39,501 bases of DNA from Bacteroidia bacterium (GTDB taxonomy: Bacteria > Bacteroidota > Bacteroidia > Chitinophagales > UBA2359). A program made the translations under genes and the position numbers. This document shows positions 1-39,501 of this stretch, one piece after another. The notes beneath the pieces are model-generated. The model saw only the letters and a program-made list of their open reading frames with translations, ran no database searches and was not told where the DNA came from. How positions within the stretch are numbered: position 1 is the first letter of the stretch; the number at the start of each line of letters is the position of its first letter. The stretch is from NCBI GenBank assembly GCA_030427245.1, contig JAUHXA010000062.1, positions 1 to 39,501 of the forward strand, given 5' to 3'.

Positions 1-1560
1 GAACACGTGCCGTTGGTCACTGTCCAGGTCATTGTGTAGGATTGTCCGGCTTGTAGGTTCGCTACGCCTGTGGTAGGGTCACTTGGATTGAAAATTAGAC
101 CAGAACCACTGGTTAAAGACCATTGTCCAGTTCCAATAACAGGAGTTGTGGCAGCTAATTGAGTAGTTGTAGCACAAATATTTTGATCTGGACCAGCTGT
201 TGATGTTACGTTTGGTAGCTCATCGACACATACTTGTACTTCATCGGTTTCGATACAAGTGCTGTTTATTGCTGTCCATAAGAAAGTATAACAGTCACCC
301 GCTATCATTCCTGTAACCGCTCCTGCTGATGTGACTGCTAATGCACCATTTCCTGCATTGTCACTGATTGTCCACGTACCTGTTCCTCCTGCAACTATTC
401 CTGATAAAGCGGTATTTGTAGCATCACACAATTGTTGGTCAGCACCTGCTGATACATTGGTTGGTTCTACATCTGTGGTAATGATGACTATATCACTTTC
501 TGAACATACGCCATTGGTGATTGTCCAAGTAAATTCATAGGTTTCGCCTGGATCTAATCCAGCTACATCAGTGTTAAATAATTCTTCATCGAATAAAACC
601 GAAGGGTCAGGATATCCAGTACCTCCTGTGAAAGTCCATTCTCCTATACCAACCGTAGGATTGTTTGCAGCTAACTGGGTGGTAGCTTCACAAATAGAAA
701 AATCTGCACCTGCATTTGGAGTAGAAAGATTACATACTTGAACATCATCTGTAGTGATACATGTATTGTCCACTGTCCATCGAAAAATGTAGCAAGTTCC
801 TGCATCCATGTTGATGACATGGCCGCTGTTGTCTATTGCCACATCACCATCGCCTCCATCATCGAAAACGCTCCAAGTACCTGTTCCAGCAGTGGTCGTT
901 CCTGTTACGGTTGTGGTGGTTTGCCCACATAACTCTTGGTCAGCACCTGCGCTGATTGTTGGAGGTTCAAAAGCGGTGATTGTCACCTCATCAAAGTCGG
1001 TACAAACGCTGTTTTCAATAGTCCAACGAAGCACATAAGGTTCTCCTGTATCTAAGGTAGAGAGATTGCTAACTGTTGCAGTAGGAGTATTTGAGTCAGG
1101 GCTGAAAACGACTGTGCTTGGTCCACTGATTTGTGACCATGTTCCCGTTTCGCTTGAAACTAGGTTTACTGCATTTCCAGCAAGCGTTGTAGAAGTTCCA
1201 CAAACATCTTGGTCTACTCCTGCATTAGGGTCAGTCATTAGACAGATTTGAATATCATCTGTTTCCGTACATACATCATCACCGTTATTATCTGTTCCGT
1301 TTACAACTGTCCATCTGAAAGTGTAGCAATTGTTTTGTTGCAGTCCAGAAACTGTGGCTACAGGGCTATTGGCATTGTCAAAACTTATTGGATCTGGACC
1401 GCTTACTTTTGACCAAGTTCCTGTGCCTACAGTTGTGGTTGCTGAAAATTGGAATGAAGTAGCAGGCAAGCAAATTTCATCGTCTACTCCAGAGGATATA
1501 ACTGGACGCTCAGTGACTTCAATCGTACTTCGGTAAGTCGCCAAACATCCATTTGGATCT
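1..1560 (-). repeat. array of ~6 PKD-like protein repeats (about 80-95 residues each) within the giant surface protein
   Basis: Translated on the minus strand, each unit starts near 'AGxDQxxC' or 'GxDxxIC', continues 'GTGxWxxxSGxG', and ends 'GxxYxxxWTxxNxxCxxxDxV'. The end motif recurs near positions 1305 (WTVVNG), 1020 (WTIENS), 775 (WTVDNT), 520 (WTITNG), 275 (WTAINS) and 20 (WTVTNG), so the spacing is about 245-285 bp. Paired Cys in each unit suggests one disulfide per domain. The repeats are diverged at DNA level, so this is a protein-domain array rather than a recent DNA duplication. The array continues beyond the window. Confidence 0.8.
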
Positions 1561-4500
1561 ATGTAGGTTAGGTCATAAGAGTAAGTTCCGAATTCAGTTG
1601 AAGCTACGGTGAATACTGGATTTCTACAATCCAAACAACTCAATTCTGTGCCGATTGCGTCTGAATTAATCGCATCTGGTACCCATACCCAATCTATTGC
1701 TCCTCCAGCGCTTGTAGGGGTATGTCCTTGATCATTTAGTGTAACGATAACTTGTCCTACTCCTTCTGCTTGACATTCATAAATGGTTTCTGCACCATTT
1801 AATCTTGGAAATACAGTTACTACTACATCGTCTGTTGTGGTACAACCTCCTCTGTTTGTTTCTAAAGCAAAATTATAGTTTACATTTGGAGGATTGGGAT
1901 TGTTGAATTCGCCTATATTAGTCAGTACTTCGGGTACAATGGTTGGATTGGCAACAATTGTACTGTTCAATGCACCTGCAACTGGTTCTGTCCAATTGTA
2001 AGTATAACCTGTTACACTATCTCCACATCCCAAAGTAGTTGTTCCTTCTTGACAAATACTTACATCGTCTCCTGCATTTTCGTATGGAATTGCAGGGAAA
2101 TCTACTATTAAATCTGCTGGTGTACACATACATTCACCGCTTCCCAATATGACCATGTGCATGCTACAGGCATCATTGGTCAGTACAGGTACATTGAAGG
2201 AATGATTGTAGGTATTTGAGCCTGTTGGTACTGTTGGAATTGTATAGGTTTCAAGAACCGTTTCTGTACCTTCAAAAGTGCCATTTCCATCGTCTTCATA
2301 AAAGATAACATTTGTGTCGTCTGCTTTTTCGATGTCTCCTGTATTGTTGATGGTGATTTCTACATCAACTTGCTCATTTGTATTGCTTCCAGAACAAGTA
2401 GCCGTTGCAGTACCTGTCAAAGAAGATAACTGAGGCTTGACGAAATTGATGGCAACGGTATCAACTGCGCTGGTAGGCACTTTTATTTCACAATTGCTAG
2501 CACTGGCTACACATTCTACGGTTTTGTAGAACAGAGTTTCCATTACTACAATGTCGGATGTACAGTTGTAGGTATTAGGTGCGTCAATTTCAAAATTGAA
2601 ACTATAGGTTTGATTCACTGCAATTGGGTCTGTTAGCAAAAATGCCAAGCGTTCTTGATTTCCGTTGATGGTTGTTACGGTTGGGTCTCCAATGGCAGAA
2701 GTTCCTGTGCTGTAATTGACATCTGCAGGAAGGATGACAATGATACTGTCTTCGTTGGTATTGGTAATCGCATCTGGGCCTTCATTGAAGATAGTGGCTG
2801 TGATAGAGGAATTGCCATTGGCATCACAAGCTGAAAAGTCAACTGTCGAACTCAATATATTGGGGTCAAGACTATATGGAGGTGGTCCTTCAATGTGGTA
2901 AGGAAGAGATGCCTGCAATGTTCCTGTAGAAGGGTCGCCACATGGATCAATTCCAACTCCTGCAAAACGCATGATTCCACCTGAGGTGTAATTACAATCT
3001 GTTTCTACTTCAAAACGCAAGAAAGCTCGATTGTCAGCAAGGTTTTCTACGGGGACTCCCTGAATACCATTGTTGTTGTCTATATTGACACTTAAATCGT
3101 TTAAATTGAAGCGATAGACATTTCCCTGTACGTTGGTTCCTATAAATACGGGGTCGCCTACTGAGGTAGGGTTTAGAGCATCAAATGGATAGGAAAACTC
3201 AAAACTTCCTGGTATGTATTGAATACCCACTGCTGGAATGGTGATGTCCAAAACAATGTCGTAAATTGTACCTGTTTTGGTGTTTTTGATTTCGAGTTCG
3301 TAGATTTCTTCTGAACACAATGGAATGGGGTCTTCTGGTTGTACCAGTAAATTGATTTGAAGTCCTGCTTCCTGTGGAATAAAGCTCAGTGTTGCGGATT
3401 CTACATTGGCACAGGTATAGTCTCCGAAAGCACCTGTATAACCTTGTTCGGGGTCTATCAAATTGTTGCCACAATTCGCACCAACTCTTACATCTACTTG
3501 ATCAGGAAGACAAACATCGAAAGTGACTTCTAATTCATAAAAACGACATTCGGAAGGTGTCAATGGCATTGGATTGCCTGGAGTGTCCAAATAAGCCCAA
3601 ATACTATTTCCTGCTCCAAAAGTAGTAGTGTTGGTAATCAACTCTCTTGGACCGCCATTGTTGATGCTGTCTGTCACATCATATAAGTAAGCATATTGTA
3701 CTTGATTGGAGGCATTGTCGAAAGCCATCCAAACTTGGTTGTAATCCCCACTCCCTAAGTTGCATACTTGCAATTCCCAAGAAACAGTATTATCAACTGC
3801 ATTGCGAACAGGTGTAAGAGGATTCAATAAGATATTGGGGTTGGAGTGGTTGATTGTTCCTGTTAGGTTGTAAGCATTGGTACTTACACAACCTGGCTCA
3901 AATGGTTGGGCATACAAAAACTCATCATTGATGGTAATGTCGAAATCCAAATTTCCGCTTGCAGATGCACAGTTAGGAGCTACTTCAAAGGTGAATCGGG
4001 CTTGTGTGCCTGCTACATCTTTGTCGGGAATAGGGAAAGTACCTGAAAATTCGTATCCTTCATCATTTCCTGTAATAGTGGGAGTTAAGCTGAAAGTCCC
4101 TCCAGGTGTACCCAATATTTCCAACTCTGCCGAACCTGTTACAAAATCGTAGCCACCAGGTATTTGAAATTGAATATTGGACAATTCTCCAAAATAAGGG
4201 CGGTATTCGTTGGGGAAGTCATCAGCTGTATTTGAATTGTTGGCTATAAGCCCTTCAATGGTGTAAGTTCCACAACCGTCTTGACTGACAGAAACGATAA
4301 TAGGTGTCACTTCTGGATTGGCGACATAAAAGTTTTCGCCTCCATAATCAAAACAGGAGTCATATACTGTTCCACCTGTATCTGTTGCACTTGCATCTCC
4401 TCTTGGGTATAAGAAGGTAAATCCTCCTCCAATTCCTGGCACATCTAAAATATTGAAGTTTCCGACTAACTGCAATTCGTCTCCATCTACGAGTGTAATG

Positions 4501-6731
4501 CTATTTGCAACTAAACAAGCAGACAAATCGAAATTATAAACCACATCTGTTCCATTGAAAGTTGGGGCAGGAACGGTTACACTGCATCCTATTGGAGTAC
4601 CATTGTAGGAAAATGTAGCATCTATAAACTCAAAAGGATTGTCTGATGCAATGCCTCCTGGTGGTGCAAATGCAACCAATACCTGTGCGCCTGTAAAAGG
4701 AACGTTTCCGTATACTTCCAAGTCAATTGTCCATGCAACATCATCACAAGTCAAAGCACGGTTGGTCAAAGCCCCGCCTGCTGGACTTGCTAAAGTGCTC
4801 ATTGTTTCATCGGTATAGCTAAAGGTCGTTCTTTCTATTGCAAAATCTGTAATGGCAATACCATCACAGTTAGGTCCGCAGGAAGGATCGTATATAAATG
4901 TCTCATAACTGCTACAAGCCCTAACCGTACTTCCTGTACAACAAGGGCAATCGTAAATAACTTCAAAATCAAATAGTTCTTCGAGTGAGCTGCAAGGCGC
5001 ACCATTGTATTGAACTGTTACTTCCCAACAGTCGCTAATCTCGCCATCTACTGTGCCTCCATCAATTTCAAATTCAGTGGGTGAAATAACCGTGATATTG
5101 GCTGCTACACTATTAACGGTTGCGGATATTGCAGAAATATCTGGGCTTGTATGCGAAATCCTCAAAACGGAACTTGCGCCATTCGAACATTCTACTCCTG
5201 ACAATTCGTAATCGTAGCAAAAAGACATATCAAATTGAGTACCAGGAGCACCAACAATATCAGGTTCTCCAATTCCAATAGGTACGCCTGATTGATAATC
5301 CAAAATAGGGGCAATGCTATTGTATGCAGTTGGTTGGATTTCATCACACTGATCTTCGTAGTCTATTGAAACATCAAAACCAGAGCAAGTAAATGCACCG
5401 GGATTATTGCAGTCAAGGCTTTCGCCGCAAGCCAAACTGTATGAAAAGCTAATGCTTATATTGGCTCCAATCACTAAATCTGCTATTACACCATCTCCGT
5501 CTACATCGGTTAGCCCTCCAAGAGCTGCACCTCCTGCGATTAAGTCGCCAATATTGAAGATATACACTCCTTCACTTGGCTCGTCAGGAGTGACAGAAGT
5601 ACCATTGAGTTCAAAAGAACCTTCGTCAACCACCAATGATGGGACATTGCTCCCCACACATCCAGAACTCACTGTCACTATCAAGTCTCTTGCATGACCT
5701 GCTCCTGACGCAAATTCGCTGCCGTTGTTGGCTATGGTCAAGTCTATCGAATTCTCATTGCAGACATCTGGTATGGGAGGAGTGGAAAGAGCTGTTGTCA
5801 CAATATTGGGATCTCCAATTGCAATATTGAAACCATTTACAACTAGTGCATCTTGACAAACCACACCATCACAACCATAAAAAGCGATAAAATCTGAATT
5901 TTGATTGTCGCAAGTAGCGGTAATATTTTCGATAACAGTTAACTGTTCGCTTTCATCGAAGGTGTCTCCCAATCCAATAGAAAGCAAATCTGCCGAGTTT
6001 ATGTCTATTGTTAGGGTATCGTTTACAATTACCAAACTTCCTTGATTGATGGTGAAACTTCCTGTTGGGCCTTCAATGGTAACAGAATTGTAAATTACAC
6101 CTCCTCTAAAATAGTTTTGGTAGGTGAAGGATTCCAATTCGGCTTTGATACCATCTTGGGAAATCACCACATTTCTATCAAAGGTTTGCCCGCTATACAA
6201 AGTTGGATAGTCCGGCGAAATGGATAGGATGTTGATAGTCGGTGTGAAAATTTGTGTATTGTACTCCGATGCGGGTGTAAAACTCGTTGTTCCCCCATCA
6301 TGGTCTATCGCATATTCGATATTGACAGGCAGCGTATTATCTGTCAATGCCAGTATTTCGCAGTTGGCACGAATGGGAATGTAGATGTTGAAGTCACCGC
6401 TGAAATTGTTCAAATCGAAAACAGGTAATTCTGGAGTTGAACCTACCGTTTCCCCCACAAAAACTCCAATGGGGTCTGAGAATGCTCCACCATCGTAGAA
6501 CAAGCCTGCGGGTAGGTTAACGCTAAAAATAGCTCCTGTAATGGCTGTCGAAGGAGAAATAGTAAGAGACAGAGTATCATTGATGGATGAACAAACATTT
6601 AAGGTATCAAACTTTGGAACTCCCGTTGAAGCTGTCGTTCTAAGGTCAGTGAAGTCAATGGCTTGTGCTTGCACATTGAATGTGACAAAGGTGCAAAAGA
6701 ACAATAATGGGAGATAAATTAATTTTTTCAT
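1..6731 (-). CDS. giant secreted surface/adhesin-like protein with PKD-like repeats (partial, 3' end outside window)
   Basis: This frame is open from an ATG at 6731 to the left edge of the window: 2243 codons with no stop. The N-terminus is a classic Sec signal peptide (MKKLIYLPLLFF, then a hydrophobic core ending NVQAQA). The first ~1700 residues are beta-rich, Thr/Ser/Asn/Asp-rich and scattered with Cys, with recurring phrases such as 'ADLVIGANIS' and 'VEITINNTGD' that resemble conserved-repeat (DUF11-like) surface modules. From about 1560 down to 1 there are about six PKD-like/Ig-like repeats (see separate entry). In Bacteroidota such proteins usually end in a gliding/T9SS C-terminal sorting domain; that end is not visible here, so T9SS export is inferred. 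The function is probably cell-surface adhesion or matrix, but no binding or enzyme domain was recognised. It is transcribed away from gyrA. Confidence 0.9.
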   Translation of the reverse strand, partial: MKKLIYLPLLFFCTFVTFNVQAQAIDFTDLRTTASTGVPKFDTLNVCSSINDTLSLTISPSTAITGAIFSVNLPAGLFYDGGAFSDPIGVFVGETVGSTPELPVFDLNNFSGDFNIYIPIRANCEILALTDNTLPVNIEYAIDHDGGTTSFTPASEYNTQIFTPTINILSISPDYPTLYSGQTFDRNVVISQDGIKAELESFTYQNYFRGGVIYNSVTIEGPTGSFTINQGSLVIVNDTLTIDINSADLLSIGLGDTFDESEQLTVIENITATCDNQNSDFIAFYGCDGVVCQDALVVNGFNIAIGDPNIVTTALSTPPIPDVCNENSIDLTIANNGSEFASGAGHARDLIVTVSSGCVGSNVPSLVVDEGSFELNGTSVTPDEPSEGVYIFNIGDLIAGGAALGGLTDVDGDGVIADLVIGANISISFSYSLACGESLDCNNPGAFTCSGFDVSIDYEDQCDEIQPTAYNSIAPILDYQSGVPIGIGEPDIVGAPGTQFDMSFCYDYELSGVECSNGASSVLRISHTSPDISAISATVNSVAANITVISPTEFEIDGGTVDGEISDCWEVTVQYNGAPCSSLEELFDFEVIYDCPCCTGSTVRACSSYETFIYDPSCGPNCDGIAITDFAIERTTFSYTDETMSTLASPAGGALTNRALTCDDVAWTIDLEVYGNVPFTGAQVLVAFAPPGGIASDNPFEFIDATFSYNGTPIGCSVTVPAPTFNGTDVVYNFDLSACLVANSITLVDGDELQLVGNFNILDVPGIGGGFTFLYPRGDASATDTGGTVYDSCFDYGGENFYVANPEVTPIIVSVSQDGCGTYTIEGLIANNSNTADDFPNEYRPYFGELSNIQFQIPGGYDFVTGSAELEILGTPGGTFSLTPTITGNDEGYEFSGTFPIPDKDVAGTQARFTFEVAPNCASASGNLDFDITINDEFLYAQPFEPGCVSTNAYNLTGTINHSNPNILLNPLTPVRNAVDNTVSWELQVCNLGSGDYNQVWMAFDNASNQVQYAYLYDVTDSINNGGPRELITNTTTFGAGNSIWAYLDTPGNPMPLTPSECRFYELEVTFDVCLPDQVDVRVGANCGNNLIDPEQGYTGAFGDYTCANVESATLSFIPQEAGLQINLLVQPEDPIPLCSEEIYELEIKNTKTGTIYDIVLDITIPAVGIQYIPGSFEFSYPFDALNPTSVGDPVFIGTNVQGNVYRFNLNDLSVNIDNNNGIQGVPVENLADNRAFLRFEVETDCNYTSGGIMRFAGVGIDPCGDPSTGTLQASLPYHIEGPPPYSLDPNILSSTVDFSACDANGNSSITATIFNEGPDAITNTNEDSIIVILPADVNYSTGTSAIGDPTVTTINGNQERLAFLLTDPIAVNQTYSFNFEIDAPNTYNCTSDIVVMETLFYKTVECVASASNCEIKVPTSAVDTVAINFVKPQLSSLTGTATATCSGSNTNEQVDVEITINNTGDIEKADDTNVIFYEDDGNGTFEGTETVLETYTIPTVPTGSNTYNHSFNVPVLTNDACSMHMVILGSGECMCTPADLIVDFPAIPYENAGDDVSICQEGTTTLGCGDSVTGYTYNWTEPVAGALNSTIVANPTIVPEVLTNIGEFNNPNPPNVNYNFALETNRGGCTTTDDVVVTVFPRLNGAETIYECQAEGVGQVIVTLNDQGHTPTSAGGAIDWVWVPDAINSDAIGTELSCLDCRNPVFTVASTEFGTYSYDLTYIDPNGCLATYRSTIEVTERPVISSGVDDEICLPATSFQFSATTTVGTGTWSKVSGPDPISFDNANSPVATVSGLQQNNCYTFRWTVVNGTDNNGDDVCTETDDIQICLMTDPNAGVDQDVCGTSTTLAGNAVNLVSSETGTWSQISGPSTVVFSPDSNTPTATVSNLSTLDTGEPYVLRWTIENSVCTDFDEVTITAFEPPTISAGADQELCGQTTTTVTGTTTAGTGTWSVFDDGGDGDVAIDNSGHVINMDAGTCYIFRWTVDNTCITTDDVQVCNLSTPNAGADFSICEATTQLAANNPTVGIGEWTFTGGTGYPDPSVLFDEELFNTDVAGLDPGETYEFTWTITNGVCSESDIVIITTDVEPTNVSAGADQQLCDATNTALSGIVAGGTGTWTISDNAGNGALAVTSAGAVTGMIAGDCYTFLWTAINSTCIETDEVQVCVDELPNVTSTAGPDQNICATTTQLAATTPVIGTGQWSLTSGSGLIFNPSDPTTGVANLQAGQSYTMTWTVTNGTC

Positions 6732-7824
6732 GTTTGGACTTGTATAAGATTGATGTTTAATTTTTTTTTTTGCGGACTGGACATAACATTTCCTACTCCC
6801 AATTTTACAGTATATGTAAACTTGAGACATTGAAATATTGGAAGCAATTAATAGATGGTTAATCGCTTAAATAGTACATGACATTGGATAGAAAATCAAC
6901 TAATTGAGAATAAAACAATACTATTGTGAAAATGTAAAGTTTTTGTTTGGTAGAAGTTGTTTTACCAAAAACAGAGAAAACCTTAATGTTTTAATGAAAA
7001 TCAAAAAAGAGGCTGGATGCAGTTTTGTTTGTGTGTTCATAACCCTATTGTATTTGTGTGTGTACTAAGAACTAAGTGTGTTGCGCTTTATTTATGCCAA
7101 TAGTCGTGCCATTTTGTAAATATATGGAATTAATCAAACGTGATTATTTTTTTTGATTTAGGTTTAATTTATTGGCAATAAAAAACAAGCAACACACATA
7201 ATTAATTATATAATTGGTCTACCAATCAATTTTGATACAACTATTAATCAATAAAATACAATTTAAGTATTAATTTTTATTTTTGTTTTTTATTTATAAA
7301 AACTCCTATCAAAACATAAAAATTGAACTAAAAATCTTGTGAAAAATATTTTTACGTACATATTTTATGACTTCCCAATGACAACTTTTTTTGTTAAAAG
7401 TGTACTTTTCATTCCTATTTTTCGCCAGTATATAGTTTTTTCTATACTTGGTTTCTTGTAAGTACAGGAAGAAACCTCTCTAATTTCAGACTAAAAGAAA
7501 GTGGGTTTGGCCATCTTATTTCAAAGAGTAAATTACAAAAGTCTTCCCCTTTAATCTAGTAAGTCATTTTATTGGAAGTCCTTAGATGTATGCCTCTTTC
7601 GCAATAATGTGAACGTTTTTGGAAAGATAGACAAGGATAAAAGAACAACTCTGTTTGATTGATATTGAAGCTTAAAAAACGGTTTTTCGAGAAAAGCTAA
7701 TTATTTGCTCACAAAGGCATATAGAAGCCCTTAAAAGCTATAAAAAGCCCTATATTTTTCGTATCTTTGGGCGATAATTTTACTTCAAATAACAAGTAAC
7801 TTAGTTTAACGAAAATGAAGCTTT
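6732..7824. other. 1.1 kb AT-rich intergenic region between divergent surface-protein gene and gyrA
   Basis: I see no convincing gene, tRNA or rRNA here. The stretch is very AT-rich, particularly 7130-7380, with long T and A runs. It must hold the promoter of the minus-strand surface-protein gene, for which I found no clear TAnnTTTG box, and the gyrA promoter near 7762. The length and low complexity fit a regulatory region or decayed DNA. A small unstructured RNA cannot be excluded by eye. Confidence 0.5.
7762..7769 (+). promoter_or_regulatory. probable -7 promoter element of gyrA
   Basis: TATCTTTG matches the Bacteroidota sigma-A -7 consensus TAnnTTTG exactly. It lies about 55 bp upstream of the gyrA ATG, placing a start site near 7776. 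A matching -33 TTTG is not obvious at the expected distance. The site is inferred from consensus only. Confidence 0.55.
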
Positions 7825-10383
7825 ATGGCTATTGACGGAAATATTATACAAATCAATATAGAGGAGGAAATGAAGTCTGCCTATATTGATTATTCCATGT
7901 CGGTTATTGTGTCACGTGCACTGCCTGATGTAAGAGATGGATTGAAGCCTGTACAGAGAAGAGTATTGTTCAGTATGTCTGACTTAGGGTTGGGTGCAGG
8001 TAAACCTTTCAAAAAATCTGCACGTATAGTTGGCGAATGTTTAGGTAAATACCACCCACATGGCGATTCTTCCGTATATGATGCAATGGTTAGAATGGCA
8101 CAGCCTTGGTCTTTGCGTTATCCTTTGGTAGATGGACAGGGAAATTTTGGTTCGGTAGATGGAGACAACTCTGCTGCAATGCGATATACAGAAGCCCGAT
8201 TGAAGCGAATTACGGAGGATATTTTGACCGACATCGAAAAGGATACGGTTGATTTCCGATTGAACTTTGACGACAGTTTGCAAGAACCTACGGTGTTGCC
8301 TTCCAAGATTCCCAATTTGTTGGTGAATGGCGCAACGGGTATTGCAGTAGGGATGGCGACGAATATGTTGCCACATAATTTGACGGAAATAGTGAATGGG
8401 ATTGTGGCCTATATAGACAATCCCGAAATTGACATTGATGGCTTGATGGAACATGTCAAAGCTCCCGACTTTCCGACAGGGGGAACGATTTATGGATATG
8501 AAGGCATTAAAGAAGGTTTCCGAACAGGTCGTGGTCGTATCGTAGTGCGAGGCAAGTCTGAGATTGAACTTTATGGTAAGAACAAAGACCGTGAACGAAT
8601 CATCGTAAACGAAATTCCCTATCAGGTGAATAAGGCTCGATTGATTGAAAAAACGGCGGAACTTATCAATTCTAAACGCATTGAAGGAATTACTGCTATC
8701 CGTGATGAATCGGATAGGAATGGTATGAGGATCGTGTATGAAATTCGCCGAGATACCAGTGCACAGGTCGTATTGAATCAATTGTATCGTTATACCTATC
8801 TTCAATCTTCTTTTGGGGTGAACAATGTGTGTCTGGTGAATGGTCGCCCACGCATATTGAACTTGAAGGAATTGATGAAGTATTTTGTGGAGTTCCGCCA
8901 TGAGGTAGTAATTCGACGCACCGAATACGATTTACGTCAAGCCGAAAAACGAGCGCATTTGTTGGAGGGTTACTTGATTGCTTTGGACCACTTGGACGAA
9001 ATTATCAAGTTGATTCGTGGTTCTGCTAATCCAGACGATGCTAAACAAGGTTTGATAGAGATTTATGGATTGAGCGATGTGCAAGCAAAGGCGATTTTGG
9101 ATATGCGTTTGCAGCGATTGACGGCTCTCGAAAGAGATAAAATCAAACGAGATTACGAAGAAATTCAACAGAAAATAGCTAATTACAAAGAAATCCTCAG
9201 TAATGAAACCATGAGAATGGGCATCATCAAGAGTGAATTGGTGGAAGTAAAAGCAAAGTATGGTGATGAACGTAGAACAGATATTGTAGCGGCGGAAGGT
9301 GAAATGAGTATTGAAGACTTGACCAACAATGAACAAGTGGCAGTGACGATTTCTCATTTGGGCTATATGAAGCGAACAAGCTTGAATGAATATCGTGAGC
9401 AAAACAGAGGTGGTAAAGGCTCAAAAGGTACTGCGACTCGTGACGAGGATTTTGTAGAGCATTTGTTTATTGGTTCGACACATGATTATCTCTTGGTCTT
9501 TACCGAGTTGGGGCGCTGTCATTGGTTGAGAACTTATCGAATTCCAGTAGGCAGCAAGACTTCAAAAGGTCGTCCGATTCAAAACATCATTCAGTTGCCG
9601 AAAGAGGATAAGGTGAAGGCTTATTTGAATATTGAAGACCTGACGGATGAGGAATTTTTGAAGAATCATTACATTATGTTTTGTACCAAAAAAGGCGTAA
9701 TTAAAAAGACTTCATTGGAGAAATTCTCTCGTCCTCGTCAAAATGGTATTATTGCGATTGGCATTAATGAAGGTGATACTTTATTGGAAGTAAAACTGAC
9801 GAATGGACATTGTGATGTCGTTTTGGGCATTAAATCGGGCCGAGCTATTCGCTTTCCAGAAGACACTGTTCGTTCGATGGGACGTTCTGCTTCGGGTGTT
9901 AGGGGAATTCGATTAAAAGATGATGACAAGGATGAAGTAGTCGGTATGGTTTGTGTTGATCGACGACATGACCATGACACTACTGTTCTGGTAGTTTCGG
10001 AAAAAGGATATGGTAAGCGAACAGATTTGGAGGAATATCGAGTGACGAATCGAGGTGGCAAAGGGGTGAAAACCATTAATGTGACCAAAAAAACGGGGCA
10101 GTTGATTGCCATTAAAGATGTGGTAGATGACAATGGTTTGATGATTATCAACAAATCGGGTATTTCTATTCGGATGAGTGTTGGAGATATTTCTACAAGT
10201 GGTCGGGCCACACAAGGTGTTCGTTTGATCAATTTGAAGGAAGAAGATGATATTGCGAGTGTAGCAAAGATTCCGATTACGGATGATGACGAAGACGAAA
10301 ATGTGTCGTCTGAAGGAGACGAAACTTTGGTTGAAGGAAACGAAACAACGACTGAAATGGAGAATACTCCTCCCGAAAATTAA
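7825..10383 (+). CDS. gyrA: DNA gyrase subunit A
   Basis: GyrA cuts and reseals DNA in the A2B2 gyrase that introduces negative supercoils. The 852 residues are a normal length. The N-terminal winged-helix/tower region carries the catalytic tyrosine in [10 protein letters not shown] (Tyr121). The quinolone-resistance-determining region reads [12 protein letters not shown] (75-86), with Ser82 and Asp86 at the E. coli Ser83/Asp87 positions, i.e. the susceptible-type residues. The C-terminal beta-pinwheel contains a GyrA-box-like [10 protein letters not shown] (about residue 530), which favours gyrase over topoisomerase IV. The last ~35 residues are a strongly acidic tail. An ATG 10 bp upstream (7815) is in another frame, so the start at 7825 stands. 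A TPR gene follows after 80 bp and may be co-transcribed. Confidence 0.97.
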
Positions 10384-10463
10384 ACCGATTTATTTAGATT
10401 CATTCTAACCAATGAATAAACAAATTTTTGTAATTTTTTTTAATGTAAATTTCATTGTAAACT

Positions 10464-11711
10464 ATGAAGTATAATATTTTTCCCGTTCTGTTTTGCTTGT
10501 TGTTCAGTGCGGCAAGTTTTGCACAGAGTGCAGATGTAAATACTGCAAGCACGAACTACACTACCTACATGTCTCTTGAAAAACACATCAAGAAAACGGA
10601 ATCCTTGGATAAGGCGAAGGAGGCGATTGATGATGCTATCGAAACCATCAAGGAAAAGCAGGCGGCAGGTGATACTAAGCTGAAGGCAAAATTGGTAGCG
10701 AAAGGTTTTCACTATTACGGTGCTATTTATGCCGAAATTGCTGTTATTGAAAACCATGCGGCCAATGAAGGAGCAGCGGATATAGCCTTAGAGGCTGTCA
10801 AAGCCTCTATGGAAGCTGATGAAAAAGACACTTACAAAGACCAAAACTTGAAGGTATTGGACTTTGTCAGAGCCTTGTACTACAATGGCGGAATTTCTGC
10901 TTTTCAAGCCAAAGAATACGATAAAGGATTGGAGAGTTTTAAAACTTCTTTGAAGATAACTGAGCTTATCAATGGAGTTTCTGACCAAGCTGTTGTGGAT
11001 ACTTCTGCGATTGTGATGAGTGCTTACTGCGCTCAAAATGCACAACAATATGATGATGCCATTCAATACTATGAAAAAGCAGTAGAGCTTGATTATGATG
11101 ATGAGAACATGTATTTGTCTTTAAATCAACTCTACAATGTTAAGGAAGAAGGTGAGAAGGCAAAAGCTATTTTGGAAGCGGGTAAAAAACGATATGGCCC
11201 GGAGAAGTTCATGATTGCAGAGATCAACTCTTTGCTAAAAGAAGACAAAAATGATGAAGCAGTAGCATTGATGCAAGAAGCAGTATCGAATGATGCGTAT
11301 TCTAAAAATGCAAGCTTGTTGTTTGCCTTAGGGGCAGCTTATGAGAACTTAGAGGTCGAAAACAACAAAGAAAAAGCATTGGAGTATTACATGAAAGCTT
11401 TGGATTTGGAGCCAGATTTGTTCGATGCGATTTACAATACAGGTGCTTTGTACTATAATATGGCAGTTGCCAACATTACTGCGGCCAATGAATTACCATT
11501 GAATAAGCAAAAAGAATATGATGGCTTGAAGAAAGAAGCTGAAGTAAACTTCAATAAAGCATTGCCATACTTTGATAAAGCTTTGGAAGTAAAGTCGGAT
11601 GATTTGAATACCTTGATTGCATTGAAGGAAATTCATGCACAATTAGGGGATATGACCAAATCTAAAGAATACAAAGAACGCTATGAGGCACTTCAAGATG
11701 GTAACGAATAA
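10464..11711 (+). CDS. secreted/periplasmic tetratricopeptide repeat protein
   Basis: This 415-residue protein opens with a Sec signal peptide (MKYNIFPVLFCLLFSAASFAQ), so it is exported. The remainder is helical and Ala/Glu/Lys-rich with TPR units, for example around 'YDDAIQYYEKAVELDYDD', 'ALEYYMKALDLEPDLFDAIYNTGALYYNMA' broken by family-typical Gly/Ala/Pro positions, and 'ALPYFDKALEVKSDDLNTL' near the C-terminus. TPRs are protein-interaction scaffolds; no enzymatic motif is seen. It lies 80 bp after gyrA on the same strand. From memory, a signal-peptide TPR gene after gyrA recurs in Bacteroidota, but I know of no proven functional link to gyrase, and the export signal argues against direct contact. 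A strong terminator follows 60 bp downstream. Confidence 0.85.
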   Translation: MKYNIFPVLFCLLFSAASFAQSADVNTASTNYTTYMSLEKHIKKTESLDKAKEAIDDAIETIKEKQAAGDTKLKAKLVAKGFHYYGAIYAEIAVIENHAANEGAADIALEAVKASMEADEKDTYKDQNLKVLDFVRALYYNGGISAFQAKEYDKGLESFKTSLKITELINGVSDQAVVDTSAIVMSAYCAQNAQQYDDAIQYYEKAVELDYDDENMYLSLNQLYNVKEEGEKAKAILEAGKKRYGPEKFMIAEINSLLKEDKNDEAVALMQEAVSNDAYSKNASLLFALGAAYENLEVENNKEKALEYYMKALDLEPDLFDAIYNTGALYYNMAVANITAANELPLNKQKEYDGLKKEAEVNFNKALPYFDKALEVKSDDLNTLIALKEIHAQLGDMTKSKEYKERYEALQDGNE

Positions 11712-11770
11712 GTATTGTTATTTTGTTTTTTCACTATAAAGGTGAGTTAAACATTTAACAATTGATAACT

Positions 11771-11814
11771 ATAGAAAAGCCGAAGTGTTGGAATCAACAC
11801 TTCGGCTTTTCTAT
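11771..11814. terminator. perfect hairpin terminator between converging units
   Basis: Two 20-nt arms (11771-11790 and 11795-11814) pair perfectly around the 4-nt loop GAAT. The inner stem is GC-rich (GCCGAAGTGTTG) and the outer stem ends in an A/T run reading CTTTTCTAT in both directions. It sits between the plus-strand TPR gene and the minus-strand precursor peptide gene, so it probably terminates both. Confidence 0.85.
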
Positions 11815-11865
11815 GATTATCAAATAAAACATTCATAAAGGATGAAAAAGGGATTTGAATTTGAA

Positions 11866-12033
11866 TTATTCTTCTTTTTCAGGGTCTCTATTTCTGTTAT
11901 CTTCCTCTCTTTCTTCTCCTTCTTTCGGAGGATCACCTGGGTCTTGAGAATTAGGATCAATACGTGTTCCACCTGATACTTTGTCTAATTGTTCTTCAGA
12001 AAGTTCGTCTTGATTTTTTTTGATTTCGTCCAT
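11866..12033 (-). CDS. double-glycine-leader precursor peptide (bacteriocin/signal-like), exported by the adjacent ABC system
   Basis: The encoded peptide has a leader containing LSEEQLDKVSGG, which matches the LSxxELxxVxGG double-glycine leader cut by C39-peptidase transporters. I chose the ATG at 12033 because it gives a typical 22-residue leader; an in-frame ATG at 12087 would add 18 residues. The predicted mature core is 33 residues starting TRIDPNSQ. It has 19 Asp/Glu/Lys/Arg, five Pro, one Ser and one Thr, no Cys and no aromatics, with net charge about -7. That is unlike a pore-forming or lanthionine bacteriocin. The gene is the last in the minus-strand export operon, 90 bp after the second ABC transporter. 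The function of the mature peptide (toxin, signal, extracellular polymer) is unknown. Confidence 0.7.
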   Translation of the reverse strand: MDEIKKNQDELSEEQLDKVSGGTRIDPNSQDPGDPPKEGEEREEDNRNRDPEKEE

Positions 12034-12177
12034 GATAAATTTAGATTTAAAGTTAAAAAATGCAACGTTGTTTTCGTTGTCGTTCATTTATTAATAGCAT
12101 TAGGTATAGACTTTGTAAACATCGATATAGAATTTTTTGGGAAGAAAATTCAAAAACAGATGTTTTTCATAAAAAAA

Positions 12178-15081
12178 TCATGATAACTGTCTCTTTGCCA
12201 ATTCTTTAAAAAGCCCTTCTTTTTTCATCAATTCTTCAAAAGTTCCCGTTTGAACAATCTCTCCTGCCTCCAAAACATAAATTCTATCCGCATTCATGAT
12301 GGTACTGAGTCGGTGGGCAATGACAATCCGAGTAGCTTGTAATCGTTCTAAACTTTCGGTCACGATTTTTTGAGTTCGGTTGTCCAATGCACTTGTGGCT
12401 TCGTCCATCAACAAAATTCGAGGTTTGTGAACAATCGCACGAGCAATCATCAAACGCTGTTTTTGTCCTCCCGAAAAAGTTCCTGCTCCTTCGCTGATAA
12501 CCGTGTGCATCCCCATAGGCATTTCTTTAATATCTGCCTCCAATCCTGCCATTTTTGCGGCCTCCCAAGCATCCTCTAAAGTCAGCTTGGATGTGCCTAC
12601 AATATTTTTGTAAATATCACCTGCCATCAATGAACCATGCTGCAGTACTACTCCAATTTGCCGCCTTACAGCAGCCGAGTCTAAGGCGTTCAAATCCAAA
12701 CCATCATAATACACAGAACCCGCTTCTGCTTGTTCAAAATCCAATAGTAATCGCATGACAGTTGATTTACCTGAACCCGAAGGGCCAACAAAAGCGACCA
12801 TTTCACCTGCCTTAATTTGAAAAGATACATCGTTTAAAACCAAAAGACCGTCTTCTTCGTATCGAAAATGAACATGGTTCATCTCAATCTCACCACTCAA
12901 TTCTCCTGGATCTTCGCTACTCGCTTTCGATTCGGGTTCTGCCTCCAATAAAGGCTTCACTCGCTCATAAATTGGTATGATGCTCAAGGTCGTTATCAAA
13001 GCATGACCCATGTTCAAACACGAACCTAAAAACTGGTGAAAAGCAGTGACAAAAGCCATGAATACTCCTACCGAAAAGGTGGCAGAATTGCCTACGGTAG
13101 TAGCAGTTGTGACGATGTAGTAGATAAAAAAGAAGAATAGGATGTTTGTGAATTGAGGAAAAGCAGTATTAAAAGCAGAAAGGTAATTTTGTTGTTCTCC
13201 AAGACGAAAGCCCATTTTTTTTAGTCTTGCAAATTTTTCTGCCCAAACTCCAAATACTCTTTTTTCGGCTCCTGCTACCCGAATTTTGGTAATGCCTGAA
13301 ATAAATTCAAACAAAGTTCCTTGAATTTCTCCATACAAATGTGCTATTCGTCGACTGAATCGGAGATTGAGTAAACCAATGAATACTATGAATCCAATCG
13401 CTGCCAATGCTAAAAAAATGCCTACCCAAGCCAAAGTCGAATCGTAGTAGAAAAGTAGCAATAAATTGACCACCGAAAATACTCCTCCCAATACAGCCGT
13501 CAAAACGGTACTCGAAAGCATTGTCCGAATACTATTGATACTCAATGCCCGATTGGTCAAATCTCCTGCTGTAAATTGCTGAAAAAAGGACACAGGTAAC
13601 CGAAGTAAATGATCCATTAATGCGCCTTGTACATTGAGGTTGGTCTTCAATTCAAACCGTAAAAGCAGCAGCGATTTGCTCAAATTCAGTAAGGTTCTGA
13701 CCAACAACAAAATAATCATCAAACCTACTATTTCCAACAAAAAACCTCTATCCGCTTGCGGAATCACACTGTCGTATAAGACGGCTGATAGAATAGGCGT
13801 AAATAAGCCCAGTACACTCCCAATGAAAGCGGTAAACAATATCCAATTTAATTCTTTACGCAATCCTTTGATTGAAAACTTCCACACCTTGCCGACTGTA
13901 TCCAACTTTTCATCAAAAGGCACGAAAAACATGTATGCCAAAGGATCGATTTCGGCAGCTATTTTTGCAGTTACCAGTTGGCTTTTTTTCTTACTTGGAT
14001 CTTTTACGACATATTGTGTAGGGCTTTTTTGTATCAACGCAACGGGTCTTTTTTCTTCGCCCATAAAAGCAATCAAATGTCCACTTTCTTCTGTCCACCA
14101 TTTGCCTCTCAAAATCACTTGCCTTGTCCGAACCTTTGAAGCTTTGGCGATGACAAACAGTGGGTTGTCAGATTTTGCTTCTTTGTCGGTGTATTGCGGT
14201 TCCTGTATGTCAATGCCTATCTCCTCTCCCACTATTTGACAAGCTGCCAACAAAGGATTTCCAACTGCATTTATCAAAAACTCATCAACTTCTTCCTTTT
14301 CCAAAATTTTTGTCAAACGCCCCAAGGAAGATTCCATCGTCACTTCATCCAATGCCATTTTTTCCTTCAAACGTTGACTTTCCTGCAATTGCAATACCTT
14401 ATCTTGACGTACAATCAACTCCAAAGCATATTTTTGAAATGCGTTGATTGTCGTTTGAAGGTTGGGTGTTGAAGCTATATCTTGAGTCGAAAAGGTTTGA
14501 ATTTTTGAAGAATTTTCGCCAGTTTTCAGCCAAAGCTTATTGGAAATAGGCACACACAACCATTCTTTTGAGATTATTTTGTCATTTCCATACAAATAAA
14601 AATCACCTTCTTCCAATTGCACCCAAGTCAGACCTTTTTTTGGAAAAACTATGGTGTTTTTGGTGAGTTGATAAGATTGTTTTCCTTCAATGACTTGATA
14701 ATGTCGAGGTGGGTTTCCGCTTTTGATGCCTTCTGAAACGTGGTCTATCCAACGCTCCAAACTTTTTTGCCAAGCTGTATGTGTAGGTATTTTACTGTAA
14801 AAGGTCGTTTGAGGAATTTCCTCCAACTCTGCCTGATTGCTGACTGCCAACAATACAATACCTTGATTATCCGCCTTTGAAGTCTGCAAAGAAAAAACCA
14901 AATCCCCTGTTTCGGCTGTAAAAAAGTAGGTTCGTGGACTTTTTGCATTTCCTTCTTTGTCCAGTTCTATGTAAAACACCTCCACCTGCCCCGATTTAAC
15001 GAGCCAAACAGCCTCCGTTTTTTGAAGATAAGCGGTTTTATTTGCCGCTAAGGGGATGGTATCGGGATGCTTTATATTCAT
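12178..15081 (-). CDS. NHLM-type peptide-export ABC transporter, second permease/ATPase (no C39 domain)
   Basis: At 967 residues this is much longer than a plain ABC half-transporter. About 400 N-terminal residues come first, beginning with a cupin/cNMP-like beta region (VWLVKSGQVEVFYI), as is typical of the NHLM ABC2 family. A six-helix exporter transmembrane domain follows (about 405-715). The C-terminal ATPase has Walker A GPSGSGKST (~763), signature FSGGQKQRL (~872), Walker B ILLMDEATSALD (~890) and an H-loop IAHRLST (~922), all canonical. It probably pairs with the C39-containing transporter encoded upstream to export the processed leader peptide. The two genes are separated by 297 bp, unusually far for this operon, because a 133-bp mobile-like element lies in the gap just upstream of this start codon. 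Confidence 0.88.
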   Translation of the reverse strand: MNIKHPDTIPLAANKTAYLQKTEAVWLVKSGQVEVFYIELDKEGNAKSPRTYFFTAETGDLVFSLQTSKADNQGIVLLAVSNQAELEEIPQTTFYSKIPTHTAWQKSLERWIDHVSEGIKSGNPPRHYQVIEGKQSYQLTKNTIVFPKKGLTWVQLEEGDFYLYGNDKIISKEWLCVPISNKLWLKTGENSSKIQTFSTQDIASTPNLQTTINAFQKYALELIVRQDKVLQLQESQRLKEKMALDEVTMESSLGRLTKILEKEEVDEFLINAVGNPLLAACQIVGEEIGIDIQEPQYTDKEAKSDNPLFVIAKASKVRTRQVILRGKWWTEESGHLIAFMGEEKRPVALIQKSPTQYVVKDPSKKKSQLVTAKIAAEIDPLAYMFFVPFDEKLDTVGKVWKFSIKGLRKELNWILFTAFIGSVLGLFTPILSAVLYDSVIPQADRGFLLEIVGLMIILLLVRTLLNLSKSLLLLRFELKTNLNVQGALMDHLLRLPVSFFQQFTAGDLTNRALSINSIRTMLSSTVLTAVLGGVFSVVNLLLLFYYDSTLAWVGIFLALAAIGFIVFIGLLNLRFSRRIAHLYGEIQGTLFEFISGITKIRVAGAEKRVFGVWAEKFARLKKMGFRLGEQQNYLSAFNTAFPQFTNILFFFFIYYIVTTATTVGNSATFSVGVFMAFVTAFHQFLGSCLNMGHALITTLSIIPIYERVKPLLEAEPESKASSEDPGELSGEIEMNHVHFRYEEDGLLVLNDVSFQIKAGEMVAFVGPSGSGKSTVMRLLLDFEQAEAGSVYYDGLDLNALDSAAVRRQIGVVLQHGSLMAGDIYKNIVGTSKLTLEDAWEAAKMAGLEADIKEMPMGMHTVISEGAGTFSGGQKQRLMIARAIVHKPRILLMDEATSALDNRTQKIVTESLERLQATRIVIAHRLSTIMNADRIYVLEAGEIVQTGTFEELMKKEGLFKELAKRQLS

Positions 15082-15106
15082 TATTATCTATTGTAAAACC
15101 ACGTTT

Positions 15107-15239
15107 GATACTACTGTACATTTCTAATTCAACCACAAAAGGCACAAAGAAAACAAAAGTAAAGAACTGAAATTCCAGCATCTCTTTTGTGCTCTTTTGA
15201 TACTTTTGTGGTTCAAAAATCATTTTGTACAGTAGTATC
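15107..15239. mobile_element. 133-bp MITE-like palindromic element, copy 1, with 9-bp target-site duplication
   Basis: The ends are inverted repeats, GATACTACTGTACA at 15107-15120 and TGTACAGTAGTATC at 15226-15239. A second inverted pair lies inside (AACCACAAAAG... against CTTTTGTGGTT). The element is flanked exactly by the 9-bp direct repeat ACCACGTTT (15098-15106 and 15240-15248). A second copy at 33730-33862, read on the other strand, differs at about 9 of 133 positions. It encodes no transposase, so it would have to be mobilised in trans. It lies 25 bp upstream of the second ABC transporter's ATG. Short ORFs crossing it are by-products of the repeat. Confidence 0.85.
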
Positions 15240-15378
15240 ACCACGTTTATAAACTACTTCCTACGAATTGAATAGATTAACGAAGTATGTGATGTTAGAC
15301 ATTCAAAGGAAAAGGCCCCTATTTAAATATCTTCTATCTCAAATTTCGCTCAAAAAGTCAAATATCTAATTTCAATCT

Positions 15379-17616
15379 TTACTCCGCCCGTATCAAATCT
15401 GCATACATTCCTTTCTGCTCAATCAACTCCTCATGCGTTCCTCGTTGTACCACTTTACCAAACTTCAATACAATAATCTCGTCACAATCTCGAATCGTAC
15501 TCAAACGGTGTGCAACCACAATACAAGTGCAACCCCTTCGGCGAATACTGTCCATCACTATTTTTTCAGATTGAGGGTCCAAAGCACTCGTTCCTTCATC
15601 CAAAACCAAGATAGAAGGATTGACTGCCAAAGCACGGGCAATTTCCAAGCGTTGCCGCTGACCACCACTAAAGTTTCGTCCGCCTTCCAACACCTTGCTG
15701 TCGTAAGCCCCCTTTCGGCTTGCTATTGTGTCGTGAATGTTTGCATCCTTTGCAGCCCGAATGATGTTTTGTTCCGACATCGTATTGTCCCAAAACGAAA
15801 TATTTTCTTTCACCGTTCCTGCAAACAACAGCACTTCTTGATCAACTACTGCCAGCGAATTGTTGACAATATATCGGTCATAAGCATATCGCTCTTTGCC
15901 ATCAAATAAAATATCTCCGCTCCAATGTTGGTACAGACCCGTCAATAACTTGGCAATCGTAGATTTCCCGCTTCCCGAACCGCCGACCAATGCTACTCGA
16001 CTGCCTGGGGTCAAAGACATATTAAAGTTGCGAATCAAAGGCGGTGCCAATTGGCTGTACCCAAAAGTCAGTTTTTTCACCTCCACATAACCTATCAGTT
16101 TGGAGCTTATGGCAGCCTGTTTGTCTTTTTCTAGTTTTAAATTTGATGCAGAGTTTGGCCTTGTAGTTAAGTTTGAGTTTGTAGTTTGACCTTCTGTTGG
16201 AGTCTGCTTTTTAAAATCAGGAGCTTCTTCATATCGAAGCACATCATCAATGCGATTCATATCCCCCTTGGTTTGCTGCAATAAATTTCCAAGTGATACC
16301 AATTGATTCACAGGACGCACAAAACTGTTCATCAAATACAAAAACGCTACCAACATCCCCAAGGTAATTTCACCATCCATGACCTTCAATGCCCCCAAAC
16401 CCAATAAAATAATCGTGTTCAAGCCTGTCAGTAGAGAAGGAAAAATATTGAGTTTACGAGAAAGCCAACCGAGTTCTTGTTGGGCATTGAGGCTTTTGAC
16501 AAAATGCCCCGCCCAATTGGTGAAAAAATCGGTTTCACGTCCCGATGCTTTGAGGCTTTCTATCATCTTCAATCCTGCCATCGTTGTACCCAGCAGTTTG
16601 CTTTTTTCGTTAATCAATCGTCGGCTTCCATCTATTTGCGCTCTGGAAGCCAATCGCAAAATGATGGCATTGACCGACACGACTGCAATGCCAATCAAGG
16701 TAAGTGCGACATCGTAGGTAAACATCAAGGCGGCAAAAAAGACAATCACAATGACATTCAAAAAAGCGGTCGCCAAGCGTCCAGATAGAATGCTTGCTAT
16801 CTTGTTGTTGAGGCTGACTCGACCGCCAATTTCTCCACTGTATCGCTGTGAAAAAAACTGAATCGGTAGCTTCAATATGTGCCATAAAAAGGTGCTGGAG
16901 GTAGTCAAAGCCAATTTGGTGCGAAGGCGAAGAAGGTAATACTGTTGAAGATAAACCAAAAAACCATGCAAAATCATCACCACTCCCATCGCAAATAGCA
17001 GAGGTATTACCCATTCACTCATTTGATTGACCAAAAATTGGTCTATGAAAATTTGTGTAAAGGAAGGGATAATCAAACCAGGAATGACCAAAAACAAACT
17101 CAATAACACCACAAAACTGATGGCAAGTTTTGAGCCTTTGATACGGCTTCCCAATGCAGAAAGCAATCCTGTGGTATCGTTGCCTTTTTGAAAATTTTCA
17201 TCGGGTTCAAAGGTCAGCACCACTCCAGTAAAGGCTTCGTCAAACTCTTGGTAAGTGACTTGATACCTGCCCATTGCAGGGTCACTCAAATACACTCTCT
17301 CGCCTTTGAATCCTTCAAGTACAAGAAAGTGATTGAAGTTCCAAAATAGGATACAGGGCATTTTTAACAGCATCAACTTTTCAGGCGTTTTGCTGAACCC
17401 CTTGGCTTTCAACCCATATTTTCGAGCCGCCTTCAATACATTACTTGCTTTTGATCCATCCCTTGATACGCCACAGGCTATACGCAGCTCTTCTAAAGGC
17501 ACGAATCGTCCATAATACCCCAAAATAATCGCCAATGCTGCTGCTCCACACTCTACCGCCTCCATTTGCAGAATGGTTGGTGTCCGAACAGGTTTTGGGC
17601 GTTTGATTTTACTCAT
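15379..17616 (-). CDS. C39-peptidase-containing peptide exporter (NHLM-type ABC1)
   Basis: This 745-residue protein cuts double-glycine leaders and exports the product. The N-terminal C39 peptidase shows oxyanion Gln17 and catalytic Cys23 in QMEAVECGAAAL, His96 in NFNHFLVLEG, and Asp112 in LSDPAMG, so the protease appears intact. The transmembrane domain spans about 155-440. A low-complexity Thr/Asn/Ser linker (~460-500) precedes the ATPase. The ATPase has Walker A GGSGSGKST (~547), signature FSGGQRQRL (~650) and Walker B ILVLDEGTSALD (~675). It lies after the HlyD gene and before the second ABC gene. The substrate is most plausibly the GG-leader peptide at 11866-12033. The ATG at 17616 is the only in-frame ATG; upstream in-frame codons are a tandem repeat without a start. 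Confidence 0.92.
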   Translation of the reverse strand: MSKIKRPKPVRTPTILQMEAVECGAAALAIILGYYGRFVPLEELRIACGVSRDGSKASNVLKAARKYGLKAKGFSKTPEKLMLLKMPCILFWNFNHFLVLEGFKGERVYLSDPAMGRYQVTYQEFDEAFTGVVLTFEPDENFQKGNDTTGLLSALGSRIKGSKLAISFVVLLSLFLVIPGLIIPSFTQIFIDQFLVNQMSEWVIPLLFAMGVVMILHGFLVYLQQYYLLRLRTKLALTTSSTFLWHILKLPIQFFSQRYSGEIGGRVSLNNKIASILSGRLATAFLNVIVIVFFAALMFTYDVALTLIGIAVVSVNAIILRLASRAQIDGSRRLINEKSKLLGTTMAGLKMIESLKASGRETDFFTNWAGHFVKSLNAQQELGWLSRKLNIFPSLLTGLNTIILLGLGALKVMDGEITLGMLVAFLYLMNSFVRPVNQLVSLGNLLQQTKGDMNRIDDVLRYEEAPDFKKQTPTEGQTTNSNLTTRPNSASNLKLEKDKQAAISSKLIGYVEVKKLTFGYSQLAPPLIRNFNMSLTPGSRVALVGGSGSGKSTIAKLLTGLYQHWSGDILFDGKERYAYDRYIVNNSLAVVDQEVLLFAGTVKENISFWDNTMSEQNIIRAAKDANIHDTIASRKGAYDSKVLEGGRNFSGGQRQRLEIARALAVNPSILVLDEGTSALDPQSEKIVMDSIRRRGCTCIVVAHRLSTIRDCDEIIVLKFGKVVQRGTHEELIEQKGMYADLIRAE

Positions 17617-17733
17617 GGATACTTTGGTTTCTATTGATGCTTTGGATTCTTTGGTTTCTATTGATGCTTTGGATTCTTTGATTTCTATGGATACTTTGGA
17701 TACTTTGGTTTCTATTGATGCTTTGGATACTTG
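17617..17733. repeat. 4 x 27-bp tandem repeat (plus 9-bp partial) immediately upstream of the C39 transporter start
   Basis: Full units are 17617-17643, 17644-17670, 17671-17697 and 17698-17724, followed by a partial GGATACTTG. On the minus strand the array abuts the ATG at 17616 and stays in frame with it, reading as a 9-residue unit K-A-S-I-E-T-K-V/E-S. The in-frame stop is at 17743-17745 and there is no ATG, GTG or TTG in between. It is therefore probably an untranslated leader, unless an unusual start is used. Changes in copy number would not shift frame. Confidence 0.8.
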
Positions 17734-17822
17734 CTTGATACATTACCAATCTTTCTTTGTATTCCTTTGTGCCTTCTTGTTTTTATATTTTGCTGTTAAT
17801 ACTGCGATTAATCATCTGTAAT

Positions 17823-19082
17823 CTAATTCTCAAACAGCTGCTTCAAGGCAGGAATCAACAAGGCAAGTGGTTTTTGCTGCAATGTAGTGATTCGAGCTAT
17901 ACAAGGAGTACCTGCATTCACTTCAATAGGAGGTCCTTTTGAAGTCCATGAAAAACCACTGACTGTATTCGGGTCTTTCTCCAATACGACTTCGACTTTG
18001 AAGGGCGCACCACCTGCAGTAAGGATTTTCACCAACTGCTCGTTTTTCAAAACTTGCTGCATCGCTTGTGGTGTACTGGGATATTCCGACACAAAGGTTA
18101 CCTTGCCTTTCATATAGCCATACTCTGCAGGTTTAATCGTCGCAGGAGCTATCAAAACCTCCATGTCTTTTTTCACCTTTTTTCCATCTTGTGAATTTAG
18201 GTATAAAATGCACCTGATTTGATTGTCATCCTCATCTTGCTCCAAATTGTCCAAACGCAACATCGGCACGCCCGGTGTAATAACATCTCCCATGTCGACC
18301 AATATTTCCAATACTTTTCCGCTATATGGAGACAGGACTTTGGTTTGTGTTTCGTATTGTTCCTCAAGACGTTCAATCAAGCGTGTTTGGTCGTTGATAC
18401 GCTGTTGGGAAAGGGTCAACTGTTGTTCGTTACCAAACTCAAGGGTATTTTCACGAGTAGAAAGGCGTTTTTGACTGGACTTCAATCGTTCAATTTCATT
18501 CTTTGCAGCATCCAATTCTTGTTTGTATTTGTCCAATTGAAGGCGAGTGCTCAAGCCTTCTTCCACCAACTGGGCTTCAATTTCGACCTGTTTTTGAAGA
18601 AGTTGCTGGTTGTTTTGAGCAGTTGCTATTTCTAAAGCAAGCGTAGTTTTTTGTTGTTCTATCAAGTCGCTTTGGAGTTCGATATCACGTGAACCAAAGG
18701 AAGAAAGTTGTTTGTATTGTACTCGCAGTTCGGCTAAGTCTGCTTGAGCTTCGGTGATTTGTTGCTGCAATTCGGGTTTGGCAATTTCCGCTACTTCGTC
18801 ACCTTCTTTGATAAGGTCCCCCGTTTTGATGTGTAGTTTGGTAATTTGACCAGTTGAAACAGGCACTACATCAAACACTCCACTCCCCAACAACATTCCT
18901 TGCCCGCTGACCCGAGTTTTGATTGTTCCTTCAATGCTCCAAAAGATAGCAGTGCCAATAATCAAGGCAAATGCCAATAACAATATCCATGAGCGAGGAT
19001 GGGTGACTTTGATGAGTTCATCCAATCTTTCGGGGGTCGAAAGCCGTTCTAAAGCAGTATTGCGGAAGATTTTTTGTGACAT
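17823..19082 (-). CDS. HlyD-family membrane fusion (periplasmic adaptor) protein of the peptide exporter
   Basis: This 419-residue protein has the usual adaptor layout: a short cytoplasmic N-terminus, one transmembrane helix (about 33-52, LLLAFALIIGTAIFW), a lipoyl/barrel half (~70-95), a long alpha-helical coiled coil (~95-250, rich in Gln/Glu/Leu), then the second lipoyl half (SPYSGKVLEILVDMGDVITPG) and a beta-barrel end. Such proteins bridge the inner-membrane ABC exporter to an outer-membrane channel; no TolC-like gene is in this window, so that partner must be elsewhere. It lies between the cNMP-fold gene (102-bp gap) and the C39 transporter (206-bp gap) on the same strand, as in NHLM export operons. 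Confidence 0.9.
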   Translation of the reverse strand: MSQKIFRNTALERLSTPERLDELIKVTHPRSWILLLAFALIIGTAIFWSIEGTIKTRVSGQGMLLGSGVFDVVPVSTGQITKLHIKTGDLIKEGDEVAEIAKPELQQQITEAQADLAELRVQYKQLSSFGSRDIELQSDLIEQQKTTLALEIATAQNNQQLLQKQVEIEAQLVEEGLSTRLQLDKYKQELDAAKNEIERLKSSQKRLSTRENTLEFGNEQQLTLSQQRINDQTRLIERLEEQYETQTKVLSPYSGKVLEILVDMGDVITPGVPMLRLDNLEQDEDDNQIRCILYLNSQDGKKVKKDMEVLIAPATIKPAEYGYMKGKVTFVSEYPSTPQAMQQVLKNEQLVKILTAGGAPFKVEVVLEKDPNTVSGFSWTSKGPPIEVNAGTPCIARITTLQQKPLALLIPALKQLFEN

Positions 19083-19184
19083 GATAAAGAATTTGATGCT
19101 GTCGATTCTATGGATGCTTGGTAGATACTATTGCATAGAAATTAAATTTATCACTTCTAATTTCTGACACCTCGCACCTGTCTC

Positions 19185-19712
19185 CTAAATTTCAGATAGT
19201 TTTTTCATAATCCTTTCAAAGCGGTTTCCTGCCAGCCACACATTGTCCATCACATTGGCGTCCAACTCATCAGGGTCGTTTTCCTCCACATTACCGTAGC
19301 CCAATCGTCCTGTTGTTTGTCGAAGTCTATCGGAAAGGAAAAGTGCTATCGCATAGTAAAATCGGGATGCAAAACCTGTATCTTCTTCAAGTTTGTCTTT
19401 GATGGCCCAACGAGGTAAAACGAGTACAGAAGAAGCTTCAATAGCCGTTACCGTTGCAGAAGGCGGACGAGCATCTATAAAAGACATTTCTCCAACTAAT
19501 TCTCCACTACTGATTTGTGCCAATTCTTTTCCGCCTATTTTTTCGTCTGTAATAGAAAAGCGACCAGATAAAGTGAGGTATAAATTTTCGATGGGTTCTC
19601 CTTGGTGAATCAAAACATCTCTGGCTGCCACATTTTCTTTCTCTCCTGCTTCTATCATCCATTCTACGTCTAAATCAGATAATTGTCCTAAAATGAATAG
19701 AGCTTTTCGCAT
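19185..19712 (-). CDS. cyclic-nucleotide-binding-fold (CRP-like) protein without DNA-binding domain
   Basis: The 175 residues hold one cNMP-binding jelly roll: VLIHQGEPIENLYLTLSG near 33-50 and the phosphate-cassette region GELVGEMSFIDARPP at 70-84, followed by SATVTA. In CRP an Arg directly precedes the Ser-Ala that contacts cAMP phosphate; here that position is Pro84 and the nearest Arg is 82, so classical cAMP binding is doubtful. No helix-turn-helix follows; the C-terminus is helical (ALFLSDRLRQTTGRLG). It is the first gene of the minus-strand export operon. A regulatory or structural role in the exporter, possibly together with the similar fold at the start of the second ABC protein, is inferred from position. 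Confidence 0.75.
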   Translation of the reverse strand: MRKALFILGQLSDLDVEWMIEAGEKENVAARDVLIHQGEPIENLYLTLSGRFSITDEKIGGKELAQISSGELVGEMSFIDARPPSATVTAIEASSVLVLPRWAIKDKLEEDTGFASRFYYAIALFLSDRLRQTTGRLGYGNVEENDPDELDANVMDNVWLAGNRFERIMKKLSEI

Positions 19713-19935
19713 AGTATTGGATATTGGAGTTGATAAAAGGGAACGTTACTTCTTTCATTTATTGCAGCAAAGGCCCAATTGTAAACAAATCAATTGAGTT
19801 GCTTTTTGCTTTTGCGTGGATAAGATAAGTATTTTCCACGAAAATTCAATTTGAGAAATAATCAATGGGCTTAAATTTTCTTTTTAATTTAACGCAAAAT
19901 GCTTATTTTGGAATACCCAACTAAAAATTCTCAAT

Positions 19936-20598
19936 ATGAACTCTGAAACTTTTGGCGAAAAAATAAGAAGACTTAGAAAAGAACAAAAACTAAGTCAAAA
20001 AAAATTGGCCGCAGCAATTGACTTCAATGCCAAAGCTCTGAGCAAGATAGAACGCAACCTTCAATCTGCCCCAGAAAAAATCATTTCTCCTTTGGCAAAA
20101 GCACTTCAAGTTCCCTATAAAGACTTGATGATTAAATACCTCAGCCAAAAAATTTATTACAGTTGCAAAACAATGGATTATGCACAAGAAGCCATTGAAG
20201 TGGTTAGAAGACGATTGGAGAGAGAAAGAGAAGGAACGACTGTTCTTCAAAAAAGAGAGGACATCATCCATTTTGTCCAACAGTTTTTTGCGAAGTTTCC
20301 CATAGAAAAAGCGTGGTTGTTTGGTTCTTTTGCACGAAAAGAAGAAAGTTACGATAGGGACTTAGACTTATTAGTTCGTTATTCTAATCCTAACAAACTG
20401 ACTTTGATAGATTTAATTAAAATTCAGCAAACATTGGAGGAAAAAGTGGGAAGACAGGTAGATTTGGTAGAAGAGGGATATGAACGAAGTCATGTAAAAG
20501 AATATATTCACCGAGATAAAATATTGATTTATGAAGGACAAACCGCAAGTATAGCGAAGTTGAATGGAAAGCCATACAAGCCTTGCGGCATATCTTAG
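19936..20598 (+). CDS. XRE helix-turn-helix fused to MNT-type nucleotidyltransferase (MntA-like antitoxin)
   Basis: The 220 residues comprise an N-terminal XRE HTH (about 5-65, RRLRKEQKLSQKKLAAAI), a linker, and a minimal nucleotidyltransferase domain with GSFARKEESYDRDLDLLV (130-147). The metal-binding acidic pair is Asp142/Asp144 and a third Asp lies in RQVDLVEEG (~177). MNT proteins of this kind pair with HEPN (HepT, DUF86) toxins; MntA-type antitoxins silence HepT by AMPylation. The last ~15 residues (from about IAKLNGKPY) are read out of frame from what looks like HepT coding DNA. That implies a deletion fused the antitoxin 3' end to a toxin remnant. The HTH fusion suggests autoregulation. 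It is divergent from the export operon. Confidence 0.85.
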   Translation: MNSETFGEKIRRLRKEQKLSQKKLAAAIDFNAKALSKIERNLQSAPEKIISPLAKALQVPYKDLMIKYLSQKIYYSCKTMDYAQEAIEVVRRRLEREREGTTVLQKREDIIHFVQQFFAKFPIEKAWLFGSFARKEESYDRDLDLLVRYSNPNKLTLIDLIKIQQTLEEKVGRQVDLVEEGYERSHVKEYIHRDKILIYEGQTASIAKLNGKPYKPCGIS

Positions 20599-20711
20599 CC
20601 CATGATTATTACGAAGTTAATCTCGGAAGATTGTGGAGTATAAAAGAAAAATACATTGAAGATTTGAAGAAGGATATGAAGATGATTTTGAAGGAGGAAT
20701 ATGATATTTGA
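20535..20711 (+). pseudogene. 3' remnant of a HepT/DUF86 (HEPN) toxin gene
   Basis: In the third frame after the MNT gene, an open stretch without a start codon reads 'YSEVEWKAIQALRHILAHDY' and continues to a stop at 20709-20711. RHILAHDY fits the HEPN active-site pattern R-x4-H-x-Y, and the following LGRLWSIKEKYIEDLKKDM resembles the HepT C-terminal helix. Only about 55 of the usual 110-140 residues remain; the N-terminal half is absent and the fragment overlaps the MNT 3' end out of frame. It is probably a non-functional relic of the toxin partner. Confidence 0.75.
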
Positions 20712-20722
20712 TAAAATAAAAA

Positions 20723-20757
20723 AGGCAGTTACCATTTTCTTACAATGACAACTGCCT
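20723..20757. terminator. hairpin terminator between HepT remnant and aspS
   Basis: AGGCAGTT at 20723-20730 pairs with AACTGCCT at 20750-20757, and inner CCATT/AATG bases extend the stem. On the minus strand it is followed by a T-rich run (complement of AAAATAAAAAA), which fits termination of aspS. On the plus strand it is followed by AAAATTTTAT. Confidence 0.65.
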
Positions 20758-20808
20758 AAAATTTTATATTGTAACAAGTGTTCCACTCAAACACCTAAAA
20801 ACACATTA

Positions 20809-22554
20809 TTATTCCTCCACAGCCGAAGCAATATGCAATTCCTTATACTGCAAATCGTCAATCGGAGAAGGCGCATTCAACATCACATCTCGACCACTGT
20901 TGTTTTTAGGGAAAGCGATAAAATCACGGATGCTCTCTTGACCACCCAAAAGCGCACACAATCTATCAAAACCAAAAGCAATCCCACCATGAGGAGGTGC
21001 GCCATACTCAAATGCACGCATCAAAAAGCCAAACTTTTCTTCCGCTTCCTCTTTGCCTACGCCCAAGAGTTCAAACATTTTTTCCTGCAAATCTCGCTCG
21101 TGAATACGAATCGAGCCACCTGCAATTTCATTACCATTTAAACACAAATCGTAAGCCTCCGCTTTGATTTCTGCAATGTTTTCGATGCTTTCGTAACCAT
21201 CTTTTGGTCTGGTAAAAGGATGGTGACAAGCATGGTAGTGTTCGAGTTCTTCGTCCCACTCCAATAGCGGAAAGTCCAAAACCCAAAGCGCCTTGAATTC
21301 ATCCGCTTTTCGCAAGCCCAAACGGTTGCCCAACTCCAAACGAAGTTGCCCCAATTGTTTGCGAGTCTTGTCTTTTTCACCCGAAATCACTAATAGTAAA
21401 TCACCCTCTTTTGCGCCCATTTTTGCAGCCCACTCAGCAGATTGTTCCTCCGTGAAGAATTTCTTAACTGAAGAATTGAAGCTGCCATCCGCATTGCATT
21501 TCACCCAAACCAAACCTTTCGCTCCAATTTGAGGACGTTTCACCCAGTTGGTCAATTCATCCAATTGCTTACGAGTATAATTTGCAGCACCTTCCACACA
21601 CAAACCAGCCACCAACTCGGCATTATCAAACACCACAAAACCTTTGTTTTGAGTCAGTTCGTTGAGTTCCGTAATTTTCATCTCAAAACGGGTATCGGGT
21701 TTGTCAATACCATAGAAACGAATCGCATCATCATACGCCATTCTTTCTACTTCACCCAAGTCAATATTTTTAACCGTTTTCATAATGTGGCGAAGCAAAG
21801 CTTCAAAAGTTTGCAAGACATCTTCACGAGTGACAAATGACATTTCGCAGTCAATTTGGGTAAACTCTGGCTGACGGTCTGCCCGCAAATCTTCGTCTCT
21901 AAAGCAGCGCACAATCTGAAAATACTTGTCATAGCCCGACACCATCAACAACTGCTTGAAGGTTTGAGGCGATTGAGGCAAAGCGTAAAATTGCCCTTCA
22001 TTCATCCTTGAAGGAACCACAAAATCCCTTGCCCCTTCTGGAGTACTTTTAATCAAAAAAGGCGTTTCGATTTCAAGGAAACCTTGCTCTGATAAGTATT
22101 TGCGTGTTTCGGCAGCTACTTCATGGCGCAGGATAATGTTGCGCTGAACGGCTGGTCGTCGAAGGTCGAGGTAGCGGTATTTCATGCGAAGGTCGTCACC
22201 ACCATCCGTTTCTTCTTCAATGGTGAAAGGTGGAACTTTGGATTTGTTGAGGATGGTCAATGTTTTAGCATCAATCTCAATATCCCCTGTTGCTCTATTC
22301 GGATTTTTGTTGCTTCTTTCTCGAACCGTTCCACTCGCTTGAATCACAAACTCTCTTCCCAAAGTATCAGCAAGATCACACAAGTCGGCATCTTGGCTAC
22401 GGTCAAAAACCAATTGGGTAATCCCGTAACGGTCTCGTACATCCACGAAAGTCAATGATCCAAACTCCCGTGCTATCTGTACCCATCCACTGATGGTAAC
22501 ATGCTCACCAACGTTGGTAAGTCTTAATTCGCCGCAATTGTGTGTTCTATACAT
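20809..22554 (-). CDS. aspS: aspartate--tRNA ligase
   Basis: This class II synthetase charges tRNA-Asp. The 581 residues match the bacterial-type enzyme. They comprise an N-terminal OB-fold anticodon-binding domain (~1-105, with [20 protein letters not shown]), the catalytic core with motif 2 [16 protein letters not shown] (~220-235), the bacterial GAD insertion (~290-410), and motif 3 [15 protein letters not shown] (~525-540). The segment CHHPFTRP (~455) is the usual bacterial AspRS loop. The gene stands alone on the minus strand. A TAnnTTTG-type -7 box lies about 75 bp upstream and a hairpin terminator follows the stop. Whether it also charges tRNA-Asn cannot be judged from this sequence. 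Confidence 0.97.
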
Positions 22555-22627
22555 TTTTTAAAACAGCTTTAAGAATAAAATAAATGTGTTTCTAAAAATT
22601 CTCTAATCTTTGTTAATTTTAAGGGTG

Positions 22628-22635
22628 CAAAGGTA
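22628..22635 (-). promoter_or_regulatory. probable -7 promoter element of aspS
   Basis: On the minus strand the site reads TACCTTTG, a match to TAnnTTTG, 74 bp upstream of the aspS start. A -33-like TTGC lies about 25 bp further upstream, at the long end of the accepted spacing. Confidence 0.5.
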
Positions 22636-22726
22636 TTTATTTTTTGCTACATTGCTTTTAGCAACAGCAAAAAATAAAACTAAGTTTCTCTAGTAACTGT
22701 TTTAAAAACCTATCAAATCGTATCTC

Positions 22727-23332
22727 ATGGCAGACCCAGCATTGAAACAATATACCTTCCTTGAATATTTGGAATTGGAAGAACACTCAGAAGAAAGACA
22801 TGAGTACCACAATGGTTTTATCAAAGCCATGTCTGGAGGTACGCTCGACCATAGCACTATCTCAAGCAATATGGTAGCTTGTATTCGAGAAGAATCTATG
22901 AAGCAAGGCGGAAAGTGCCGTCCTGCAAATGGCGATTTAAAAATCTATATTGAAGCTGTCAATAGGGGATTTTACCCTGATGCAATGGCAATTTGCAACG
23001 ATGCCGAATTTTATTTGGGGCGAAAAGACATCATCACCAACCCGACTTTGATTGTGGAAGTGCTCTCGAAAAGTACAGAGTCTTTTGACAGGGGCAAAAA
23101 ATTTCGATACTACCAAAAACTGCCTTCCTTTAAAGAATACATATTGGTTTCGCAAGATCAACCTGTTGTCGAAGGATTCTATCGAGAAGACGAAAGCCTT
23201 TGGCGGATTTCCAATGCAGTCGGTTTGGACAAAAGTATTCCTTTTTATTCGCTTGGTTGCGAAGTGAAATTGAAGGATATTTATGCTTTTATCAATTTTT
23301 CGGGTGATGCCCAAATGAAACTGGATTTGTAA
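22727..23332 (+). CDS. Uma2-family (DUF820) putative restriction-endonuclease-like protein
   Basis: The 201 residues show the Uma2 pattern: an N-terminal YTFLEYLELEE motif, RHEYHNGFIKAMSGGT (~24-39), GFYPDAMAIC with the candidate metal-binding Asp85, and LIVEVLSKST with Glu111, followed by the GKKFRYYQKLPSFKEYILV block. The family has a PD-(D/E)xK-like fold. It is abundant as multiple copies in cyanobacteria and some Bacteroidota, and its biological role is not established. No partner gene or mobile-element gene is adjacent. It lies between divergent aspS and the SDR gene. Confidence 0.85.
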   Translation: MADPALKQYTFLEYLELEEHSEERHEYHNGFIKAMSGGTLDHSTISSNMVACIREESMKQGGKCRPANGDLKIYIEAVNRGFYPDAMAICNDAEFYLGRKDIITNPTLIVEVLSKSTESFDRGKKFRYYQKLPSFKEYILVSQDQPVVEGFYREDESLWRISNAVGLDKSIPFYSLGCEVKLKDIYAFINFSGDAQMKLDL

Positions 23333-23407
23333 GCACTATATTGGATTTTGTGATTTTAACTATTCCTACTTATTCAAAATTCACCATTAATTCATTCATA
23401 ATTACTT

Positions 23408-24238
23408 ATGCTTCAATTCACAAAAAAATATCCTTCAAAAAGAGCGTTCATCACAGGCGCAGGCTCAGGCTTAGGCAAAGAAATGAGCCTTTTACTGGCT
23501 AAAGATGGCTGGACAATCGGCATTACCGACATCAATGAATCTGACCTTCAAAAGGTATCTGACGAAATAGAGAAAGTAGGTGGTAAGGCTTTGACCTATC
23601 TATTTGATGTATCAGATGATGCTAAATACGAAGAAGTTGCTGAAGATTTTTTGTCTAAAACACAAGGCATTGATTTACTCATCAACAATGCAGGAGTGGG
23701 CGATAGCGGCAAGCTCAACGAATATTCATTAGAGAATTGGAAATGGATGATTGGCATCAATCAAATGGGTGTCTTGTATGGTTGTCATTTCTTTGTACCT
23801 GCCATGAAAAAACAAAAGAGTGGCTATATCATCAACATCGCAAGCGCAGCAGCCTTTGCTTCTTCGCCCAGAATGGGAGCTTACAATATGACCAAAGCTG
23901 CCGTTCGGTCGCTTTCCGAAACCCTTGCAGTGGAATTACACAGCGACAATATTGGCATATCAGTGGTCATGCCGACCTTTATCCGAACCAACATCATGCA
24001 ACACGCACGAGGAAACGATGATGCCCGAAAAGGGGGAAATGAAATGTTGGAACGTTCCAAAGTAACCGCTCTAGCAGCTTCTACACAGATATTGAAGCGA
24101 GCAGGTAAAGGGGAGTTCAACATTGTTTTCCCAGGAGATGCCAAATTTTACTATCTCTTCAAACGTTTTATGCCCAATACCTTTAGAAAACTGATTGCCA
24201 AGCGATTTGCACAATTAGAGAAAGAATTGGGGATTTAA
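23408..24238 (+). CDS. short-chain dehydrogenase/reductase (SDR family)
   Basis: The 276 residues form a classical SDR: the Rossmann nucleotide-binding TGAGSGLG (16-23), NNAG (~95), the catalytic Ser in the NIASAAAF strand (~142), and YNMTK giving Tyr ~159 and Lys ~163. ITDIN after beta-strand 2 places Asp at the cofactor-discriminating position, favouring NAD(H). The substrate is not deducible; the 'GVLYGCHFFVPAMKKQ' and 'MPTFIRTNIM' regions fit generic acyl or sterol-type SDRs. The C-terminus FKRFMPNTFRKLIAKRF...ELGI is duplicated as a degenerate fragment just beyond the next gene (24743-24823). Confidence 0.9.
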   Translation: MLQFTKKYPSKRAFITGAGSGLGKEMSLLLAKDGWTIGITDINESDLQKVSDEIEKVGGKALTYLFDVSDDAKYEEVAEDFLSKTQGIDLLINNAGVGDSGKLNEYSLENWKWMIGINQMGVLYGCHFFVPAMKKQKSGYIINIASAAAFASSPRMGAYNMTKAAVRSLSETLAVELHSDNIGISVVMPTFIRTNIMQHARGNDDARKGGNEMLERSKVTALAASTQILKRAGKGEFNIVFPGDAKFYYLFKRFMPNTFRKLIAKRFAQLEKELGI

Positions 24239-24264
24239 AACTGCTTATTGACAACATTATTTGG

Positions 24265-24272
24265 TATTTTTG
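24265..24272 (+). promoter_or_regulatory. probable -7 promoter element of the CBS-domain gene
   Basis: TATTTTTG matches TAnnTTTG and lies 34 bp upstream of the ATG at 24307. An upstream TTATTG occurs at 24245-24250, closer than the usual -33 spacing, so only the -7 box is supported. Confidence 0.5.
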
Positions 24273-24306
24273 CACTACTTTTTTCACATAAAAAATAACT
24301 TACCCC

Positions 24307-24729
24307 ATGAATGCAAACACAAAAGTTTCCTCTGTAATGACAAGGGAGTTAATTTATGCTAAAACCAGCAATGCTTTTTCAGAAGTCCTCCAACTGTTTC
24401 TAAGTAAGAATATTCACCATTTACCAGTTATGAATGATGCCAATGAATTGATCGGTATTATTAGTTCACATGATGTGTTGAATGCTCTAAGCAACATCAT
24501 GTATCGCCCAAAACAAATAAATATTGACAATATAGATGAGGAAGTGAAGATTGAAGATATTATGACTTCAAATCCGACGACTATCTCTCCTGAAGAAACA
24601 CTTGGGAATGCTGCAATTATTTTTGCAACACACAAATTTCAAGCACTTCCTATTGTTGATGATTCCGGGAAATTACGAGGTATTGTCACTTCAAGAGATA
24701 TAGTAAATGAGTTTGCCGTAAAGCGATAA
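24307..24729 (+). CDS. CBS-domain pair protein
   Basis: The 140 residues are almost entirely two CBS domains: one at about 7-65 (VSSVMTRELIYAKTSNAF...HHLPVMNDANELIGIISSHDVL) and one at about 80-138 (IEDIMTSNPTTISPEETL...ALPIVDDSGKLRGIVTSRDIV). Stand-alone CBS pairs usually bind adenine nucleotides and regulate partner proteins; the partner is not evident. It has its own promoter-like box and lies between an intact SDR gene and a degenerate copy of that SDR's 3' end, so it may have been inserted at this locus. Confidence 0.92.
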   Translation: MNANTKVSSVMTRELIYAKTSNAFSEVLQLFLSKNIHHLPVMNDANELIGIISSHDVLNALSNIMYRPKQINIDNIDEEVKIEDIMTSNPTTISPEETLGNAAIIFATHKFQALPIVDDSGKLRGIVTSRDIVNEFAVKR

Positions 24730-24742
24730 TTTTACTACTTAA

Positions 24743-24823
24743 TTCAAACGTTTTATCCCCAATCCTTTCACCAAGTTGATTGACAAACAGTTTACATAAT
24801 TGGAGAGAGAATTGGGGATTTGA
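24743..24823 (+). pseudogene. degenerate 3' fragment of an SDR gene (duplicate of the upstream SDR's end)
   Basis: The fragment reads F-K-R-F-I-P-N-P-F-T-K-L-I-D-K-Q-F-T-stop, then LERELGI-stop. The intact gene ends FKRFMPNTFRKLIAKRFAQ, then LEKELGI (nucleotides about 24157-24238). Alignment is gap-free over 27 codons with a shared stop position, and the Gln codon has become TAA. Nothing upstream of Phe is recognisable. It looks like the relic of a second SDR copy, with the CBS gene between the two. Confidence 0.8.
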
Positions 24824-24873
24824 TTTAGAAATTTGCTATAATTGGAATTCAAACACAAACAAGTCCTTCAATT

Positions 24874-27800
24874 ATGCAAAAAATATTACTTGTCCTCCTC
24901 TTCCTCACCACTTCAATATCCGCCCAAAACAAAACCGAATTCTTCAAAGCCATCCCCTATTTAGATGGTTCAGAACCCAATTGGGCAACATTGATGTACT
25001 CCGAAAATCCCAATGTCCATGAGGTCATAAATGGCTATGAAACCTACTACAAAACCCACGATTTCCAAAAAAACATCCACACCCAAAACTACAAATTTTG
25101 GCTCAAAAACATTGGAGAACACCTCACCGACAGCGGCTTTATACAATCGGAAAACCCCGAAAGAGAAAAATGGATTACCCAATTGAAGCAAAAACGGCAA
25201 GCCGAAGCCCTTCAAAAAAAGGATGACATTTGGACTTCAATAGGACCTTATGAAACTTATGCAGAAGATGAGGAAGAAGGAGTCATTCCCGTTTCTTGGC
25301 AGGTCAATGTCTATTGTTTAGACCAATCCGTGTCCAACCCCAACATTTTGTATGCAGGAACAGAGGGACAAGGTGCATGGAAAACCACCGACAAAGGCTT
25401 GAACTGGACTTTGATGACCAAAAACGAGGACATCCGAGGCGTTCAAGACATCAAAGTAGCTGCTACGAACGAAAATTTGGTCTATCTCGCTGATAATTCC
25501 AACATCTATAAATCCACAGATGGAGGCACAACTTGGGCTTCCGTTTACTCCGTCAATGGAACGTATCAAATCGTGATTCACCCCACGAACTCCAACATCG
25601 TTTTTGCAGTCGGTCAAAGCGGCTTGTTCAAAACCGAAAATGGCGGCAACGCATGGACACAACAATACAGCGACAAATTTTGGGACATCAATTTTCATCC
25701 CACCCAAGCCAATATCCTCTACACCCTTCGCCACAATCCGACCTTGCAGTATGCCGAATTTTGGAAGTCAACCGACACAGGAACAACATGGACGCAAGTA
25801 AGCAATGGCTGGTACAATCCTGTCAATTCAAACTTCAATGCACACCAAGACCAAGGCGCATTGATAGCCGTTACCCCACTCGAACCCAACAAAGTATATG
25901 TGGGCATGATGGGCAACCACAAAGCAGAAGACAATACTTGGATAGGCGTGTACCGAAGTGAAAACGAAGGCGAGTCTTGGACAAACCCCATTCAAGACGG
26001 AGGACCTTATAATACAACAACTAACCAAAACTTGGCAACCATCAATCGAACAGGAGGCTTTTCTCAAACCTTCTACGATTTTGGTTTCGATGCTTCTCAT
26101 ACCGTTGCAGGCAAATTGTACTTAGGCGTTTTGTCGCTGTCAGTATCCTTCAATAGTGGGGATTCTTGGACCAGAATTGGAGGTTATGACACACCTTCCG
26201 AAAGCAATGCAGGTTGGATTCATCCCGATATTCAAGACATCCACGTTTTGGGCAGTGATGTTTGGGTAGCCACAGATGGTGGCATCAACTACTCCAATGA
26301 TGAATTTGCAACCCACGAATCCCGCAAAAAAGGATTGGTAGGATCTCATTTTTGGGGCTTAGGGCAAGGTTGGAATGAAGATGTATTGGTTGGCGGACGC
26401 TACCACAACGGCAATACTGCACTTTACGAAGTCTATGGAACAGGTAATTCGAGCCGATTGGGTGGCGGCGAAGCCCCAACAGGTTATGTGGATTTATTGA
26501 ACCCATTGACCACCTATTTTTCGGATATTTCCACCAGCCTACTCGACCCCACAAGCGTCGGAAAACAAAGCTATACGGGGCAGCTCGGCAAATATCCCCA
26601 TGAATCCTATTTTCATGCCGAAAGCAGCGAAATCGTGCGAGACCCACGTTATGCCCATCACCTTTATTTAGGGGCTGCCACAGACGATGGAAACAATGGC
26701 GGTTTTTGGAAATCAACCGACAATGGCAACTCTTTTGAACTGCTTCACGATTTTGGAGCGGGTAAGGTGACAGGCATCGAAATCTCTCGACAAAATCCCG
26801 ACTTGCTCTATTGTGTCTATGACAAAACCGACATTTACAAGTCTTTAGATGGCGGTCGCAATTGGTCGTCCACTACAAGCCTTCCTTCATCGGGCAGCAA
26901 ACTCATCAGCATCAACCCCACCAATGACCAAGAATTGTGGGTTTTCGCCAACACAACCAACGACAACAACAAGGTTTTCAGAACCACCGATGGGGGCAAC
27001 AATTGGGACAATATGACCACCCCTACCCTTCAAGGACACCGCATCAACGATGGTTTCTTTCAAGGCGACAGCGAACATTCGAGAGTCTATATTGTCGCAG
27101 CTTATGGCTTGTTTTATTGGGACAGCATTGCAGAAGATTGGATAGATTATCACGAAGGATTGCCCTTTGTGATGGGCGATGTCAAGCACATTTTCAAGCC
27201 TTTCTATAGGGACAGCAAAATCCGATTGTCTTCCGTTATGGGCATTTGGGAAGCTCCTTTTGAAGAAGCGTCCATGCCTTTGGCACAACCCATGACGAGC
27301 CAAGATATTGTTTATTGCAGCAGAGATACCGTTCAGTTTGATTGTTATTCAATTCTCGACCATGCAGGTGCAACGTGGCAATGGACTTTTTCACCTGAAC
27401 CGCTTTGGATCAGTTCCACGACCGAACGCAACCCCAAAGTGCTACTCCAAAACGAAACATCCTACGATGTCACACTGACCATAACAGATGACAATGGCAA
27501 TAGCGACACCAAAACCATTCCCAACATGGTCACCGTTTTGAGTCAATGCGAAGCCGAAAAAACACCAGGTCTTGCCCTTCAAACCTTCAACGACAGTGAT
27601 TGGGTACAAACACCCAACATTCCCTTCACCTCCAATACCGTCACCATGACTGCATGGGTCAAACCCGATGGCATCCAACCTGAATATTCGGGCATTGTGA
27701 TAAACGATGGCACAACAGCGGGCTTCAATTTTAGAGAATCCAACAACACACTCGGTTATCATTGGCCAGGCGGTGCTTGGTGGTGGGATTCGGGCTTAGA

Positions 27801-29310
27801 AGTAGCTCCCAATGAATGGTCACACGTCGCATTGGTGGCAACACCTAATTCTTTGACTGTCTATGTAAACGGAGTTGGCAGCACGCACAATGTGGACTTG
27901 GAAGAAGCAGATTTTGGCAGTCTCAAAATCGGAAGCTACAAAGCTTGGGGTGGGCGAAACTATCGGGGAATGATTGATGAAGTGTGCATTTGGAATCGTT
28001 CTTTGAGTCAAGACGAAATCCGAGAACTGCGCCACCTCACCCAAATTCCTGCCAATGACCCCGACATTATAACCTATTACCAATTCAACGACAATCCCCA
28101 AAGCATTTTAGACCGAGCGGATTCTTATCATGCCTCTTTGGTCGGTCAATCCAAATTAGTACCTTCGACTGCACCCTTTGGAGGAGGAGTCAGTCACCGA
28201 ATGGATGTAAACACACCAGGAACTTATGATTTTGAAGCGACAGGCGCATCCATGACTTTTGCAGAAAATGCTATACTTCCGAATGGTGAAATTGTGGTCA
28301 GTCGCATTGATACTTTGCCCAATGTGATTCCCACTGACAATCCCGTTTTAAGTCAAAATTTGCAGCAATATTGGATTGTAAACAACTATGGAATCAATTC
28401 CACTTTTGAAGCCCTGCAAAACTTGCAATTCACTCCCACAACTTCCAATCATGCCCTGCAATCGGTGCAAAACGCTTCGCAAATTTCGCTTTACAAAAGG
28501 TCAGAAAACAGCGACTTAGAAAACTGGGTAGAAAGTTGCAGTGCCAGTGATGCTACTTCAATAGAAAATGGCACTTTTTCCTTCAATGCAGACTGCAATA
28601 CCATCGAATCAGGTCAGTTTTTCCTCACCACCCAAAATTTACCCGTCAAACTAAAAGCCTTTCTGCAAGGAGCTTACAACCCTGAAACCACTTCAATGAC
28701 CAACAATCTCCAAAACGAAAACTTACTTCCCCTTCAACAACCCTATAATTCCGAACCGTGGAATTATACCGGAAAAGAAACATTCGCCAAGAAAAGTTTG
28801 TTTCCTTCCAATGTAGTGGATTGGGTATTGATTGAAGTCAGAGATGCCGCCAACGACAATGCTTTTATCACTGCAAAGGCTGCTCTTTTGCTGCAAGATG
28901 GCACGATTCGAGATATTGAAGGAGGTGCAACAGAAGCCGTATATTTCAGTGGTTTGGACTTCAATATGGACTACAATTTTGTAGTGCGACATCGCAACCA
29001 TTTGGCAATCATGACTTCCACAGCTTTTTCGCTTCCCAATATTAACACTTATGATTTCTCCATTTCAGCTTCACAGGCTTTGGGGGAGAACCAATTGCAG
29101 GAAGTCGAAACGGGAGTTTTTGCGCTTTCGGCAGGTGATTTTGATGGTAATTCGGTGATGACTGTTTTGGATTTCAATTTGTATTTTTCTCAATTGGCTA
29201 CCCTGAACGCCTATATGCTTGGCGATGTGAATTTGGATGGCAAAGTGACGGTAGCGGATTACAATTTGTATGTGCCGAATAGTAGCTTGATTGGAGTATT
29301 GAAGGAGTGA
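24874..29310 (+). CDS. large secreted Asp-box (sortilin/BNR-like) protein with PKD-like, LamG-like and dockerin-like C-terminal modules
   Basis: The 1478 residues begin with a Sec signal peptide (MQKILLVLLFLTTSISAQ). Residues ~160-760 carry about nine Asp-box motifs of the type KSTDGGTTW (near 170, 212, 252, 298, 361, 426, 613, 655 and 702), indicating beta-propeller blades as in sortilin/VPS10 or BNR proteins. A PKD-like segment (~810-890) and a LamG/concanavalin-like domain (~904-1070, VTMTAWVKPDG...IDEVCIWNRSLS) follow. The end (~1255-1478) is a module with NVVDWVLIEVRD (~1312), RHRNHLAIM (~1370) and two calcium-loop-like repeats, GDFDGNSVMTVLDFN (~1421) and GDVNLDGKVTVADYN (~1449), resembling dockerin/EF-hand loops. 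From memory this module is common in Saprospiria. No typical T9SS type A tail is seen. Role: probably extracellular binding or degradation; substrate unknown. Confidence 0.85.
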   Translation: MQKILLVLLFLTTSISAQNKTEFFKAIPYLDGSEPNWATLMYSENPNVHEVINGYETYYKTHDFQKNIHTQNYKFWLKNIGEHLTDSGFIQSENPEREKWITQLKQKRQAEALQKKDDIWTSIGPYETYAEDEEEGVIPVSWQVNVYCLDQSVSNPNILYAGTEGQGAWKTTDKGLNWTLMTKNEDIRGVQDIKVAATNENLVYLADNSNIYKSTDGGTTWASVYSVNGTYQIVIHPTNSNIVFAVGQSGLFKTENGGNAWTQQYSDKFWDINFHPTQANILYTLRHNPTLQYAEFWKSTDTGTTWTQVSNGWYNPVNSNFNAHQDQGALIAVTPLEPNKVYVGMMGNHKAEDNTWIGVYRSENEGESWTNPIQDGGPYNTTTNQNLATINRTGGFSQTFYDFGFDASHTVAGKLYLGVLSLSVSFNSGDSWTRIGGYDTPSESNAGWIHPDIQDIHVLGSDVWVATDGGINYSNDEFATHESRKKGLVGSHFWGLGQGWNEDVLVGGRYHNGNTALYEVYGTGNSSRLGGGEAPTGYVDLLNPLTTYFSDISTSLLDPTSVGKQSYTGQLGKYPHESYFHAESSEIVRDPRYAHHLYLGAATDDGNNGGFWKSTDNGNSFELLHDFGAGKVTGIEISRQNPDLLYCVYDKTDIYKSLDGGRNWSSTTSLPSSGSKLISINPTNDQELWVFANTTNDNNKVFRTTDGGNNWDNMTTPTLQGHRINDGFFQGDSEHSRVYIVAAYGLFYWDSIAEDWIDYHEGLPFVMGDVKHIFKPFYRDSKIRLSSVMGIWEAPFEEASMPLAQPMTSQDIVYCSRDTVQFDCYSILDHAGATWQWTFSPEPLWISSTTERNPKVLLQNETSYDVTLTITDDNGNSDTKTIPNMVTVLSQCEAEKTPGLALQTFNDSDWVQTPNIPFTSNTVTMTAWVKPDGIQPEYSGIVINDGTTAGFNFRESNNTLGYHWPGGAWWWDSGLEVAPNEWSHVALVATPNSLTVYVNGVGSTHNVDLEEADFGSLKIGSYKAWGGRNYRGMIDEVCIWNRSLSQDEIRELRHLTQIPANDPDIITYYQFNDNPQSILDRADSYHASLVGQSKLVPSTAPFGGGVSHRMDVNTPGTYDFEATGASMTFAENAILPNGEIVVSRIDTLPNVIPTDNPVLSQNLQQYWIVNNYGINSTFEALQNLQFTPTTSNHALQSVQNASQISLYKRSENSDLENWVESCSASDATSIENGTFSFNADCNTIESGQFFLTTQNLPVKLKAFLQGAYNPETTSMTNNLQNENLLPLQQPYNSEPWNYTGKETFAKKSLFPSNVVDWVLIEVRDAANDNAFITAKAALLLQDGTIRDIEGGATEAVYFSGLDFNMDYNFVVRHRNHLAIMTSTAFSLPNINTYDFSISASQALGENQLQEVETGVFALSAGDFDGNSVMTVLDFNLYFSQLATLNAYMLGDVNLDGKVTVADYNLYVPNSSLIGVLKE

Positions 29311-29331
29311 TTTGATAATTGATGATACTAA

Positions 29332-29362
29332 AAAAGGCGAACAAAAATTGTTCGCCTTTTTA
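29332..29362 (+). terminator. rho-independent terminator after the large secreted protein
   Basis: Arms AAAAAGGCGAACAA (29332-29345) and TTGTTCGCCTTTTT (29349-29362) pair perfectly around a 3-nt AAA loop. A T-rich tail follows. It lies 22 bp after the stop and may also serve the converging L,D-transpeptidase gene. Confidence 0.88.
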
Positions 29363-29455
29363 TTTTATTTCAATGAATTAACTTGGTGTTTTGGTAATGA
29401 ATAAATATGGGGTTCATTGACAACTATTTATCTAATTACCAATCTCTAATCCTAT

Positions 29456-30232
29456 TTATTTTTGAGCAAAGAATCTGGCTGCTTCATACGTATTGAGCAA
29501 TTTGGATTCGTTGAGATAATATAAATCATCTTTGTAAATGAATAAACAATTTCCGCCTTTCAAGGTATTAACTACATTATGTGTATCTTCTAATGGAATA
29601 GCAGGACACCCATAACTTCTTCCACAACGACCATAACGGTTTACGAAAGATTGACTTACAAAGTTAGCACCATGCAATACAATCGCACGACTGCGAGCTT
29701 TGTCATTGAAGTCGACTTCCATTCCGTCTAATCGAAGAGAATAACCAAAATCTCCGTAATAAGAGTTGTCTGTTTTGTAAAACCCTAAGCTACTTTGAAG
29801 GGAATTAGGAGCATTTGAAAAGTTGGTTGCATAAATCAAACCTGTGTTTTTGCCATGGGCTACAAAGGTTTGTTTAAGCAGTTTTTTCTGCTTCAAATCA
29901 ACGATGTACATTCTTTTTTCGAAGGAAGGTTTGCGAAAATCTACAATAGCAACAATATTTTTGTGAGACATGATTTGTCCTTGCTTTTTCAAGTTGTAGA
30001 AGCCTGTCACGCCTGATTTGAAGACATAAAAATCCAAGCCTTTTGCTTCAAGTCCTGCTTGTTCGTAGGCCTCTTTTGCAAAGTCTTCAAACTCCACCAA
30101 TTGTGATTCAATAGAGTTGCTGATGTTGGTACTGCCTAAATTGGAGAGATGTGAAGGGTTTGGCAGACTGCTAAGAATAGATACTAAAACAACAAAAATC
30201 CCAATGTGTAAAATTTTTTTCAAGCCATTCAT
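29456..30232 (-). CDS. murein L,D-transpeptidase catalytic-domain protein (YkuD_2-like)
   Basis: The 258 residues start with an export signal (IGIFVVLVSILSSL, no lipobox seen). The catalytic region has LHGANFVSQSFVNRYGRCGRSYGCPAIP, with His187 and the nucleophile Cys209 in S-x-G-C. The N-terminal half supplies the beta strands (IVAIVDFRKPSFEKRMYIVDLK, FVAHGKNTG). Such enzymes make 3-3 peptidoglycan crosslinks or attach proteins to the wall; the specific reaction is not deducible. It stands alone on the minus strand, 235 bp downstream of mqnD in the same orientation; that gap shows no clear terminator or promoter. Confidence 0.88.
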   Translation of the reverse strand: MNGLKKILHIGIFVVLVSILSSLPNPSHLSNLGSTNISNSIESQLVEFEDFAKEAYEQAGLEAKGLDFYVFKSGVTGFYNLKKQGQIMSHKNIVAIVDFRKPSFEKRMYIVDLKQKKLLKQTFVAHGKNTGLIYATNFSNAPNSLQSSLGFYKTDNSYYGDFGYSLRLDGMEVDFNDKARSRAIVLHGANFVSQSFVNRYGRCGRSYGCPAIPLEDTHNVVNTLKGGNCLFIYKDDLYYLNESKLLNTYEAARFFAQK

Positions 30233-30467
30233 TTGTTAAAAGATTAGATGAGTTAGGATAATAATTACATAGAGGTAGATGTAGATTCTACCAATAATTT
30301 ACTTATAAGGTTTTATGGGGAAAGGGTTTTAATAAATTTGTGGAGTCTTTTGTAGTTATGGGTTGTGTTGCCCACAAAAATAATCATTCACACGATTATT
30401 TCACTAATAAATAGACAAATATTTTGCCAAATACTTGATTTTTCCCAAATCGCTCGATAGGGATTCC

Positions 30468-31301
30468 TTAAACTTGAACAAATATGGATTGTGTGATTGG
30501 AGGTAGAATCTTTTTGGTTTGGGCTGTGTTGAACAAATGTGTGATAGCTTGCCGTCCTTTTTGTCCTAAATCTATACTGTACTCATTGACATATAAATCA
30601 ATATGTTGCATCATTACATTTGTACTCATTTCCTGTGCATACTGGCTCACATACGAAAGGGTATCTTCACGGTTATTGAAGGCTCTTTCTACGCTTTGCT
30701 TGAGTAAAAAATTTATTTTCTTTTTAATAGGTTCAGGTAATGTTCGCCGAACAACTATTCCTCCAAGTGGAATAGGAAGTTTGGTTTCGGTCTCCCAATA
30801 TTCTCCCAAATCTATGACTTTCTTCAATCCTTTTTCTTGATAGGTGAATCGGTTTTCGTGTATAATCAATCCTGCATCTACTTTGCCCTGCAATACGGCC
30901 TCCTCAATTTCGGAAAAGAGCATTTCCTCTTTATTCATTGCAGTGGGAAAAGCCAAGCTCAACAAAAAATTGGCAGTTGTGAATTTTCCTGGAATGGCTA
31001 TTTTTAAATCAGGTACTTTATGGAGGTCTATTTTTTTCTTAGCAATCAACAGTGGCCCACAATTATTTCCCAATGCGCTTCCTGCATGAAGCAGTTCGTA
31101 TTTGTCCAATACGTAGCCCAAAGCGTGATAACTCAGTTTGGTAATGTCCAAAGTTCCTTCAAAAGCCATTTTGTTCAATTCTGCCACGTCTGCAATGTGA
31201 AAATTGAAGTCTATACCTTCTGTGTCTATTTTGTGGTTCACCAATGCATCAAAAATAAAAGTATCGTTGGGACAAGGGGAAAAGCCTAATGAAAGTTTCA
31301 T
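30468..31301 (-). CDS. mqnD: 1,4-dihydroxy-6-naphthoate synthase (futalosine menaquinone pathway)
   Basis: MqnD converts cyclic dehypoxanthine futalosine to 1,4-dihydroxy-6-naphthoate. The 277 residues fit the family's periplasmic-binding-protein-like fold: an N-terminal LSLGFSPCPNDTFIFDALV, then DITKLSYHALGYVLDKYELLHAGSALGNNCGPL (broken here only in description), and GLIIHENRFTYQEKGL around 155. The gene lies directly downstream of mqnB on the same strand, so the futalosine branch is clustered; MqnA, MqnC and MqnE are not in the window. The start codon overlaps the edge of nine tandem 8-bp repeats, so the translation-initiation region is potentially length-variable. Confidence 0.93.
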   Translation of the reverse strand: MKLSLGFSPCPNDTFIFDALVNHKIDTEGIDFNFHIADVAELNKMAFEGTLDITKLSYHALGYVLDKYELLHAGSALGNNCGPLLIAKKKIDLHKVPDLKIAIPGKFTTANFLLSLAFPTAMNKEEMLFSEIEEAVLQGKVDAGLIIHENRFTYQEKGLKKVIDLGEYWETETKLPIPLGGIVVRRTLPEPIKKKINFLLKQSVERAFNNREDTLSYVSQYAQEMSTNVMMQHIDLYVNEYSIDLGQKGRQAITHLFNTAQTKKILPPITQSIFVQV

Positions 31302-31372
31302 ATGGTTGTATGGTTGTATGGTTGTATGGTTGTATGGTTGTATGGTTGTATGGTTGTATGGTTGTATGGTTG
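31301..31372. repeat. nine tandem copies of TATGGTTG touching the mqnD start codon
   Basis: Nine uninterrupted identical 8-bp units run from 31301 to 31372. On the mqnD strand they read CAACCATA repeated, and the last base pairs form part of the ATG. The whole array fills more than half of the 131-bp mqnB-mqnD gap. Perfect short repeats mutate by slippage; since the unit is 8 bp, copy-number change would shift spacing and any frame read through it. Confidence 0.95.
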
Positions 31373-31432
31373 TAACTATAAAATTATTTGATTACTAAAT
31401 TGTTCGATTGCGTCAAATAGAAGTATTCCAAT

Positions 31433-32104
31433 TTAGTCATTTAGAAATTCAACAATAAGTTGATTCAAATTTTCGACTGCCAATGGAATATTCCACTTTG
31501 ACTTATTTCGTTCTTCGACATAGTTGGAGATGGCACGTACTTCTATAAAGGGTTGTTCGGACATCATACAGCTGTAAAAAAAAGCTGCTCCTTCCATACT
31601 TTCGATATCTGCTTTGAAAAGTTTTTTTGCTTGGTCAATGGAACTTTTTCTACCCAAAACTTTGTTTACCGTGATAGCCGAAACTGTTTTTAAGTTTTGA
31701 AAGATGGCAAAAAAGGGGTTGTAAGAACTAAACAATCTTCCATTTTGATAAGGGAATTCGTTTTTATCAAAAAAATCCAATTCGCTTATAGGAATGAAAG
31801 TTTCTCTATTTTCTACTCCCATGTCTCCAAAAATTTGGGACTGAACCCGAAAAACTTGCCCAATTTTGATTTGATGATCAAAACTGCCTGCAATGCCAAC
31901 ATTGATAGCAAGTTTGTAAGATTTTTGTAGTAACAAACGTCCAAGGTGAAAAGTCGTGTGGACCATTCCCACTCCTGTTATGAGGATATCAATCTCAAAA
32001 TGACGGTATTGAAGCTCATAAAAGCTTTGTTTTGTTGTTAGATTCAATGATTGTATGAGGGGAGCGATTTCAAGATAGGTAGCGGCAACGAATAAGATTT
32101 TCAT
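31433..32104 (-). CDS. mqnB: futalosine hydrolase
   Basis: MqnB removes hypoxanthine from futalosine in the alternative menaquinone pathway. The 223 residues have the nucleoside-phosphorylase-like fold of the MTA/SAH-nucleosidase superfamily: VAATYLEIAPL at the N-terminus, LITGVGMVHTTFHLGRLL (~58-75), INVGIAGSFD (~88) and the substrate motif ESMEGAAFFYSCM (~167). ISNYVEERNKSKWNIPLAV near the C-terminus is characteristic of futalosine hydrolase rather than MTA nucleosidase. The adjacent mqnD supports this assignment. It is divergent from the PTPS-family gene. Confidence 0.92.
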   Translation of the reverse strand: MKILFVAATYLEIAPLIQSLNLTTKQSFYELQYRHFEIDILITGVGMVHTTFHLGRLLLQKSYKLAINVGIAGSFDHQIKIGQVFRVQSQIFGDMGVENRETFIPISELDFFDKNEFPYQNGRLFSSYNPFFAIFQNLKTVSAITVNKVLGRKSSIDQAKKLFKADIESMEGAAFFYSCMMSEQPFIEVRAISNYVEERNKSKWNIPLAVENLNQLIVEFLND

Positions 32105-32234
32105 GGTTATTTTTTTTACAATTTGTTTGTTTCCAACTCCATTGAAGTCAGAACTATCTACCTTACTCTACCTTTTTCAAAACGAAGTAAGCGATAATTA
32201 CACAACATAGCAATTATTTCGGACTGAATATTAC

Positions 32235-32242
32235 TATCTTTG
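32235..32242 (+). promoter_or_regulatory. probable -7 promoter element of the PTPS-family gene and fabD
   Basis: TATCTTTG matches TAnnTTTG and lies only 17 bp upstream of the ATG at 32260, implying a very short 5' UTR. A TTATTTC about 20 bp upstream could serve as a weak -33 element. Confidence 0.55.
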
Positions 32243-32259
32243 CATAAAGAATCAAGGTT

Positions 32260-32673
32260 ATGGTTTATTTGACGAGAAGGGAACGGTTCAATTCGGCACA
32301 TAAACTGTATAATCCCAATTGGGATCACACGAAAAACGAAGAAGTTTTTGGTAAGTGTGCAAATGAAAATTGGCATGGTCACAACTATCATTTGTATGTA
32401 ACAGTGAAAGGAAAACCGAATCCGGATACAGGTTTCATCATCAATGTAAAAGTACTGAGCAACATCATTCGTGAGTGCATTATAGAAAAAGTGGATCACC
32501 GAAACCTCAACTTGGATGTAGATTTTTTGAAGGGAGTGATTCCTTCTACCGAAAATTTTGCTCAAGCAATATGGGAGGAATTAGCTGCTCCTATTGAAGC
32601 AAACGGTTGTCAGTTGCATTGCGTAAAACTGACCGAAACAGAAAATATTTATGTAGAATACTTTGGTGAATAA
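32260..32673 (+). CDS. 6-pyruvoyl-tetrahydropterin synthase / 6-carboxytetrahydropterin synthase family protein
   Basis: The 137 residues form one T-fold domain with zinc ligands His14 (FNSAHKL), His39 and His41 (WHGHNY), and catalytic Cys33 in GKCANENWHGHNY. A second conserved block is VDHRNLNLDV (~76-85), and the acidic end KLTETENIYVEYFG supplies the substrate Glu. The Cys-to-HGH spacing is C-x5-HGH, which I recall as the PTPS-II (eukaryote-like PTPS) signature, against C-x3-HGH in QueD. The product could therefore be 6-pyruvoyl-tetrahydropterin rather than a queuosine intermediate. fabD follows after 35 bp, probably co-transcribed, without an obvious functional link. Confidence 0.88.
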   Translation: MVYLTRRERFNSAHKLYNPNWDHTKNEEVFGKCANENWHGHNYHLYVTVKGKPNPDTGFIINVKVLSNIIRECIIEKVDHRNLNLDVDFLKGVIPSTENFAQAIWEELAAPIEANGCQLHCVKLTETENIYVEYFGE

Positions 32674-32708
32674 CATAATTTGGAAAACCTATAAATATCA
32701 CAATTACA

Positions 32709-33584
32709 ATGAACGCGTTTATCTTTTCTGGACAAGGTTCGCAAACAGTGGGTATGGGCAAAACCCTGTGTAATCTTTCTGACACCTCTATGGAATATTT
32801 GGAAATAGCCGACGACATACTTGGTTATAAGTTGAGTGAACTCATGTTTGAAGGCTCTAAAGCAGAGTTGAAACAAACAAAAATTACTCAACCTGCCGTA
32901 TTTGTTTACTCGGTTATCAAAGCCCGCATTACTCGTGATTTTAAACCCGACATGGTAGCAGGTCATTCTCTTGGAGAATTTTCTGCGCTTTCGGCTATAC
33001 GAGCCATCAAATATGCAGATGCGCTTCGATTGGTTGCTAAACGAGCAGAATTGATGCAAGCAGCCTGTGAAGCGAATCCTTCTACAATGGCAGCTGTATT
33101 GGGTTTGGATGATGCAATTATCGAGAGCATTTGTGCAAGCATTGAAGAAGAAGTGGTTGTACCTGCAAATTACAATCATCCTGGTCAATTGGTGATTTCT
33201 GGTACATTGAAAGGTATCGAAATCGCTTCTGAAAAACTCAAGGAAGCGGGTGCAAGAAATGTACTCAAACTGAAAGTGGGTGGAGCTTTTCATTCTCCTT
33301 TGATGGAATCTGCAAAGGTAGAATTGGCAAAGGCGATTGAAGCTACTGCTTTTAGAGAACCTCCTTGCCCTGTTTACCAAAATGTAACAGGTCTGCCTAC
33401 ACAAGATCCCGAAGAAATCAAAGCAAATTTGATTGAACACTTGACTTCTCCTGTACGATGGACTACAACTATCGAAAACATGGTGGAGGAAGGCGCACGA
33501 ACTTTCATTGAAGTAGGTCCAAGACCAATTTTGACCAATATGGTGAAGAAAATCAATGATAGGATTGTGGCAGAGGTTTTGTAA
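32709..33584 (+). CDS. fabD: malonyl-CoA:ACP transacylase
   Basis: FabD loads malonyl units onto acyl carrier protein for fatty-acid synthesis. The 291 residues are a standard length. The oxyanion region FSGQGSQTVGMG (6-17), the nucleophile Ser87 in GHSLGEFSALSA, the conserved Arg in AKRAELMQ (~113) and the catalytic His in GGAFHSPLM (~196) are all present. FIEVGPRPILTNM near the C-terminus is also typical. It follows the PTPS-family gene on the same strand and ends about 100 bp before a terminator and the second mobile-like element. Confidence 0.95.
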   Translation: MNAFIFSGQGSQTVGMGKTLCNLSDTSMEYLEIADDILGYKLSELMFEGSKAELKQTKITQPAVFVYSVIKARITRDFKPDMVAGHSLGEFSALSAIRAIKYADALRLVAKRAELMQAACEANPSTMAAVLGLDDAIIESICASIEEEVVVPANYNHPGQLVISGTLKGIEIASEKLKEAGARNVLKLKVGGAFHSPLMESAKVELAKAIEATAFREPPCPVYQNVTGLPTQDPEEIKANLIEHLTSPVRWTTTIENMVEEGARTFIEVGPRPILTNMVKKINDRIVAEVL

Positions 33585-33681
33585 GCGAAAATCCTTTTTT
33601 AAAGCACTCGCTAAACTCACTGCTAGATTAATGAACATTTTTTCGTGGTTGTGAAGTTTAAATAATAACTCCTATCAATAT

Positions 33682-33717
33682 AAAAGCCAATCGTTTGAAA
33701 AGAATGATTGGCTTTTT
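33682..33717 (+). terminator. rho-independent terminator after fabD
   Basis: AAAAGCCAATCGTTT pairs with AATGATTGGCTTTTTT with one mismatch and a short A-rich loop; the T run follows at 33712-33718. It lies about 100 bp after fabD and just upstream of the second 133-bp element. Confidence 0.8.
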
Positions 33718-33729
33718 TGTATCTGCTCT

Positions 33730-33862
33730 AATACTACTGTACAAAATGATTTTCGAACCACAAAAGTATCAAAAGGGCACAAAAGAGATGTTTGAATTTC
33801 CGTTCTTTACTTTTGTTTTCTTTGTGCCTTTTGTGGTTGAATTAAAAATGTGCAGTAGTATG
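33730..33862. mobile_element. 133-bp MITE-like palindromic element, copy 2 (inverted relative to copy 1), with 9-bp target-site duplication
   Basis: The length is exactly that of copy 1 and about 93 percent of bases match when one copy is reverse-complemented. The terminal repeats are AATACTACTGTACA and TGTGCAGTAGTATG. The element is bracketed by ATCTGCTCT at 33721-33729 and 33863-33871. The right duplication overlaps the stop codon of the deiodinase-like gene (33870-33872), so insertion was right at that gene's end without altering the protein. It lies between convergent genes, and its palindrome could fold in transcripts from either side. Confidence 0.85.
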
Positions 33863-33869
33863 ATCTGCT

Positions 33870-34538
33870 CTATTCAAAAAATACACTCACCTCCTCCAAT
33901 TCTTTCCGCTTCAAATCAGGCACTTCTGTATTCTCGGCAGGGTAGCCTACAGGAATCAACAAAAAAGGTTTTTCGTTTTTGGGTCGCTTCAATATCTTTC
34001 CCAAAAAATTCATTGGACTTGGCGTGTGCGTCAATGCTACAAGTCCCGCTTGGTGAATAGCGGTCAATAAAAAACCCGTTGCAATGCCAACTGATTCCGT
34101 CACATAATAATTGGTTTTGCGACTACCATCTTTCCCCACGTCATAAATTTTTCTAAAAATCACAATCACCCACGGAGCGATGTCAATGAAAGGCTTGTTC
34201 CAGTCCGTTGCAAATGCCTGCAAATCTTCAAGCCATTCTTCCGACATTCGACCATGATAGTTGGTATGTTCCTCCTCTTCTGCCGCTTTTCGGATGATGC
34301 TTTTGAGTTCAGCGTTGCCGATTACACAAAATGTCCAAGGCTGTTTGTGGGCGCCCGAGGGAGCTGACGATGCACTCATGATGATGTTTTCCATCACCTC
34401 TTTTGGCACAGCTTTGTCTGAAAACGTTCGAACAGTCCGTCTTTTGTCGAGCCATTCTCGAAATTCACGACTTCGATTGGTCATTTCTTCGGCGGTGTAG
34501 GTGTCTCGGTTATAAGGTATGAATTGGTTGGTGTTCAT
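33870..34538 (-). CDS. nitroreductase-family flavoprotein, probable iodotyrosine deiodinase (IYD)-like
   Basis: The 222 residues form a nitroreductase-fold FMN enzyme: RRTVRTFSDKAVP (33-45) for FMN phosphate and SSAPSGAHKQPWTF (57-70). Several blocks closely follow vertebrate iodotyrosine deiodinase as I remember it, including AAEEEEHTNYHGRM, PVGYPAENTEVPDLKRKEL and the Glu-Tyr-Lys lid triad that holds the iodotyrosine zwitterion: Glu90, Tyr94 and Lys115 have the same 4- and 21-residue spacing as the human triad. Reductive dehalogenation of halotyrosines is therefore plausible; a bacterial homologue from Haliscomenobacter hydrossis has, to my recollection, been studied. Most pipelines would label it only nitroreductase. 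It follows the methyltransferase on the same strand. Confidence 0.8.
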   Translation of the reverse strand: MNTNQFIPYNRDTYTAEEMTNRSREFREWLDKRRTVRTFSDKAVPKEVMENIIMSASSAPSGAHKQPWTFCVIGNAELKSIIRKAAEEEEHTNYHGRMSEEWLEDLQAFATDWNKPFIDIAPWVIVIFRKIYDVGKDGSRKTNYYVTESVGIATGFLLTAIHQAGLVALTHTPSPMNFLGKILKRPKNEKPFLLIPVGYPAENTEVPDLKRKELEEVSVFFE

Positions 34539-34612
34539 TGTTCTTCTGAATTTTGTTTAGGTAGCTCAAACATTCTTGTGTGTAAAACCCAAGTCAGGCA
34601 AGAATATCGGAG

Positions 34613-35227
34613 TTACGAAACAGCACAAGCATACATATTTTTCCCTCCGTAAATACTTTTTCTTTCACCCAACTTCTCCGCTACTCCAAAACCTGCTTCT
34701 TGAAACAACTTTTTTAGGTTTTGAAAATCAATGGGGTAAGGCACCCAACGATTCGCATTCAGATGGTCGTATTCAACCACAATAAACAGCACTTCTTCAC
34801 TGCAATGTCGTAGCAATCGCTTCAAAAAGGCTTTTTTATCGGCTACATAATGCAACGCATTTGCCATCATTACACCTTCTAATTTATCGGCCAAATACCA
34901 ATTGTCTTGCTCAAAATTGGCTTGAACAAACTCAATTTTTACAGTTCCGATAGGTTGAAGAATATCTTGTTTGCTTCGGTCAACGGCATAAATCGTACTT
35001 TGGGGAGGGAGTAAAGTCGCCAATGCTTGTGTGAAAATGCCACTTCCACATCCCAAATCTGCCCAAATCATGGGTTGAATTGAAGGAATGGGAGCGTTTT
35101 GTATTAGCTGTCTTGCTTCGGAGATTTGCATTTTTTTGGAGATATTGTTTTGTGGATAATGTAATCGCCAAGTTCCCAATGGTATAAAGAATTGGCTGAT
35201 TTTTTTAGAACGTAAAATAAAAATCAA
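34613..35227 (-). CDS. class I SAM-dependent methyltransferase
   Basis: The 204 residues have motif I WADLGCGSGIFT (55-66), a motif II acidic VDRSKQ strand (~85), ANALHYV as motif IV (~118-124) and VEYDHLNANRWVPYP (~155), the profile of small Bacteroidota methyltransferases of unknown substrate. The ATG at 35227 overlaps the Fic stop by 4 bp, which suggests translational coupling, but the conserved part begins at Met33 (position 35131, MQISEARQLI), so the true start may be there. A degenerate copy of residues ~33-70 lies upstream of the Fic gene (36379-36487). Confidence 0.85.
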   Translation of the reverse strand: MIFILRSKKISQFFIPLGTWRLHYPQNNISKKMQISEARQLIQNAPIPSIQPMIWADLGCGSGIFTQALATLLPPQSTIYAVDRSKQDILQPIGTVKIEFVQANFEQDNWYLADKLEGVMMANALHYVADKKAFLKRLLRHCSEEVLFIVVEYDHLNANRWVPYPIDFQNLKKLFQEAGFGVAEKLGERKSIYGGKNMYACAVS

Positions 35228-36270
35228 TTTCCTCTAACTGCATAGTTAGTACCAGAACCCACTCCATATTTGACAATCAAACCACTTGACAGCAAAAAGG
35301 GCAATATGCGTTTGACAGTATGTTTAGGAATTTCCAAGTTTTTTACAATCATTCCTATTTTGCACTTTGGGTTGTTTTGAATAAATTCATAAACCAACTT
35401 TTCCCTATCAGAGAGTTCATTTACCGTTTCTGACCACTCCAATTTTACCATGAGTTTCGTCTGCACATTGATAAGAGAAGTCAAGAAAAAGTTAATCCAC
35501 TCTGTAATATCTTCATTCGGTCTTTGTGCTTGGCAATTCCTCAAACTTCTGTAATAGCTTTTCTTATTCCGCTCAATTTCATGCTCAAAACTCACATATT
35601 GAATCCATTGATAGCCCGTTTTCAACAACAACAAAGTAGTCAATAATCGGCTCAAACGCCCATTTCCATCTTGAAAGGGATGAATACTCACAAAATCATA
35701 CACAAAAGCAGCTACAACTACCAAAGGATGTACCTCTGTTTCTTGGTGAAACCATTGTATCAAATTCCTCATAGCATCTTCCGTAGCAAAACCAGGTGGA
35801 GTCGTTCTAAAAATGATTTGCCTGCTTCCATCGGGAAATTGTGCCTCAACCGCATTACTTTGTGTTTTGTAATTCCCTCTATGCCATTGGTCTTTGCTGC
35901 TTAACTTCAATAATTGATTGTGCAAATTCTTAATGTTGTTCTCATTAATTTCTATGCTTTCATAAGAATCACTCACCACATCCAACACATTGAAGTAACC
36001 TACTACCTCTTGCGAATCTCTGTCCTTAATCTTGCTAATATCTATATGTTCCAACAATGTTTCTACTGCTTCATCCGTCATTTTAGACCCTTCAATTCTT
36101 GTAGAAGCTCCTACACTTTGTATGGTAGCAATAGCCTTCAGTTCCTTCAAACGCTCTCCTTCTACTTTTTCAATACTCGACCAGGAAGCATCAAATCGGT
36201 CTATCTGACTGATGATTCGCAATAACCTCCAATTGAACTCCAAATCAAAATTGTAAACTTTTTCTTTCAT
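35224..36270 (-). CDS. Fic-domain protein (probable AMPylase) with C-terminal winged helix
   Basis: The 348 residues have the Fic active site HPFQDGNGRLSR (197-208), complete with the catalytic His197 and the phosphate-binding DGNGR loop. An inhibitory-helix motif [S/T]xxxE[G/N] is present as STRIEG (56-61), so activity is probably self-restrained in cis (class II-type arrangement). The C-terminus (~285-345) is a winged-helix domain (REKLVYEFIQNNPKCKIGMIVKNLE), suggesting DNA binding. Fic proteins mostly transfer AMP to protein hydroxyls; the target is unknown. The promoter overlaps a phased GAGCCAA array that this wHTH could recognise. The gene overlaps the methyltransferase start by 4 bp. 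Confidence 0.93.
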   Translation of the reverse strand: MKEKVYNFDLEFNWRLLRIISQIDRFDASWSSIEKVEGERLKELKAIATIQSVGASTRIEGSKMTDEAVETLLEHIDISKIKDRDSQEVVGYFNVLDVVSDSYESIEINENNIKNLHNQLLKLSSKDQWHRGNYKTQSNAVEAQFPDGSRQIIFRTTPPGFATEDAMRNLIQWFHQETEVHPLVVVAAFVYDFVSIHPFQDGNGRLSRLLTTLLLLKTGYQWIQYVSFEHEIERNKKSYYRSLRNCQAQRPNEDITEWINFFLTSLINVQTKLMVKLEWSETVNELSDREKLVYEFIQNNPKCKIGMIVKNLEIPKHTVKRILPFLLSSGLIVKYGVGSGTNYAVRGN

Positions 36271-36288
36271 ATCTCAAATTTTAAATAT

Positions 36289-36348
36289 GAGCCAAAGTGA
36301 GCCAAAAATAGGTATTTTTGAGCTAAGATGAGCCAAGTTGGGCCAAAA
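36289..36348. promoter_or_regulatory. phased GAGCCAA direct-repeat array overlapping the Fic promoter
   Basis: GAGCCAA-type heptamers start at 36289, 36299, 36320 (GAGCTAA), 36330 and 36340 (GGGCCAA): steps of 10, 21, 10 and 10 bp, about whole helical turns. On the minus strand, TATTTTTG (36303-36310) fits the TAnnTTTG -7 box 33 bp upstream of the Fic ATG, and TTGG at 36333-36336 sits 22 bp further as a -33 candidate. Both fall on repeat units, so a bound protein would block or modulate the promoter. Autoregulation by the Fic wHTH is an inference. Confidence 0.65.
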
Positions 36349-36378
36349 AGGGAGGAGTATGGACTGATTTGAACGGAT

Positions 36379-36487
36379 GTCTGTATAAAAGTATCACTAC
36401 CACATTCCAAATCTACCCAAATCATGGGTCAAATTGGAGGGATAGAAGCGTTTTGGATGCGTTGTTTGGCTTGGAAAATTTGCATTT
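36379..36487 (-). pseudogene. degenerate 5' fragment of the methyltransferase gene
   Basis: On the minus strand the fragment reads MQIFQAKQRIQNASIPPI, stop, PMIWVDLECGSDTFIQ. The intact gene reads MQISEARQLIQNAPIPSI, Q, PMIWADLGCGSGIFTQ (nucleotides about 35028-35132). Motif I has lost its glycines (DLECGSD) and an in-frame TGA replaces the Gln codon. Weaker similarity may run up to about 36525. The rest of the gene is missing; the Fic gene lies between the relic and the intact copy. Confidence 0.82.
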
Positions 36488-36611
36488 GTTGAGTAGTTTT
36501 TTGAACATCAGTAAGATACGATTTCTAATGCTCCAACTATACACTCCCTCTAATTCCTTCAAAAACATTCGGTTTCTAAAAAATACGTACATACAAATCC
36601 ATGATAGCTCC

Positions 36612-38720
36612 TCACTCCATCAACTCCACCGCCTTACTCACCTCCTCCACAGGAAACTTACAAACCTTATTCTGACAAACATAAATACGGTTTTTCCCTT
36701 CCACAAACTTGCTTTTGAGCAATTCCAAAGTCCCTTCCGAATTACCTCCCAACAAAAAAGAATTGGGCAGAAAATGCTCGTCCATTTCCGCACGTTTTGC
36801 AGCGAAATCAGGGCCTACGATAGCCACTTCATAGGGTGTTTTGACAAAATGCGTCATCAAAATCACCCAATTGGAGTAAAAAGGAGCTTGCGTTTTTACA
36901 TCCTCCTTTACATTCGTCAGCATCTGTTCCGACATTTTTAGGTAGTCTTCCTTATTGAAGTAAGTGCCTAAGTAAAATAGAGCTTTTGCCATTGAAGAAT
37001 TGGAGCTTGGAATCACATTGTCGGTGATTTCCATTTTTCGGGCAATCAAAGCCGCATCTTGGTCAGAAGTATAAAAGAACATTTTGGAATCATCGTCGTG
37101 AAAATGGGCAATGGCATATTCTGCCAAATCCTTGGACTTGTAGAGCCATTGTTCGTCAAAAGTTGCTTGGTACAAACTCACAAAAGCTTCAATGAGCAAA
37201 GCATAATCATCCAAAAAACCATTGATGGAAGATTTCCCATCCTTATAGTTTCGATTCAATCGATTGTCGCTTTGCAGCGCATTTTTAACCAAAAAATGGG
37301 CATTCTTCAATGCAATATCCAAAAACTCTTGTTCTCCAAAAACACGGTAGGCATCTACATACCCCTTCAACATCAGCGCATTCCATCCCGTCAAAACCTT
37401 ATCATCCAAAGGCGGCCGTACCCTTTTGTCACGAGCTGCCATCAATTTCGTTTTGGAATCCTCCAATACTTGATTTAACTGCGCCAATGGAATCTGCAAT
37501 TTGGAGGCTATCGTTTGTTTGTCCTTCAATACTCGCAACACGTTTTTGTGTTCTTCCCAATTACCTCTTGAAGTGACATTGTAGTAGGCATTGAAGATAA
37601 CGGCATCCTGTTCTCCCAAAATGGAGTCAATTTCTGCCTTTGTCCAAACATAAAATTTCCCTTCTACTCCTTCGCTGTCCGCATCCAAAGAAGAATAAAA
37701 TCCGCCTTCAGGAGAGGTCAGTTCTCGCTTCACGAACTCCAATGTTTCGTAAACCCTTTGTTTGTAAAGTGGATTGGCTTCAAATTGATAGGCTTCTGAA
37801 TAGAGGCTGACCAACTGCCCATTGTCGTAGAGCATTTTCTCAAAATGTGGAACGTGCCAATCGGGGTCAGTAGAATAACGAGCAAAACCTCCTCCGAGGT
37901 GGTCGTAAATTCCGCCGTTTGCCATTTCTTTTAGGGTGACATTCACCGCCTTCAATGCCTCTTCATCCCCAAAAAGACTGTGATATCGAAGTAAGTATGC
38001 CCAATTAGATGGCATCGGGAATTTGTTGGATTTGGTGGTTTTGCCTCCTTTATTGAAGTCCAGTAGGGTTTTCCAAGAAGCAAAAATTTCCTTTAAATCA
38101 TCTTCGACAAAAGTAGCAGGTTCGGGCTGAAAAGGCACCATTTCTATTTGTTGGATGCCTTCGGTGATTTTCTCCGCTTGTGCTTCCAATTCTGCTAAGT
38201 TGTTTTTATAGTTTTCTGCAAAATAATCCAAAATCTTTACCCAATTGTCCTTCGGAAAGTAGGTTCCTGCAAAAATAGGACGACCATCGGGCAGTGCAAT
38301 AGCATTCAAGGGCCAGCCACCGCTGCCATTTATCATATATGCGGCATTCATGTAAATTTGGTCAACATCGGGGCGTTCCTCTCTATCGACTTTGATGCAC
38401 ACAAAGTTTTCGTTCATTTTTCGAGCCACCAATGTATCTTCAAAAGATTCGTGTTCCATAACATGACACCAATGACAGGCAGCATATCCCACGCTGATAA
38501 TCATTGGTTTATTTTCCGCTTTTGCCTTCGCCAATGCTTCCTCTCCCCACGGAAACCAGTCAACAGGATTGTGAGCATGTTGCAGTAGATAGGGGCTGCT
38601 TTGATTGACGAGGTGATTGGTGTATTTATGGTCAGAATGGGTGTTGTCACTTTGTTTTTGGGCTTTGCAGCCAAAGAACAGTAAACAAGCTATGAAGAAA
38701 AGTGTTAATTTTTTAGACAT
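36612..38720 (-). CDS. YyaL/SSP411-type thioredoxin-fold (DUF255) protein with lipoprotein signal
   Basis: The 702 residues match the DUF255/spermatogenesis-associated-protein-20 family: [21 protein letters not shown] (39-59, family hallmark), a thioredoxin-like CHWC (82-85) followed by [10 protein letters not shown], then a six-hairpin glycosidase-like (alpha/alpha) domain with [17 protein letters not shown] (~275) and SLDADSEG (~345). Most members look cytosolic, but this one begins [18 protein letters not shown], a signal peptide with a lipobox-like FFGC, predicting lipidation on Cys18 and periplasmic or outer-membrane location. The function of the family is not settled; redox or carbohydrate epimerase-like roles are guesses. 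It is preceded by a good promoter. Confidence 0.9.
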
Positions 38721-38745
38721 CGTTTTTAACTTTTGTTTGGGAACG

Positions 38746-38753
38746 CAAAGTTA
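38746..38753 (-). promoter_or_regulatory. probable promoter (-7 box) of the YyaL-type gene
   Basis: On the minus strand the site is TAACTTTG, matching TAnnTTTG, 26 bp upstream of the ATG. A TTTG at 38777-38780 lies 23 bp further upstream, at the limit of accepted -33/-7 spacing. Confidence 0.6.
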
Positions 38754-38814
38754 GAGTTTTCTGTTGTAGGGATTGACAAACATCTTTTTTATCTAATCAA
38801 AATACACAAACAAA

Positions 38815-39078
38815 ATGAATATTATCGTATTGCTTATCGTTGGGGCTGTTGCTGGATGGCTTGCTAATCTTTGGATGAAAGGCGCAAGTATGGGCTTGGG
38901 CTGGAACTTGCTCTTGGGTATTGGCGGTGCTTTTATTGGCAGTATAGTCTTGGGGTTTGTAGGTTTTAGTGCCACTCACCTTGTGGGAAAAATCATCAGT
39001 GCTACTTTTGGCTCCGTATTACTCTTGTATTTGATACCAAAAATCAAAGAGGCAAGTAACAAGGAAAAAATACAATAA
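38815..39078 (+). CDS. GlsB/YeaQ/YmgE-family small membrane protein (first paralogue)
   Basis: The 87 residues form the compact three-helix, Gly-rich membrane protein of the YeaQ/'transglycosylase-associated' family: VLLIVGAVAGWLANLWMKG (helix 1), LGWNLLLGIGGAFIGSIVLGF (helix 2, broken by the family Gly zipper) and IISATFGSVLLLYLIPKI (helix 3), with a basic tail. In other bacteria members are induced by stress; the molecular role is unknown. It is followed after 153 bp by a clear paralogue on the same strand. Confidence 0.9.
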   Translation: MNIIVLLIVGAVAGWLANLWMKGASMGLGWNLLLGIGGAFIGSIVLGFVGFSATHLVGKIISATFGSVLLLYLIPKIKEASNKEKIQ

Positions 39079-39231
39079 AATAGCTCCCCTATATAGATTT
39101 TTGAAGTTTATTCATTGCTAAAACAAAACTTCAAAAGTCTATACTTCAAATAAGGAAATTGGCTACAAAATCAATCTTCTTTTGAAGGCGATTTTCGGAA
39201 AAAATTTAGTTTTTCTATTAAAACAGACAAG

Positions 39232-39471
39232 ATGGAACAACTTATTATTTTATTGATTGTGGGCGCAGTTGCAGGTTGGTTGGCTACTCAACTAATGAAA
39301 AACCGCAGCATGAGTTTGGTATGGACGACTATTTTGGGAGTCGCTGGTGCATACATCGGAAACATCGCTTTGGATGCCATTGGGATTCACACCAGCAAAC
39401 TATTGGGTCAAATCGTAAGTGCTACTTTTGGGGCAATTGTGCTGCTGTTTATTGCCAGTAAAATTCGCTGA
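39232..39471 (+). CDS. GlsB/YeaQ/YmgE-family small membrane protein (second paralogue)
   Basis: The 79 residues share the same plan as the preceding gene: LLIVGAVAGWLATQLMKNRS, TTILGVAGAYIGNIALDAIG and IVSATFGAIVLLFIASKI. The two proteins align over nearly their full length, and the block VGAVAGWLA plus SATFG is identical, so this is a tandem duplication that has diverged. The start at 39232 is fixed by alignment with the first paralogue. Nothing in the 153-bp spacer suggests another gene. Confidence 0.9.
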   Translation: MEQLIILLIVGAVAGWLATQLMKNRSMSLVWTTILGVAGAYIGNIALDAIGIHTSKLLGQIVSATFGAIVLLFIASKIR

Positions 39472-39501
39472 CCATTCAAACTCACTCTTGATTGTTGCCC
39501 A

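Follow-up and report, generated by a model that had tools for sequence, protein, structure and literature searches.

The 39,501-nucleotide stretch of Bacteroidia DNA analysed here (the window) carries a minus-strand operon in which genes for an NHLM-type exporter are followed by a gene for a GG-leader peptide, and our favoured reading, held at roughly even confidence, is that this exporter serves one dedicated short-leader cargo that is exported unmodified under the control of ligand-sensing domains. The five genes run from 19712 to 11866 in the positions and order given by an earlier sequence-only reading (Table 1). Its assignment of a leader-processing NHLM/C39 exporter is well supported, as the HlyD, ABC1 and ABC2 genes are adjacent and all three subunits exceed the curated cut-offs of TIGR03794, TIGR03796 and TIGR03797. 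Cys, His and Asp are kept in seven of seven aligned ABC1 rows at the positions we take to be those of the C39 triad. A tandem repeat precedes ABC1, and a repeat element occupies part of the ABC1-ABC2 interval. The hairpin beyond the peptide gene is absent from the list of a consensus terminator scan. We place the host in the Bacteroidota on account of its relatives and of a Por_Secre_tail domain elsewhere in its genome, a domain linked to that phylum.

Table 1. Features of the exporter operon and its surroundings (positions in the window)
Feature	Position	Strand	Details
cNMP-fold protein gene, first in operon	19185-19712	-	175 aa; PF00027, 62.9 bits
HlyD-type adaptor gene	17823-19082	-	419 aa; TIGR03794, 336.8 bits against a cut-off of 156.2
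ABC1 (C39 peptidase-permease-ATPase) gene	15379-17616	-	745 aa; TIGR03796, 1063.6 against 853.3; PF03412, 123.9 bits
ABC2 (permease-ATPase without a C39 match) gene	12178-15081	-	967 aa; TIGR03797, 908.2 against 709.4, residues 274-966
Predicted CRP-like domain, ABC2 residues 1-122	14716-15081	-	AlphaFold model, mean pLDDT 60
GG-leader peptide gene	11866-12087	-	73 aa from first ATG; 55 aa from internal ATG (11866-12033)
Leader, ends in ELSEEQLDKVSGG	11968-12087	-	genome hit at E = 7e-7, profile without the window peptide
Core, begins TRIDP	11869-11967	-	33 residues; 58% charged; frame test
Terminator-like hairpin, strong, between the peptide gene and a convergent TPR gene	11762-11823		29-nt arms; -40.1 kcal/mol, z -14.6

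The peptide may start at either of two ATG codons, the 55 residues of the sequence-only reading being those from the second, and the core has the composition given there: 33 residues, 19 of them charged, five Pro, no Cys, no F, W, Y or H, and a net charge of -7. It contains two Lys, one Thr, one Ser and many Asp and Glu, and is low in complexity. One leader profile was circular because the window leader was among its members, and the fair test used a profile built without the window peptide, some of whose leaders were taken from loci that also served for comparison. Against the 7.58 Mb genome this profile recovered the window peptide at E = 7e-7, with the next match at E = 1.67. Neither leader profiles nor TIGR03793 found other convincing cargo of this leader type in the host genome (the best other TIGR03793 match, at E = 0.41, has three stops inside), and the genome holds one convincing leader of this kind. 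The window contains a single copy of a strict leader motif, and 200 dinucleotide shuffles together yielded two. Past the Gly-Gly the core stays in the leader's frame: none of 2000 off-frame coding windows matches its frame score, which stands at the 44th percentile of in-frame windows; the score is also attained by 23% of 586 overlapping stop-free intergenic windows, so that codon usage alone is no proof that the core is coding. A frameshift after the Gly-Gly was considered and set aside, the +1 frame being open for 50 codons, hydrophobic and then basic, while the coding score prefers the acidic frame. Searches for homologues of the peptide were positive in one of 60 relatives, the host itself, and found none in plasmids; PADLOC gave no match for it.

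The window peptide exceeds no precursor-family cut-off. The NHLP leader model (TIGR03793) reached 14.5 of the 50.9 bits required, over its last 16 profile positions only, the Nif11 leader model (TIGR03798) was absent from matches at E up to 1, and the graspetide precursor models (TIGR04497 and kin) gave 13.4 against 32 bits, with ATP-grasp ligases only on other contigs. The CTB family of bacteriocins (NF038167) shares a short leader, and the window leader matches it at E = 5.8e-4, but the match covers only residues 20-43 and scores 20 bits against a cut-off of 32. The earlier view of the core as unusual stands for its charge density and falls for its lack of Cys. With 58% charged residues it is the highest of 33 cores, the 32 comparison cores having at most 37% (a set that omits further precursors of L053, L054, L064 and L065 and all of a further 13-locus set), and 22 of 25 cores from class loci and Spirosoma are likewise without Cys. 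Its acidity is by itself less remarkable, since NHLP and N11P precursors mostly carry negative charge according to PMC3140520. At two class loci, L086 and L088, the cargo adjoining NHLM exporters is likewise short-leader, Cys-free and strongly charged; the L088 peptide was not found in plasmids.

Exporters of this kind were counted, host included, in at least 2 of 149 genomes of the order, at least 31 of 395 in the phylum search and at least 9 of 395 in the class search, all lower bounds because two to seven candidates were scored per genome. The wide view covered 19 of the 31 phylum-search genomes and one from the order search (G085), picked by ABC2 length, score and contig room, as well as all six new genomes of the class search. 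The sequence-only reading had hinged on homologous loci encoding a GG-leader peptide at least sometimes, and among the 13 closest Bacteroidota loci such peptides were seen in 10; the 13 comprise 12 class-mates outside the order (L046, L047, L048, L050-L052, L083-L088) and Spirosoma L068, and no such peptide was seen in L052, L083 or L087. A filtered search recovered GG-leader peptides in six of 14 other wide-view loci (L049, L053, L054, L055, L064, L065) and in six of the further set of 13 (L004, L007, L008, L010, L013, L015); the filter discarded leaders that contained Cys or were poor in acidic residues and missed L048, which was seen in a separate reading. The L060 match and one L053 match resemble chance. 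In L055, of the same order, where the ABC2 match is below cut-off, a GG peptide begins 64 bp after ABC2 and is followed by a second.

The same loci show that "self-contained" and "complete" were too strong as descriptions of this operon, as TolC is encoded in 12 of the 13, a DUF7005 protein in 10 and an AraC-type protein in nine, and none of these was found in the window. DUF7005 was also not found in the host's own genome, in a search that had no positive control.

Two parts of the operon may sense ligands. The stand-alone cNMP protein falls just below the cut-off for bacteriocin-transport cNMP proteins (TIGR03896, 151.7 against 161.05), its match lying in the latter half of the 317-position model (139-316). 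In 11 of 11 Bacteroidota rows of its alignment, Pro stands where CRP has its phosphate-binding Arg. PADLOC matches it to TIR-effector models (E = 3.3e-14), which we read as a shared cNMP domain. For ABC2 residues 1-122, structure prediction gives a CRP-like fold at moderate confidence, a new observation by which the exporter would have a further sensor-like domain in addition to the cNMP protein. Foldseek with this model gave a best E of 3.1e-4, all 50 listed structural matches are of CRP/FNR type, and alignment to CooA with VIA-align gave Z 9.8 and an rmsd of 2.9 over 105 residues. At the sequence level, hhalign aligned the N-terminus to cNMP proteins at E = 1.9e-4 (probability 47), and PF00027 matched weakly in the ABC2 N-termini of two relatives (E = 0.014 in L086, 0.19 in L083), while Pfam reported no cNMP domain for 8 of 10 relatives' N-termini or for that of the window protein, and searching PDB chain sequences with a profile returned nothing below E = 0.088. 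Among the papers listed in our literature searches, none was seen to deal with this operon or with a CRP-like domain of an NHLM ABC2.

Taken together, our favoured reading of a dedicated, unmodified cargo draws on the exporter scores, the once-in-genome leader, the GG peptides of close loci (in L055 right after ABC2), the L086 and L088 cargo, the lack of a LANC-like gene, a Cys-free core with a single Thr and a single Ser, the CRP-like model with its hhalign support and weak sequence support in relatives, and parallels to EbfG1-4/PteB and HetC. Against it stand the lack of a peptide homologue and of a TolC gene found in the window, the long NHLP leaders used by the closest relatives, a LanM-annotated gene beside the same exporter in Spirosoma, two grasp-with-spasm loci elsewhere in the genome, and a moderate structural model without a Pfam cNMP match. 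On this reading the C39 domain of ABC1 would cut after the Gly-Gly, and the ABC1/ABC2 pair, with HlyD and a TolC whose gene lies elsewhere, would carry the 33-residue product out of the cell. It would leave unmodified, as a disordered polyanion, and outside it may serve in signalling or in the matrix. Export would be switched by a small ligand, probably not cAMP, acting through the separate cNMP protein and the ABC2 CRP-like domain. The bolder proposal of a ligand-gated exporter, in which a free-standing CRP-like sensor domain and another joined to ABC2 govern the release of a disordered polyanionic peptide that carries no modification, is one we put forward tentatively, at about one chance in four.

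Modification in trans we think unlikely. The earlier observation that no recognised RiPP-modifying enzyme adjoins the operon holds, and no LANC_like gene was found in the host's own genome (the control was positive in one of 14 genomes). Two grasp-with-spasm loci do lie elsewhere, L090 (TIGR04192 299.6 against 230, TIGR04193 351.2 against 175) and L094 (272.1 and 224.1 against the same cut-offs), and leave room for modification of the window peptide, most plausibly as a graspetide in which a distant ATP-grasp ligase joins Asp or Glu to Lys, Thr or Ser before the NHLM exporter trims and exports the product. The core supplies these residues, its leader weakly matches GRASP_targ_2 (E = 0.058, 13.4 against 32), and the peptide shares a 10-residue likeness with the GG peptide of L090; however, close to each of these two loci lies its own GG peptide, which has a different leader end and is recognised by no NCBIfam model, L094 carries its own C39 exporter, and no grasp-with-spasm gene adjoins the window operon. 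An unmodified antibacterial peptide, cut and exported by the C39 system, is less probable still: class II microcins are cut and exported by C39-type systems and the leader resembles those of bacteriocins (TIGR01847 at 13.1 against 15.7, besides the CTB score above), but a core of net charge -7 with hardly any hydrophobic or aromatic residues fits poorly, and no immunity gene was recognised among the scanned ORFs. Least probable is a genuine leader on a decaying core, a former cargo with a drifted tail in an operon that has been trimmed and may no longer be used, for which the unique, low-complexity core, the relatives' genes missing here, the repeats around ABC1 and the weak intergenic control of the coding test speak, and against which stand four full-length exporter-side ORFs and the coding frame kept in the core.

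NHLM exporters have mostly been discussed as outlets for modified peptides. The strongly charged, Cys-free, short-leader cargo beside them in several loci, together with the CRP-like domain modelled in ABC2, points to regulated export of plain peptides. If the ligand-gated proposal is true, NHLM exporters in this bacterial group would handle modified natural products and also, in keeping with L086 and L088, secrete plain short-leader peptides in a regulated way. The small window operon offers a simple test bed for both the plain-cargo and the gating ideas.

Among known systems, the three-gene NHLP/Nif11 exporter (Haft 2010, PMC2887384) is matched above cut-off by HlyD, C39-ABC and ABC2. It differs in that the window cargo falls below every precursor cut-off and that its leader has 40 or 22 residues, against averages of 83 (NHLP) and 70 (N11P) in that paper. 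The Spirosoma oryzicola plasmid locus (NZ_CP089546.1, L068) shares the order cNMP, HlyD, ABC1, ABC2, an ABC2 48% identical to that of the window and a Cys-free GG peptide 3' of ABC2, but also has TolC, an HTH regulator, a DUF7005-like gene, a LanM-annotated gene, a methyltransferase and two further precursors, annotated as NHLP and TOMM propeptide. In mode of action, the proposed system would resemble EbfG1-4 and PteB of Synechococcus elongatus, where small GG-motif proteins needed for biofilm are secreted with the aid of a C39 exporter (PMC4997328); their cores differ in measuring 6-7 kDa. HetC of Nostoc PCC 7120 is likewise a C39 exporter with a cNMP domain, which is required in vivo and binds ppGpp (PMC10986499), but its domain forms part of the C39 subunit and no leader peptide is known nearby, whereas the window operon would carry its sensor-like domains on ABC2 and on a separate protein, with the cargo gene adjacent.

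The five minus-strand genes running from 19712 to 11866 encode an exporter of an established kind. The HlyD adaptor, the C39-ABC protein (ABC1) and the second ABC protein (ABC2) score 336.8, 1063.6 and 908.2 bits against NCBIfam NHLM-exporter cut-offs of 156.2, 853.3 and 709.4, respectively, and the first gene encodes a cNMP-fold protein slightly below its cut-off (TIGR03896, 151.7 versus 161.05). In an alignment, ABC1 and six relatives all have the Cys, His and Asp expected of a C39 peptidase. A GG-leader peptide gene follows 90 bp 3' of ABC2, counted from its first ATG, and since a hairpin (-40.1 kcal/mol, z -14.6) stands between it and a convergent TPR gene, it is probably the last of the operon. 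Repeats also occur in the window (Table). The 27-bp repeat adjoining the ABC1 start codon might affect translation. Because 8 bp does not divide into whole codons, the repeat at the VitK2_biosynth gene could conceivably allow phase variation, and the reading frames at 19936-20711 are possibly a broken toxin-antitoxin pair.

Table. Positions of features in the window and at loci in other contigs or genomes
Feature	Position	Remark
cNMP-fold protein gene	19185-19712	
HlyD adaptor gene	17823-19082	
ABC1 gene	15379-17616	
ABC2 gene	12178-15081	
GG-leader peptide gene	11866-12087	
Hairpin	11762-11823	
27-bp tandem repeat	17616-17732	4.3 copies; adjoins ABC1 start codon
MITE-like element	15105-15250	between ABC1 and ABC2; perfect 15-nt terminal inverted repeats
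Second MITE-like copy	33731-33861	95% identical over 131 bp
HTH-nucleotidyltransferase fusion	19936-20711	then short ORF in other frame, HEPN-tail-like by eye
VitK2_biosynth gene	30468-31301	
8-bp tandem repeat	31301-31374	perfect, 9.2 copies; at start of VitK2_biosynth gene
Methyltransferase-like ORF	34613-35227	about 15 kb from operon
L047 exporter locus	556-7492	six GG precursors, two class III nucleotide cyclases, by NHLM exporter with cNMP gene
L086 peptide cluster	2595-4111	four related GG peptides, common charged Cys-free core, upstream of TolC-HlyD-ABC1-ABC2
L090 grasp-with-spasm locus	5149-7711	host genome, other contig
L094 grasp-with-spasm locus	4575-13000	host genome, other contig; contains C39 exporter

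ABC2 residues 1-122 lie ahead of the region matched by TIGR03797 (from residue 274 onward) and drew no Pfam match. Their AlphaFold model (mean pLDDT 60; ten-residue means 50 to 82 over residues 21-120) aligned with CooA at Z 9.8 (rmsd 2.9, 105 residues) and NtcA at Z 9.7, all 50 matches listed being CRP/FNR-type, and the best Foldseek match was Vfr (E 3.1e-4). Because best Z-scores of 7 to 8 are commonly met with this aligner, the match to a CRP-like domain is good but not overwhelming. Sequence comparison lends it weak support: PF00027 gave E 0.014 and 0.19 in the ABC2 N-termini of L086 and L083 and no match in those of 8 of 10 relatives, and hhalign against stand-alone cNMP proteins gave E 1.9e-4 (probability 47). 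In the stand-alone protein, Pro replaces the phosphate-binding Arg of CRP in 11 of 11 Bacteroidota rows, which makes cAMP a doubtful ligand. The nucleotide cyclases at L047 are consistent with a nucleotide link to export. HetC of Nostoc, a C39 exporter, binds ppGpp and depends on its cNMP domain in vivo (PMC10986499), and by this analogy we propose that export in the window system may be gated by a ligand.

The peptide gene was recovered from the 7.58 Mb host genome at E=7e-7 (next match E=1.67) by a profile of 15 leaders of other loci that left the window leader out, and the strict leader motif occurred once in the window versus twice in total over 200 shuffles. The core stays in frame with the leader, and its frame score is one usual for coding DNA but reached by 0 of 2000 off-frame windows, which argues against a frameshifted core; this score is no proof of coding, because among 586 stop-free intergenic windows, which overlap one another, 23% score as high.

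Among 13 close loci (one from Spirosoma, the other 12 from members of the class that fall outside the order), ten carry a GG-leader peptide (L046, L047, L048, L050, L051, L068, L084, L085, L086, L088) and none was seen in L052, L083 and L087; under a stricter leader filter, 6 of 14 further loci carry one. In L055, from the same order, the peptide begins 64 bp after ABC2 and a second follows, and in L064 ABC2 is followed at a distance of 310 bp by a peptide whose leader has 20 residues, so that a peptide at this position is a recurring arrangement. When 60 relatives were searched for the window peptide itself, it was found in one, the host. Exporter matches are rare near the host: counting the host, they number at least 2 among the order's 149 genomes (the other, G085, under the cut-off), at least 9 of 395 in the class sample and at least 31 of 395 in the phylum sample. 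The close loci also carry TolC (12/13), DUF7005 (10/13), stand-alone cNMP (10/13) and AraC-type (9/13) genes; TolC, DUF7005 and AraC were not found among window ORFs of at least 60 aa. DUF7005-like genes lie near NHLM exporters at L046-L048, L050-L052, L068, L083-L085 and the cyanobacterial L071.

The cargo, with a leader of 40 or 22 residues, falls below every precursor cut-off tested (NHLP, 14.5 versus 50.9; CTB, 20 versus 32; bacteriocin_sig, 13.1 versus 15.7). Average leader lengths published for NHLP and N11P precursors are 83 and 70 residues (PMC2887384). Cys-free cores are common in the compared loci (22/25), whereas its 58% charged residues and net charge of -7 compare with extremes of 37% and -5 among 32 comparison cores. 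Together with the short-leader, Cys-free cargo adjoining NHLM exporters at L086 (four related ORFs) and L088, 29-37% charged, it forms a small group of which it is the extreme member. Scanned ORFs near the operon included no recognised RiPP enzyme, and no LANC-like match was found in the host genome. The main rival explanation is graspetide formation in trans, for which the host genome offers two grasp-with-spasm loci, one adjoining one of two further C39 exporters; against it, each locus has its own GG peptide nearby, with a leader end differing from that of the window peptide.

In the mechanism we propose instead, the precursor would be cut after GG, ABC1/ABC2 would export the peptide through HlyD and a TolC encoded elsewhere, and a disordered 33-residue polyanion would be released, possibly to act as a signal or in the matrix. 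Precursors that stand alone, with no modifying enzyme, had been described by 2010 (PMC2887384). What distinguishes this locus within an established kind of exporter is the shortness of the leader, the extreme composition of the core, the trimmed operon and the CRP-like domain of ABC2. Among experimentally tested systems, the one most alike in mode is EbfG1-4 with PteB, in which biofilm depends both on the proteins bearing the GG motif and on the cysteine of the C39 domain (PMC4997328).
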